Shown here in pieces: positions 1 to 64,000 of a stretch of 64,000 nt of DNA (position 1 is its first letter; each line of letters starts with the position of its first letter). This DNA comes from Actinernus sp. WN-2022 (lineage: Eukaryota > Cnidaria > Anthozoa > Actiniaria > Actinernidae). The position numbers were made by a program, and so were the translations under genes. A model generated the notes under the pieces. It did not search any database. It saw only the letters and a list, made by a program, of their open reading frames with translations, and was not told the origin of the DNA. The stretch covers positions 8,454,269 through 8,518,268 of the forward strand of contig JAOWCC010000655.1 in NCBI GenBank assembly GCA_030867875.1. Direction: 5' to 3'.

Positions 1-51
1 AAATTAGTCTCACATAGTAGTAATTATTCGCTAGTAGCTTTTATAGATACA

Positions 52-187
52 TATAATTATATATATATATATATATACATTTATTTATTTCGTATTCTTT
101 TTTGAGGGCCACGAGTTTATCAGTTTTAACTGTCAAGTGTTTATACCTCGGTAAATAAAGTTGTTATTATTATTATTATTATTATTA
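52..187. repeat. Simple repeats: (AT)n and (ATT)n
   Basis: An (AT)n run lies near 52-77 and an (ATT)n run near 162-187. The ATT run follows the words AATAAAGTTGTT and abuts the 3' end of the minus-strand LINE that starts at about 200. Such runs are the usual 3' tails of CR1/L2-like retrotransposons in this window (compare 21091-21113 and 50965-50983), so it is probably a retrotransposon tail rather than an independent microsatellite. Confidence 0.7.
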
Positions 188-199
188 GAGGAACAACTG

Positions 200-1650
200 A
201 TCGTCTAATATTCTTTTTCGATTGATATAAGGGAGCTAAATTGAGCTAATAATTCGTTCCTCAAGTTGTTATATAAAGGGCATTTAACAAGAAAGTGCCT
301 TTCATCTTCAGTCTCATTGGGCACTGAAAACAAGTTATTTCTTCAGGTTTCTTATAACCACCTGAGTATCTGCCCTTTTCTATTTCTAGCGAATGATTGC
401 TTATTCGTAATCTAGTGAGGGCGTTTCTATACTTAATGTTCTTAACCTCTGATAAATAGCCTTCAAAAGAAAATGTGACTTTATAAAGGCGCGATATGTT
501 CTCAATTTATTCTTCTGGTTAGGGTCGCTCCTATTGTCGTTATGTAGATCCCCCAGCCAGTATCATTAATCCTTTGCTTATTTTTTAGTAGGTTCGAGGT
601 TAGGTGGACATCATTTAACTCTTGGTCCAACCAGATATTTCCAAAACCAATTTGGGTTAGCATGTCTTTGATTTTAGTGCTCCAAAAAGCTTTTTTGGTC
701 TCTCATTTCATGTCATAGTACATATCACGAGAGAGTTTGGGTGGGGCATCTGGGTGTGCTAGACTGGACCAAAATTTAATACATCTGAATTTTGCATCAT
801 TATGTAGTGCAAATCTCCCCAGTTCTGCTAGACAGGCAGCCGGGAGTTGCTAGCGTATTTTCCGACCCCAAGTAACATCTTACAAAACGTAATATGTACA
901 CCTTCTATTATATCATCGGTCCCCCAAACTTCGCTTCCATAGAGTAGAATTGGTTTTACTAGAGATTCAAAAAGCTTGATCGTAAGGCATGGATTATAAC
1001 TAAAAGAAGGACCCATCTCTTTCTTCAACTTAAAAAATGCTTTCAATGCCGACTTCTTTAGCTCTTGCTTAGCAATAGTAAAGTTGCCAGACGCACTAAA
1101 TGTAATACCAAGGTATTTAAAACACCCGACATTGTCAATCTTCTTATTATGATAATAAAAGGCATAATTATTCATTCGCTTTCCTGTATTATTAAAAATA
1201 TTTTTTTTGTTTTCTCTATATTAACTGCAAGACTATGTAAGTGCGAGTAATCCCCGAGCTTAGATAAAAGAGTTTGTAGATCCTTCGCATTCTTGCCTAC
1301 TAGTAGCAGGTCGTCGGCATATAGGAGACTATTTACATAAGTACCGTTAATTGAGATTAGATCATCAACATTGGTCTGTTTACGGAAGTCAGGGAGGTCA
1401 CTTAAAAACAGATTAAAAAGAGTAGGGCTGAGCATACAGCCTTGCTTCACTCCTGTGTGGCAATAACATGTTTTACTGAGTAATTAGGCCATCCATTTTA
1501 ACAGCTGAGCGGTCCTCATGATACATATATTTTATAATTGACAAAAAATGACCATCGACGCCAGTATTTTCTAGTTTTTCGAAAGGTTTTTGTCTAGGGA
1601 CACTGTTATCAAGACTTATATACCACAATAACTACGTCAACTACGTTTTC
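200..1650 (-). pseudogene. LINE (CR1/L2-like) reverse transcriptase remnant
   Basis: Minus-strand translation gives a non-LTR reverse transcriptase in pieces. The segment 1450-1172 has GVKQGCMLSPTLF followed by the catalytic YADD box (SLLYADDLLLVG). After a frameshift near 1175-1210 the frame resumes with CFKYLG and PILLYGSEVWG at 1175-828, the usual RT thumb region. Further broken frames down to about 200 give a C-terminal block ending ETEDERHFLVKCPLY, typical of the conserved tail of these ORF2 proteins. The 5' part with the endonuclease is missing and there are several frameshifts and stops, so this is a dead, 5'-truncated copy. The exact clade cannot be settled by eye. Confidence 0.85.
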
Positions 1651-1659
1651 ATGCATGTA

Positions 1660-2115
1660 AAAGATATCAGGCTATCTGGCAGTTGTTTCCAAATATGAGT
1701 TCCACTCGCTACAAGTTAAGGTAAGTTTTAAAACTTCCCGCCATTTTAGATCTTAATTAGTTAATTAGCTTGTTTATTCGGGAAGTTTTCTTTTAAAAGT
1801 TATCAATAGACGGCCCTTTTAGCCCACCTGACTTTTCCCTTGAGTAATGCGTTTTTGTTTTCCTGTATCCCAAGAGGAAATGTAACAATTTCTATAATTG
1901 GAAAACAAAGCAGTGAATCCTCTGGAGAACTATCACGTGGTCTGAAATGGGGCAACGAACAGGCAAGCTGAAAGGGTCTATTGAAAAAAGAACAAAGCAC
2001 GCGAGTCGACATGTTGGCTTCAGACAAGAAATACTAACAACTAATCATTCGAAGATTGACGAAGATTGTAGGTGGATTGGATCCCTTGTCGAGTTTCTTG
2101 TTGCACTCCTTGCGC
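1660..2115. repeat. Dispersed repeat block, copy 1 (copy 2 at 19.17-19.70 kb)
   Basis: About 450 bp shared almost base for base with 19172-19700, starting at AAAAGATATCAGG and running through the MITE at 1804-1983 into GACGAAGATTGTAGGTGGAT. Copy 2 contains about 115 bp more, between AGTCGA and CATGTTGGCTTC. No coding potential is visible beyond chance open frames. Confidence 0.8.
1804..1983. mobile_element. MITE family A, copy 1
   Basis: About 180 bp bounded by CAATAGAC and GTCTATTG. The right end contains TCACGTGGTCTGAAATGGGG and CAAGCTGAAAGGGTC; the left end is degraded relative to the copy at 23594, where the complementary TIR (CCCTTTCAGCTTGCC, GTTGCCCCATTTCA) is intact. No transposase is encoded. 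Copies are at 19321-19500 and 23594-23798. Confidence 0.75.
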
Positions 2116-3111
2116 GAATGACAATTGCAGCATTTACCGTAGCTACCAACACGAATTTTGTCGAAGAAAAGTGAAACGTGAATTGAATTGCATATAGCTT
2201 TTTGCATCACTATTCTCCACGTCCAATACATTACAGTAATAATTAATAAGAAGGAAATCACATGTATTCATAACCTTTTAAAAGTTGGAGGGGGGCGAAA
2301 TCGCCAGAGGGGGGCGAGGAGGGGGAATTGACTAGCGATATCGCCCTCCGAGGGGCGAATTTACCGGGGGTGGGGGACGAAATCGCTGCTACACCGGCAG
2401 TCTAAATTTAGATTAGACGGGTATAACCCATTTAGTCAAAGCAGTATTCAACAAGTTTTATTTAAACTAAAGGACCTGGCTTTGATCAGCTCCCATGGTT
2501 GTTTCAGGTCTCGTTAGCAATTCAGAGGTTTTTTTAATGATACCCCTAGACTTGCTCCAAGTCGACCTCGCTTAGTCACTGCGTAAGCGCGAGCGCGATA
2601 ATCGAAGCGAGAGGCGAGTTCGACGTGCTTCACTTGCAGGAAATTGAATCGGGGGATTATGTTTTGGCGTGAAAACACGTTTATGGGGCGGAGCTTATAT
2701 TTCACGCCTTTGACAAACTCTTTTATGGGTAAACTGAAATTGTAAATACCACATCTACGGTCGACTGTCTTGACACGTCAGCATACAATGCCTGAAGAAT
2801 TGACGCCTTGTGATTGGGCAAATCTTAGAACGTCATAAGCCACGCCTTCGGTTGAAAAATCAGCCGGTAAATTTGGCGCGCTGCAAGTGCGAAAAGTCCT
2901 TCGTGAGGGGGACTAAGAAGGACTTTGAGAAAGTCTATTATACCCCATAAGCACGGTTTATATGACAAGCATTTTGGGCACGACACTCACAACGTGCCAA
3001 AATATTTCGGCACGGTACCTACCATTTTTTGTGTAAATGGCAATGTTTCGGATACGCGTGCCCGAAAATCTATTGGTGTTGAGACTGTGAAAGGTAGTAT
3101 ATCGCTCCTCT
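2116..3111. other. No gene seen; G-rich stretch at 2285-2395
   Basis: No exon could be supported here. Positions 2285-2395 are strongly G-rich on the + strand, with several runs of four to six Gs and mirrored words GGGGCGAAATCGC and GCGATATCGCCC, so quadruplex or hairpin formation is possible. The rest is unique-looking intron sequence of the SUSD2-like gene. Confidence 0.5.
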
Positions 3112-3235
3112 TGTTAGGAATGTCGTGTCCAAGTTAGGAGTACCGTGTTCAAGTTAGGAGTGCAGTGTCCACGTTAGGAGTACCGTGTCCAAGTTAGGAG
3201 TGCTGTGCCCAAATTAGGAGTGCCGTGTCCCAAAT
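3112..3235 (+). repeat. 22-bp tandem array, about 5-6 copies
   Basis: Diverged copies of a 22-bp unit with core GTTAGGAGTRCCGTGTCCAA run head to tail with no spacers. The unit is not a multiple of three and has no open frame through it. It lies about 140 bp upstream of the VWD exon acceptor. Confidence 0.8.
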
Positions 3236-3371
3236 GTTCGTTGTGAAAACCGCGCTCAATTAATGGGTCTGACGAACTAGCTAGGCCAAACTGGTTACTG
3301 AGAAAAAGGTAGAAACTTACTTTCAACAGGATTTTTGACACCCTATTGATAAACTCGTGTTTGTATTACAG

Positions 3372-3583
3372 CTGTCGGTCTGGGTGACCCTCACATGATA
3401 ACATTAGATGGCGTTGAATATACCTTTAATGGCTATGGTGAGTACACGATGCTCAACGTCCTGCCCAGCGGATTTACTCTTCAAGGTAGAATGCAGCCAC
3501 TTGTAAAAGACGATGGTACCCAGATAAACGCGACAGTTTTTACCGCGTTTGCTATGAAGGAGAATGGATCCGATACTGTGCAA
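3372..3583 (+). CDS. SUSD2/mucin-4-like membrane protein, exon a (VWD domain start)
   Basis: This is the first exon in the window of a multi-exon gene coding for a SUSD2/MUC4-like cell-surface protein. It encodes GDPHMITLDGVEYTFNGYGE, the hallmark start of a von Willebrand type D domain of the AMOP-VWD-Sushi family, then a beta-rich stretch to SDTVQ. The exon begins after TTGTATTACAG in phase 1 and ends at CAA before gtacac in phase 0, which joins in frame to IQLNGRG at 21769. I place the end there because the open frame reads into a stop at 3599-3601 and the next exon needs phase 0. NIDO and AMOP exons expected upstream are not visible, so the 5' part lies left of the window or was missed. 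Function (adhesion or matrix-like surface protein) is inferred from family only. Confidence 0.85.
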
Positions 3584-4788
3584 GTACACTGTGTGAAATA
3601 AGTGGTGTCACTGAATACTCGGGGCCGTGATACGTCTTGCATACTTGAAGTATACGGGATTGGTACGCAACATGTCAGGATACTTGTAGTATCAGGAAAT
3701 ATCGGGTGCTGTATACTCAATGATATAAAGTGTCATGGAATATCACGATCTGGATACCTGTTACACGAAGTGTCAAGGGTGTCAGGGGCCATTATACTCC
3801 ACAATACCGAGTGTCACCGAATGTCAGATAACTGAAACTTAAGTCAAGGATATCAGGGATGTTACGGTATACTGCCAGATACCTTATATTTAAACAACTT
3901 GCGTGATTTGTTTTCCTGTGGCCACGGCCAGGGTCTGTAGTTTATTAATATCATCCTGACAGATATGACTGGAAGAATTGGTTCCTTCGTTATATCCAGT
4001 TTTCGTTATCTATAAACGAAAACTGGTCCTGATAACGACTTCCCAATTTTTTTTTTAAAAATATTCATTTTACCCGAGTTTTCGACTTGATCCGTTTATC
4101 AATGTAATACTGGCCATGAGCATCCGTTTACGGTGCAACACCCCCTAAGTACTCCAGTCCCTTTTACCCTCTCCCTCTCCGACGGTATCAAGTTATGCAT
4201 AATTGTTGGCAATTGTAGAAAGGTCGAGAAATAAAACAACAATAAACGGAAATGGATCTATTAGTAGCCGGTCAAAGTATTTAGGATGTAGTTACGAATT
4301 TAATTGTAAGAAAATATAGAAGCTATTCGAGAACACTTGGATGTTCATAACTGTCTCTACCCCCGACGAAAAATAACACATGTCACGTGACCAAGGTTTG
4401 CGCGGGCATTTCTTCGTTCGGTTGTTGAAGGTGGACATTGTTCTGTGCGTCGTTCGTTGTCCTTCGCTTCATTGTACTTCTCTTCTTGGAGGAAATACTC
4501 TAACAGGTTAGTGCCCCATGATATCGTCTACTACTATTTTATATTTTGTTGGTTTTATTCGAGCTTTTATCACGATTACAGGGCTGGTTTTAGTTCTAAC
4601 TGAATGTCCTCGAGGTCATCACGCATGCATGGCCGTTTTGTTTGCCTGTAGCTTTCAAAAGCTTCTACTTCTAGCACCACTTTATCCGTATTTAGTACAA
4701 ATGTAGCTTGCGTAATAACTATAATTACCAATTAAATCGATTGTATGCTTTAGGAATGGAACTCGAATTTGAAAGCCCAGAGCAGCTT
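3584..4788. other. Intron sequence; nothing recognised
   Basis: Start of an 18.2-kb intron. Positions 3600-3890 are unusually rich in short words such as GTGTCA, GATAC and GTATACT but show no fixed period. The remainder looks unique. Confidence 0.4.
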
Positions 4789-5325
4789 GTCTGTGCACAG
4801 GGAACCCAAGCTCTGTTTGTGTTTTAAATTATAAGGGTTTGTATGGGATTTTTAACGAGTATTTGGTTGTATTTGTTAAGCCAGAAATACTGAAATAAAA
4901 TCAATGAAAACTTACCTGAAGTCTTTATCTGTTCTTCATTGGGCTCTGTATGCAATTTCAGCGAATTCTGTTGAAATTTTATCCCTCGACCTCTCCAGCT
5001 AAGAAAGAAGGCAAGGGAGGACGCAACCGCCATTTCTCGATGCCAATCACTCGAACATCGCGCTCGAATTTGCATCCAAAATCAATGCCAACCGCAACTA
5101 GACCTCAAATAATGGCACAACAGTATCTATTCCAAGAGCCTCGTGCCGTCTAATTTCAACAATCCCCATTTCTCGAGCCTAAATCGAACACGATTTGAAA
5201 CAAATCCGCCCGTTGGGATCTGTGACTGACACTTGTTGCCAACACATAGCAACGGCAAATCGTCCCAAAGTTCACGGGCTCAGAATGATACATATACGTT
5301 ATTTTGAAAGCCGTCTTCAAGCAAA

Positions 5326-5402
5326 CGGCTCTATGGTACAGTGGTCTAGCGTTCGCGCGTTCGATCCAACGACCCGGAGTTCGAGTCCTACACCGTGCAC
5401 TG
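5326..5402 (+). repeat. tRNA-like segment in left arm of palindrome
   Basis: The sequence contains a box-A-like TGGTACAGTGGTCTAGCG and a box-B-like AGTTCGAGTCC at tRNA-like spacing, followed by an A/T run. The T-stem and anticodon stem do not pair properly (only one or two good pairs in the T-stem), so it is not a functional tRNA; it looks like a tRNA-derived SINE head or tRNA pseudogene trapped in the arm. Confidence 0.55.
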
Positions 5403-6723
5403 TAAAAAAAATTTTTTTTTACTTCTTTTTCTCCTTTCTCAGTTTTATTTAATCTTTTCCTCTATTTTAAACAATTAGAGCCGCCTTCTACCTGGAAAAC
5501 ATTGTTGTCTTTTGGCTCTCAAGCCTCGACCAGGAGCCCATTGCCTCAACTTTAAATAACTTTTCTGGTTAGTTTATTATCACAAGAGCTAGAAGGAAAG
5601 CTCGCTGCGTAGAAGAGAAAAGCTGGGATATCGGTTTCCTTTTATTCTTCGATTCGAGCCTGGTAAGTTTATAAGCAAATTAATGTATCAGTTATTTTTT
5701 TACGGGCTTTGGTTGATTCAAATATCGCAAGTAAAGTACCGTACGTTAATTTATTAAAACAGTTGTGTTCGATATTTTCACAGGACGCTCATGACCTCGA
5801 TTTAGTGCGATGATGAGAAAGATATCATAACGAATTCCCTCGTTACCTCGTAATTACATAAAATCCTGTGAAAGTATCGAACACAGTAGTTTTAATTAAC
5901 GTACATGCGATCATTGAACCCGCGGATTTAAATCACTCGAAAACCCTGTCATCAAAATTTAACCGAAGGCTACTTATAAACTTACCAGGCTCGAATCAAA
6001 GAATAAAAGGTTACAGATAACCTTTTCTTCCCAGCAGGCTTTCCTTCTAGCTCTTGTGGTCTCAACGTCGACAACATGTTCATAAAGTAACCGAACTTTA
6101 AAGTAACCGAACTTTGTTTTGAAAGTTTACAGTAGCATGGGTTTTCCCTAGCTTCGCTAGTTTCTAATTGGTCGGTATACACAATAGATGTCAGTCAGGT
6201 TATTTTGAGCACTGTTACCCAGGCCTTCCCGCGTAGCAAGGTAAAAGTATATTTTCACAGGATTTTATGTAATTACGAGGTAACGAGGGAATTCGTTATG
6301 ATATCTTTCTCATCATCGCACTAAATCGAGGTCATGAGCGTCCTGTGAAAATATCGAACACAACTGTTTTAATAAATTAACGTACGGTACTTTACTTGCG
6401 ATATTTGAATCAACCAAAGCCCGTAAAAAAATAACTGATACATTAATTTGCTTATAAACTTACCAGGCTCGAATCGAAGAATAAAAGGAAACCGATATCC
6501 CAGCTTTTCTCTTCTACGCAGCGAGCTTTCCTTCTAGCTCTTGTGATAATAAACTAACCAGAAAAGTTATTTAAAGTTGAGGCAATGGGCTCCTGGTCGA
6601 GGCTTGAGAGCCAAAAGACAACAATGTTTTCCAGGTAGAAGGCGGCTCTAATTGTTTAAAATAGAGGAAAAGATTAAATAAAACTGAGAAAGGAGAAAAA
6701 GAAGTAAAAAAAAATTTTTTTTA

Positions 6724-6800
6724 CAGTGCACGGTGTAGGACTCGAACTCCGGGTCGTTGGATCGAACGCGCGAACGCTAGACCACTGTACCATAGAGCCG
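6724..6800 (-). repeat. tRNA-like segment in right arm of palindrome
   Basis: Mirror copy of the tRNA-like segment at 5326-5402, carried on the minus strand by the right arm. Same defects in the stems. Confidence 0.55.
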
Positions 6801-7721
6801 TTTGCTTGAAGACGGCTTTCAAAATAACGTATATGTATCATTCTGAGCCCGTGAACTTTGGGACGATTTGCCGTTGCTATGTGTTGGCAACAAGTGTCAG
6901 TCACGGATCCCAACGGGCGGATTTGTTTCAAATCGTGTTCGATTTAGGCTCGAGAAATGGGGATTGTTGAAATTAGACGGCACGAGGCTCTTGGAATAGA
7001 TACTGTTGTGCCATTATTTGAGGTCTAGTTGCGGTTGGCATTGATTTTGGATGCAAATTCGAGCGCGATGTTCGAGTGATTGGCATCGAGAAATGGCGGT
7101 TGCGTCCTCCCTTGCCTTCTTTCTTAGCTGGAGAGGTCGAGGGATAAAATTTCAACAGAATTCGCTGAAATTGCATACAGAGCCCAATGAAGAACAGATA
7201 AAGACTTCAGGTAAGTTTTCATTGATTTTATTTCAGTATTTCTGGCTTAACAAATACAACCAAATACTCGTTAAAAATCCCATACAAACCCTTATAATTT
7301 AAAACACAAACAGAGCTTGGGTTCCCTGTGGTCTGTGGTGATTCAATAGTGATGAGAATTGCGCCCAAAGGCCAAAGTCAAACTGTAAAAAGCTATATTT
7401 TTGCTGGCTACAGGCGATTATTATGTACATGTATAACGATGTCGATGATCGCCAGCTACATGTACTTATGTAATTCTTAAAGTCAGAGTTGTAGCTTATT
7501 GCACAAAATACCGGCTGTTGTTCAGTTGTCCAACAACTAAAAACTTGATAACAGTCCTGTACTAGTGTGTTGAGTTTATACAATTTTGTATTACTTTTAA
7601 CAATTTTAATGACTACATGTACATGTACCCTCGTTTGCAGAATACCCCCTCCATTCAAAATATTAGTTAAAAACCACTAAATTATCCATTTTACATGTAG
7701 TTCAGGGCCTGGTTGTTCAAA

Positions 7722-7834
7722 GGGTGGATACCTTTATCCACCGATAAATCATTATCGAGTGGATAAGATAAACTAGTTTGGTTAATACATATCCACTGGA
7801 TAAGGATTTATCCACCCTTTGAACAACCATGCAG
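7722..7834. mobile_element. MITE with 20-bp class TIRs (GGTTGTTCAAAGGGTGGATA)
   Basis: About 113 bp beginning GGTTGTTCAAAGGGTGGATA and ending with the inverted form TATCCACCCTTTGAACAACC after a small mismatch. A further end of the same family occurs at 9013-9036, at the outer edge of the large foldback next door. No coding potential. Confidence 0.75.
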
Positions 7835-9050
7835 GCTCAGGTGTAGTAAGACTCATTCTAATGAGTGATTTGCAGTCGTAAATGGTTAGGGTTTTTATTG
7901 TGGGCTTAGGTTTTTAGAATGTTTGTATGAAACGTTTGAGAAATGAATTATTAGTGAATCATTGGAGGGGGTATTGTGTATCTACTCCAATAGAAGTTTA
8001 ATTTTATGGGGGGGGGGGGGGGGGAGAAATATGGTATAACAAGTAAGCCAATTAAGGGGCAACTGCAGAATACCCCACAACTGTAAGGTAATAATATCAA
8101 TGAAGCCAGTGGCTATGGTTATACATATTATTTCAGATGGCCCACCCTAAGTCATACTACCAAGTGGCTACCACCCCTACCAACCTACAAGTAAAACAAC
8201 AAATACCAGGAAGAGAAAATTAAGATATTCATGCGGCTAACAAGAAAATTACAGTGCGACTTCTGAAACCAAGGCCACTTTATTATAGCCAACAAGAACC
8301 AATCACAGTGCAGAGCGAAAATAAAGCTTTCCACCTTACAGTTATTAATTTTGATGTCTATTACTAGACAGTAGCATTTCGACTTGAGCTTTGATCTGAT
8401 AAAAGGTGAATATAGTCAACTACATGTAGTTCTGAAGTCAAAGTCTCTCAAATGAAGAAAATCGCATGAGTATGGTAGGATTTATCCTTTGGAAGCTTTA
8501 ATTTTGTCTTGCAATATCTTTAAGGTCTGCACACACGAAGGGGAAGTCCCAGGGACGAACCCCTTGTTGCGTACACACTAAGGGACAAGTCCCCTCGTGT
8601 GAACTAGGAAAAATCTTGTCATTTTGTCCCTGGGACTTGTCGCCTCAATTCAAGCCAGTTTGATTTGAAGGGACAAGTCCCAGGGACAAAAATGTTCCTA
8701 GTTCAGACGAGGGGAGAAGTCCCAGGGACTTGTCCCTTCGTGTGTAGCGACCTTTAGTTCTCGTTGTCTAATTGGCCCTATTCTGCAGTTGCCCCTTAAT
8801 TGGCTTACTTGTTATACCGTATTTCTCCCCCTCCCCCATAAAATTAAACCTCTATTGGAGAAGATGCAGAATACCCCCTCCAATGATTCACTAATAATTC
8901 ATTTCTCAAACTTTTCATACAAACATTCTAAAAACCTAAGCCCAAAATAAAAAAAACCTAACCATTTACGACTGCAAATCACTCATTAGAATGAGTCTTA
9001 ATACACCTGAGCCTGGTTGTTCAAAGGGTGGATAAATTTATCCCCCGCTA
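7795..9050. mobile_element. Foldback element, arms about 280 bp, carrying a nested MITE
   Basis: The stretch 7795-8078 is repeated in inverted orientation at about 8775-9050; shared words include CTCAGGTGTA, GACTGCAAATCACTCATTAG, CATTGGAGGGGGTATT and CAAGTAAGCCAATTAAGGGG. The left arm holds a G run at about 8009-8022. The central part contains the MITE at 8523-8753. No transposase. The inner arm edges end at CTGCAGAATA. Confidence 0.8.
8520..8756. mobile_element. MITE with TTA target duplication (Harbinger-like)
   Basis: Element 8523-8753 with ends AGGTCTGCACACACGAAGGG and CCCTTCGTGTGTAGCGACCT, flanked by TTA on both sides (8520-8522, 8754-8756). The interior repeats the palindromic word GTCCCAGGGAC and variants many times in both orientations. 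A 3-bp TTA duplication is typical of PIF/Harbinger MITEs; family is inferred from that alone. Confidence 0.8.
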
Positions 9051-9571
9051 ACTTTTCTAAGCAGGTATTGTGGCTACACAGATACATGGTGAGTGAGGGG
9101 TGGTCAGTTTTTACTCTGACTGCATAGCCATGGCTTCTTTGGCTATGCAGTGGTAACTAGATTTGTCTAGGATATTCTGTAGTTTAGCCAAAAGTAAGAA
9201 GAAAGGAGCATGGATGGTTTCAAATGTTGAGAATTGATGTACATGTACGTGGATTATGTCTCTGTGAATTCCAAATCTGCCTATCACCCACCCTGGGCTT
9301 TTGACATTTTGAACTTGTGGATGTGTGCAAGTGCAGCACGAAAATTGTTTTTTCACATGTACAACAACATGATATACAATCTCGTGACCCCTTATGTAAG
9401 TAATTCTATTATTAGAGATTAAATGTTTCCTACCAATTCTAACCCTTTCACTTCCAAATCCCAAGTTGCAGGGTTTCCTCAGAACTTAATATTAGACACA
9501 ACCTTTAATACATGTTGGTAAATTGTAAATGATAGCACCAGGATTTATTGACTAACAAATGCTTCTCAAAC
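9051..9571. other. No gene seen
   Basis: Intron sequence without recognised repeat; open frames here have no domain resemblance. Confidence 0.4.
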
Positions 9572-10130
9572 TACCCTGGATGCCAGGTTCTACTGCCCTA
9601 TCTAATCCAAAGTACTGCTAGTGAGGAGCTTAGTGATGAGAAGGCAAAGAGAACCTCTGGGCACCCCAAGTATGAATCTCACTTCCATGCCAGACTAATT
9701 ACATTTGATTGACACCTGAACAATATTTTTATAGCAATTGATTACATGTACAATGTATAAACCAGTTTTGCAATTCTCAATGGTTTATGAAAAGCCAGCA
9801 CTTTTAGGAGAGCCAAAATCAATTACACTTTCTCCCAAGAACTACAGCACTGCACAAAACAGGTCAGCTGGTTTAATTGCCATTCATTCGGTTTTCTGGA
9901 GTGGATTTAGGGAGCTAAGGGAACTCGTGAACTACAGCGACGCAATGGTTTCAGCAATATGCAACAAGTAAACAACGATGCCCTTGGAAACTGCTATGGC
10001 ATGATCCAATCGCATCACTTGTTAGAAATGAATTTGCTTTAGAGGGCCAGGGTCAAATTCTGACTCCCATGTACTTGTTTGCACTACCTTCTCAGCAGAG
10101 AGAGCAGTAGAACCTCTGGCATCCAGGGTA
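9572..10130. mobile_element. Short TIR element, relative of the ZAD-carrying element at 40.3 kb
   Basis: Starts TACCCTGGATGCCAG followed by GTTCTACTG and ends AGTAGAACCTCTGGCATCC then AGGGTA, an inverted pair of about 25 bp with TA at each end. The same end sequence with one word changed (TACCCTGGGTTCCAGAGG) bounds the element at 40304-41291, so they are one TIR family. No coding potential was recognised inside. Confidence 0.7.
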
Positions 10131-10421
10131 CTCTTGAGAATATCCAAGCTGTACATGTAAATTCAATCAGTTGTGGATGTCTGATAATAGGTTTTACAGT
10201 GCAGCCTGGAAGTATGTTAACACATTTTGTGTGTAACGTGCGCGAAATGCCGTGCAACTAGAATTAGACTAGAGTAAGTAGAATCTTCAGCTACATGTAA
10301 AAACTTCCACAAAGATTTACAACAATTTTTTCTAAATGTTTTTCAAAATAAGCTTGTAGCAAGGAACCAAAGTGCTATGTTAATGTATAAAAATGGTCAG
10401 GCAGCGTTTTAGTCATATCAT

Positions 10422-10563
10422 AATTGAAGGGCTGTGTGCAAAAGGGCATAAGTGATTCTTGATCACGTTCTAAATTCTCCCTTTGAAAACAAATAAATTG
10501 AAGGAGAATTTAGAATGTGATCAAGAGTCACTTACACCCTTTTTGCACACAGTTCTTCAATTG
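10422..10563. mobile_element. Foldback MITE, about 142 bp
   Basis: Near-perfect inverted repeat: AATTGAAGGGCTGTGTGCAA on the left, mirrored by TTGCACACAGTTCTTCAATT on the right, with further pairing of TGATCACGTTCTAAATTCTCC around a short A/T-rich loop. Confidence 0.8.
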
Positions 10564-12230
10564 AAAGCTGTATCCACTAAATGCTAGCCAAATTCATTTC
10601 ACACTTTTTAGACTGTGTGCAGGCACGTTACACCACTATTAAAAAAGCTTTAATTTCTCTGACTCAGCTTGCTTAAATACACAGCAACGTTTTATTCTTC
10701 GTCTGATTCACACTTCAAAGCGCTGTTGTTTGACAAATTGATTTTTGACGATAACTGTATAACCAAGGAAAACTAAACGCATTCTGCCTGTATTATACAC
10801 AAGTGTAGTGCATGAGTGCAATGCACTCAAATGCGTGTAGTAAATTTATTTTGTACACGTGCATTACACACGTGTTAATGTTAACATTCATCCAGGCTGT
10901 ACTGTGTCTGAAGACCGTAGCATTTTCAGTGTCTGTTTGGAGAAAATCCTTTTCTGAACTAGTTGTATTATGGTACACAAATTTATTCAGCAGAACTGAA
11001 ATTTAGAAAATGAGATGTGTTGGCAATTTCTTTAAAACTATGAAAGATAAAACAACAACAGTTTTTATTTGTACCAAGAAAGAACTGTTTACAATAATAT
11101 TAAGAATAGATTTAGGTAGTTGAAGCTAACTTAGTACAGGCTATCTAAATAACAGAGCTAATCTAGTAGATAGCACAACATAATTGGATTTATAATAGAT
11201 ACATGTAATTGATAATTTTTATACCGGGGGGGGATTGATGTAATTTAATTAAGAGCTGTCAGATTACAAAACTGTTACAATGTTGCTCTTCGATATCCAT
11301 GTTTAATATCAGTACAGAAAATGTAAAACAAGAACTCTTCATTGCTGTTTAGATACATGTATATTTTTTTGAAATTGTCCCCAAAAATCAAGAACTATCT
11401 GATACCTTAACTTTACATTTCTTGATTTATAACAGGAAAACCAAGAGGATTTAAATCTACACAAACATTACAGTCAACTCAGCGACTCCATCATTGCCCT
11501 TTTCTGCATCTACATTGTACACATGTGCATCACCAATTGCCATGTTTATCAACTACAGCACCACAACCTGCCTTTTCCAATTATTCTCATACAACTGTAC
11601 ATCACCCCTTGTACATGAAGAAATATTCTTTCTGGTTGAGGGATTTCCAGCTTCCATCTCTTGTAAGTAATAACAGTATCAGGCCTCTAAATAAAAAAAG
11701 CCTTAGTGTCACAGGGGTGGTTTCATTAGAAGCTTACAGGGGTCGTGTAAGTCACTGCCGGCTGCTCTTGTAAAATATCATACATTTTAGGTACTTATTG
11801 CTTGAGTGCGAGGACTGGAAAAGAAAATATTTGGGTCAAGGTTGTAACGCATGGACCATTAGTGGAAATACTGTAGACCAATAACAGCAAGTCCATACAG
11901 ATTGATTGAGAGGCAAATATGTTTCTGGATTTTTTAATCGTATGCCCACTTTGAAATGCCAAAACAAGCACAAAAAAAACGGATTTTCTCTTACAAGATG
12001 CACAACACAGAAAAATAATATCAAAACCTATTTAGTTTAAATACATGTTCATACAGACATTGGGTTGATTTTAGGATTTAGTTCCCCTTTAAACACCTGC
12101 ATGGTCAGTGGTGATTGACTAGCACAAAAAAATCAAGTGTCCATGCAGCCAACAAAATTAATGTTAATTGCCAAAAATAATGTTTTAGCCTCATTAGTGA
12201 CCATAATCGGCTACAATCTTAGTCCCTGTA
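10564..12230. other. No gene seen; AT-rich intron
   Basis: Rich in ACATGTA words, with a G run at about 11225-11233. No exon, RNA or repeat with clear ends was recognised. Confidence 0.4.
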
Positions 12231-14428
12231 TTGGTGTTCTGTGATGGTAAGAGTGACAGCATTTATGCAAAATCTTTTGGCTGTGAGTTCATTGGTGTTC
12301 TGTAACAGAAAGAGTGGCAGCATTTATGCAAGATCTTTTAGCTGTGAGTTCATTGGTGTTCTGTAACAGAAAGAGTGGCAGCATTTATGCAAGATCTTTT
12401 AGCTGTGAGTTCATTGGTGTTCTGTAACAGAAAGAGTGGCAGCATTTATGCAAGATCTTTTAGCTGTGAGTTCATTGGTGTTCTGTAACAGAAAGAGTGG
12501 CAGCATTTATGCAAGATCTTTTGGCTGTGAGTTCATTGGTGTTCTGTAACAGAAAGAGTGGCAGCATTTATGCAAGATCTTTTGGCTGTGAGTTCATTGG
12601 TGTTCTGTAACAGAAAGAGTGGCAGCATTTATGCAAGATCTTTTGGCTGTGCGTTCATTGGTGTTCTGTAACGGAAAGAGTGGCAGCATTTATGCAAGAT
12701 CTTTTGGCTGTGAGTTCATTGGTGTTCTGTAACAGAAAGAGTGGCAGCATTTATGCAAGATCTTTTAGCTGTGAGTTCATTGGTGTTCTGTAACAGAAAG
12801 AGTGGCAGCATTTATGCAAGATCTTTTAGCTGTGAGTTCATTGGTGTTCTGTAACAGAAAGAGTGGCAGCATTTATGCAAGATCTTTTAGCTGTGAGTTC
12901 ATTGGTGTTCTGTAACAGAAAGAGTGGCAGCATTTATGCAAGATCTTTTAGCTGTGAGTTCATTGGTGTTCTGTAACAGAAAGAGTGGCAGCATTTATGC
13001 AAGATCTTTTAGCTGTGAGTTCATTGGTGTTCTGTAACAGAAAGAGTGGCAGCATTTATGCAAGATCTTTTGGCTGTGAGTTCATTGGTGTTCTGTAACA
13101 GAAAGAGTGGCAGCATTTATGCAAGATCTTTTGACTGTGCGTTCATTGGTGTTCTGTAACAGAAAGAGTGGCAGCATTTATGCAAGATCTTTTAGCTGTG
13201 AGTTCATTGGTGTTCTGTAACAGAAAGAGTGGCAGCATTTATGCAAGATCTTTTGGCTGTGAGTTCATTGGTGTTCTGTAACAGAAAGAGTGGCAGCATT
13301 TATGCAAGATCTTTTAGCTGTGAGTTCATTGGTGTTCTGTAACAGAAAGAGTGGCAGCATTTATGCAAGATCTTTTGGCTGTGCGTTCATTGGTGTTCTG
13401 TAACAGAAAGAGTGGCAGCATTTATGCAAGATCTTTTAGCTGTGAGTTCATTGGTGTTCTGTAACAGAAAGAGTGGCAGCATTTATGCAAGATCTTTTGG
13501 CTGTGAGTTCATTGGTGTTCTGTAACAGAAAGAGTGGCAGCATTTATGCAAGATCTTTTAGCTGTGAGTTCATTGGTGTTCTGTAACAGAAAGAGTGGCA
13601 GCATTTATGCAAGATCTTTTGGCTGTGAGTTCATTGGTGTTCTGTAACAGAAAGAGTGGCAGCATTTATGCAAGATCTTTTGGCTGTGCGTTCATTGGTG
13701 TTCTGTAACAGAAAGAGTGGCAGCATTTATGCAAGATCTTTTAGCTGTGCGTTCATTCGTGTTCTGTAACAGAAAGAGTGGCAGCATTTATGCAAGATCT
13801 TTTAGCTGTGAGTTCATTGGTGTTCTGTAACAGAAAGAGTGGCAGCATTTATGCAAGATCTTTTGGCTGTGAGTTCATTGGTGTTCTGTAACAGAAAGAG
13901 TGGCAGCATTTATGCAAGATCTTTTGGCTGTGCGTTCATTGGTGTTCTGTAACAGAAAGAGTGGCAGCATTTATGCAAGATCTTTTAGCTGTGAGTTCAT
14001 TGGTGTTCTGTAACGGAAAGAGTGGCAGCATTTATGCAAGATCTTTTGGCTGTGAGTTCATTGGTGTTCTGTAACAGAAAGAGTGGCAGCATTTATGCAA
14101 GATCTTTTAGCTGTGAGTTCATTGGTGTTCTGTAACAGAAAGAGTGGCAGCATTTATGCAAGATCTTTTAGCTGTGAGTTCATTGGTGTTCTGTAACAGA
14201 AAGAGTGGCAGCATTTATGCAAGATCTTTTAGCTGTGAGTTCATTGGTGTTCTGTAACAGAAAGAGTGGCAGCATTTATGCAAGATCTTTTAGCTGTGAG
14301 TTCATTGGTGTTCTGTAACAGAAAGAGTGGCAGCATTTATGCAAGATCTTTTAGCTGTGAGTTCATTGGTGTTCTGTAACAGAAAGAGTGGCAGTATTTA
14401 TGCAAGATCTTTTAGCTGTGAGTTCATT
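12231..14428 (+). repeat. 61-bp minisatellite, 36 copies
   Basis: A head-to-tail array with period exactly 61 bp. The unit starts TTGGTGTTCTGTAACAGAAA and ends ATCTTTTAGCTGTGAGTTCA. First and last units are the most divergent; inner units differ at a few positions only: TTTTAGC or TTTTGGC, TGTGAG or TGTGCG, and AACAG or AACGG. These variants are interspersed along the array, suggesting block duplication. 61 is not a multiple of three and no frame stays open. A lone degenerate unit lies at 14757-14825. Confidence 0.97.
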
Positions 14429-14430
14429 AA

Positions 14431-14616
14431 GAAATGAAACCGATCTTCCGTGTTTGCACAGGCTCATGCAAACCGAGGTAATTTGGGAGAATTCGAGAGC
14501 AGAACAAGCACGAGACCGCAGGTCGAGTGTTTGTACAGTACCTGCTTGAGAATTCTCCCAAACTTACCAAGGTTTGCATGAGCCTGTGCAAACACGGAAA
14601 ATCTGTTTCATTTCAT
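14431..14616. mobile_element. Foldback MITE adjoining the 61-bp array
   Basis: Left arm GAAATGAAAC, TTCCGTGTTTGCACAGGCTC, ATGCAAACC; right arm the inverse, ending GCCTGTGCAAACACGGAA then GTTTCATTTC. A third, single copy of TTCCGTGTTTGCACAGGCTA occurs at 14683-14703. It separates the 61-bp array from its outlying degenerate unit. Confidence 0.8.
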
Positions 14617-14756
14617 TTATAAAATAACTATTTTGATAAAAGAAATACTTTATACGGTGCTTGTCTTACGGTGTGACGTCATTTCCGTGTTTGCACAGGC
14701 TAATGAAAACATGGCTATCAGCCAATCTGAATGCATGTTCTATCGAAATTATTTTA

Positions 14757-14825
14757 TAATTGGTGTTCTGTAGCTGAAAGAGTGACATCATTTATGCAAG
14801 ATATTTTAGCTGTGAATTCGTTAGT
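14757..14825 (+). repeat. Solitary degenerate unit of the 61-bp minisatellite
   Basis: Reads ATTGGTGTTCTGTAGCTGAA then AGAGTGACATCATTTATGCA and TTTTAGCTGTGAATTCG, clearly homologous to the array unit but more diverged. Its distance from the array suggests the foldback at 14431-14616 and flanking DNA inserted into an older, larger array. Confidence 0.8.
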
Positions 14826-15837
14826 GTTCCGATAGTAAGAATGCTGTAGAATGTAGCATTTTTGTTGATTTTGTTACCAGTCTCCTACCATGTATGTGTG
14901 AGTCAATTGAAAAAAGTAACCTATTTGAGGTCCCTCTCGTATTATGTTGATCTGTTGTGGTACATTGTACTTTTGTAGTGATATATATACATGTAATTGT
15001 GCCAAGATCTCTGAGCTGGGTCTGTTCAGCAGAGTTACCAAAATACATGAGATCTTAGAGCTGAATATTACCACACTAGAGTGACTATATCGATAATTAT
15101 TAATGTCATACCAAATAAAGTAATCTGTAGTTCTAGTAATGCTTTTAAGATACAATTACATGTAGGGTCGGTACATTATAAACGTGCTTTGTAGGTACTA
15201 ACTTTTATTTATTTTTTTGCACTGACTGGCTTTTAATTTTTTTTCAGGTTTCATCTGACTTCGGCAGGGAGTTTACAATTATTCACTAAGCTACCTTTAT
15301 AAATATATTTTTTCAACTACAAGTAACAGAAAATTCTAAAACAGAATGCCCTGGACGTTGTGTGCATTCTATAGAAGAGCTACATGTACATGTGTATGTG
15401 TAAGAGGAAAACAATATACACAATGTTTTACTCCCAAACTTAATTGCACTTTTTTCTAATGAGCACCTACAATGTATGCTAAGTCATGAATAGGTACATG
15501 TACATGTGTAATAAATCAATAATGAGAGATGCTTAGCCAATGAGCGTACATGCACCTTTTATTATTTTATATAGAGTGATATTACTTGATCCCTGAAAGA
15601 AATTATTAAGCGAGTGTCTATTGGACTGGGAAAAAAAGAAAACAAATGGTTTAAAGAGGCCGTATCAAGTGTAGAAAGTTGAGATCAATATCAGGGTTTA
15701 GGTCTGAACAACGCCAATGTTATGCGTTGAATCACTTGATTCGTTGATTTTTTTAGCGTCTATATCTTTTGACCGATCTGTCAAATGCCTTTTCAGAATG
15801 TATGTTTAATAATTATCCTGCAAGGTAGCGAGATAAT
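14826..15837. other. No gene seen
   Basis: AT-rich intron with many TACATGTA words; no recognised element. Confidence 0.4.
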
Positions 15838-16292
15838 GGGCCTTTTGCAGGAATGCAATCACGTGGTTGTACTGGACAACAACTGGAAAAAGTATGTAGT
15901 CCTTCACCTCTCAAAACCTTGCATTTTATTGGACCCCATTTAGACCACTGACAAAGAATTGTATTATTTTAGGGTTAGGGTTTGTATAGTTTCAGGGTAG
16001 GGTTGTAGCCAGTAATATGTTAGGTTCTGAGAGGTGCAGTCTGACCCCCCAAAAAATCGGACTTTATTTATTTAAAGCACTTGTACGAGATCGGAAGTGT
16101 TATTAGCAAAACCTGTTTATGAATGAATTTGTTTACCTCCAATCGATTATCGATCTCTAAAACTGCGTTTTTAAAGACAGCTTGCAGTCCAGCATTCAAG
16201 GCAACGCCTTTCCCATGGGGATCATGACCTCATTCCATTCGTTAACGAAGTATTATATCAGCACATGACTGTTTCCTGCAAAAGGCCTATTA
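15838..16292. mobile_element. Short TIR element, about 455 bp
   Basis: GGGCCTTTTGCAGGAATGCA on the left is mirrored by TTTCCTGCAAAAGGCC on the right, giving 16-18 bp TIRs. No coding potential. Target duplication not clear. Confidence 0.55.
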
Positions 16293-16361
16293 GCCGACGA
16301 GAGCCGAAGGCTGACTTGTACCAGTTATTTAATCTAAGAAAGAACAACAAAAAGAAAAACA

Positions 16362-16482
16362 GCTGTCCAAGGGGACTCGGAACGAGTAAGATTACCAGGC
16401 GCGTGGATTAAAAAATACATGTTAGCAAATTACCCCGCGCGCCTCGTAATCGTACTCGTTCCAAGTCTCCTCGGCCAGCTTT
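16362..16482. mobile_element. Foldback MITE, about 120 bp
   Basis: GGGGACTCGGAACGAGTA and AGGCGCG on the left pair with CGCGCCT and TACTCGTTCCAAGTCTCC on the right. Confidence 0.65.
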
Positions 16483-18230
16483 TTTTCTTCTGTCTCAAAT
16501 GTTTTTAAAATAAGTGGGTTAACTAGCATCGGGCGACATTCCGTAAGATCGAACAGGATAATTGTTTTATTAGTCAACACATCCACAACAAAACCTGTTT
16601 TTACCAAAACACTTGCAAAGAAAACGTCACTTGATTTCATTAAACGATTTTGGCGTGTTTTTTTTTTACTTTAGAATGTTTTACGAACAGAAAGAGCCCT
16701 CGAGTTATATTTTATTCTGATCCAAAGTATATTTTAGTTCATTGAAAGTTAGTTTGAATGTTAAACATAAACAAGCAAAATGGCAAACCAGTCGCATGAG
16801 GTTGAACTTGACTCGGACTTTCTCCACTAAAAGCTGTTCACCTTTGAGCGATGTTACGATGTATTGAATAATGAAGTATATTGTTACGATGTGTTGAATA
16901 ATGAAGTATATTGTATGGTGTTATGTTTGCTATTTGTCTATTAGGTAAACGTACATTATAAATGTTTTAAGTTGTTCATGTGTATATTGCATTTGATGCG
17001 AATGGCAATAATTAAAATCATTGAGTATAGAATCGTATTGTATTGTATCCGTTTGGGCTGTTATTCATTGCAAAGTTTTCATAACAGGAATAAGGTGGAA
17101 CAAAGTGCGCATATCTTATAACAGGGTGAAGAATAAATCTGTATTCAACAATTCGTGCATGTAACATGTCGTTAAATGTAGAGTCAGTTCCATATGATAC
17201 CACAAGTGTTCTAGAAATCACAACATTTACGGCGTATTACAACAAATATTAGGTGAAACAAAGGGCGAACACGTTATATTTTCTCACCTGAAGCAAACTA
17301 AAATCAAAACCGTGAAATATAACGCGTACTGCATTTCAAGAATAAATCTGTATCCGACACGTATTCTTTTCTGCACTTAACGTACCCATTAAGTTTCGGG
17401 ATATGATTCTAGAGGATACCCCGCGTATTGTATTTCAAGAATATATCCGTATCCATCGCGTATCCTTTTCTGCACTTAACGTATCATTAAGTTTCGGGAC
17501 ATGATTCTAGCGGATACTCGGAATATTGCTAGAAATCACGACATTTACGGATTATGACACGGCGAGTTTCAACGACGTGTCAAGACCCGGATTTTCCCTG
17601 ATAGGGAAAAAGTCCGAATTAGGGCGTATACGGATATGACACGTAACGTGTTTGGGAACCCGACATGTCCGGAAACACTCGTATTCTTTACGAATACGGG
17701 TACGAATCGGCTAGTATCGTGGCCCGTATTCCTTCCTTTTCACACAGTGGTAAGGCTAGCGATTTACCATTTGTTTATTGCTAATGATTAAACTTGTGTA
17801 GAAGCTTCTCTCGAGAGATTCGAGTAGCGTTTTCCATGTGATGGTGTTAGTTTCCCAATCGAGGACTGAAAGATTAATGGACGTATCATTCATTACCTGG
17901 ATCAGTTGGTGGAGGAAGCAGAGTGGGTGGTCATTTCTTTAGATTATTGGCATCTTTTTCCCACCATTTGTTGATAAAGGTATTGTTGCTACCTTTAGGC
18001 CCCTGGACACTAGCTATTCAAAACGTATACCTCCTTTTCATATCAAAGTCATTGCGTACAAAAGCCTACATATCGAAATCCGGTGACTCACTTCCGGTAT
18101 CGGCCCAGTCATCTCACTCAAAAATACATGGTTTTGGGAGCTATTTTGCCTTCTAAAACAAATGAAATGATCAAAGTTAAGTAACAGCTAATCTGCAACT
18201 GGTAACTGTTTGAAATGATTATGGGAGCGA
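16483..18230. repeat. Intron with two-copy 97-bp tandem duplication at about 17326-17515
   Basis: Two tandem copies share TATTTCAAGAATA, TCTGTATCCG or TCCGTATCC, CTTTTCTGCACTTAACGTA and TTAAGTTTCGGGA, about 97 bp apart. The rest of the interval shows no gene. Confidence 0.65.
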
Positions 18231-18993
18231 CTTTAGAATACCCTGTCACTTTTGAAGGCACGACCTAAAAAACGATGGAACCAAGGTCTTCGGTCATGCT
18301 ATTATATTGTACCATATTGATTACTAAGTGGCACCGTGGCGATTGAATTGATAATAAGGCAGCTAACTAAGTGGCACCGTGGTCCGCAGTGCCGCAGTGA
18401 AGCGCTTGAATTGATAATAAGGCAGCTAACTAAGTGGCACCGTGGTCCGCAGTGCCGCAGTGAAGCGATTGAATTGATAATAAGGCAGCTAACTAAGTGG
18501 CACCGTGGTCCGCAGTGCCGCAGTGAAGCGATTGAATTTATAATAAGGCAGCTAACTAAGTGGCACCCGTGGTCCGCAGTGCCGCAGTGAAGCGATTGAA
18601 TTGATAATAAGGCAACTAAGTGGCACCGTGGTCCGCAGTGCCGCAGTGAAGCGATTGAATGTATAATAGGGCAGCTAACTATGAAGTGGCACCGTGGTCC
18701 GCAGTCCCGCAGTGAAGCGATTGAATTTATAATAAGGCAGCTAACTAAGTGGTTTGGTCTTGCCTGAGCTATTAAAAGAACGAGGCAATAATAACAGTAA
18801 GAATCTTTGAGTAGCGCTGTCGATAATATCCTTGATATTTTGAGAACGACACAATACTATTTGTGTTGAACATCGCCTAGAAGTCAATGTCAATTAACGT
18901 AAATAGAAACCTACGTTTTACATGCGCGCGCCACCACGGACCGCGGTGCCGGTACTTTATGGTAGCTAAAAAAGTGACAGGGTATTCTAAAGT
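18231..18993. mobile_element. TIR element with internal 63-bp tandem repeats
   Basis: GACTTTAGAATACCCTGTCA at 18231 is mirrored by TGACAGGGTATTCTAAAGTC ending at 18993, giving about 24-bp TIRs around 763 bp. Inside, about 6-7 tandem copies (18338-18755) of a 63-bp unit contain GATAATAAGGCAGCTAACTA and AAGTGGCACCGTGGTCCGCA. Because 63 is divisible by three, one frame stays open across four units and predicts a repetitive peptide; this is a by-product of unit length. The right flank (18931-18953) has an inverted, diverged copy of the GGCACCGTGGTCCGC word. Confidence 0.85.
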
Positions 18994-19083
18994 CTAGCCT
19001 GGTTGGAGCTTATGTATATTTCGACTGAACAAATTTGAATTTGCTTTCGTGAGTGAAGTGATTTTTTTACAAGGCGTTATTCG

Positions 19084-19795
19084 GTTATGGACGACCAAGC
19101 AGAGGAAAACTAGGTTTAGCTTGAATACGCATGTCTGAACTGACTTTCCACCGCTGAATTCAGATAGGAGAATGTAAAAGATATCAGGTTATCTGACAAT
19201 TGTTTCCAAATAAGAGTTCCACTCGCTACAAGTTAAGGTAAGTTTTAAAACTTCCCGCCATTTTAGATCTTAATTAGTTAATTAGCTTGTTTATTCGGGA
19301 AGTTTTCTTTTAAAAGTTATCAATAGACGGCCCTTTTAGCCCACCTGACTTTTCCCTTGAGTAATGCGTTTTTGTTTTCCTGTATCCCAAGAGGAAATGT
19401 AACAATTTCTATAATTGGAAAACAAAGCAGTGAATCCTCTGGATAACTATCACGTGGTCTGAAATGGGGCAACGAACAGGCAAGCTGAAAGGGTCTATTG
19501 AAAAAAGAACAAAGCACGCGAGTCGATAACAGTTCCTTTATTCGGCAAAGTATTTTCAAAGTAAGCGGATTTACGGGTTATGAAAACCTTTTATGTGTAT
19601 CGAGAATAATTACATCATCTACATGTTGGCTTCAGACAAGAAATACTAACAACTAATCATTCGAAGATTGACGAAGATTGTAGGTGGATAGGATTGGATT
19701 CGTTTATGGACGACCAAGCATAGGAAAACTAGGTTTAGCTTGAATACGCATGTCTGAACTGACTTCCTACCGCTGAATTCAGATAGGAGAACAAA
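19084..19795. repeat. Direct repeats (about 90 bp) flanking repeat block copy 2
   Basis: The words GGACGACCAAGCA, GGAAAACTAGGTTTAGCTTG and CGCTGAATTCAGATAGGAGA occur at 19088-19173 and again at 19704-19791. Between them lies the block shared with 1660-2115, including MITE family A copy 2 and the extra 115 bp. The arrangement looks like an insertion accompanied by local duplication or template switching. Confidence 0.75.
19321..19500. mobile_element. MITE family A, copy 2
   Basis: Same ends and interior as copy 1 (CAATAGAC ... GGGTCTATTG), nearly identical over 180 bp. Confidence 0.75.
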
Positions 19796-20141
19796 TTTCC
19801 AGTGTTTTGAGGTTTCTCGAGTTTAGAGTGCTACAAATCGCTGCTAAAGTTCCATTTCGTGCTAATTTCTTTTCTTGTGTGATCTTTGTAATGGCGGGAG
19901 CTGTAGTAGGAGAGATTTTGGAGCGGTCATAATGAAAGCAGATAATTCTCCTTCGTATAGTTCTGGTATCAACAGGTTAGCCACATTATAAACTTGTAAT
20001 GCGACTGAAGTTGTTATCTCTCTCTCAAATAAAATCGCATTTTGAAAGCGATGACCAATACCAAATGTTCTCTTCTGTGTGCAATGATTTTGATATGATT
20101 AATGTCCCATTACTACCATCCCTTTAGAAATGCCTTCCAAA

Positions 20142-20163
20142 CCCCCCCCCCCCCCCCCCCCCC
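20142..20163. repeat. 22-base C homopolymer
   Basis: Uninterrupted C run. Its length may be unreliable in the assembly. Confidence 0.9.
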
Positions 20164-20344
20164 TCTCCTTTCCCTACGAAATGACCAGCCCACAATCCAG
20201 GTAAAAAAAGTCCTAGAAGAATTGCTTAAAAGTACACATTGGTCATGAGCCGATCGTTAGGATAAGATTGGAGTATGATGGTGACGTGAAGTACTTGACT
20301 TATATGTATTTGGGCCGAGTCAAAGACGAGGCCCTTATTAGTGT

Positions 20345-21360
20345 GAATAATAATAATAATTTATTGAGTTATATTGTGCTATTTAAATTTTCTGATCAAA
20401 AGCGCATTACATCTTATAATAAACCTACTTAAAACTATGTAAAAATGATTTACAACATGGCTTGATAAATAAATAAATAAATGAATGAATTATATTCATT
20501 TGATAAAAAGTTAAAAACGGGATAAAACTACCTAATTGTATAAAATTACATATTATCAATATTATACTAAAAGCAAGTCTGAAAGGGTAAGTCTTAATAC
20601 TGCGTTTAAAAGCGCCAAGTGATTCGATGTCACGTATGTGCGCGGGCAAGCTATTCCACAATGTTGGTGCTGCCACCAAAAAGGATCTTGCCCCAAGAGT
20701 AGGTAGCACTTTCCCTTTTGGGCAATCCAGAAGTAGACTGTCATGCGATCTCAGGGCGTGGTGACACTTTTGTCTAACCGTGCAATCAGAGCTAATCAGA
20801 TTGCTTGGGCAGGGAACGTTTATAAGCCGTTGGCCTTGTCTCCTTCTACTTCTAATCAGTATTTGAAGGGGACGTGAAAGAACCTGTTGTACTACTCGAA
20901 AAAGAGCAGGGGATTGTCACCCGGTACAGCAGCCTGGCCATTGCACTAACCACACACTCAACATTGTAAACTGCGTGGCTGCCATTGGTGCCGAAATAGC
21001 AGCCCGAAAAATTCACTGACGGGATATGTCAGTAAAATGTAAAGCGCCATGAGACTGTGGTGATATGGCGCTATATAAATATGGCCTGTTATTATTATTA
21101 TTATTATTATTATAAAGCCTTAAATGTTAATATAGTAGGGTCTTAAAATTAATAGGCGATTGTACCGAGTAACCATTCCAGATCTTGTAGCAATCGGTCT
21201 TGCTGCTGCATTCTGTACCCTTTGTAATTTAGAAATGTGTGATTTTGGCAAATTATACAATAAACTATTGCAATAATCAAGACGACTTGTAATAAAAGCA
21301 TGTACTAATATGAATAGACTGTCACGAGATAAATACTTTTTTTATATGCCAGATATTGTG
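20345..21360 (-). pseudogene. LINE (CR1/L2-like) 3' fragment with a nested + strand insertion
   Basis: On the minus strand 21340-21140 reads as RT thumb sequence with [16 protein letters not shown] and [10 protein letters not shown]. The ORF resumes at about 20850-20425 as LRSHDSLLLDCPKG, then GARSFLVAAPTLWNSLPAHI and a final FKRSIKTYPF, the characteristic C-terminus of CR1/L2-like ORF2. Its 3' end is an (AAT)n tail at 20345-20361. Between these blocks, about 20900-21113 is a + strand insert ending GCGCTATATAAATATGGCC and (ATT)n, the 3' end of another retrotransposon. Both are decayed. Confidence 0.8.
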
Positions 21361-21768
21361 TAAGTAAATGAAGGCAGCGCTACAGGTCTTATTACTATGG
21401 GTTGTCATACAAAGCTTGGAATCCAACCAAGCTCCACGATTTCGAGCGTTTGTGACGGGAGTTATTTCAATAAAGAAAGAAAGAACGAAGAAAGAGCAAT
21501 ACCAAAATATATCCTATCACGATGAAACAATTTGGGTCGAAATTCCCATAATTTTAAATGACAATGTTAATTGGTCATGCTGATTGATCGAACAAGAGAA
21601 GTTAACGAGGAATCTTTTGTTCCCTCAACCAAGATGCCGGCTATGTCGTCATACGAAAGCAAATAATTATCCCTAATCATTTCTATTTTCACTTTCCTTC
21701 ACTTTACGTTCCTTTTTATTTTTACCCTTACCATGAGCGCGATTTCGTTATTTATATTTCAATTACAG
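21361..21768. other. Intron just upstream of exon b
   Basis: No further element recognised; the acceptor AATTACAG ends at 21768. Confidence 0.4.
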
Positions 21769-21985
21769 ATCCAGCTGAACGGACGAGGATTGGTTGAAAT
21801 ACACCTTAACGGAGAAATGGTAGAATTGGACGAGCAAGGAATCATGGATTACCGGAACGTTGTTATCATGAAGTATGTGAACGCATCAAAATACTCGTTC
21901 ATGTTTCATTCCGGTATTTCAGCCACCTTCGAGAGCCAATCACGTCTACTGCAGTTTATAGTATTGCTCCCACAAACTTACAAAG
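21769..21985 (+). CDS. SUSD2/mucin-4-like protein, exon b (VWD C-terminal part)
   Basis: Encodes IQLNGRGLVEIHLNGEMVEL through FMFHSGISATFESQSRLLQF to PQTYK, matching the second half of the VWD domain in SUSD2/MUC4-like proteins (short beta strands and the conserved SGIS and L-P motifs before GLLG). The exon starts after TTACAG in phase 0 and ends CAAAG before gtaagt in phase 1. The following codon is completed by GC of exon c to give Gly, so the read-through is KG-NTSGLLG. The open frame upstream and downstream of these sites is intronic. Confidence 0.88.
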
Positions 21986-22271
21986 GTAAGTACATGCTTA
22001 CACCATCTTTTTATGAGGAAATAATCACAAGTATGAACAGAAGTATACAAGTAGGTATGAAGCAAGCAGCCTTGTTGTTGAAAAACGATGAGCGGTATAC
22101 CGCTTTCTTATTTTGTAGCTAAGAAATTTCGCGAGCTGTGATTGGTCAATTTGGGGACCATAACTTTCGCCCACTTCCGGTTTGCTCGGTCCGTACTGTG
22201 AGTTATGGATCCTCGTTTTCCCCCCTTTCTATTCGCCATATAAAAACGGGGAACATACTCGGCCCATAACG

Positions 22272-23095
22272 GTATACACCTGTTTCAAATAAGGTTGTCA
22301 CGTAAAAACGACAAGCGACATTTCCAGACCGAAATGGATTGTGGGTGTAGCTGAAAGTCTGGTGAATTCATTTGTTCTTGGGTCAAAACTTTAAAGTGCC
22401 ACTACGACGAAAAGTTAGCATTTAGATTTCCCGCTTAATCGGTGTCAATAGGTCAATCAGTCAATATCCAAATTATAAAAAAATTGTCCCAAATGAGTAA
22501 CTTAAACCACAACATTTTAGTGAAGTTTTCCAGTAAAATCCTCAGTGTCCGCCATTACTGGAGGCCGTTCTCAGTATTCAGCGGAAGTGATGTCATACAC
22601 TCAACACGTCAACCACGTCGCGCGGAATAGTGTGCATAAGAACGCAGCCAACCTTGCAAAGATAAATATAACTTTCTTCTTATGTACGTGAAGACGTTTT
22701 TAGTAGAAATATGCCTCCAGGCGTTGTGTTCTGCAGGCGAGCGTTAAGTGTATGACATCACTTCCGGTGAATAAACCTTTGTTTAAAGCTGAACAAAGGG
22801 AACGGCCTCCAGTAATGGTGGACGTTTAGATTCAATATTCGGAGCTCAAAAAATAAGACTTCCTGTCGTTGTATTGAAAAACAATTTGAACTGGTAATAA
22901 TATATCAACTCTACTTTATGAATATGCAAAAACATTGATATGTCAAAATTTGATCGTAGTGACAGTTTAAGACAAATATTAATGGTCTACTGCGATTTGA
23001 TTTTCCGAAATTCACCGTAGTTTACCACAATCCATTTCGGGCTGGGAATGTCGCTTGTCGTTTGATCTGGACAACCTTTTTGAAATAGCTGTATA
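22272..23095. mobile_element. Long imperfect foldback element, about 824 bp
   Basis: Outer pairing joins GTATACACCTGTTTCAAAT, GACAAGCGACATTTCCAG and CGAAATGGATTGTGG on the left to their inverses at 23030-23095. Inner pairing joins CCGCCATTACTGGAGGCCGT near 22550 to the inverse near 22810, and GGAAGTGATGTCATACACT to AGTGTATGACATCACTTCC. Apparently a single large hairpin MITE. It lies between two diverged direct repeats (about 22030-22170 and 23405-23540). Confidence 0.75.
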
Positions 23096-23389
23096 CAGTG
23101 GAGCCTGTGATAACGAAGTAAAAGGGACCGGAAAAATAGGTACGTTATATCGAGTGTACGTTATAAACGACTCCGGTTATGACGCTTTACCAGCAAAAGT
23201 ACCAAAATGTTCGTTATATCGGGGTTTTCTACTAGCAATTAAACAAGGTTTTAAGAAAGATTTACTATTAGGATGAAATAAACAAATAACATGTATTCGG
23301 CTTTGTGCAGTGGTTTATATTTGTCAAGCATATGTGTATTTTTGCCGTGCTGAAAAAAACATGTTCGTTTATAGCGGGGTTCCATTGTA
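23094..23389. mobile_element. Pogo/Tigger-like MITE with TA duplication
   Basis: Begins TACAGTGGAGCCTGTGATAA and ends AGCGGGGTTCCATTGTA. The CAGTGGAACC type terminus, TA target duplication and interior words GTTATATCGGGG are the usual pattern of pogo/Tigger MITEs, which are internally deleted relatives of Tc1/mariner elements. About 292 bp without coding capacity. Confidence 0.8.
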
Positions 23390-23593
23390 GTATTTGTTCT
23401 AAAAGGAAGTCACAAATATGAAGTGAGCAGTCTTGTACGTTGTTGAAAAAGGATGAGCGGTATACGCTTTCTTATTATATAGCTAGGTAATTTCGTGAGC
23501 TATGATACGTTAATGTGCGGTCCATAACTTCCCGTATGGACCTTCCGCCAACTCCCGGTCTCTAAGGAAACGAAGACGCTATATAGTAAACGT

Positions 23594-23798
23594 CAATAGA
23601 CCCTTTCAGCTTGCCTGTTCGTTGCCCCATTTCAAACCACGTGACGTTTCCCTTGAGTAATGCGTTTTTGTTTTTCTGTATCCCAAGAGGAAATGTACCA
23701 CAATATCTATAATTGGAAAACAAAGCACTGAATCCTCTGGATAACTATCACGTGGTCTGAAATGGGGCAACAAACAGACAAGCTGAAAGGGTATATTG
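23594..23798. mobile_element. MITE family A, copy 3 (TIRs intact)
   Basis: Best-preserved copy: CAATAGACCCTTTCAGCTTG and GTTGCCCCATTTCAAACCAC on the left are inverted as GTGGTCTGAAATGGGGCAAC and AAGCTGAAAGGGTATATTG on the right. Interior shares CCCTTGAGTAATGCGTTTTT with copies 1 and 2. Confidence 0.8.
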
Positions 23799-23947
23799 CT
23801 CGATCCGCACCGTTTCGCGAGACGGATCTCGCACTCGATTAATAAGAGGTATATATTAACAACTTCAGTGTTGCAATGGATTTACAATGGGCGTTTGTTG
23901 GTATGTTTTTGCAAACTGAGATATATTGAATTACCTTATGCTAACAG

Positions 23948-24073
23948 GCAACACCAGTGGTTTGCTGGGTTATTGGGATGACAGCAAGGACAGAGAATTT
24001 CTACTTCCTAACGGTTCGTTCATTGACACAGAATCGAACGCAACCACAATTCACTACGAATTTGGTTTAAAAT
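23948..24073 (+). CDS. SUSD2/mucin-4-like protein, exon c (GLLG segment)
   Basis: Encodes NTSGLLGYWDDSKDREFLLP, NGSFID and ends YEFGLK, the conserved link that follows the VWD domain in SUSD2-like proteins (GLLG, D-rich loop, PNG, FG-W). Acceptor CTAACAG, phase 1 in; donor AAAT before gtaagt, phase 1 out. Joining T to GG of exon d creates the conserved Trp of FGLKW, which strongly supports both boundaries. Exon length 126 bp. Confidence 0.9.
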
Positions 24074-24136
24074 GTAAGTTGAAATATGTATAGTCCTCTT
24101 ATCATTCCCAAATAACACAACATTGTTAAATATATT

Positions 24137-25862
24137 AACAATAATGTGTCCGAAGACTACTGCAGTGCTGATCAAGCAACGTTTGCCGAGGTTGAAGAAG
24201 GCTGGTATTTATGGCGCGTATTTCTTGTCAAAATTCAATTTCACATGCGTTATCAAAGTTCAACATTCGTCATTACAGTTTAGTCACCGATCGTTGTTAG
24301 AGTTCGACATTCGTTGTTAGAGTTCGACATTCGTTATTAAAGTTCGACATTCGTTATTTAAGTCGATATTAGAGTTCGACATTTGTTGTTAGAGTTTGAC
24401 AATCGTTATTAAAGTTTGACATTCGTTATTAGAGTTCGAAGTTCGTTATTAGAGTTCGACATTCGTTATTCAATGAGACTGGGTCCGACCGCGCAAAATT
24501 TGGCAGAGCGAGGCAACTGGGAAATGTGCTTAACACGCATGCGCAAACTTCAATATTCCTTCACTTCCTTTCTTGTCTACCATTTGTACGTGTGCATCAT
24601 GTCAACGCTAGAAAAATGTAAGAGCCTGCTCGAGGAAGTAGTGTGCGAGCTGCAAGGCACAAGTGCAACTACTAGTACTCTTTCGTCGTCAATATCGCCA
24701 GGGATATCGGCAACTTCTACTAGGGCTTCCACTTCTACTCCGGCTTCTGCAACGCCAACAGCAATGCCCTCGACCTCTGCCGGCTCAGCCTGGAAACCGC
24801 AACGACCGGTGGCATCTGTACAGGAGGAGCATCAGCGTTTGATTTGATTTAATCCACGATCAAGGGCTCGGTGCCACCCATTTAGCCATGGGGGTTCTAG
24901 AAAGACTAAAGTGAAACGTGTGTCCACCTGGACTACAAGTTTCTTGTGTTTGTCTAAGAGAGATGTCTGCTGTCCACCTAGCTTCGCGGAGTATTTTTAT
25001 CTCAAAAATGCAGGTTTGGGCGGAAAATAACGCTCAATGTACAAGATGGAGCGTTGGACGTTGATTTGAAGCTCACAGAGGGTTCATAATTTATGTAGGG
25101 GAAGGGAGGGATGATTCATTATTTATTTAGGGTGGGTATAGTACTATGGTGGTGTTTGAAGTTGTATTCTTTTCAATATACATCTGAGAAATGGAAAACA
25201 AATGTTATGTTGTGCCTATCATTTTTTTGGGAAGGGTTAGCTTGTTGGGGCTTCAAAAAAGAAAGGGCCAAAATGAAATATCACCATAGCCAGTTTAAAA
25301 ACACTTCAAATGACATGATGCACACGTACAAATGGTAGACAAGAAAGGAAGTGAAGGAATATTGAAGTTTGCGCATGCGTGTTACGCACATTTCCCAGTT
25401 TCCTCGCTCTGCCAACTTTCGCGCGGTCGGACCCAGTCTCATTGAATAACAAATGTCGAACTCTAATAACGAACTTCGAACTCTAATAACGAATGTCGAA
25501 CTTTAATAACGAATGTCAAACTCTAACAACGAATGTCGAACTCTAATATCGACTTCAATAACGAATGTCGAACTTTAATAACGAATGTCGAACTCTAACA
25601 ACGAATGTCGAACTCTAATTTCGACTTAAATAACGAATGTCGAACTTTAATAACGAATGTCGAACTCTAACAACGAATGTCGAACTTTAATAACGATTGG
25701 TGACTAAACTATAATGACGAATGTTGAACTTTTATAACGCATGTCGAATTGAATTTTGACAAGAAATACGCGCCATAGGTATTGGCCAGCCGAAATATCG
25801 TATAAACTTCGACAGGCATTGTATGATCAGCATTGCAGTAGTCTTGGAACACTTTATTGTTT
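24137..25862. mobile_element. 1.7-kb foldback element with tandem-repeat arms and a captured gene fragment
   Basis: Outer arms pair AAGACTACTGCAGTGCTGAT with its inverse at about 25825-25845, then ATGGCGCGTATTTCTTGTCA with the inverse near 25765, then a block of about nine 20-bp units (core GTTCGACATTCGTTRTTAGA) at 24300-24475 with an inverted block at 25440-25700. Inner arms pair ACGCATGCGCAAACTTCAAT and CTTTCTTGTCTACCATTTGT with the inverses at 25335-25385. The unpaired centre (about 24600-25330) carries a coding-like fragment described separately. It sits in the intron after exon c. Confidence 0.85.
24598..25089 (+). pseudogene. Captured fragment resembling N-terminus of cnidarian G2E3/HECT-like family
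   Basis: Frames read MSTLEKCKSLLEEVVCELQG, a Ser/Thr/Ala/Pro-rich linker, VQEEHQRLI with an in-frame stop, and, in shifted frames downstream (24890-25089), STWTTSFLCLSKRDVCCPP, AEYFYLKNAGLGGK and KITLNVQDGALDVD. From memory, a large multicopy cnidarian family annotated as G2/M-specific E3 ligase-like has the same order: short coiled N-terminus, low-complexity linker, a TWTHTF.CL segment and an AGLG.K.I segment. A stop and at least one frameshift make this a pseudogene. Family assignment is tentative. Confidence 0.4.
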
Positions 25863-25967
25863 TATTTTCTTCTTCTTGCTAATCAAGTTCTGTTTTTTTA
25901 TCAAACGCCTGGCAGGATTGATTGTACACGTTTTTTTTTGTGGTTTTCGAACCTTAACTATATATAT

Positions 25968-26265
25968 TGTTATATGGCTGTGATTTTTCCACATATATAT
26001 AGCACACGCTCTCATTGGTTGAAATAGGAACACATGACAGGGAACAAAATCTGTCACCCGCTAAAGTAGATAGGCGGGCAACACTATGACGTCAGAGGGT
26101 AATAGTGCATTGGTGTCCGCTAGGGCACGTGACCATCTCGTGTTGTTATATAGCCATAAGTTTTCCAGATATAACGTGCGCCATCATTGGTTGATTTATG
26201 GTCACGTGACAAGTAACGAGACAAACTGTTGCCCGCGCGGGAAACAATTCCCAGTTGTTACCCGC
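25968..26265. repeat. Diverged tandem duplication, about 175 bp apart
   Basis: TTGTTATATGGCTGTGATTT with a TCTCATTGGTTGA block at 25968 recurs as TTGTTATATAGCCATAAGTT with ATCATTGGTTGA at 26142; both are followed by CATGAC or CACGTGAC and a CCCGC word. Confidence 0.55.
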
Positions 26266-27158
26266 CACGTGATCACATCGTGATAGCTGGCTAGCTAAAG
26301 GCGGGAAATATTGTTTACCAAACATCTATATCTTCATTAAAAGCTTACCCTTTTCGTCGAAAGAACTTAAAGCGTTTAAAATAGAACCAGCTCTAAGGAA
26401 ACAATTTACATCTTTATCAAGCGTGAGAGAAAATTGGTAGCTAAATTAAGATGCAAGAAACAAACAAAATGCTACTGAAAATGCTGTAGCGACGCTGTTC
26501 AGTAGCTTCCCGAAGAGAAGAGGCAAACCTCGCGTATATCAGGTAGTATAACACTTATGTCTATATAACAAAACACTTAATGACTGGTCGCTCGGGAAAC
26601 CACTGAGTTTTGTTTCTCTCGATTCTCGAAGCCAGCGTAAGCCGGGGAGAGTGTTGACATCCGCGCAAAATCAAGGCTTATACCGATGGCGTCGAGTGAG
26701 ATAAAAAATGGAAAGTTCCTTTGCTTAAATCACATCTTCAAGACGGTGGGATAATTGTTTCGTTTTGTATCAGATCTTCAGACCACCGATATCATACGGC
26801 CGCTCATTCTGTAAATAGTACATATAAAGCGATAATAATTTATGATGGCATCGGCTCAAGGCGAGCAATATATTTTGGCTTTCGCAAATGAGCGTCGCTT
26901 TCGCGCCAATGTCAACACTCGCCCCAGGCTAGCCGAGAATACCAATATGAGCTACTGCTATTAATGACTTCAGTCAAAGATATTACAACGCTTTTGATTC
27001 GCGTAAACCCAGTAGCAGCAGAGGGCGGAAAAGGGGAAAAAGGGGAAGAGGAGAAGAAAAAGGCAAGAAATGGAGACAATACCCTTCCCCTCTTTCTCAT
27101 GTCGCCCGCTGCCCTTGTTATGCAAGGTAACTGTTTCTTTGATATTGTTTTAATTTAG
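26266..27158. other. Intron before exon d; nothing recognised
   Basis: No repeat with ends and no exon other than the acceptor TAATTTAG at 27158. A purine-rich run lies at 27020-27070. Confidence 0.4.
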
Positions 27159-27428
27159 GGGCAACCAAAGAAACTGAAGCCATTTTTAGTTACGAACAAG
27201 GTAAATACCACAGCTCGTACTCCCATCCAACGTTTGAACCAATCTTCATTGATGAAGGAAGTCTGGAGTTCGATAATGCTACTCTTGAGCAAGAAGCGCG
27301 GGCTGCCTGTGGTGGCAGCATTCAGTGTTTGTTTGACGTCAAAACAACGGGGCGAGTCAGTATAGGAGTGTCTTCCCGTCAGGCTTTGCAGGAATATATG
27401 GCCATTATTAACGCAACCGAGTCGATAG
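27159..27428 (+). CDS. SUSD2/mucin-4-like protein, exon d (pre-Sushi region)
   Basis: Encodes ATKETEAIFSYEQGKYHSSY, FEPIFIDEG, then ACGGSIQCLFDVKTTGRVSI. The Cys-x-x-x-x-x-Cys-L-F-D-x-x-x-T-G pattern and the IF-Y-G opening match the segment between VWD and the first Sushi domain in SUSD2-like proteins. Length 270 bp, phase 1 in and out (ATA G before gtatgg). Family knowledge places this part extracellularly. Confidence 0.9.
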
Positions 27429-27487
27429 GTATGGAAAATTAAACATTCTTTTAGCCAAACAAATTATACACCAATCATGCATCAGTC

Positions 27488-27958
27488 AACAAACAGGGGC
27501 ACCCAACGAACTGTTCTGCAAAATATCTGTTCTGCAACGCACATTAGCTGGCAATTTCTGCAAAATCAGATTATTCAGCTGGGGAATTCTTCGTTACTGA
27601 ATTTTAAAAATGACTGGAAAATTCTTCAACTTGTTTTAAGCTGAGAAATTCTTCGTATCGCTCTCGGCTGGGAAATTCTTCATATAACGTTTACCTGAAA
27701 AATAAACCAAGAGTTTACCAGCTCAGCTAGGAAACATTATCTGTTCTGCAAAAGTTTACTTTGATGGCTGATGTTGAACAGATGTCTCTCAGCTGGGAGA
27801 TTTTTCAAGAGAGTTAGCTAGCTGGCACTGAAGAACAGATGTCTCTCTGCCAGCAAAGACAAAACGTGATTTATAGTGAGTGAAAATAAGTAAAATAACC
27901 AAAATATGAGAGGATTCATCATTTTACACATTTTTCTCGTTGGGTGCCCCTGAACAAA
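27488..27958. mobile_element. MITE with CAGGGGCACCCAACGA termini
   Basis: Element 27494-27952 starts CAGGGGCACCCAACGA and ends TCGTTGGGTGCCCCTG, a perfect 16-bp TIR, flanked by AACAAA on both sides (27488-27493 and 27953-27958). The interior repeats the words GGGAAATTCTTC and TCTGTTCTGCA in several places. hAT-like termini, but the duplication reads as 6 bp (7 of 8 if extended), so the superfamily is not fixed. Confidence 0.8.
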
Positions 27959-28090
27959 TAGCATTATCTAAATTGTGCTCCTAAAATGTGACAATTATAC
28001 TCGCCGGGTTCACTGCTAAAATGTTGCCGAGTTCAATATAGCAATTTAGAAAGGTCTACCAACCACCCTCCCCTCCCCCATGCACCACTA

Positions 28091-28106
28091 CCCCCCCCCC
28101 CCCCCC
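28091..28106. repeat. C homopolymer
   Basis: Uninterrupted C run of 16 following CCACTA; length may be assembly-sensitive. Confidence 0.85.
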
Positions 28107-28278
28107 GAAATCCCAACCCCGCATGTCTTTTTGTCACGCGTCAGTCCTCGACTGCGTCTCGTAGCCTCTACTTCTTTGTTATCGTCACCCTCTAATGTCA
28201 TCTATTTTTACATAAGTATTATTAAAAAAAACAGAGGAAACTCGCCCACTGATTGACTGAAAGCCGTGTTTATATTCC

Positions 28279-28608
28279 CATGCGAGCAGAGCCTTCTTCA
28301 ACTCCAAGCGAGAAGAAAAGAAGGCTCTGCAGCATTCGTGTTGTTTTCGCCAAAGATTCTGGGCTTGTCAAGCCTGTTAAAACCGGTTTATCACTGCGCG
28401 GCTAAATTATTGCCTTAAACTGATGATCAAATCTGAGTCCACTGCAACAATGGTAGACACAGGTGACACGACTGAGTGACCGAGTGAGTCTGGTACGAGA
28501 CAAAAACGTTGGTGCACGCTCGATACGAAAACAACACAAATGCTGCAGCCTTCTTTTCTTTATTCTCGCTTTTCGTGGACTTGAAGCTAGAGAAGGCTCT
28601 GCTCGCAA
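28279..28608. mobile_element. Foldback MITE, about 330 bp
   Basis: GCGAGCAGAGCCTTCTTCAA, CAAGCGAGAA, AAGAAGGCTCTGCAGCATTC and GTGTTGTTTTCG on the left are mirrored by the right arm ending AGAGAAGGCTCTGCTCGC. No coding capacity. Confidence 0.8.
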
Positions 28609-28880
28609 GTACTACTCGGAAAAGTGTATTTGAACTCCAGAGCCTTCGTTCTTCCGGTCAGCGGAGCGTAACGTTTTACCGCGGTGCAATGGGAATGTTG
28701 TAAGGATATATTTTCAATAAAAAGCCACACACTGACACAGAGAAATGCCTTCGTTCCTCTCAGTTGTGCCTTGGCCTTGGGGGATTTCCCGCGCTGTGAA
28801 ACTCACCGTCGGTCGATTTAAGGAGAATTGATCTTCTGATCGAGCGTGCGTAAGATTGATTTCTCGTATTTTCCTGTTCG

Positions 28881-29068
28881 TTATTATATAAAAGCAATGC
28901 TTTCCATGTCTTTGTTCTCTTATATAAACACTCGGGATATTGGGAGAACGCGGAAAACTTGAAAATCACTCGCCTGGCGGCTCATGATTTTAAAGTTTTT
29001 CTTTAGTCTCCCAACATATCCCGCGTGTTTATATAAGTAAACAAAGACATGGAAAGCGTGTTAGAGGA
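28881..29068. mobile_element. Foldback MITE, about 190 bp
   Basis: GCTTTCCATGTCTTTGTTCT, TTATATAAACACTCGGGATA and TGGGAG pair with CTCCCAACATATCCCGCG, TTTATATAA and ACAAAGACATGGAAAGC. It lies 100 bp upstream of exon e. Confidence 0.75.
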
Positions 29069-29169
29069 AGATACTAAAAGTAGATTGTGCAAAATATGCC
29101 GTCATATTTTGGACCAATCAGAGCGCGGAGTTCGTACTATCGTATAAATCATACTACAATGAATTTCAG

Positions 29170-29346
29170 GCTGCGTTCCCTTGGATGTCAAATTTCTTGG
29201 CGGAACAATCCAAAGAAATGACTCAGATGATGGCTTGATCACGTACAGATTTCAGTGCAGCGATGGTTACTTCATGAATGGTTCGTCGATTATCACGTGC
29301 AAGGCAGGGAAGTGGAATGGCACGGAACCTAGCTGTAGTGAAACAG
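29170..29346 (+). CDS. SUSD2/mucin-4-like protein, exon e (Sushi domain 1; GC donor)
   Basis: A complete Sushi/CCP module in one phase 1-1 exon: CVPLDVKF, GLITYRFQCSDGYFMNGSSI, ITCKAGKWNGTEPSC, with the four Cys and the single Trp of the fold. The acceptor is TTTCAG; G of exon d plus GC makes Gly before the first Cys. The exon must end ACA G to join CC GAA TGT of exon f, and the intron there begins gcaagt after CAG, a consensus GC-AG donor; the nearest GT option would break the frame. Downstream Sushi exon confirms the phase. Confidence 0.92.
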
Positions 29347-29683
29347 GCAAGTATTTAATTCTTCAGCTTACAAGTTACGTTGCAGAAGGGTGAGAGGAGT
29401 TAGGAGGAGGAGGGGTGTACAAGGAATTTGGTAGATATATAAAGAGGATATTACACGGTGTTGTGAAAATATGAGGTTTATCCTCGAGAGCCAAAATATT
29501 TCACGAGTAAGCACAGTCTCACCCCCCTCGCTCCCCCGCAATAATCCATTATGACTTTCATGTACGTCTGAAGATCAATGACCAGTCGAAAACGAATAAG
29601 TTTACTTTTGCACAAATGTGTTTGAGTATGAGGCAGCACCCTATATAGAGGTATTTGTTCAACGTCTCTTTAATTATCTTCAG

Positions 29684-29854
29684 CCGAATGTCCTGTGATC
29701 ATAACCAATGCTACTACTACACAAAACGGGACAACGTACCAGGCCAAAGTATCATTCAGTTGTGAAGTGGGATATCAACTGGTTGGTGTCAAAGAAGTGA
29801 CATGTACGGCAGAGGGAGTGTGGAGTGATGATCCTGCGACATGTAAAGTCATCG
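29684..29854 (+). CDS. SUSD2/mucin-4-like protein, exon f (Sushi domain 2)
   Basis: A second Sushi/CCP module: AECPVIITNATTT, YQAKVSFSCEVGYQLVGVKE, VTCTAEGVWSDDPATC. Four Cys and one Trp in canonical spacing, phase 1-1 exon between TTATCTTCAG and ATCG before gtaggt. Contains NAT and NGT sequons, so it is probably N-glycosylated in the lumen or outside the cell. The next exon (TM and tail) lies 15 kb downstream in matching phase. Confidence 0.93.
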
Positions 29855-30189
29855 GTAGGTAAACATTCATGATTGGACTAATATCCTATCGATATATCTT
29901 TTTATTGCTGCCAATAAAAGTATAGGAGAGAGAAAAAGAAAATATGAAGAACGTCTTAAAATAAGTGCTACTGCGATCTAATTACAATTTTCCTGTTCCC
30001 TTCAGCTTCGGAAAGTAAACGTACTAAATACTTACCATATCAAGTCTTAAGTTAAAATGATTTTAGCCATAAGTTCCAGCTCAGACTGGCCGCCATTACT
30101 CGGGATTTCAAACGAGTCACCTTTATTTAGCGGTCTTTTCGTCACGTCATCTAAGCAACAGCTGCGCGACATGTACGCGACATATACAT

Positions 30190-30600
30190 ACATACATACT
30201 TTTATTATCCACTCCCCGTGGGGCTTTTCAGAGATAATTACAATTACATATCAAATTAACTAATGTTATATATCTATATAAACTATATACAATGATTATG
30301 TACTCATAATAAAGGGACTAATGTATATGGAAAATATTAATCAGTAAAATTCTGTAGTAATTTATGTCTTAGAGAACGCTTTAAAATACTAATAGTTCGG
30401 CAAAGATTCAAGGACGGATCTAATGAGTTCCAGATATACTGACAGTTCTGTAGTAGAAGGTTCGCTGACCGCTAGCAGTTTTAAATAGAGGAATATTCAG
30501 CTTTTGGGAACCCCTGCTTCAAACTTTGCCGGAGTACAAACTCTTTTATTCTCTTATCCCACTGAAACGAGCATAAAACACTTTATAGCTAAACTGCATT
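30190..30600 (-). pseudogene. LINE 3' fragment with (TACA)n tail
   Basis: On the minus strand, 30590-30340 reads LNIPLFKTASGQRTFYYRTV, IWNSLDPSLN, then RSLRHKLLQNF, a typical C-terminus of CR1/L2-like ORF2. It is followed by a 3' UTR and ends in (ATGT)n at 30187-30203 next to AATAAAAG. 5'-truncated and inserted in the intron after exon f. Confidence 0.8.
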
Positions 30601-31531
30601 AAACACAAACAACAGATAAGGGGCGGGCATCTCGTTTATCGATACTTGTCGGGAACGTATAATTACAGCAGTATATGATGTTGGCCAATCAAGTCTACCT
30701 AGACCTGTTACGTCTAGTACCTGAAGAAGGCTGGTTTTACCAGCCGAAATATTGTAACATTCAATATAAAATCCTACGTTGTGTCAGCTTTGCCGTAATC
30801 CTCAGCTTGGACTTCGTATACATAGTGCAGTCAGTACATTTCTTCTATTCTTAACATATGTCCTAAAAAAAATAGGTATCAAAGTAGATTGATTCTTACA
30901 TATTAATCAGTCCTCTTTATACACCCTCAACGGTATCCCAACGAGATTACATAACAACATTCTGCATCCACGCTATAAAGTATATTAGACGTTCCTATTT
31001 AAATATGACCCATTTCTTCTGCATACTAAAGTGGGCACGTCTATTTTGTTGTGTTGTTTAGATGACGTCATCCAATTCTCAAGCATGTAAAGGACTGGGT
31101 TATGGTTAACATAGCTAGAATAACCAAATTCGGTAGTAGGGTATAGCTTGATGCCTGAAACGATTTTAAATGTTTGGTTGCCATGGTATCCAAACTTAAG
31201 GGGGCACTGTAAGAATTTTATTTCCCCCGAAACAATACAGGCCGGGTCATAGAACCTTTTAAAATACATAAAGTACACCAGTAGTGTAATTGTACGCGGT
31301 CGCTGCACGCGTTCCTGATCCTCCATCTTGGAATTGTAAACACGAGTCTCTCCCGCTCGAGTTCCCGTTGTAATTAAAAGGCCATATTAATTAATTAATT
31401 ATAGGTTTTTATGGCGCATTTAAAAATCTCAATGCGCTTACATGGAGTATGAGAATACTATATTAAAAAGTAAAAAATATAGTAAAAATAACTATAACTA
31501 TAGTAAAAATGACTATAACTATATTGTAAAA
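30601..31531. other. No gene seen; AT-rich toward the right
   Basis: The word GAAGAAGGCTGGTTTTACCA followed by GCCGAAATATTG at 30723-30753 also appears in variant form near 55775, a dispersed repeat end. 31385-31531 is AT-rich with ATTAATTAATT and ACTATA words. Confidence 0.4.
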
Positions 31532-31957
31532 AGTTAAAATATATTAATATAAGAAATAATGTAAAATATATATACATAAACACAGACTGATATACACATA
31601 CATACACATATGTATACTTGTAGAAATATATATAACAGAAAACTTATATACATAAAACATAATATAAATTCTTCTCTACTGTCACTGCGTCACTGCGTCA
31701 TATTGAGCTCTGGTGTGTTCCCGTTCTGCACACTCTCCAACAATAGTTAAAATATATTAATATAAGAAATAATGTAAAATATATATACATAAACACAGAC
31801 TGATATACACATACATACACATATGTATACTTGTAGAAATATATATAACAGAAAACTTATATACATAAAACATAATATAAATTCTTCTCTACTGTCACTG
31901 CGTCACTGCGTCATATTGAGCTCTGGTGTGTTCCCGTTCTGCACACTCTCCAACAAA
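31532..31957 (+). repeat. 213-bp tandem duplication next to Gypsy gag
   Basis: 31532-31744 and 31745-31957 are essentially identical copies, from AGTTAAAATATATTAATATA to CTGCACACTCTCCAACA. The right part (GTCACTGCGTCACTGCGTCA then CTCTGGTGTGTTCCCG) leads directly into the gag region. Could be a duplicated LTR/5'-leader piece, but no primer-binding site or TG...CA ends were recognised. Confidence 0.85.
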
Positions 31958-31989
31958 GGAAACTACTTGTATAACTTCACACACCGTCA

Positions 31990-34212
31990 CGACAAGCTCA
32001 GCAGTCACAAAGCCGACTGAAAACCAGGTAAACCACTGGCTCACACAACTCGTGTACCGAAACAGTGGTGCTTGACCAATAACGAAACTCTGAACACATT
32101 TGAAAACTGGAAACAAAATCTCGTGTATACTCTATCCCCAGACCAGCATTTCGCCTCTTTCTTAATGGAGGGAGTAACTTGGCAAAAGAAAACAAAAGAA
32201 AACCCTTTACGAGGATTCACCAACGACAATGAAGATATCCCCGAAGCACAGAGGCGCACGGCTCAGCAAAGGGTCGGCATGCTAGAGCTCATGCTAGGGC
32301 AAATAGCTAACTATTGTCCTGTTATATCGAGAAGCACTATCATAAAGGCGTCCTCGTCTATCGAATTAATCTGGCAAGTGATTAGGCTACACTTTGGTTT
32401 CCAGGTTACAGAAGCACACTTTATTGATTTCAACCCATCAGATTAGAGCCCGAAGAGCGTCCAGAAGACTTCTATCAGCGTCTCATGGCGTTCATAGAGG
32501 ACAGCTTACTAAAATCTAATGTTCTGTTCCACCACGGGGAAGCGATAGCTGAGAACGAAGAACTGTCTCCAACACTAGAGAACATTATAGTATTAACATG
32601 GTTACGTTTAATCCACCCCGACCTTCCCAAACTAATTAAGCAACGCTACGGAACAGAGCTTCGATCTCGCACATTGGCTTCCATAAAACCGGAAATATCC
32701 CAGTCACTAAACTCCCTGTTAGACGAAATTCGCGCCGCCAATGATGCTAAAATCATGCGCACCGCTGCTACATTCGCTTCAAACAGACCACTACCCCGCC
32801 AGACGCCGCCTAGGGGTGCCGCTAAACCCAACTCTCGCAACAGAGAATGCCCCTTGTGGAAACAAGCCGGCCGCGTTAGCAACAACCATTATCTAAGCGA
32901 ATGCAAATTTCTTCCTGAGCAAGATCGCAAATTTATGTTAAAGGCGAGACCAATTGTCTCTGTTCTCGATGACGAAGTCGACGAAATTACGTATGAACCC
33001 CCCTATGACGACACACCAACCCATGTCGAGCCTGATGATCCACCTCCAAGTCACGCGACGCGAAGGCAGTATATAGATACTTTCTATCGATACCACCGCG
33101 CACGCGTAATCATAGACAGCCGTGCCACTTGTAACATGATCCGCTTAGTAGTAAAAAATCTCGATGTTGACGTCCTGGCCGGCACACCCTTCATGCAGGA
33201 CAAACGATATAACTGTTCGCCCCGCCAAGCGATAGGCCATCCTAGGAGATGGCACCACGTACACATACGGCTCTACCAAAAAGTGTCAGACCGAGAATGC
33301 CGTCCGCCGTGCATCTGTGCTACGTGCCCCCCCTTCCCCAACAACCATTTGGCCTGGAGATTTCTTAGAGATCGACCTCCCTGACAACGCCCCAACTGAC
33401 TCTGAGTATGCACTCGAGCCGCGTATCGACTCCCCCAGTGTTCGCACGTGCAAACCTTCACAAATGTGGCCAGAACCCGAAGTTGTATTCAGTGTTGGAG
33501 GAAAGTTGCGCATCCCAAACCTGTCAGAAGGTCCACGGTATCTCAAACGTAATGAACATTTTTGCCAAATAAACCGAGTCTTCACACCAGACATGGCTGA
33601 ACAGCCTCTAACACCAGACCACTCTCTCTCTTTTCTCAAGATACGCGCAGCCTCCACGCAAAACACTAAGCACTCTGATAACGTAAAACTCGACCCTGAC
33701 AACCTACTTCCCCCGGAGACCCAGATGAAGTTTCGTAAACTCCTAGACCAATATGATGGTGTCTTCGACCCCAACATCACAGGATACAATGGGGCCGTAG
33801 GTTCCTTCGAAGCCAAGGTGAATATGGGTCCAATAGAACCACCGCAGCGTAAAGGTCGCCTACCTCTGTACTCTCGCGATAAACTCGTCGAGCTTCAATA
33901 AAAGTTCGACGAGTTAGAAAAACTTGGGAGTCTTCAAACGTCCTGAGGACATCGACGTGTCTGTAGAGTACCTTAACCCATCATTCTTGGTCAAGAAAGC
34001 AAACGGTGACTTTCGCCTCGTTACCGCCTTCACCGACGTAGGCCGGTATTCCAAACCTCAGCCCACCTTCATGCCCGACGTAGAAAGCACACACCGCCAG
34101 ATTGCCCAATGGAAGCAAATTATTGCTACCGATCTAACGAGCGCATTTTACCAGATACCTCTAGCCCGCGAGGATATGAAGTACCACCAGATTAGCTTCA
34201 AAGTTCAAGATT
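31990..34212 (+). pseudogene. Gypsy-type LTR retrotransposon gag-pol remnant
   Basis: A gag frame (32010-32440) reads [18 protein letters not shown] in pieces then [15 protein letters not shown] and [13 protein letters not shown], followed by RPEDFYQRLMAFIEDSLL across a frameshift near 32446. A zinc-knuckle-like CPLWKQAGR and HYLSECKFLPEQDRKFM lie at 32845-32940. A protease-like IIDSRATCNMI follows (normally D-S/T-G-A), with the key Gly lost. The pol linker at 33317-33901 leads to RT sequence at 33924-34205 with [11 protein letters not shown] and [16 protein letters not shown]. The copy breaks off inside RT at 34212, where a minus-strand LINE begins; RNase H, integrase and 3' LTR are absent. 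Stops and frameshifts show it is dead. Confidence 0.85.
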
Positions 34213-34214
34213 GA

Positions 34215-35210
34215 TAAACCGTTCAGTAAAACGTCTACTCTTTTAGATAAATTAAGTGATGACCAGGCGTTACCGGCATTCTGCATAACAGAAGTAAGCA
34301 TTGTCGCACGTAGAACAGCAAAACGAGGGCAAATCATAAAAAAATGCGTAACATCCTCCTTGGGCGTACCGCCAGCACAAGGTGACTGTATACAATTCAT
34401 CGAATAAAGATAATAATTCAAACCATAATTCTTCAGTCTCATAAAATAGATAAATATCGATCCCCTGAATAAAAACGTTTATTAACAGGAGATACGCAAA
34501 TATATTACGCAGCAAGTCGTTTTTAAAAGAAGCAACAGAAATACAATCGCGGGATGATTTCAACAGAATATTCCACTGTTTGGTAGTCGAATAAAGAAGA
34601 TAATTCTTCATTTTTTTCAGTACGTATAGAAGGTAAGCACAAGTTATTCCTGGTTCGAAGTGCATAAGAACTCCTCTGGCTAACATAAGGAGGGAAAAGT
34701 GATGAGATATAATCTGGTGCAAGACTATTAATCATTTTATACAACAAAATCAATTTATGTATTTTACTCATATCACTAACTAAAGTAGTGCAATCCACTT
34801 TCAACTAATCAGTAAACTTTCCCTATGCGTGCCCTTCATAGCACCAGTAATGAACTTTGCGGCATCAAATTGAACACTTTCAAGCAAGTCGGATTTGCCC
34901 AAAGAACACCCGTCCCAAACAACATCAGCATATTCTAAATTAGAGCGAACGAGTGAATTGTACAAAATCTCGAGGATTGATCGTGAAAGTTTGAATTTAA
35001 GACCGTTGAGTAAATTTAACTTTTTAATGCCTTTTGATGTATTTTAAGAATGTGAGCCCTCCAAGACGTATAACTAGAAAGCGGGACGCCTAAATGCTCG
35101 TGACTACTAACTTCATCAATTGCTCTGTCACGCAATTTCAAAAGAGGAGAATAGGGGGTTATGGCTTATCTCTTTTAAGAGAAAACACCATATGTTTAGT
35201 CTTTCAAGCG
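34215..35210 (-). pseudogene. LINE reverse transcriptase C-terminal fragment
   Basis: Minus-strand frames from 35210 downward read KHMVFSLKR, IDEVSSHEHLGVPLSSYTSW, then LVRSNLEYADVVWDGCS, HKLILLYKMINSLAPDYISS and YALRTRNNLCLP, ending with EDVTHFFMICPRFAVLRATM. This is the RT thumb plus C-terminal Cys/His region of a CR1/L2-like ORF2. At least two frameshifts. Its 3' end abuts the broken Gypsy RT at 34212, so it may have truncated that element. Confidence 0.85.
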
Positions 35211-35282
35211 TTCATTGTAACCAACCAAACATCGGACCACGAAGTAATTACATTCAAATCATCATTTCAACTTCGAGCAGTG

Positions 35283-35480
35283 GACTCAGGTGTACATACA
35301 TACATACATACAGCTTTATTTAGGCACGCTGACCCCAACAACAGAACGTACTCTGCTGGTTTCCACGAGGGGCGTGAAATATTTACGATATGTTAAAACT
35401 ATTACAACTAATTAGAACTATACTAAGTTATATTCAGACTTAAAAAATGTATTTACAAAGAGAGGTAAAAAGTAATATTT
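35283..35480 (-). repeat. LINE-type 3' UTR and (TACA)n tail
   Basis: (TACA)n at 35292-35311 is followed by GCTTTATTTAGGCACGCTGA, read on the minus strand as an AATAAAGC plus (TGTA)n retrotransposon 3' end. No ORF recognised further in. Confidence 0.6.
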
Positions 35481-36161
35481 ATAGGCTTTTCAGTTGGTAT
35501 TATTAAATTACTTTTACATATCAAACAACGAGTGTCGATTTAGAGGCCTGGGACCTAGAAACCGCCATTTTGAATTTTCTGGCAGCTCTTCCAAATATGG
35601 AATATGGAATTTTCCTAATATGGAAGAGACCGCGGGAAGTTCAAAACGACACTTCTGCCTGCTATTTTATTGATATGATGTTTTCCCTCTGAGCTATATC
35701 ATACAGAACTTAAGTTGATTGATTTACTCGTCTAAGGACAACTTATATTATTTTAGTACTGCATTGACTGGGCTAGTTTACTGGGCATCGACTATAAACA
35801 AAGCACACACACCAAATATTTGGAGTAAAATGGCTGAGGGCAAAAACCCAAAGCCGCTTTTAATAAATAACCAAATTATCATTCGATAGATATTTACAAT
35901 CTGGTAAATGATGTTGGCCCAGTAAAGGTGAGGGCCACAAAAACGCCAAAGCATCATAAATATAATTATGATGCCGCCCCACCCAAAGGAAATGCAGCAC
36001 TAACATCCGAGCAAAACTTTGTAAAGTATGAATATCAAGAAACAAATAGCAAAATTAGACTGCTGACAACTATTGTCATTCACCAAATGCAAATGGGAAA
36101 CTGTTATCCTTGCTATACATTACAAAGAGCAACCCTGAAGCAGTTGCTAAATCACAAAATA
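35481..36161. other. No gene seen
   Basis: Intron sequence without recognised structure, apart from a TAAACA-rich stretch. Confidence 0.35.
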
Positions 36162-36495
36162 AGGGAACATGGGAACTGCTGCCCTTGCTAATCAGTCCCA
36201 TAAATCCCACAATTTATTGGTAAATAAAAATTAGGGAAATGGGAACTGCTGCCCTTACTAATCAGTTCTATAAATCCCGCAATTTATTGGTAAATAAAAT
36301 AAATAAATAGGGAAATGGGAACTGCTGCCCTTGCTAATCAGTCCCATAAATCCCACAATCTATATGTTAATCAAAATAAAAGATAATGGAAATGGGAACT
36401 GCTGCCCTTGCTAATCAGTCCCTCATCTTCGATGAAATGAAATGCACCTAGGCGAAATGGGGGCCGTTACCCTTGCTAATCAGCCCCATTTCTCC
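36162..36495 (+). repeat. 65-75 bp tandem array, about 5 copies
   Basis: Units contain GGGAACTGCTGCCCTTGCTA and ATCAGTCCCATAAATCCCA then TTTATTGGTAAATAAA; unit length varies with the A/T-rich end. The last unit is the most diverged (GGGGGCCGTTACCCTTGCTA). Confidence 0.85.
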
Positions 36496-37309
36496 CAGAT
36501 GTGCCAAACCAACTTCCCCCGCAAGTTGTAAATGGATAAAAATTACAGTTAAGTTAAGTACAGTTAAGGAAGCGATACAAATATATTTGTGAAATGCATT
36601 AGATTTCAGACATTCCCCAATCTGCAGCATGAGAGGGAAAATTATGACCCTTATAACAGCTGGCAGGATCAAGATCACAATGCTTAATTGCTAAGGAAAA
36701 CCTATCAGTGAAATAAGTCCTAGAAACAGGACTATCATCTAGTGAAATGAGGACCTGGTCAGTTTCCTCTGAGTGCTAAATAATCCAGCAACAATTGTAC
36801 TAGACCTGGCGGTTTATAATCATAGTAAAAGGATACTGATTGTAGCTGTGTTTGAAGTTTAAAAATGTAATTTTCAAGGCTACAATTTCTTGTGTATTAT
36901 TAACAGTTGATGAATTTGTAAGGGAGAACAAAACCTTTTTTGGTGGTTGAAGTTATCTCGCCAACTCTTAAGCATAAAAAGAAATAGAGCAAATAGCTTG
37001 AAATTGGCAAATTTCGTATTTAGAAAATAGCAAAATTGAGACAGAGTCAATCAACCTATGTAGAATTGGAAGAGTAATTGGCAATCGACTATCCAAAGGA
37101 ATAGAGAATAATAGCCTAATGCTGAAACATATGTATTAACTGTTAACAAAGCATAATGGTGATCATACAATGTACATGTAGGCAATAAAAAGTGCCAATG
37201 TAGGAGGCGAAATAGGAAGAGTTGCAGAAATGTCAATAAAAGTAGAATGTAAGAACTGGTGAAATAACTTCCAAGCTCGTTTATAAGTTAGAATGCTCGA
37301 GTTTAGTGG
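36496..37309. other. No gene seen
   Basis: Possible non-coding end of the DIRS-like element that starts at 37310; no tyrosine recombinase reading was found here. Confidence 0.35.
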
Positions 37310-39360
37310 CTACTATAGTTCCCAAGTCTGAGGCTGCAGATACTGGGGGATCCCTGTGGGGAATACGTCCATGTGAGCTGGTGCCAATTGTCTGAAAGTC
37401 TGAACCTGTAATCGAGACAAAACATCTGCTAAATCATTATGAATCCCTCTTATGTGCTTGGTTTGAAAACAATTCCATGCTGTAAACAAACTAAAACTAG
37501 CTTCCGCACAAAGAACATCGAGTCCTTGTCCTTGCACGATTGCTTATTGATAACATGAACAAGAGCTTCATAGTTGGTGAAAAATAAGATACATTGGTTG
37601 GTCATTGCCTGACGTACAGGTGTACCCCACAGGTGCAGACTTAAGACAATTGGGTAAAACTCCAGAATGGCAATATTGTGGTGAACCCAATCATCAGATC
37701 ATTTCCATAGCACCAGCCAAAGTCTTAGATCCTCCATCCTAGGTAATGATATCCCTAGAGTCTAGGTAAAATTTTCCGACCAGGTTTAACGACTGAACAT
37801 GTAAAATTCAAGACTGTACCTTATTCAATGTTACCTTCTTACGATGCAAAAAGTCGGAGATTATTGACACACATTTTGTGATCTTATCAAGAGGTAAACA
37901 AGCTTCTAAAGAATAGAATCCCAGCGATAAAGTGGTGCAGCATGTGGCTGGGCCACAAGTTTTCTCTGGTGCCATGGGAATACCTAGATAGGAACACAAA
38001 CTCAAAAATAAGTCTAATTGGTCCCGACAGAGCTTGTCAGAAGGAGCAACTATAAAAAAAAACATCTAAGAGAACCACAACTTTAGGATTTTGTAAAGCT
38101 GATATGAAATTGGTAGCCATTGAGGATTCCCAAGAACCTTCAAATAAATAGGAAAACCCTCCGTAAAACCAGATGAAATAAATTCTGCAGTTAAATGGTG
38201 ATAACCCATGAGAAGAAAAGTTAATTTAATTCTTACTGGAGTTGGCTGGGATTTGGCAAGCTGAGGGTGTTTACTGGAGGCTTTGCTTTTCCAACAAGAT
38301 TACACTTAGTTATTGGGGGGTGGTCCCCACACTTAAAACAAGTATGTTTAAATGCACACGCACCACATTCACGGCCCTTGTGAAATTTAAAACAGAAACC
38401 CCTAGGAACATGTGTAGATTCCATTTTTTCCCTGGCCTGCACAGCAGAGGGCTGGGGCTTTCTGCTCAAATTAGCTTGGGATCGAAGCCACAATTCCTCA
38501 TGAATGTTACCCCAGGGAAGAGAGGAAGCTTGAGCCTGTCGCAAAAACCTAAAATTTTCATCATAATACCTCAAGTTGTGTCCCTGAGCTGCCAAATCCT
38601 GAACAATCTCTCCGTGTTTCACGAGGGCGGGGGCCTCAGTTGGGTACTTACTGGACAGGTGTAAACACCAACAAAAACATGAAAACTACTAACCCAGGAT
38701 TCTATAAAGAAAATTGTTATTGTTTTAGTCACTGGTTCTAAACAAAGGGAGGGAACCGGTCCACTCTGTGCATGCTGAATAATTATTTGTTATCAAACAT
38801 TAGGTTTGTCAAAAGAGTCCAAAGTCGATGAACTCCTGATTCCATATAATTTTTTTGCTCGTAACTTATCGGACACCCGAGCATCGATTGGCAAACCCAA
38901 TGACTGAAACTACTGACCTGGAACAGGGGCATTTGGCAGCACGCCTGACAGCACCTGATGAGCAGCATCTATCGACCCTTGTACTTGGTGGCACTTGCAG
39001 AGGACTGCTGTATGGTCTGCAATGGGATCTCTGTTAGCATAGACTGGTTGGCCAACTCTGTACTGGAGAAACTGGCCACTGGTCCTTGGCTTGACTGATC
39101 CAGATTTGGAGCCGGATATAAACCGCTTGGTTACCTTGCGACCAGAGAATTGAGCAAACCAGGCAGGAAGGTGGACTCCTGCATGGCTGTTTGGGGTTGA
39201 TGGTCTGTACATGTAGATGCTTGCATCATAGAAATGCTAGCTGCCACCTCTTGTGGCTGGGAACCAGGTGGTGTAGCCTGCATGGTTTCCTCTTGCTTCC
39301 AACTGTTTCGACTTCTTTGCCATAGATTGTTCAGCAACCTTGGCTGAAGGGTGCTTTAAT
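37310..39360 (-). pseudogene. DIRS-like (or related) retroelement remnant
   Basis: Minus-strand blocks in order from the right: a gag-like region (39340-38780) with many frameshifts and SYEQKNYMESGVHRLW; a Cys-rich segment at 38430-38330 with GFCFKFHKGRECGACAFKHT then CFKCGDHPPITKC, the knuckle-like motif of DIRS gag proteins; an RT segment at 38065-37808 with VAPSDKLCRDQLDLFLSLCS, LGIPMAPEKT and LPLDKI; and an RNase H end at 37540-37313 with HIRGIHNDLADVLSRLQ and FRQLAPAHMD. This RT-RNase H pattern matches tyrosine-recombinase retroelements as I know them. The catalytic RT core is partly missing and no recombinase was seen. Dead copy. Confidence 0.7.
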
Positions 39361-39483
39361 CTTTGGGAACGTTAATGAGGCATTATGTTCTGAAATGAAA
39401 AGAAAAACCTGGCAGATAACCTGAGTATCAGTCCCTCTCTCCCTTCCTTTGGCCCTTTGGTTAGGCCGAAGGGAGCTCCGCTA

Positions 39484-39616
39484 CTAATATATAGAGAATA
39501 ATACATGGGCGCGCGGAGATATGGAATTTATCTTCGAGTGTTAAAATTCAACTCGATATCGAGTTGAACATGAGAAGATAAATTCTGTATCTCCAAGCGT
39601 CCATGTATTATGTTAT
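39484..39616. mobile_element. Foldback MITE, about 133 bp
   Basis: AATAATACATGGGCGC, GGAGATATGGAATTTATCTTC and ACTCGATATCGAGT centre: arms pair as AGATAAATTCTGTATCTCC and GCGTCCATGTATTAT. Confidence 0.75.
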
Positions 39617-40303
39617 TTATTTTATAAACAAAACTTGGACCTGGAGCAAGGGTAAGCGCGTGACGTGGACATCGCTGATTGGCTGAAAGGCGATATCCAC
39701 ACACGTAAAATTATCGTATTTTTACGTGTGTTCAGATACGATTTTTCTCAGTATTGGAAATCCTTATAAAACACTGTATTTTATAGAATAAATATAATTA
39801 GGCAGGCCTAAAAGCGGAGCTCTCAGTTATCTGAATTGAAGTATCCACCCGAAAAAAACATAAATTATATAAAAAAATAAAGATAAAGACACAAAACTAA
39901 CTGGTAGAATAAAAGGAAATCAGCGCAAACGGTTCAGAAGAAAAATATGATAAAAATGAACAAAACATTGAAACTTTGAGTGCGCGCTCTCGTAGTTCGA
40001 AATTACGTGCTCACATTGCGTCACCAAAGCGCGAAAACTAAAATTGAAAACGTTTCACCCAAATCACAGATAATGGTCTGCATTTTCAGTCTCATTTTTC
40101 TAAGGCTTTCATTATAACATACTAGCCAGAAATGTACAGGGAGATCAAAGGCAGCGTAAATTTACGTCTAAATCCCTGGAAAGCTTTGGTTTATGAGATA
40201 CTTTCAGAAAATGTTTGAGCTGCCGAGGTCCGATCTCCAAGAATCCGGCTGACGCAGAATATTCTGGTCAAGTGACAGTTTGGCAAAGCCTTCCAATCCA
40301 CCT
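39617..40303. other. No gene seen
   Basis: Unique-looking intron sequence with CACGTGT/ACACGTAA words; nothing recognised. Confidence 0.35.
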
Positions 40304-41291
40304 TACCCTGGGTTCCAGAGGTTCTACCTCTCGCCGAATTTATTAAGGCGCGAAGCGCCGCCATCGAGGAGCGAAGCGACGAGCGAGGGAAAGAACCTCT
40401 GGTGGCGCGAGCTGCAAGTCTCACTTCCATGTTCCGAATCTCATTTCCATGTTGAATCAATTAAAACAATTTGCCAAACCGGTTTGATATGCAAATGACT
40501 CACCCATCTGTCACTTTGCCGAAGTGCAATGTTGACTAGTTCCGCAAGGTCGATTTCGATACACAAAAACACGATAAATAAGCCAAAAACGCCGATAAAA
40601 TCGGCATATAACTGTAATCATTTTTGTAGAATTTGCAACACAAACACGCTTATTCTTGGGTTAGGGAAATACAACATTTTCGTTGGCCGTAAATCTCAGG
40701 AAAACCGCATAGCAGAACGCCTCGCCACCGTTCTTGGTCGGAAGCTGCAGAAGGACGAAAGTTATTCCTCTGTCATCTGTCTAAAATGTGTAAGACTGTT
40801 GGAGAAGTTAGAGAAATTCAAAGGAACTTTAAATAAGGAACTGCCAGCCTTTCAAGGTTTACACGAGAGCTCCTGTTCTCACTTCAAAACTTCACTCGGC
40901 GATTTTGACAGGCCTGTAAAAAATCGAGACTAACACGCCTGACTGATTGCAAGTGGGAATTCAGACTCCGAGAAGTTGATATTTTAATTTCGAAAACATG
41001 TTGGTTTGAGCTACTGGCCGTGCAACAAAACCGGTTTTCGTCACGTGAGTAGATTTAGCGAATCACCTTCAATGAAAGTATGCTAATTATAACTGACCAA
41101 TCAACTGCTACATACAGAATCTGTATCTACTCGGAACATGGAAATGAGACTTGCAGCTCGCGCCACCAGAGGTTCTTTCCCTCGCTCGTCGCTTCGCTCC
41201 TCGATGGCGGCGCTAAATAAACTCCTCGATGGCGGCGCTTCGCGCCTTAATAAATTCGGCGAGTGAGGTAGAACCTCTGGAACCCAGGGTA
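40304..41291. mobile_element. TIR transposon carrying a ZAD-like zinc-finger exon
   Basis: TIRs of about 150-160 bp: TACCCTGGGTTCCAGAGG, GTTCTACCTC, GCCGAATTTATTAAGGCGCG, and CGAGGAGCGAAGCGACGAGC on the left are inverted on the right, ending GAACCTCTGGAACCCAGGG then TA. The right arm has an extra internal duplicate of CTCCTCGATGGCGGCGC. TA is present at both ends, suggesting a TA duplication. The centre carries one ORF (40529-40933), see that entry. The short element at 9572-10130 has the same termini without the ORF. Confidence 0.85.
40529..40936 (+). CDS. ZAD-like C2C2 zinc-binding protein fragment inside transposon
   Basis: A 135-codon frame has, at residues 32-100, CRICNTN, NIFVGRKSQE, a basic helix RIAERLATVLGRKLQKDE, SVICLKCVRLLEKLEKFKGT. 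Two CxxC pairs about 50 residues apart flanking an amphipathic middle match the ZAD/FAX-like treble-clef fold (zinc-finger-associated dimerisation domain). It ends in DRPVKNRD and a stop; no transposase catalytic part follows. Possibilities: an exon captured from a host zinc-finger gene, or the N-terminal DNA-binding domain left from the element's own transposase. The start ATG is only the first in frame. Expression unknown. Confidence 0.5.
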
Positions 41292-41667
41292 AATCCACCT
41301 TGGATCAAGGTTTCAATCCCGGCAGCCTGGTTTTAGCAGTTCACGCGCAGGCGCAGCACATTTTCAGGCACGTCGCGCGGGAAACAGGAGTCGTCCACTT
41401 TTTGCTCTCATCCCAGAGGAGGATTCCATAGTATCCCAGCATGCATTGCGTTTTGCCTTATATTATCGTTTTTTGAGTGACGTCATCACTTGCTTTCACT
41501 GAGCAGCTTCTTCACATCGCGTATCGATCCGTCAGGCTTCATGGAGGGATGCTTCAGGACGAGAAAACGGCAAAGATATACTGTTTTTCAGGAGTGTGAC
41601 CTGATTTATATAACCTGTATTTCGTCAGAGAAAGTTTCTTTATGTCTGCCTAACTTGATTATTGAAT

Positions 41668-42801
41668 AGTTTAAAGACCCTGTGTCCGAGCCGAAGGTGC
41701 TTTGCGCGCGCAAATCATTTTCGTAGGCTACGAAAATCAGAAAGATTGTTGTTGTTGTTATGTGACTCTCGAATCTTTCGAAATCCATCCCTAGTTTGGG
41801 CCATCGTGTAATTATTCATAGCTGACTTTCTTTTATCTTAACTTTTGTATATATACTTTTTAAAATGAAACTTTAGTTCGAATATTTTTTTGAATCCCGG
41901 TCTAGAGTGGCGAGTAGAGGAATGGCGGAGAAAGAAGCGAGACAGCGAGGTGAAGCGACTCGACAAATAATCCTTCAGGAGTCCACATTTTACTTTCTCT
42001 AGGTCTACAAGAGTACACTTGTGGTTCAAAAGGACTACTACATGAGTTTCCCGGGGATTTGCTGCACTAAGGGACCGGTGGGCTTCGTTGGAAATACAAA
42101 GCACAAAGCAACCACTTCTAGCATCAAGAACATTCGTAATTATAATTTTGCACGGCTAAGCTCCACTGAGGTGTTACGACTTATTTTGTATCTGTTTTGC
42201 ATTTTTATTAGCAGAGAAAGCAATGTCCCTAACCTTTTTTTTCATCCTCCAGTACGTCCAGAAAGTATTGCTACCAAAACTACGATCGCGGGTCAAACTC
42301 CAATCTGCCGAGTTCAGCTGTTACTTCGCTGTGAGTTTCACTCGAGTGCGAGTACGACATTTCATTTTGCACTCAAAATATATCATTCACAAGGAAAGTA
42401 GAGATCTTCAAATACATATAAGCAATACTGGAGACATGAAAACAAGGTAACAAGAGTATGTGTTTGCTTGTAGAGTTGTGAAAGGTCGCACTCGTAAACC
42501 TAATTAGAATCTAAAGACAGAACACTGGCTTTCTGCCGAGTACTGTTAAAATCATATTCGAAGCATGCGGGGAAAATTCGTGGGCTCGATTGGGTTTTTA
42601 ATCCGGTAGAAATTATGAAATTCGTTATCCAAAGTGTATGTGTACTTCTTTTATGAAACTTATAAACAATCGAGAGCATTTTAGTTCGCCTAAAAGCTGG
42701 CCTTTAATTTATGCGGCCGTTGATAAACAAACTAATCATAACATTGGCGCAAAGCACCATGGGCTCGGACACAGGGTACGTCTTTAAACTGTTAGGATAT
42801 G
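41668..42801. mobile_element. Possible TIR element, about 1.1 kb
   Basis: AGTTTAAAGACCCTGTGTCC and GAGC-AAGGTGCTTTGCGC on the left match the inverse of GCGCAAAGCACCATGGGCTC and GGACACAGGGTACGTCTTTA on the right. Arms extend to GTTATGTGAC or ATCATAAC but decay. Open frames at 42021-42450 have no domain I recognise. Confidence 0.55.
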
Positions 42802-44461
42802 CCAATTTTTTTTAAAATATCCGTACTAAAATTTTACAACAGGCAGTATTGTTGAAGGGGTCACAAGCCAACAATGAATACGAGACGAACTATGACATCA
42901 CAATAATATGCTTTTTCAGTATGATATTTATATCGAATGTTACCCAATAAAAAGCCAACAGCATTAATAATGATTTGTAAAGAATACAAAAGCTTATCTT
43001 ATACGTATGGTGTTCCGATCGCGCTTCGGCCCGCGCATGAGCTCCGCTATTAAACATGCCCGTTTAGCTGCCGTTTGTTATTACTCGGGCTGCCTGTGGC
43101 AGCACGAGTCTAAATCTGCAGGCCTTTTTATTTTTTTGTTCGGTGCAACAAAATTTCTGCGCATGCGTTAAATTATGCATTAATTGTAGGCGCTAATAGA
43201 TTTATCTCCAGTCCAGTCGCCATCTTCTGCGGACGCTATCAGCTTGTATGAGGAACGTTTCGTAGGTTTTATGCCACATTTCATCACATTTCATTTTACT
43301 CTCGGTCATAATACATACCAGCGCAAACACCGTGATCGGAAGACCAACACTAAAATAATTTGACCGCATTTTTGGCTGGTTTACCGATCTCGTACGATCT
43401 CTCTGTGTACCGCGTTATACAGGTATACTGAATAGCTGATTTATAGCGAAATATAGCGATTTACTAGTAAATATATATACTGTGGTTGAGCAGTTATGGG
43501 TTACTATCTTCTATCGATGTCTGAAGACATCTGAACTCCTGAACTGTGAGAGCAACACTGTCGCTCGCCAGCACAGAATAATTTATGATGACCCAAGCAA
43601 TATTCAACTCTGAAGGTAAACTTAAACAAGAAACCTCTCACGGCCGAGGTTTTGGTTCGAGAAATTAAAGGCTTCCAACAATTCCCTTTATAGTTCTTTA
43701 ATATAATGAGCAGAGTGAAGTTTTGGGAATGTGGGTAAAGCTTTTAATTAGAGATAACCAACAGGCATTTCAGTTAATAATCTTTAATCCAACAAATACG
43801 AAGATGGACTCGTAATGGCAAGAACAGCAGATAAAGTTACACAGAGGCACACAAATTGACATAGCTAGCTCCATCACAGGATGGACAGGATATAACTTGT
43901 AGTATGGTACAAATATAAACATACATTTGAGACAATCATCTATTAGACATGCAAGTACTCGGAACCTGCAGTACAACAGAACATCAGACTAAATTGTAAA
44001 CGTGTGTTACATGAATAAGTAGTGTTTAAATTAAAAGGTCAACATACTGGAAAAACAAAAATATTAAATTGCATATATACTAGGAGAGCAGAGAATGAAA
44101 GTCACCGCGCTACCGGCCACTCCTAAAGACTGCTAAATTCAGCTAATAATTCTTCCCTTTGATTAATATTACTAAGAGGATTTCAAATGAAAGTGTATTT
44201 CATCTTCAATCTCATGTGGCCCGAGTGAAAGCCCAGATGGGCTCTTGTTGAATTTTAAAATAAAATAGATTAAAAGAAAACTTAGAGAAAAAAGTTTTTG
44301 GAAAATGGTGTCTCAATATTTCGAAATCAGAAATCAAAAGTTCCAGTTTTTTGTATTTGTTTGTTTTAGGCGTGACGCCATCTGTGCATCTGTACTCTTA
44401 TAACACATAGCTATCTACAGGAGCCCATTACTCGAAGCGTCCATCGCCCATACTATATCTT
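42802..44461. other. No gene seen
   Basis: Intron sequence; CATTTCATCACATTTCATTTT near 43274 is a short direct repeat. Nothing else supported. Confidence 0.35.
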
Positions 44462-44897
44462 TGAGTTGGCTTATTTACACCTTGGGCTATTTATAGAACC
44501 AGGTTTCATTGTTTTACAGACAATGTACCTTCTTGCGAACACTGAACGCATGAATGAACGATACAGGCTAGAGCAGATTTCGTATGAGTGTGACAAACTA
44601 CGGCATGTCCGTAACCGTGCTGTAGCCGTGCTGTGCCGTAGTTCTGTGATTTGATTGGATCAGCAGGACAAAAACAATGGGAAACCATTTCAACGTCACG
44701 GCATGCCGTACGGTAACCGTACTGTAGTCAGTGCTGTAGTTTGTCCCACTCATACGAAATCTGCTCTATTATCTTCTCCGTTACTGTTTTTCTTTCGAAC
44801 AAAGAAAAACGTTTATTCATGAAAAAACATTAAAGAAACACTGTTATTCGTGGGAAAAATCTAAAAATAGCCCAAGCTGTAAATACGCCAACTCACA
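44462..44897. mobile_element. MITE nested in a MITE
   Basis: Outer pair: TGAGTTGGCTTATTTACACC and TTGGGCTATTT at 44462-44492, inverted as AAATAGCCCAAGCTGTAAATA and CGCCAACTCA at 44866-44897. Inner pair: AGAGCAGATTTCGTATGAGT at 44571-44592 and its inverse at 44746-44767, enclosing ACGGCATG and CCGTACTG words. The segment just left of the inner element (44519-44575, ACAATGTACCTTCTTGCGAA) recurs inverted at 55181-55240, so it belongs to a dispersed family. Confidence 0.8.
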
Positions 44898-45022
44898 TAT
44901 ATAGTACACATGGATGCTCCGGGTAATGAGCTCCTGCTATCGGCCAATCAAGAGTGCGTTGCGCATTTTCGTATTGTATAAATGGTGATAAATGATGTGT
45001 TGTCTTTGAACCTATCTTTTAG

Positions 45023-45252
45023 AACCATTGGAAACGGAAGCATTCCCTGTGTACGGGTTTATCATCATCGGCGCCGTCAGTGTTGTGTTACTTGTGGTCA
45101 TCGTGGTCATCGTCTATTGCTACAGGCTGAAACGTAGAATAAATGGCAAAGATACCAATTCCCAGGCGCACGAAATGACAACAAAGTCAAAGCATTTCGA
45201 CAGCCGAGGCCACGATGAGAAAGAAGTATCCATAGTTCCAACTCATGCATAA
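45023..45252 (+). CDS. SUSD2/mucin-4-like protein, last exon (TM helix and cytoplasmic tail)
   Basis: Acceptor CTATCTTTTAG; phase 1 in, so G of exon f plus AA gives Glu. Encodes EPLETEAFPVYGF, a hydrophobic helix (IIIGAVSVVLLVVIVVIVYC, about 45061-45120), a basic stop-transfer YRLKRRINGK and a 40-residue polar tail ending HA and TAA at 45250-45252. This is the type I membrane anchor that follows the last Sushi module in SUSD2-like proteins. The 15.2-kb intron before it holds LINE, Gypsy, DIRS-like and TIR elements. A polyadenylation site was not fixed; AATAAAG occurs about 1.2 kb downstream (near 46470). Confidence 0.9.
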
Positions 45253-47015
45253 TAAGCCACGCCCTCATTAGTTACTGTTGCTATGTCTCACAAACAGTAC
45301 ACATTTTTTCAAGGAAACGTATGGACGCGTGTGCTTAAGTTGCGGTAAGTTTGACTTTTTTATACCTTTTCTATTCAATATATCGCAGATAATCTTTCTG
45401 TGCCGATAGGAATACCAACTTTTAAGGGATTCCAGTGACTATTATAGCGTTTAGATATTTTGTGTGTGGTATTTGTCTGTAAATTCAATATATCACATGT
45501 CGCTAATACTTGTCTTACAGATAACTAGAATTACTTCTCAGAGAGCTCTTTAGGGAGGAATACAAGCTAATCGACATTTTCTGGAGATTGCCATTCGCAA
45601 CAGTGATTCAATCTTGTCCCGCCAGACTTTAGTGAATCAGCACAAAAAACATTAGGCCGCGCATTAAAACAAACTTGAATCCCATAAAAGTTCGTACCAT
45701 TTTTCTATCGGCACAGAACGTTTGGTCGCGATATATTGAATATCAAATGAAACTTATCGCGACTGGGAAAGTCGCCCATACGTTTTCTTGGGACAAGATT
45801 GCGTCCGCACTTTTCCGGGAATCATTACTGCGTTCTAATTGGGGTGATTTGTTTCTAATTGATAGGTGTGAACTATGAATTGTCATTTAGTGACCTTTAG
45901 CTCAGGGGGAGGGGTGAGGCGGGGCGAGGCGGGGCGGAACGAGTGGATACAAGAAAATGCGACGGCAACGTCAAGGACAACGGCATAAAACAATAACCTT
46001 AATTACAAAATACAATAGCTGCACGTGAAAATGCACGCAGTCGCCTACATTTGTACCGCCGTCTTTAAAGGGGCTGTGTCACGGTAATAGCCGACTTTAC
46101 ATTCGCGTTCAGGGCCGGAAACAGCTATTTTCACCGATTTGGATATGAACTAACGAACCGCCGATCGGCCATGTGGGATGCTTAAAATCAAAGCAAATAT
46201 GCAAAAATGACTAACAAATAGTGTATATACACAGTCTCCAGGGAAAATATTGAAAATCCTTTCAATCAAGCATTGAGGGAGGAAGTTTAACTGTTTGTAT
46301 CCAATTAACAGCCACTAAACGAGCGATTACTCGATACATGCGCAGTACCATGACATATCCCCTTTAAAAACACGATGTGAAATCACTCCGTCTTTCGTTC
46401 GCCATAATCTCATCCTCTCTTGGCGTATTATATTTTTCGAATATTTGGATGTGAAAAGTAAATAAGGTTGAATAAAGAAAATAGCAAACTCCAAGTTTCG
46501 GGAGAAAACACTTTTCTACGTTCCGTCGTTACTGCCATGTTCGCTGTCCTGGTTTCTTAAAGTCCCGCGCGGCTAGCGCATTGAAGAAATTAACCAGGCT
46601 CAGTAGTTTCCTATGCATTTTGCAATGTAATCATGGCCTAGTCAATGTTACAAACTTCTTCGAGTGCAACACCTTTTCAATTTCCAAACATACATTGTAT
46701 CGTACGGTCTCTGATTATTCGCGTGTAAATGCCTTAAGCTCCGTCCAAACGAGCGCATATTTTCTTTTGTATTGAACATTCGTCCAACAACAATGTTGCG
46801 TTCGTTTGTACGGTTCTTTAGCCAATCAAAATACGGGATGTGTCTACTATGATGTTACCATGGCTACCTCCCGCTAATCGTTTTCGTGAACTATATTTCT
46901 GCACCTAAACTGCTCTTTTCACTCTGGCAGATTTGTAATCTGTATTAGTTCTGTAGTTAGTTCTGACCCTCATATTGCAACTATACCACATTTTGGTGAC
47001 TAAGCTTAGTTTAAA
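45253..47015. other. 3' flank of the SUSD2-like gene; no gene seen
   Basis: Contains a GGGGCGAGGC repeat run at 45906-45940. 46375-46590 is a diverged copy of 54735-54925 (shared words CGTTCG, ATATTTTTCGAA, GAAAACA-TTTCTCTAC or TTTTCTACG, CCGTCGT-ACTGC). Confidence 0.45.
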
Positions 47016-47197
47016 CACTGGTATAATCAACTAAAAGTAGATTAAGGATTGCTAACCACCGAGGGAAGCAAGTAGCGGCTGTCATTCCTTCGTCAGAGCA
47101 AAAAAGGGCTGCTCGAAACGTCAGCTGCTACTTGCTTCCCAAGGCGGTTAACATACCTTAATCAAGTTTTAGTTGATCATACCAGTGTTTAACTTCC
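47016..47197. mobile_element. Foldback MITE, about 180 bp
   Basis: ACTGGTATAATCAACTAAAA and GATTAAGGATTG-TTAACCRCC on the left mirror GGCGGTTAACATACCTTAAT and TTTTAGTTGATCATACCAGT. The centre has GAAGCAAGTAGC and its inverse, plus a GCTCGAAACGTC word. Confidence 0.75.
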
Positions 47198-47284
47198 CCG
47201 CCGACGCAGATCAACACTAGGTTTACAGTCATCCATTGTTAGCTTAGTTTAGCTTTTTAGTTAATATTCTGAGCATCCATGTAC

Positions 47285-48022
47285 CTCACCGTACTATACC
47301 GCAATAATATTCCCGTGAAGGTTTGGAACCGGTATTATAACAGACTTCTATTCGGCATATGCGTAGGGACATACGGTTATTTAGTATCATTTCTTGCATT
47401 ACGACCAGTGCAGCAGTTAACCACATTCCAAATGCCTCGATTGTAACTCGGTTAGGTATATATAGCCAGTGCCGTTTATTACCTTCCTTTGATAATTCGG
47501 TATAAATAACCGTACCATACCGCAATAATATTCCCTTGCAAGTTCAGAACATATTATAATACAGACTAATCTAATCCTTATTTGCGTAAGTACATACGTT
47601 GCATCATTTCTTTCACTTCAGATAGTGCAGTTAACCACCTTCCAATTGCCTCGATTGTAACTTAGTTTTCTCAGTTATAGGTATATACAGCCAGTACTGT
47701 TTATTGCCTTCTGGCCCTTGATGATTCGTTATAATTAACCGTACCATACCGCGGTAATAGTCCCGTGAAAGTATAGAACGCATTATAATACAGGCTTCTA
47801 TTCGTAATGTAATGACATATTGGAACCTTTCCTTTTTTACAGCAAGTGCAGTTTAACTGCCTTTCAATTGCCTCGATTGTAATTCAGTTCTGTCCGGTTA
47901 TGTATATATACAGCCAGTGCTGTTTAATATCCTCCCTTGATAACTTAAACTAACCGTACTATACCGCAAGAATAATCCCATGGAACTTTAGGAACCTAAT
48001 ATAATACAGACCTCTTTTCCTG
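47285..48022. repeat. Satellite of about 220-227 bp, 3.3 copies
   Basis: Units start at about 47287, 47510, 47737 and 47955 with ACCGTACYATACCGCAATAA then ATTCCC, and each holds CCTCGATTGTAA and TATATAYAGCCAGTRCYGTT. Divergence between units is around a fifth of positions by eye, so the array is old. Confidence 0.85.
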
Positions 48023-49264
48023 TCTTGCGTCACATGTATCAGTATTAATTTGTAACTGTGCTAGCGATGTTACATGTCCTCAAAACGACATTAGCAACGA
48101 AACTTATAGAAATTGGTTATTAATTCTCCTATAGTATATGTACCTTAACATGATAGAATTAAAGATATATAACCGAATTGTTAGGATTAATTAAACAAAG
48201 CAAAATATGACCAATTATTGGAAAAATCACGAAGCCATCTATAGAATGTGAGGCCACATCAGTTGTCTGTATACAAAAAAATAAAATAATACCTTATTAA
48301 CTCCAATAGGTTTTCAGTTCGTTCGGGTCCATGGATTAAACTACTTGTCAGTACGGTCTATCATTGATTCTCTCTCTCTATATATATATATATACCTAAA
48401 AATCCGTTGAACACAGGTATACTGTTCAATATATGCAATATTCCGAACTTTTGTTCGATCTGTTAATCGCAAAACATTTAATTCACTACCTTTAATAAAA
48501 GTAGTTGTTAAGCTACAGTTGTCACTTGCCAGAATATCCAGGCTCATATTCTGAATCCTAGTATTTCGTAATAAATGTGGCATCATATGGTCACGATTCC
48601 AAGCGTTGCTGAGCCAGTAAATCAGACAGGACATCCGAGTGTCTTATAAAAATTCCAATCATGATTCCATAATATGTTCATCAAATTTACAACCGCGGGT
48701 TGCAAGAGCGATATTCCACTCTAGGTATAGGTTACCTCACTGTATCATGACAAGTGGACCTAAGTAATTAAGGATCCCCTAGTTTAGAAAGAAAACTGCA
48801 ACACGGCCCCATCCCGATAAACTTGCAGAACCTGCGGTTCTGTAAATAACTGAGCATAGGTAGAACTTCCAGAACAGCATCTGAGCCAGAACTAAATGGT
48901 CTGGCGTTCTACAAAACGTGTTCTTCGTGATATTTACTGCCTTCAATCGAGTAAACCATACATGCATTGTGAAGGAAATGGGTGCTCTGGGTAGTTTATA
49001 TGCTTCTTATAAACTCACTTCATCGTAGAGCCGTATTGGTGAAATTCAGATCTAGAATAAATCTCATAACTTCTTACCAACAGTTTGTACAAGAACCAAC
49101 GATCACCGGTATAAGTCTGAACGGCAGTTGCAGTCAAGCTTGAATTTTAGATAATACACCCTGGTTCGACATTGTCGCTAAGGAGATCAGTCTAGATATA
49201 GCTAAGAACTCAAATTCCAATCTGATTGCATTCCGAATGACTTAATTGTTGCCTCAATAATTGC
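48023..49264. other. No gene seen
   Basis: AT-rich; an (AT)n/(CT)n run at 48370-48392. Open frames here lack domains. Confidence 0.35.
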
Positions 49265-49274
49265 TCTCATATAA

Positions 49275-49405
49275 TATTTAACAATTATTCACCGAAGTGG
49301 AGGTGAATAGTGGTGGATATCTACCGAGCCGCTTCGGCGAGGTACATATCCACCACTATTCACCAACACTGAGGTGAATAATTGTTTTAGTATATACCAC
49401 ACTCC
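49275..49405. mobile_element. Foldback MITE of the ATTATTCACC type
   Basis: ACAATTATTCACC, GAGGTGAATAGTGGTGGATAT, then the inverse TATCCACCACTATTCACC and AGGTGAATAATTGTT around CGAGCCGCTTCGGCGAG. The words TATATACCACAC at 49391 and GTGTGGTATATACTA at 49532 show an additional inverted end, so a larger element to 49555 is possible. Confidence 0.7.
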
Positions 49406-49599
49406 AGTTAAATAGCCAGCACCAAATAGTTGTTTTATTTACTGTCAAATGGACAAAAATCGGAGGTGAATATGAAATCATATTCACTGTTTGAGTAGCC
49501 AATCAGGGCGCGCGAAAAGTGATATTCACTGGTGTGGTATATACTAATAATCAATATCTGAAATAATTAAACATTCCAATTCATCCTCATAACTTAAAC

Positions 49600-50985
49600 C
49601 ACTTACGGATGTGGCTGCCTGTTCCAAGTTCAACTTTTCTGCCGACCTATTCTGCTACCAGTACTCATGCGGGATTTTCCTAGACCTTTCAAAAGCATTT
49701 GACACAGTTAATCATATCATTTTGATCTCTAAATTAAGCCACTATGGAATTCGTGGCATAGCAAAAGACTGGTTTGTTTCCTATCTAGAAAACAGAAGGC
49801 AACATGTTTCAATAGGTACTTCTAAATCTGATGATCTTACTGTAACTCATGGTGTCCCACAGGTCAGTGAATGGGCCCACTTCTATTTCTCCTGTATATT
49901 AATGACTTTAGCAACTGCTGCTCTTTATTTGATTTCCACATATTTGCAGACGATACTAATCTGTTCTGTTCTGATAGTAGTCTGCTTGTACTAGAATCTC
50001 TTATTAATGTAAATTTAAGGCATGTCTCAAACTGGCTCATTGCAAATAAGCTCTCTTTAAATCTTGATAAAACTAATTTTATTACTTTTCATCCTCGCCA
50101 AAAATCTGTAAACTATGCACTTAGACTCCAAATCAATGATAAACAGATAAAACAAGAAAAATGCATCAAATATCTTGGGGTTTTTATTGATTCTTATCTT
50201 AGCTGGAAATACCATGTTCAGCACATTACTGAGAAAATCAAACGATGTGTTGGCATGCTTTCAAATATTCGACATTTTGTAACTTCTTCAATTTTAACTC
50301 AACTATACTATACCTTAATTTATCCATACTACCCTTAAACCTCTTATTATCCTTCAAAAAAAGGCTGTCAGAATAACACCCTTCTCTGATTATAGAGCTC
50401 ACTCAAGTCCACTGTTTCATCGTCTGGGTCTACTCAAATTTATTGATATAATTTACGTAAATAATGCTCTATTTATGCATGATTTCCAGGCAAATGCCTT
50501 ACCATCTGTTTTTCATGACTTCTTTACATGCTTAAATAGGGTACACCAACATAATACTAGACTAGCCTGCAAAAAATCATATTACATTTTAAAAATAAGA
50601 ACCAATTATGGCAAATTTAACATTCGTTTTCTAGGCGCTAAAATATGGAACTCAATTCAAGAAGATCAAAGAGACGTAATCAATTGAAGAAACTCCTAAT
50701 AGATTCTATCCTGAATAGCTATTTAGATATCTGATGCACTTTTCTTTTTTTATGCCCTTTTTGTATTTTGTATTATTGTATTTTTTGTCCTTTGTATTGT
50801 ATTATATTGCATTTTCTTTTCTTTCAATTACTATATTAAACATGATTAAATGCTGCATGGCCTAGCTACTTAGCTCGACTAGCTTTTAGCTATTTCTAAG
50901 TAGCTGTGCTCCTCATTTCTAGAGTAACATTCTTAGCATGTAAATCTAAGAGGTCACGAATAAATTGTTGTTGTTGTTGTTGTTA
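49600..50985 (+). pseudogene. LINE (CR1/Jockey-like) reverse transcriptase, one main frameshift
   Basis: 49655-49865 reads [36 protein letters not shown] and VTHGVPQ, the RT palm motifs. After a frameshift at about 49863 the frame at 49871-50338 continues [14 protein letters not shown], the catalytic [21 protein letters not shown] and IKYLGVFID, then stops; a third block (50475-50690) gives NIRFLGAKIWNSIQ. The 3' UTR ends in ATAAATTG and (GTT)n at 50967-50983. 5'-truncated, without endonuclease. Least decayed LINE of the window. Confidence 0.88.
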
Positions 50986-52408
50986 CCTGTGCTAGAACTT
51001 CCGGAAAGAATAGCTCTTACCATTTGATTTCTATATGGCGGACGCGAACTCGATGATAGCGCTAATGAAGTTTAGTGAAGATTTTGAGATGGAGAACGTC
51101 CTTTGCGACGACGAATAATTTATCACAGTCAGTTTTTCTGTTTCTAGTACATTAATGAGGAGAAACTTAAATGGCAACGAAGGCAAATGTTGTTGTTAAA
51201 TAAGAAGTTCTATGAAAAATATAACAAGTTTAAACAATTACATTTGAGTTGGCGCGTAGCTTGAAATTCACGATGTTTTTATTTAGTGTTTACCTCCGAT
51301 TTGCCTTCGGTTGATTCAGACTTCATCTAAAAAAAGTTGAAAGTAGATTAACAAACACACCATTCAACTTACCAGAGGTACATTGGCAACCATGCTGGAG
51401 TAGTTCCTGTGATTGTAAGGTTGTAAAGTGGCACAAACTGCACTGGAATACCTGTGGTTCCGCCATGTTGGAATTCAACAGTTGAGAAATGCGCGCGAAA
51501 ACGTTTAGTGCGAGACTGCATGGAATCGAAAGAAATGTTTAAATGGTAAGGTAAATTTCGGTTGGTTCATACCAACCGGGACGAAAGGACTACCTCGGAA
51601 CGTAGTCCACAATTTCCAACCGAAATTTCCGAAAATTAACTGTACCATTTGCTTTCCAACCGAAATTACCGGGATTTTTGGTTAAATGGTAAAGCACCCT
51701 AAAATTCTCGCTTTCTCTTGCCTGTGAGACACAGGGAGTCCAACGGATACCAGATTAGGATGGCGGCGTTCTCCTTCGTCGAACGCAACTATGACACTGC
51801 ATAGGGCGGGTTGGAGGGCTCTGTACACTAGTATAAACTGCTAGGAACCACGAGCGCGAGAGAGAAGTGTGCATGTACACATTCTTACTTATACCGCCTG
51901 ACAACAATAACGCCCCTGATCAGATCTTGTGAACCAGCATAATACACACTCAGTATCACGATTCACTGATCATTTTGTTTACTTTTGAGACGCCAATATA
52001 ACATGGTATTGGCGTCTTAGAATACCAGCCTCTGATTGGCTCTTGCGCGAGCCCTTGCAGTTACATGGGTTCCAGGTCAAGTTCAAAAGTCGTTTGTTCA
52101 ACAGCAAGATTTCTACAATTTCTCCTTCAAAACACTGTAAATTACAAGATACGAATTATTCAATCCTAAAGGTAAGGTTGGCATTGTAGTTTCCGTCAGA
52201 AATGTAACACTCTTATCCGCTAAAAGTACAATTTTCACAATTTTTGAAGAGATTTCAAAACACGTCGCGAAAGTTTTCGCCACTCATAGATATACTAAGG
52301 CGCTTTTGAGAATTGAAATTACGATCAGCATAAGTTTGGTGCTTCATTCTCTTCTTTCTTTTAACAATTCACGACTTAATTGTTGAATCGTGATACAAAA
52401 CTAATTGC
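50986..52408. other. No gene seen; contains a segment duplicated at 53.77-54.11 kb
   Basis: 51838-51955 (CTGCTAGGAACCACGAGCGC, GTGCATGTACACATTC, TACTTATACCGC, GATCTTGTGAACCAGCA) matches 53770-54105, where a MITE interrupts it. 51540-51690 has TTTCGGTTGG and its inverse around CATACCAACCGGGACG. 51989-52013 GAGACGCC-ATA-GGCGTC is a degraded relative of the MITE at 52409. Confidence 0.55.
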
Positions 52409-52517
52409 GATTTTGAGACGCCGATACCGAATTATATTGCTGCGCGACTCCGCCCAATACGGAATATATTTTCTCCCAACTGGCCGGCAATATAATTCGG
52501 TATCGGCGTCTCAAAAT
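52409..52517. mobile_element. Foldback MITE, about 109 bp
   Basis: TTTTGAGACGCCGATACCGA and ATTATATTGC at the left are mirrored by GCAATATAAT and TCGGTATCGGCGTCTCAAAA at the right; perfect over about 30 bp. Confidence 0.85.
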
Positions 52518-52775
52518 CTCAATTAGTTTATATTACTGTTCATACCAGCAGAAAACACATTTACATTCTAATTCACTGCGCTCAAACGAATGTAAAACAT
52601 TTTCTGCTTAAATTCCTCGTAATATCAACAAGATACAACTGGTTTTAAAAGATGATTGGATTCACGGTTTGCGGATCCAAACCGTGAGATATCACAAAGT
52701 ACATCGTTTAAACACACAGAAATATTTTTTTACTCTTACCACGTCAAAAGTGGCATCCATATGGTCTTCAACAAC

Positions 52776-53300
52776 AACAACAACTTTATTCACACTTATG
52801 CTACTTTAAATTACATTATTTTGTCTATAAATAATTAGAAGACATACATTGTTACTAAAGTGAAAGAATTATAAGTGCCTAGAAGCCAAACTAAACCGTT
52901 AGGTTTTCTAGTTGGCTCCTAGCTACTATTTATATTAATTGTTTTTAAACATACAACTATGTATCTAAACAGGGAGAGGGGAGAAAAATGAGCCTGGAAG
53001 ATAAATGACTAATTAATTGCTTTGGTATTGATCAGCCAATAAGTATTCTTTATTTTTTTTTCGAGAAGGAATATATATTAAGGGATTTAAGAGGTTGAGG
53101 GAGTTTTTGCCAACTACTGCTCGTTACAAAAGAGACAGTCTGTTTACCAATGTTTGTTCTAGCCTTCGGTTTGTATAAATTCTGTTTGGATGCATATCTG
53201 GTGTAAGTTGTAACAATGCACGTCACTGGCATAACGAAACCAACTCTCAAATTGTTTTGGTAGTTGCTTTCTGTGCCATAGATGAGCAAATTTTAGGATA
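52776..53300 (-). pseudogene. LINE 3' fragment with (GTT)n tail
   Basis: Minus-strand frame at 53289-53050 reads TRYASKQNLYKPKARTNIGK then WQKLPQPLKSLNIYSFSKK, the C-terminal end of a LINE ORF2; the tail is (TTG)n at 52776-52793. 5'-truncated. Confidence 0.75.
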
Positions 53301-53828
53301 TGCATTTTTGAAAACATTATTTACGGTGAGAATGTCCAATAACTTTAGTACTTTCTTCTCGCCATCTTTTGCTGTTTAGCCGGTTGTTGTCTTAATTTAG
53401 TGCTTGAAGTTTTCTAGACTTTCTTGATTTGTTTCTCATTCTTTGACTTCGACGCCAACTTAATCTTGTCAGACTGATCGATCGTAGCTTTCCGCGCTCG
53501 ACATTCGTCCTTATCCTTTAGTTATATCTGCCAACGTTAACAGCTCCTGACTTTCACAAATGAGCTCTTTGATGTTTTTGCCAACTTCTTGAGAGGTTTT
53601 GACTGCTTGAAGATATTCATTTCATCGGGTCGAATTAAGCTAATAAGCCTGAATTGCTTCTAGATGGCTACATCTCTGTGGAAGGCTTGGAATAGGAGGT
53701 TGTTCACAGATATTGACCTCCTGTGATATACCCAGCACTAACGTCTAAAGTACCATCTCCTCTCTACACTAATATAAACTGCTAGGAACCACGAGCGTGA
53801 GAGGGAAGTGTGCATGTACACATTATTA
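53301..53828. other. No gene seen
   Basis: Nothing recognised other than the left half of the segment shared with 51.84 kb (from about 53766). Confidence 0.35.
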
Positions 53829-54049
53829 CAGGGGCGGATTTAGGGGGGTGGATTGGGTCGGTAGCCACCTCCCTTTGGGCTGGTTGGACTGGCCAAATTG
53901 CAGCATTTTACAGAGGCAATGCATGTTTCTGAACAAAAAATCTATGCCAGCCACCCCCTCGTCCCCCCTGCATGTTCCCAAACAAAAAATATATGCCAGC
54001 CACCCCCCCCCCCCCCCCCCCCCCTTCAAAAATCCTGGATCCGGCCCTG
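53829..54049. mobile_element. hAT-like MITE (CAGGGGCGGATTTAG)
   Basis: Starts CAGGGGCGGATTTAGGGGGG and ends CCTGGATCCGGCCCTG, the common hAT MITE terminus. Interior has two copies of CATGTT-C-AACAAAAAAT-TATGCCAGCCACCCCC and a C run at 54003-54024. The paralogous segment at 51.88 kb lacks the insertion and gives the empty site; the flanking duplication is decayed. Confidence 0.8.
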
Positions 54050-55677
54050 CGGTCGTACTTATACCGCTTGACAACAATCAGATCTTGTGAACCAGCACAA
54101 TACACACTCATTACTGTTCATACCAGCAGAAAATACATTTCAAGCGTGTTTGCCATTTACTGATTATTGGTAATTCTAGAGCGAGGATGCGTTGTATTTT
54201 GACTGTATATCCGGGGGAGGGAGACTCCACTGTGGGTCCTGTGGGGTTGTGCTGCACGGGTTTTACAGTACGACTACTGTAACCGGGGTCACTTAGACAA
54301 CGAGAACTAAGCACATTGCAAAACGAAAACAAAGCATTCCAAACCATCTACGCGATTCTGATTCATTTAAAAGACTTCAGAGCTAGTTCACGAAATTTGC
54401 CTTTTATCGGATCGAAGCTCAAGCACTAAGTTGAAATGCTATTGTCTTCTACTCGACAATGAACATGATGTGTGTGATCTCGTATGTATTACTATGTAAA
54501 ATCATGCCCTATTCCATCGATGAATCAGCCGTTAGGTGCGTCTGTTCGAGATATTTTGAAACCTAAATGACAGTTTTCCCTACCCTTTTCTATTCTTCAA
54601 CTCGTGAAATCCCTACCCTTTTATATAGCTATAGCCTAAAAAGGTACCCCTTTCGGGCGGAGCCTCCCCGTATAGTCCATTAAAGGGAATTCCCCCCCCC
54701 CCCCCAAAGCATATATACAAAATATAGTAACGTTTTAAAGTGAACGCCAACGTAAGAAAGATAATCAATCCGTTTTTCGTTCGGTGTGAACGGAACTCTG
54801 TACTCATCATATTTTTCGAAAATCTGGTTGTGAGAAACAAAAAAAAGAGTAAACACCAAATTTTGGCAGAAAACATTTCTCTACATCCCGTCGTCACTGC
54901 TGTCGCCGTCCTGGTTGTTTAAATTCCCTAACATGGGAGTATCCCGCGTAGAATGTTGAGCTAATATTGCTTGTAAGTAACTAACTACTATATGTGGCTA
55001 CTACACAAGTTTTCCAGGAATATTTACATTCTATTCTGTTGCTTTCTCAATTTGAAAACAGACCTGAAAGAGCCATTTCTATATGTCGGTTTTAGAGCCA
55101 CGTACAACTGTTCAAATCCAGTGAATTACTAGACTGGAGCAGTCCCTCCTTTTCCCTCCATTGATAGTGAGTCTCACCATCAGCTCTAGCCTGTATCGTT
55201 CATTCATGCGTTCAGTGTTCGCAAGAAGGTACATTGTCTGTCTCGCAGTCTAGTATAAATTACGAGCTAGAATGGCATTGAACATGAATTGTGCTGGTAA
55301 CCACGTGGTATCGTCCGAATATTGTCATTTTGACGGCAATGATGATCGCGCTGCAACATTTTGTAACCATCACAACTGGCGTGTACCATTCAGTGCTCCG
55401 CCGAATGCCGGTTAAAGCTTGCAATATTGGCATGAAATTCCTAAAATGAAGAAAACCTGACGTTCTTTTGGAATCTGCTGAGCGAAGTACTGCGTAGTAT
55501 AAGGGAAGTGTGAATGTGAAAGTTAGTTTATACCATGCAGTTTTATTTGCGATGAAGCTGGTGGAAACCTGGCATCCTTGCAAAATATCTCAGTAAAAAT
55601 TTGCAAGGATCAACAGACGAAGTAGAAGGACCGGATCTCATCGGAGGGATCTAATCAGCAAAATTGTAATAAACGAC
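54050..55677. other. No gene seen; dispersed repeats
   Basis: 54735-54925 resembles 46375-46590. 55181-55240 is an inverted copy of 44519-44575. A C run lies at 54690-54703. Confidence 0.45.
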
Positions 55678-55838
55678 GCAAGGCTGATTTGTACGGTTGG
55701 GGAATGATTATATTTGATCAATATTTCGGTTGTCCATCAGTGTGTACAAGGCACTTGTAAACCCAGATGAAAGTTGGCCGTGCCAGCCAAAATATTGGTC
55801 AAATATAATTATTCCCAAACCGTACAAATCAGCCTTGC
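55678..55838. mobile_element. Foldback MITE, about 161 bp
   Basis: GCAAGGCTGATTTGTACGGT, GGGGAATGATTATATTTGAT and CAATATTT pair with AATATTGGTCAAATATAATT, ATTCCC and ACCGTACAAATCAGCCTTGC. Confidence 0.8.
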
Positions 55839-55987
55839 ATCCGGTTCTATTATTATTCATCCTTGCAAGCAGTTGTTTTTACTGGAGGAAGAAGTCGGAA
55901 GCATCCCCATTATAGGGGATATACTTTAGGCTATAAAAATACCTCGCCTCTAAAAACACGTATTAGTACAGCATGGTTAGAAGAAGG

Positions 55988-56220
55988 AGTAGTATAGTCG
56001 GCGTCAGTTAAATACCACTTTTTCTTGTACAACAAAACTCAAAAGGTTGTGAATGTTATGGACGCCTTGTTTTCTTGCACAAGGGGCGTCATAAAGTGAA
56101 TTCAGAAATCCACTTCATAACGCCCCTTGTGCAAGAAAAAAGGCGTCCATAACATTCACAACCTTTTGAGTTTTGTTGCACAAGAAAAAGTTGTATTTAA
56201 CTGACGCCGACTATACTACT
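55988..56220. repeat. 233-bp near-perfect foldback at left side of Polinton
   Basis: Left arm begins AGTAGTATAGTCGGCGTCAG at 55988 and the right arm ends with its inverse at 56220. Arms of about 110 bp pair almost perfectly through AACAAAACTCAAAAGGTTGT, GAATGTTATGGACGCCTTG and GCACAAGGGGCGTCATAA around a short AT-rich centre. It could be an independent MITE or the Polinton terminus (Polinton ends commonly start with AG and short tandem words). No clear target duplication: flanks are AAGAAGG and ATGGGG. Confidence 0.8.
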
Positions 56221-56236
56221 ATGGGGTAACTAAGGG

Positions 56237-56472
56237 TCATTCAAAGTGTCACTAGACATTCTTGTACATAAAATCCAATTTGATAATCCTATTAGAGATA
56301 TGATTACATATAGTTATATCGACATCGATTGCTTGTACGTAAAATCCAACTTGATAATCCTATTAGAGATATAATTACATATAGTTATATCGCTGCAACA
56401 GCCTTACACCTAAAAATCCAAACTCGAGTACCTGTTAAAGCTATCGTAATATATAGTTATATCGAAGGGAGA
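56237..56472 (+). promoter_or_regulatory. Three 71-72 bp direct repeats upstream of PolB
   Basis: The core TATAGTTATATCG occurs at about 56309-56321, 56380-56392 and 56452-56464. The first two units are nearly identical (TACRTAAAATCCAAYTTGAT, AATCCTATTAGAGATAT) and the third is diverged. Each core has a TATA-like word, and the last is nine bases upstream of the PolB ATG at 56473. Likely part of the terminal repeat with promoter function; inference only. Confidence 0.6.
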
Positions 56473-59400
56473 ATGGTGAGACCACGTAGTGAACCACTTC
56501 CACGGAGTCTAGCTCGAGAGGCAGGTGCCATTCTAGAGGAGAGAGATGGAATGCTCGAGGGGATGGAGATAGGTCGCCGTACTATCCGATGGCGCTTCTT
56601 CCAAGGTGTGGCAGGAGACTTGACTCCTAGGATCATGGAAAAGTTAGTTGCAAAGGTAACCACCAGCTTCTACCTACGCTATAGCTACACCTATCGCATT
56701 CGCAATGTCAATGACGGACGCGTGATTCTATTCTCCAAGACTGTCCCAGGTTCTCCATGGGTGAACATCCTAGAAGATGCAGAAGAGTGGATCAATAGCA
56801 AGGAGACAGCTCGATTGAATCCCGACAACATCACTCGACCAAATACCCAATGGGCCTTCGTTCGTTGGATCTACGTAGATGTCAAAGTCGTGATCGATCG
56901 TCAGCTTTTGTTGGGAACAGGTCCACTGCCCCAATGGCTTCGCCTTAAGAAAGGAATGCTTGCCCTTGATCGATATGGCGACAACCTATGTCTTTGGCGC
57001 TGCCTTGCCATGCATGAAGGAGCAAGAGTAGATAGGTGTTGCGTCAAAGCTCGAAAACTTGCCCAGAACTTCTATCGCCTGACAGCACCCACACAAGACG
57101 TTCCCAGAACTTCCTTAGACCGGCTGGAGGAAGTCGAGTTACACTTTGGAATCGGTATTCGGGTGTATGAACCCACGGAGGACGGCGCTTGGCATCTGAC
57201 GCGACATGCAGCTCACTACAAGCATACGATGACGATTGGGATATACGACGGACATGCCTTCTACATCAAGAACATCAACAAGCTAGGGCACATCTACGTA
57301 TGTAACGATTGTAAGCAACGGTTCACGAAAGCCTCAGACCTTCACCGTCATGCAGATCGTTGCAGGCGTGGAGAAACAAAGATTGTTTGCCCTGGAAAAG
57401 TAATCACAGTACCCCAGTCGGCATACGAAAAAGCCTTCTGGCCAGAGAGCACAGCCAGCAAAGTCGCTTTATGCTGGTTGGAACGCGAAACCAAAAGGAT
57501 TGGACAACACATTCATCATGCGGCTTGTGGGCATGGTGGAGAGCATTGGATCGAAGGAGCACCTGTCGACGGCTACGAACCTCTTTCGAAAACCATCTTC
57601 CAATTTCATGGATGCTATTTCCATGGCTGCCCGAAATGCTTCCCTAGGGAAAGGAGGCTCTATCTCAAGACCTGTGAAAGAACGGCAAAGCTACAAGGAG
57701 CTGGTTATACAGTAGTGGAAGCTTGGGGTTGCTCTACAAAGAAGAAAAACAAACCGGTCCCCACACCAACACAAACTGTCTACCCACACTTCATAGTTTA
57801 CGATTTCGAAGCCTATCTCGATACAACGAAAGGAAGACAACCAACAGACCACCTGACCATCGAAAACGTCCATGTCCCAATATCAGTATCAATTGCCGAC
57901 ACATACAATCGAAAGTCAACCCACCTCTGTCGACGCAATCCAAAAGAACTCATCGAAGCCTTTGTCGAAGAACTCCAGCGAAGAGCGAAAGCGATCCAAG
58001 AAGTCATTGCAGAACAGTTCTGCCCCAAGACACCTGAATTCTCTTTTGACACCCTACCAAAGAAACAACAAGCGAAGATCGACGAATGGATCCGCCAAGT
58101 TCCAGTAGTGGGATTCAACTCTGGCAGGTACGATCTTAATCTGATCAGGGAGCACTTCGTAGGAATCATTGCCGACACCTGTTCAAAGATCCTGGTAGCA
58201 AAGAAAGCCAATTCCACTATGTTCCTATTGACCCCAGATTTCCGTTTCCTTGATGTGATCAACTACCTTGGACCTGGAACTTCTTATGAACGTTGGATCA
58301 AGGCATATGGATGCGAATCGCAAAAGAGTTTCTTCCCATATGAGTGGTTCGATTCTCCAGACAAGTTGGATCACATTGGATTACCAGACTATCCAGAGTG
58401 GGGTTCGAAGTTGAAAAGAGAACATCTACTATCTATGTCAGAGTTCGAAGACTGTGAGTGCACCTTTCTCGACAAAGGAATGGAAACCTTTGCAGACTGG
58501 CTACGATACTACAACGACCTAGATGTAGTTCCATTCCTAGAGGCACTCGAAAAGATGCGAGATTTCTATCACGAGAAAGGAGTAGACATGCTGAAAGACG
58601 CAGTGTCCATTCCAGGAGTCTCACTACAGTTCCTGCTTCGAGGTAGTGTAGAAAGGGGAGCTGAGATGTACGCTCCAAGTAAGGAAGCCTACCGCATGCT
58701 GAAAGACGCTGTCGTGGGAGGTCCAAGCATAGTGTTCACCAGACTCCACGAATCAGGAGTGACTAAGATTCGTAGTCATCAGGGAGGAACTAAGATTTGT
58801 CGTAAGATTCTTGGATACGATGCCAACGCCCTATATCTTTCTACCATGGAATTCGAAATGCCTTGTGGAAAAGAAAAGGTTGTGCACTATGACGATCCAG
58901 GTCCAGCCACCGAAGGATTCGTTGAATGTCTACTTGGTGGAACGTGGTTTGGATATGCAGAAGTAGACATCGAGATACCAAAGAAATTGTGGAAGGAATT
59001 TGAGGAGATGCCACCCTTCTTCTACAACAAGAAAATCCCCAAAGAAGCAATCCCTCCAGAAATGTTGGCCTACCTCACAAAGACAGGTAGAAAGCTCAGC
59101 GAGGAAAAGAAGCTAGTTGGGAGTCTCTCTGGAAAGAAGTTGCTACTCTATGCTCCTCTTCTACTTTGGTATGTAGATCATGGCGCAGTGATCACTGCTG
59201 TCTACCGCACGATAGATTACGAACCCAAAGAAATCTTCGGATGGTTCGTGGACCAAGTCACTGAGGCACGTCGTATGGGAGATGAAGATAAAGGTGAGGC
59301 TTTGCTGGCAGATGTGTTCAAGCTGCTAGGAAACAGCGCCTATGGAAAGTTGCTCGAAGACTTGGGACGCCAAACAAAGGTCACCTATACAAAAGATGAG

Positions 59401-60063
59401 AAGGTTGTGGACAAAGCATTGCGAAGTGTTTGGTTCGAAGACCTGGAAGAGATTGGTGATGCATATGAACTCGAGAGCCGAAAGGACCAGATCCAAATCA
59501 AACGCCCTTTCCAAGTAGGTATCGCTGTGTACCAGCTCGCAAAGCTGCGTATGCTTGAGTTCTACTATGACTTCATCGACAAGTACATTGATCGCAATGA
59601 TTTCGAATATATACAGATGGACACAGACAGTGCCTACATTGCCATCTCGGGAAATAGCCTCGATGAGGTTGTAAGACCGGAACTTCGAGAGGATTTCGAA
59701 GCCGAAAGGAAGGAATGGCTAGCTTGGGACAAGTGGAGCAGTCGTACCCCAGGACTCTTCAAACTCGAATTCGAAGGACATCGCGCCATTGCCCTATGCT
59801 CGAAAGCCTACTACGTCGATACAGGTGGCAGCAAGAAGTATTCCGCTAAAGGTATGTCTAGACGGCACAACGACATTTCGTGGGAACGATTCAAAGCAGC
59901 CCTCCAGGGTAGTATCGACATGGCGGAAAACCGAGGCTTCCGACTATCGCCAGAAGGCATAGCAACCTACGAACAACGGAAGCTTGGGTTATCGGCTTAC
60001 TACGACAAAAGACGCGTTCTTCCCGATGGAATCCACACCGAGCCAATAGAGTACGCTGTTTAG
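56473..60063 (+). CDS. Polinton protein-primed family B DNA polymerase (pPolB)
   Basis: Replicates the element from a protein primer. 1196 codons from ATG 56473; upstream in-frame codons consist of the 71-bp repeats and start with TTG, so this ATG is preferred. Residues about 165-265: OTU-like cysteine-protease pattern (D170-N-L-C173 ... D-G-H261-A-F). C277, C280, H293, C297: zinc finger. 377-389: QFHGCYFHGCPKC, an endonuclease-like segment usual in Polinton polymerases. Exonuclease: ExoI YDFEA (D444, E446), ExoII GFNSGRYD (N549, D554), ExoIII YYNDLD (679-684). Polymerase: motif A GYDANALYL (D783), motif B KLLGNSAYG (K950), motif C MDTDS (D1050, D1052), KAY (K1111). All catalytic residues are present and no intron is needed. 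The stop TAG overlaps the integrase stop by 4 bp. Confidence 0.95.
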   Translation: MVRPRSEPLPRSLAREAGAILEERDGMLEGMEIGRRTIRWRFFQGVAGDLTPRIMEKLVAKVTTSFYLRYSYTYRIRNVNDGRVILFSKTVPGSPWVNILEDAEEWINSKETARLNPDNITRPNTQWAFVRWIYVDVKVVIDRQLLLGTGPLPQWLRLKKGMLALDRYGDNLCLWRCLAMHEGARVDRCCVKARKLAQNFYRLTAPTQDVPRTSLDRLEEVELHFGIGIRVYEPTEDGAWHLTRHAAHYKHTMTIGIYDGHAFYIKNINKLGHIYVCNDCKQRFTKASDLHRHADRCRRGETKIVCPGKVITVPQSAYEKAFWPESTASKVALCWLERETKRIGQHIHHAACGHGGEHWIEGAPVDGYEPLSKTIFQFHGCYFHGCPKCFPRERRLYLKTCERTAKLQGAGYTVVEAWGCSTKKKNKPVPTPTQTVYPHFIVYDFEAYLDTTKGRQPTDHLTIENVHVPISVSIADTYNRKSTHLCRRNPKELIEAFVEELQRRAKAIQEVIAEQFCPKTPEFSFDTLPKKQQAKIDEWIRQVPVVGFNSGRYDLNLIREHFVGIIADTCSKILVAKKANSTMFLLTPDFRFLDVINYLGPGTSYERWIKAYGCESQKSFFPYEWFDSPDKLDHIGLPDYPEWGSKLKREHLLSMSEFEDCECTFLDKGMETFADWLRYYNDLDVVPFLEALEKMRDFYHEKGVDMLKDAVSIPGVSLQFLLRGSVERGAEMYAPSKEAYRMLKDAVVGGPSIVFTRLHESGVTKIRSHQGGTKICRKILGYDANALYLSTMEFEMPCGKEKVVHYDDPGPATEGFVECLLGGTWFGYAEVDIEIPKKLWKEFEEMPPFFYNKKIPKEAIPPEMLAYLTKTGRKLSEEKKLVGSLSGKKLLLYAPLLLWYVDHGAVITAVYRTIDYEPKEIFGWFVDQVTEARRMGDEDKGEALLADVFKLLGNSAYGKLLEDLGRQTKVTYTKDEKVVDKALRSVWFEDLEEIGDAYELESRKDQIQIKRPFQVGIAVYQLAKLRMLEFYYDFIDKYIDRNDFEYIQMDTDSAYIAISGNSLDEVVRPELREDFEAERKEWLAWDKWSSRTPGLFKLEFEGHRAIALCSKAYYVDTGGSKKYSAKGMSRRHNDISWERFKAALQGSIDMAENRGFRLSPEGIATYEQRKLGLSAYYDKRRVLPDGIHTEPIEYAV

Positions 60064-61103
60064 CGTCTAGGTACAAACAGAATTCCTTTTGGTGGTAGTT
60101 CTGTATCCCTAGGAACGACTTGTAGCTCTTCACGAACGAATCCACGTTTGGGTGCATCCTTCTCCTTCGCAAGGTAGTAAAGCACAGGCTGTCCCGAAGA
60201 TACTACACTTCGCGAAATGGTGTATATCTGCAAACTCCACACAGGATCAGTAGCTCTACGTTTTTCACCTCCTTCCAATTCTCCTGGTGCATAAAGATAT
60301 CGAACTAGAACGTCGAATGGTAGACGCTCTTCTCTCAATCCAACCGTGCGCGAATATGTAGGAGTCTTCAGATCTACTTGTTGCGCCACTACAGAATTCG
60401 AAGGCTCTTTACCAGTCAACCGAGTCACCTCACTGTTCATGGCTTTGATAACCATTGGTAAACGAATTACCCATTCTCTACTACGCTCATCTGATCCTTC
60501 CGAAGTAAGCACCATCTCTTGTGCATACTGATACCCAAATAATCTCTCAGCTAGAGTCCTATTTGCTCTTTCAACAAAACTTTGCGCTCTATGATTACCA
60601 GCCTCACCTCGTTGAACTTTCGTACCATGTAGTTCTAGCGTTTCAGACATACGTCCCATGAATTCTCTACCAGGATCTACTTGCAAAGTCTTTGGCCATT
60701 CTAGTGGACTACGTTTATAGATTCGTTCGAATGCCGCAGCAACTTCACCACTATCTTTAGATGCCAAAGGTTCGGCTTCTTTGTATCGAGAAGCTACATC
60801 GATTACCACTAATGCATACTTATATAGTTTCCTTCCACGTCCAGGACGATCGTGTGGTAGAAATATCAAATCAGCTTGGTGGACTTCATTTGGTTTCGAT
60901 ACAGTCCAATGCGGTCGTGGAATGTGTTTTGGTGGTGGTAGATATATTTGCCACATGGATTGCTTTTCCAACCAACTCCTAGCTACATCTTCTGATGCTT
61001 TCGCTGCTACCGATAGCTTGCCAATTGCAGTGTGACCTTTCCAATAGCCCATAGGCCCATAGAAGATATTCGCAAGTTTAGAATCCATCATACATCTATA
61101 CAT
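60060..61103 (-). CDS. Polinton retroviral-type integrase (D,D35E)
   Basis: Inserts the element into host DNA. 347 codons from ATG at 61103; a TTG at 61115 also opens the frame but is less likely. Domains: N-terminal helical part with YWKGHTAIGKL and WLEKQSMWQIY (a reduced zinc-binding region); rve catalytic core with HQADLIFL (D78), ALVVIDVASR, LQVDPGREF (D143) and SFVERANRTL (E178), spacing D-34-E, exactly the D,D35E signature; C-terminal beta-rich region ending with WSLQIYTISR and GFVREELQVVP, as in Polinton c-integrases and Ty3/retroviral relatives. Convergent with the polymerase, stop codons overlapping by 4 bp. Complete and uninterrupted. Similar genes exist in Ginger transposons, but the neighbours settle the assignment. 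Confidence 0.95.
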   Translation of the reverse strand: MYRCMMDSKLANIFYGPMGYWKGHTAIGKLSVAAKASEDVARSWLEKQSMWQIYLPPPKHIPRPHWTVSKPNEVHQADLIFLPHDRPGRGRKLYKYALVVIDVASRYKEAEPLASKDSGEVAAAFERIYKRSPLEWPKTLQVDPGREFMGRMSETLELHGTKVQRGEAGNHRAQSFVERANRTLAERLFGYQYAQEMVLTSEGSDERSREWVIRLPMVIKAMNSEVTRLTGKEPSNSVVAQQVDLKTPTYSRTVGLREERLPFDVLVRYLYAPGELEGGEKRRATDPVWSLQIYTISRSVVSSGQPVLYYLAKEKDAPKRGFVREELQVVPRDTELPPKGILFVPRR

Positions 61104-61118
61104 TCTAACCTTCAACAG

Positions 61119-61190
61119 ATGAAAAAAAAAGGAAGAATAAAGAAAGTCGTTGCGTGACCCTCTTCATTCTTCCTTTTTTTTTTTTTTTTA
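61119..61190. other. Hairpin: A-run/T-run stem upstream of integrase
   Basis: AAAAAAAAAGGAAGAAT at 61121-61137 pairs with ATTCTTCCTTTTTTTTTT at 61164-61181, a stem of at least 17 bp with a 26-base loop. It is 16 bp upstream of the integrase ATG and downstream of the leftward small-gene block. Could act as a transcript terminator or processing signal between the two units; the T run is 18 long. Confidence 0.7.
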
Positions 61191-61400
61191 GTAGTAGCTT
61201 AGTAGTAGCTTAAGTAGCTTACTAGTAGCTTAGGTAACTTACTAGTAGCTTACTAGTAGCTTAGGGCAACTCACCAGGAGCTTAGGGTAACTTACTAGTA
61301 GCTTAGGTAACTTACTAGTAGCTTACTAGTAGCTTAGGGCAACTCACCAGTAGCTTAGGGTAACTTACTAGTAGCTTAGGTAACTTACTAGTAGCTAGTA
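61189..61400. repeat. Minisatellite of AGTAGCTTACT-type units, 73-bp higher-order period
   Basis: Short units built from AGTAGCTTAGG, TAACTTACT and CAACTCACCAG repeat from 61189 to 61400; the longer pattern AGGTAACTTACTAGTAGCTT to GGGTAACTTACTAGTAGCTT recurs at 73 bp. It lies between the 3' end of the 142-codon gene and the hairpin, inside the element. The words AGTAGTAGTAT resemble the foldback terminus AGTAGTATAG at 55988. Confidence 0.85.
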
Positions 61401-61407
61401 GTAGTAT

Positions 61408-61836
61408 CTATATCCATTTACTAATAGCGTATCCAACACCTAGCATTCCACCACCAACGTAGAGCAACTCACCAGTCTTCTGATTGTTTGAGGGTTTGTA
61501 GTAGTCAGATAAGCGGGGTTCTTTCATCTCTTTGAGCCGTTTTAGCTCTTTACGTAACTTATCGGATCGCACTAAGGCTTCGTTGGTATCTCTTTGATCG
61601 TTGTGTGCTTTGCGTTCAAGACCTTCCTGCTCTTGTGCATAGTCATATAAGCTTTGACGTTTGATTCTATACGCTTTCATTTCACGTTCTAGTTTTTCGG
61701 TGGCCCTATCGTGTCTCTCTCGTTCTGCATCTACATCACCATCTTTTCCAAGCATTCTAGCTAGTATGCCACCACCAGTAAATGCCGTTGCATTCAATAT
61801 AGCCCCGAGGAGGGCCATTCCAATTGCTGCCGCCAT
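61408..61836 (-). CDS. Polinton small protein 1: coiled coil between two hydrophobic segments
   Basis: 142 codons from ATG 61836. Residues 1-28 are hydrophobic and Ala/Gly-rich (MALLGAILNATAFTGGGILA), residues 35-105 are highly charged and heptad-like (EREMKAYRIKRQ, LRKELKRLKEMKE), and residues 122-142 are hydrophobic again (YVGGGMLGVGYAI). Predicted as a membrane-associated coiled-coil protein. I do not recognise a family. Position next to capsid and packaging genes suggests a virion or membrane role, but that is inference. Last gene of the leftward block, 28 bp from its neighbour's stop. Confidence 0.75.
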   Translation of the reverse strand: MAAAIGMALLGAILNATAFTGGGILARMLGKDGDVDAERERHDRATEKLEREMKAYRIKRQSLYDYAQEQEGLERKAHNDQRDTNEALVRSDKLRKELKRLKEMKEPRLSDYYKPSNNQKTGELLYVGGGMLGVGYAISKWI

Positions 61837-61864
61837 TATGGTATGATCTTTTGTTTCTCAAGAT

Positions 61865-62089
61865 TTAGGTTTGGGCTTTTCTTTCTTTCTCAAGTTGTTT
61901 CTCAAGATATTCCTTTGCGTATAAGCTACCAAGTATCACGGCAGTCCACTTTGCGTAATTCGCTAGGGAAGAAGAAGGATCGCTAAGCATAGATTCCTTG
62001 GTAGTCTTTTTTACGATCCACCCAATACCAGCAGCGAGTCCAACGATTTTGACTGCATCGGTTGCCGTCTTCGTCAATTCCTTCTCCAT
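61865..62089 (-). CDS. Polinton small protein 2: membrane protein
   Basis: 74 codons from ATG 62089, which is preceded within 10 bases by the TATA-like TAGTATATATCTAG. Residues 12-26 (AVKIVGLAAGIGWIV) and 47-60 (KWTAVILGSLYAKE) are hydrophobic, separated by a polar loop, with a charged tail EKQLEKERKAQT. Family not recognised. Such short hydrophobic proteins are common in Polinton-like genomes; role unknown. Confidence 0.7.
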   Translation of the reverse strand: MEKELTKTATDAVKIVGLAAGIGWIVKKTTKESMLSDPSSSLANYAKWTAVILGSLYAKEYLEKQLEKERKAQT

Positions 62090-62126
62090 CTAGATATATA
62101 CTACTATGATCTCGAGTCTTTAAGTG

Positions 62127-62474
62127 TTACTCCATGTCTAGTGCCGTTGGCTTTGCCGGAGCTGCAGGTTGTGTCGTGCTAACGGTGGCAACACGCTTAT
62201 TACCATCTACATACTTCTTGTACGCAAAGTATGTGCCAAACAATGTAGCGCCAGTACCGATGACTGCGAGGATAGTCAGGTTTTCGATCCGACCTTTCTC
62301 TACGTCGACTTCTTTACATGATTCGCTTTCGCGCATCAACTCTCTCTTTTGAGCTTCTTTAGCGAGTTTGTTGCTTAACGCTAGTGCTTTTCCAGCTGCG
62401 ACGCGCTTTGGGTTTTTTATCTTAGTTGGTGCAGTCGTCGGAGGATTCGCAGTTATCTGGTCCACTTCTTCCAT
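62127..62474 (-). CDS. Polinton small protein 3: single-TM protein
   Basis: 115 codons from ATG 62474 (an earlier ATG at 62510 adds 12 residues; the later one starts MEEVDQ and is preceded by a TATA-like TACTATACC). Layout: Pro/Thr-rich start, basic stretch KNPKRVAAGKALALSNKLAK, then a hydrophobic helix LTILAVIGTGATLFGTYFAY at about 70-90, and a Pro/Ala tail. Overlaps the upstream gene by 53 bp in another frame. Family not recognised. Confidence 0.7.
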   Translation of the reverse strand: MEEVDQITANPPTTAPTKIKNPKRVAAGKALALSNKLAKEAQKRELMRESESCKEVDVEKGRIENLTILAVIGTGATLFGTYFAYKKYVDGNKRVATVSTTQPAAPAKPTALDME

Positions 62475-62970
62475 CTTGATTCGGTATAGTAGGTATATGT
62501 GGAGGTTCAACAGTTGTACCAGGAATGACTACGTGACCAGATATGTGGAATAGGACGCTAGCTAGAGCTACAAGGCGACCTGCTTTGAGCGATAGTAGAC
62601 CAGTCGCAGCACTGATTTCGTTGCGGACTAGAGGGTCTTCTTGTAGGTCCTTGATCAGGGCTTCTTGAGAATCTATTGGTACTAGGTAGGCAACTAGGCG
62701 GGTAGCTAGACGCGTCACACCGTCGACTAAGCCTTTCGTTACTTGCTGAGCTAGGACGGCCTGATACCTCCTATACAACTTGTTTACTTCTTTCTCAGGA
62801 AGTCTAGAGATGTCTCCTAGGGAGAAGTTCTTACCTAAGTATTCTTTTGTTACGCCTGTTGCGGCTAAGATCGAAAGTGATTCGCGATTGTCTGACGTAA
62901 CGTCTAGATCGGTTGGTGGTGGACCTGTTACGTCCTCACCGAATATCTCGAGTATTTCCTTATCAGTCAT
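62422..62970 (-). CDS. Polinton protein 4: unrecognised 182-residue protein
   Basis: 182 codons from ATG 62970. Acidic N-terminus (MTDKEILEIFGEDVTGPPPT), a middle with basic helix PEKEVNKLYRRYQAVLAQQV, then AYLVPIDSQEALIKDLQEDP and a moderately hydrophobic GLLSLKAGRLVALASVLFHI at about 140-160, ending in a polar Cys-containing tail (CESSDDC). The start overlaps the ATPase stop by 8 bp (ATGACTGA), implying coupled expression. Could be a minor virion component; no family is recognised, and it does not show an obvious penton jelly roll by eye. Confidence 0.75.
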   Translation of the reverse strand: MTDKEILEIFGEDVTGPPPTDLDVTSDNRESLSILAATGVTKEYLGKNFSLGDISRLPEKEVNKLYRRYQAVLAQQVTKGLVDGVTRLATRLVAYLVPIDSQEALIKDLQEDPLVRNEISAATGLLSLKAGRLVALASVLFHISGHVVIPGTTVEPPHIPTIPNQDGRSGPDNCESSDDCTN

Positions 62971-63583
62971 AATATGTTATAGATGCTGGGAGCTCTAACA
63001 CTACCTCGAAAGGATGGCGGAGACAGAAGCACATGCGAGCAAACTTATGGGATCCAAGTATCATTCGTAACTCTTTACATTCTTGAGAGCCTCCATAATC
63101 CTCAAATATCCTTTTACCATCTACGGCCGATGCTGTATGGAACGCTACTACGATAGCTACGTTCTCACGGAAGGGTTTACATATGCTCGTTAGTTGTTGG
63201 GACAGCACCCAAACGGAAATCCCTATATGTCGTGCAGAAAAGGCTAAGTCCACTAGCTTGTCAGTTCGTTTCTTTACGTCCTTCGATGCGGCGCAATCGT
63301 CAAGAATCAATAGAGTATTGGTACCTGACCAAAATGTTGCGCAAATACTCAAAGTAGCATCGATGGCATCCTGCGGTGGTGATATGACGAAGAAACGAGG
63401 ATCTCGATTTGCAAATCCACGATAAGTTTTGTTGTGGGCATACGTAGGACAAATCAGTACTATGTAATCGAACTTACCACGAAATGCTCCACGAAGTTGT
63501 TCTATGAGAAACGCAGTCTTCCCACAATTCGTTGGACCGACTATGAGTGCGTTGAACGGCACGTGCTCTACGAGAGAATCCAT
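62963..63583 (-). CDS. Polinton A32/FtsK-HerA-like genome-packaging ATPase
   Basis: 206 codons from ATG 63583. Walker A is VGPTNCGKTAF (residues 15-25), Walker B LLILDDCA (91-98), and the sensor strand VWVLSQQ at 124-130 with the usual terminal Gln. The arrangement fits the FtsK/HerA superfamily packaging ATPases of poxvirus A32, adintovirus and Polinton type, which pump DNA into capsids. The short length, about 200-230 residues, is normal for this branch. Start codon overlaps the upstream capsid-like gene's TGA by one base (TGATG), and its stop overlaps the next gene by 8 bp. No defect seen. Confidence 0.93.
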   Translation of the reverse strand: MDSLVEHVPFNALIVGPTNCGKTAFLIEQLRGAFRGKFDYIVLICPTYAHNKTYRGFANRDPRFFVISPPQDAIDATLSICATFWSGTNTLLILDDCAASKDVKKRTDKLVDLAFSARHIGISVWVLSQQLTSICKPFRENVAIVVAFHTASAVDGKRIFEDYGGSQECKELRMILGSHKFARMCFCLRHPFEVVLELPASITYYD

Positions 63584-64000
63584 CAGTATAATATACTTTG
63601 CAGAGATCTGTTCAATATCGTGACCTGAGCATCCGCAAGGACATAGATGTGCATTTTCACATTTCCACTTCCCTTTGCAGTTCTATGTATGCGAATGTCG
63701 ATGTCCTTTCCACTGCCGGTTTGTGCCAATCCATCACCATGAACGGTGGAATCCTTTGCTGTGCGACAATCGATTAGAATAGAGAATCTATTTTCAAAGA
63801 ACTTCTTTGGAGTCATAGAAGTATTGGGTGTACCAAACCAACCTTTTGCAGCCTCCCAGAAATCTAGGGGAAGCATGCCGCTTGGAAAGAGTCTGTTGGG
63901 AATCCCATTGACATCTACTTCTACCTTCAAGATATCTGGATTCGAGAATGCTTCACTATCTCGCGTGCCAATGGTAGGTGGATCTATGAATAGTAGAAGT
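63583..64000 (-). CDS. Probable Polinton major capsid protein, C-terminal part (cut by window edge)
   Basis: Open from the right edge of the window to TGA at 63583-63585, at least 138 codons; no start in view. Readable segments: IPNRLFPSGMLPLDFWEAAK, NRFSILIDCRTAKDSTVHGD, then VKMHIYVLADAQVTILNRSL and a terminal Tyr. The final pattern (hydrophobic strand, I-Y-V, I-x-N-R) is like the end of double-jelly-roll capsid proteins in Polintons, including F54H12.2-like proteins. Position just before the packaging ATPase agrees. The alternative is a minor capsid protein. Confidence 0.55.
   Translation of the reverse strand, partial: LLLFIDPPTIGTRDSEAFSNPDILKVEVDVNGIPNRLFPSGMLPLDFWEAAKGWFGTPNTSMTPKKFFENRFSILIDCRTAKDSTVHGDGLAQTGSGKDIDIRIHRTAKGSGNVKMHIYVLADAQVTILNRSLQSILY

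What the first reader, a model, noticed from the sequence alone, without database searches (positions are those of the whole stretch)
55988..64000. Apparently intact Polinton/Maverick with all visible genes open
Polymerase, integrase, ATPase, capsid-like and four small genes all lack stops or frameshifts, and every catalytic motif is present. Most Polintons in animal genomes are broken, so an open copy implies recent mobility or an endogenous virus still capable of forming particles. It is in sharp contrast with the dead LINEs and Gypsy around it.
Basis: partly seen in the sequence, partly recalled or inferred. Interest (0 to 1): 0.9.

Follow-up and report, generated by a model that had tools for sequence, protein, structure and literature searches.

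The report
Intact, multiplying Polinton with variable gene
A complete virus-like jumping element sits at the end of this stretch of a large, probably animal, genome; it has many near-identical copies elsewhere with readable genes, and one of its genes differs sharply from copy to copy, as a surface protein of a living virus might.

Summary
The window's last 8 kb is the left half of a 15,642-bp Polinton/Maverick (55988 to L009:7629) with (AGT)2/(ACT)2 ends, terminal inverted repeats and a 5-bp target duplication (GAAGG); open frames cover 91%. It is one of many copies: all 150 scored ATPase hits and all 99 scored hits to the putative capsid gene are stop-free at 97-100% identity (best-scoring hits only). 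Of 16 full-length copies sampled by perfect ends, 15 have exact 5-bp duplications and 12 have all seven genes tested in their end pieces open. pN/pS against the window copy is 0.00-0.22 in polymerase, integrase, ATPase and putative capsid genes. A 221-aa gene is hypervariable: its best other copy is 87% identical where the scored ATPase and capsid hits stay at 97% or more, and its alleles are exchanged as cassettes between otherwise similar elements. Both ends are hairpin palindromes (233 and 133 bp). Not shown: particles, transcripts, the fold of the putative capsid protein, an adenain-type protease. The duplication is 5 bp, not 6. Verdict: an intact, recently mobile Polinton family, most likely propagating through capsids; a new variant of a known kind.

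The parts
55983..55987 (.). left copy of the 5-bp target duplication GAAGG; right copy is L009:7630-7634
55988..56220 (.). left terminal palindrome (233 bp), tips AGTAGT and ACTACT; the outer tip is the element's end
   Evidence: right-end counterpart L009:7497-7629 (133 bp)
56163..56317 (.). part of the terminal inverted repeat shared with the right end (L009:7554-7400, 96% identical)
56261..56464 (.). 71-bp repeats, about 2.8 copies, between the palindrome and polB
56473..60063 (+). family-B DNA polymerase (protein-primed type by its relatives), 1196 aa
   Evidence: open in 16 of 16 sampled copies
60060..61103 (-). rve-family integrase, 347 aa from the first ATG; D82/D147/E182 in the 351-aa frame
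   Evidence: open in 15 of 16 sampled copies
61188..61404 (.). short tandem repeats between integrase and X1
61408..61836 (-). X1, 142 aa, unknown
   Evidence: only weak matches
61865..62089 (-). X2, 74 aa, unknown
   Evidence: only weak matches
62127..62474 (-). X3, 115 aa from the first ATG, unknown
   Evidence: no match
62422..62970 (-). X4, 182 aa, unknown; 3 relatives (40-51% identical) on 11.7-34.7 kb contigs
   Evidence: pN/pS 0.17-0.22 in 5 of 7 comparisons
62963..63583 (-). A32-type genome-packaging ATPase, 206 aa
63583..64000 (-). C-terminal third of the putative major capsid protein; continues to L009:854; whole gene is L006:2118-3389, 423 aa

Best explanation
An intact Polinton/Maverick of 15,642 bp, one of a young, high-copy family in this genome. 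Likely life cycle: the linear DNA is copied by its own PolB, packaged by the ATPase into a capsid of the 423-aa protein, and inserted by the integrase with a 5-bp stagger. Shown: complete ends, TIRs, target duplication, open genes, many near-identical copies, purifying selection on polymerase, integrase, ATPase and putative capsid genes, and cassette-like exchange of the 221-aa gene. Inferred: that capsids form and carry the element between cells or hosts, and that the 221-aa protein with part of the neighbouring 566-aa protein is the exposed, host-contacting part of the particle, kept diverse by recombination between co-infecting or co-resident elements.
For: Ends, TIR, target duplication. 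Open frames in the window copy. Copies: 150 of 150 scored ATPase hits (4587 first-look candidates) and 99 of 99 scored putative-capsid hits (5035 candidates) stop-free. Sixteen full-length copies sampled by perfect ends: PolB open 16/16, INT 15/16, p203 16/16, TFIIB-like 15/16, p145 15/16, F-box/ankyrin 13/16; p221 open 16/16. pN/pS against the window copy: PolB 0.08-0.22 and INT 0.00-0.07 in 16 copies; putative capsid 0.08-0.16 and ATPase 0.00-0.18 in 7 copies, X4 0.17-0.22 in 5 of 7. Hypervariability and exchange.
Against: No particle, RNA, read or episome data. The putative capsid protein has no match above cut-off in Pfam and none in PHROGs or the PDB; weak hits to a bacterial receptor domain I take for chance. 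No protease recognised. The sampled copies were chosen by perfect ends or best protein score, so the open fraction of the family is unknown. Some sampled copies carry damage: one INT stop, one TFIIB-like stop, one p145 not full length, three F-box/ankyrin not open. For one copy, absence of stops in PolB alone has probability 0.25 under random mutation with 30 changes.
Confidence: 0.75

Rival explanations
1. A purely intracellular transposon: copies spread within the germline genome without leaving the cell, and the packaging genes serve some step of transposition.
For: Many copies in one genome and local clusters, e.g. seven p221 hits in C398:38.26-38.42 Mb; no virion evidence.
Against: The putative capsid and ATPase genes are conserved about as strongly as polymerase and integrase, and one gene is hypervariable with cassette exchange, which an intracellular life does not readily explain.
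Confidence: 0.2
2. p221 is not a host-contact protein but a self/non-self or superinfection-exclusion factor, or a minor capsid protein that merely drifts fast and is reshuffled among Polinton families. (This rival concerns the function of p221 and can hold together with the main explanation of the element.)
For: p221 types share conserved ends and a divergent core, as expected for allele swapping whatever the function; core dN/dS between types is 0.24-0.80, not above 1.
Against: A second variable zone lies in the neighbouring, divergently transcribed gene and is exchanged independently, which fits a two-part exposed structure; not decisive.
Confidence: 0.35
3. Assembly or duplication artefact: one copy multiplied by haplotype duplication, collapse or segmental duplication.
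For: Some hits lie in clusters or on short contigs.
Against: Sampled copies have different flanks and 15 of 16 have their own 5-bp duplication; their PolB genes differ by 0-54 of 3591 bases.
Confidence: 0.03
4. Host-domesticated element kept for antiviral defence, as proposed for polinton-like viruses and virophages of protists.
For: Precedent in cryptophytes and Cafeteria (PMC12220804, PMC10945749: abstract starts and passages seen).
Against: Selection is shared by many dispersed copies with their own target duplications, not by one fixed locus; integrase and ends are intact.
Confidence: 0.05

Closest known systems
Polintons/Mavericks (polintoviruses), including 'intact' vertebrate Mavericks (PMC8097293: section 7 and passages seen; PMC4028283: passages seen)
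   Same: PolB, rve integrase, A32/FtsK-type ATPase, putative capsid gene, TIRs with (AGT)2/(ACT)2 ends, short target duplication, about 15-20 kb, purifying selection on core genes.
   Different: 5-bp instead of 6-bp target duplication; no recognised adenain protease; TIRs that contain hairpin palindromes; hypervariable 221-aa gene; F-box/ankyrin and TFIIB-like genes; at least 99-150 open copies of single core genes in one genome, against at most 38 intact elements per genome in the vertebrate survey (not the same criterion).
Polinton-type PolB proteins of the coral Oculina patagonica (five named rows among the 120 listed)
   Same: PolB 57-61% identical over 88-97% of the query.
   Different: Only proteins were seen; ends, capsid genes and integrity of those copies were not examined.
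Endogenous mavirus-like virophages of Cafeteria (PMC10945749, passages seen)
   Same: Integrated, multi-copy elements with hypervariable regions.
   Different: There the variable regions are the primase/helicase, accessory genes and a 3'-terminal FNIP-repeat gene; no sequence comparison was made.
Polinton-like viruses of cryptophytes (PMC12220804, passages seen)
   Same: Lineage-specific expansion in host genomes, TIRs, 5-6 bp duplications, variable gene content.
   Different: Protist hosts and large fibre proteins; no sequence comparison was made.

Membership tests
Polinton/Maverick | family-B (protein-primed type) DNA polymerase | tested here: met
   PF03175 E=3.9e-11; co-linear with 13 relatives. 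Protein priming itself not testable.
Polinton/Maverick | retroviral-type rve integrase with D,D,E | tested here: met
   PF00665 E=1.8e-10; D82, D147, E182
Polinton/Maverick | FtsK/A32-type packaging ATPase | tested here: met
   PF04665 E=2.4e-11
Polinton/Maverick | terminal inverted repeats with the (AGT)2/(ACT)2 end motif | tested here: met
   motif from PMC8097293 section 7
Polinton/Maverick | short target duplication of 5-6 bp | tested here: met
   5 bp in the window copy and 15 of 16 sampled copies; the 5-6 bp range is from PMC12220804
Polinton/Maverick | double jelly-roll major capsid protein and single jelly-roll penton | tested here: inconclusive
   423-aa open, conserved protein beside the ATPase but no match above cut-off in Pfam and none in PHROGs or PDB; fold prediction never started (server busy)
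Polinton/Maverick | adenain-type cysteine protease (identified in 74% of Polintons, PMC4028283) | tested here: inconclusive
   no match in Pfam or PHROGs among eight right-hand proteins; a divergent one cannot be excluded
'Intact vertebrate Maverick' as defined in PMC8097293 | eight conserved genes, TIRs and a 6-bp duplication | tested here: not met
   5-bp duplication; protease and some core genes not recognised
Adintovirus | gene content and phylogenetic place among adintoviruses | not tested
   no adintovirus genome was compared; 5 protein-based scans of IMG/VR gave no confirmed relative

The most novel reading that the evidence does not exclude
A living, particle-forming Polinton lineage of an animal whose host-contact apparatus is hypervariable: p221 and part of the adjacent 566-aa protein circulate as exchangeable alleles among a hundred or more resident copies with open genes, so that the host genome stores a library of surface types of one virus, and homologous recombination at the conserved gene ends swaps them.
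Probability: 0.35. Interest if true: 0.85.

Novelty: new variant of a known kind. Interest (0 to 1): 0.66.

Why it matters
Whether Polintons of animals still make particles is an old open question. A genome with this many open, near-identical copies, capsid-type genes under selection and a hypervariable candidate surface gene is a good place to test it: particles, transcripts and insertion differences between individuals should be findable if the reading is right. The variable gene gives a specific handle on what Polinton particles might touch. The hairpin ends bear on how such linear genomes start replication or integrate.

Tried and rejected
The palindrome as a separate small element inserted beside the Polinton: rejected. 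It has no target duplication of its own (AGAAGG against ATGGGG); all 40 fetched copies have the element's inner flank on one side (38 ATGGGG-type, 2 AGGGG-type) and a varied outer flank on the other; the right end of the window copy carries one too.

The 4% difference between compared parts of the two TIRs of the window copy as an age: rejected. By my estimate such an age would bring about a dozen stop codons over 14 kb of coding DNA, and none is seen; 14 of 16 sampled pairs have identical 267-bp ends and two differ by one base (these were selected for perfect 233-bp palindromes).

Relatives in IMG/VR by protein and by TIR pattern, and in prokaryote contigs: none confirmed. Putative-capsid fragment against the protein database: 69 candidates, none significant.

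A profile of seven p221 sequences gave weak matches (best E=0.0046; four rows, one molecule) to the light chain of a clostridial neurotoxin in the PDB. No HExxH zinc motif is visible in the p221 alignment; I take it for chance and did not pursue it. Weak hits of the putative capsid protein to an intimin-receptor domain (E=0.0081 and 0.045, below cut-off; PDB E=0.47) I also take for chance.

The 566-aa gene across the genome, PolB counts across the genome, and fold predictions for p221 and the putative capsid protein: asked repeatedly, never answered.

Full report
What was claimed and checked. One search confirms open frames for PolB (56473-60063, +), integrase (60060-61115, -), four small genes (between 61408 and 62970, -), ATPase (62963-63583, -) and the C-terminal 138 aa of another protein running off the window. 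Pfam supports PolB, rve integrase and the A32-type ATPase. PolB is co-linear with 13 aligned database relatives at 55-60% identity, with invariant residues including DTDS. Its search gave 1727 significant proteins, 120 listed; the named ones among them are five proteins of the coral Oculina patagonica, 57-61% identical. The integrase has D82, D147 and E182 with 34 residues between the last two. In window 1-55900 there are nine stop-to-stop frames of 150 aa or more, and only one has a mobile-element domain at E 0.01 or better, a 155-aa reverse transcriptase piece.

The whole element. The window is C1398:8454269-8518268 of a 1.39-Gb assembly in 1772 contigs. The 8 kb to the right (L009) holds the rest. 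A matching end lies at L009:7629, so the element is 15,642 bp. Its ends read AGTAGT...ACTACT, the commonest end motif of vertebrate Mavericks (PMC8097293, section 7 read). GAAGG flanks both ends. Right-hand genes: the 423-aa putative capsid protein (L006:2118-3389 -); a protein scanned as 361 aa (L009:862-1947 +; the nearest ATG in frame is at 853); a 566-aa protein (1944-3644 -); the 221-aa p221 (3686-4351 +); p203 (4371-4982 +); a 330-aa protein with a weak TFIIB-repeat match (4986-5978 -, E=0.0045, below Pfam's cut-off); a 145-aa protein (6092-6529 -); and an F-box plus ankyrin protein (6707-7384 - from its ATG; Ank_2 E=3.4e-16, F-box E=1.2e-5). Coding frames as listed cover 14,195 of 15,642 bases. 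No adenain-type protease or capsid family was recognised in Pfam or PHROGs, and the putative capsid protein has no PDB match by sequence at E 1 or better. Calling it the major capsid protein therefore rests on its place beside the ATPase, its length and its conservation.

Hairpin ends. The first 233 bp form a near-perfect palindrome with AGTAGT at one tip and ACTACT at the other; the right end of the window copy has a 133-bp version. Folded as single-stranded DNA, 214 of 233 and 122 of 133 bases pair. A genome search with the 233-bp palindrome scored 40 of 1285 candidates, all 100% identical. All 40 were fetched and all lie at element ends: one side has the constant inner flank, the other a different host flank. 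Thirty-two of the 40 form 16 inverted pairs 15.56-15.81 kb apart (coordinates). So the palindrome is a fixed part of the terminal repeat in these copies. Two paper searches that could have shown such ends described before (20 of 104 listed, 10 of 141 listed) gave no such title or abstract start; that is weak evidence of novelty.

Integration. Of the 16 pairs, 15 have an exact 5-bp direct repeat next to the ends, none has 6 bp; the window copy agrees. In vertebrate Mavericks 6 bp was the criterion (PMC8097293, passages); 5-6 bp is given for polinton-like viruses (PMC12220804, passages). In 17 left flanks no base exceeds 11 of 17 at any of 20 positions, so there is no strong target preference.

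Copies and their state. ATPase: 150 of 150 scored hits, of 4587 candidates, 97-100% identical, no stops. Putative capsid: 99 of 99 scored, of 5035 candidates, full length, 98-100%, no stops. These are the best-scoring hits including the window's own copy; they are lower bounds on open copies and say nothing about the open fraction. In the 16 end-matched copies (chosen for perfect ends, hence likely young), the end pieces show PolB open in 16, integrase in 15, p203 in 16, TFIIB-like in 15, p145 in 15, F-box/ankyrin in 13 and p221 in 16; all seven are open in 12 of 16 (copies 2, 7, 9 and 10 each have at least one that is not). PolB differs between the 16 copies by 0-54 of 3591 bases, several pairs by 0. 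For the 30 substitutions that typically separate the window's PolB from the others, random mutation would give 1.3 stops per copy, with a 0.25 chance of none in a single copy; none was seen in 16 copies, which are related to each other and so not independent.

Selection. Against the window copy, pN/pS is 0.08-0.22 for PolB, 0.00-0.07 for integrase, 0.03-0.23 for p203 and 0.14-0.28 for p145 (16 copies each); 0.08-0.16 for the putative capsid gene (7 copies), 0.00-0.18 for ATPase (7; these loci were chosen by ATPase score, so biased) and 0.17-0.22 for X4 (5 of 7; one was identical, one had an in-frame gap and was not computed). F-box/ankyrin (0.31-0.74) and TFIIB-like (0.54-0.86) are looser, on few changes. 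The capsid-type genes were thus selected for during the divergence of these copies. In cyprinid Mavericks the same argument was used for propagation through particles (PMC8097293, passages).

The variable gene. No p221 of the 16 copies aligns over its full length by blastn with the window's (0 of 16), while the adjacent 300-base blocks are 92-98% identical where aligned, apart from a second variable zone in the 566-aa gene. All 16 have an open p221 of 221-239 aa. With the window they fall into at least five types with conserved ends and a divergent core; six sequences of four other types are 51-55% identical to the window's in protein. Genome-wide the best other p221 is 87% identical and the lowest of the 150 scored, of 4803 candidates, is 77%; 145 of 150 have no stop. 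Between types synonymous divergence is 0.33-0.55 over the gene and core dN/dS 0.24-0.80, against synonymous divergence of roughly 3-11% in the two neighbouring genes p203 and TFIIB-like (derived from the counts): old alleles, not fresh point changes. They move as cassettes (the window and 8 of the 16 copies compared): copies 7 and 1 are 100% identical (rounded) in the two 566-gene segments compared but 74% in p221; the window copy, 8 and 12 are 98% alike in the second variable zone but 67-69% in p221; 0, 8 and 15 share p221 at 96-97% but differ in that zone, 82-95%. This is the pattern of a surface protein exchanged by recombination, but an exclusion factor or a drifting capsid part would look similar. 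In vertebrate Mavericks one gene, pw, showed raised rates on host-switch branches (PMC8097293, passages), and virophages have hypervariable regions in other genes (PMC10945749, passages). One search for hypervariability or receptor binding with Polintons/Mavericks (20 of 68 listed) showed no paper that by title or abstract start describes this.

How it most likely works. Inferred from the parts and from the known biology of the family (recalled): PolB copies the linear DNA, probably primed by a protein at the hairpin-bearing ends; the ATPase packs it into capsids; the integrase inserts it with a 5-bp stagger; the F-box/ankyrin protein may redirect host protein degradation and the TFIIB-like protein may steer transcription. 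Only the ends, the target duplication, the open genes, the selection and the exchange are shown.

Host. Not identified. The named PolB relatives seen are from a stony coral, so a cnidarian is likely but untested.

Limits. No reads, RNA or particle data; the structure tool never accepted a job; genome-wide data cover only top-scoring hits.

Noticed in passing
L009:6707-7384 (-): F-box plus ankyrin gene at the right end of the element, a combination recalled from poxviruses; open in 13 of 16 sampled copies.
   Followed up: partly
L009:4986-5978 (-): 330-aa protein with N-terminal CxxC pairs (zinc-ribbon-like, by eye) and a weak TFIIB-repeat match, with raised pN/pS of 0.54-0.86 between copies.
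   Followed up: partly
L009:2501-2800, inside the 566-aa gene: Second variable zone, 81-82% identical between its two main types, exchanged independently of p221.
   Followed up: partly
G000:C398:38.26-38.42 Mb and C1706:26.98-27.35 Mb: Clusters of p221 hits (7 and 5) tens of kb apart, possibly tandem or nested copies.
   Followed up: no
61122-61182 and L009:6012-6080: Similar A-rich/T-rich hairpins around GGAAGAAT at two places in the element, possibly transcription ends.
   Followed up: no
55675-55841: A second inverted repeat (58-bp arms, 90%) just outside the left end of the element.
   Followed up: no
12230-14428: 61-bp tandem array, 36 copies, 98% matches.
   Followed up: no
PolB and X4 relatives in the protein database: Several lie on short contigs, e.g. 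9.9-18.1 kb for PolB and 11.7 and 14.1 kb for X4, about the size of a Polinton genome; not fetched.
   Followed up: no
56473-60063: The N-terminal part of PolB has a DNLC...GHAF pattern reminiscent (recalled) of OTU-type cysteine proteases, then a C2H2 zinc finger below Pfam's cut-off; it could stand in for the missing protease, untested.
   Followed up: no
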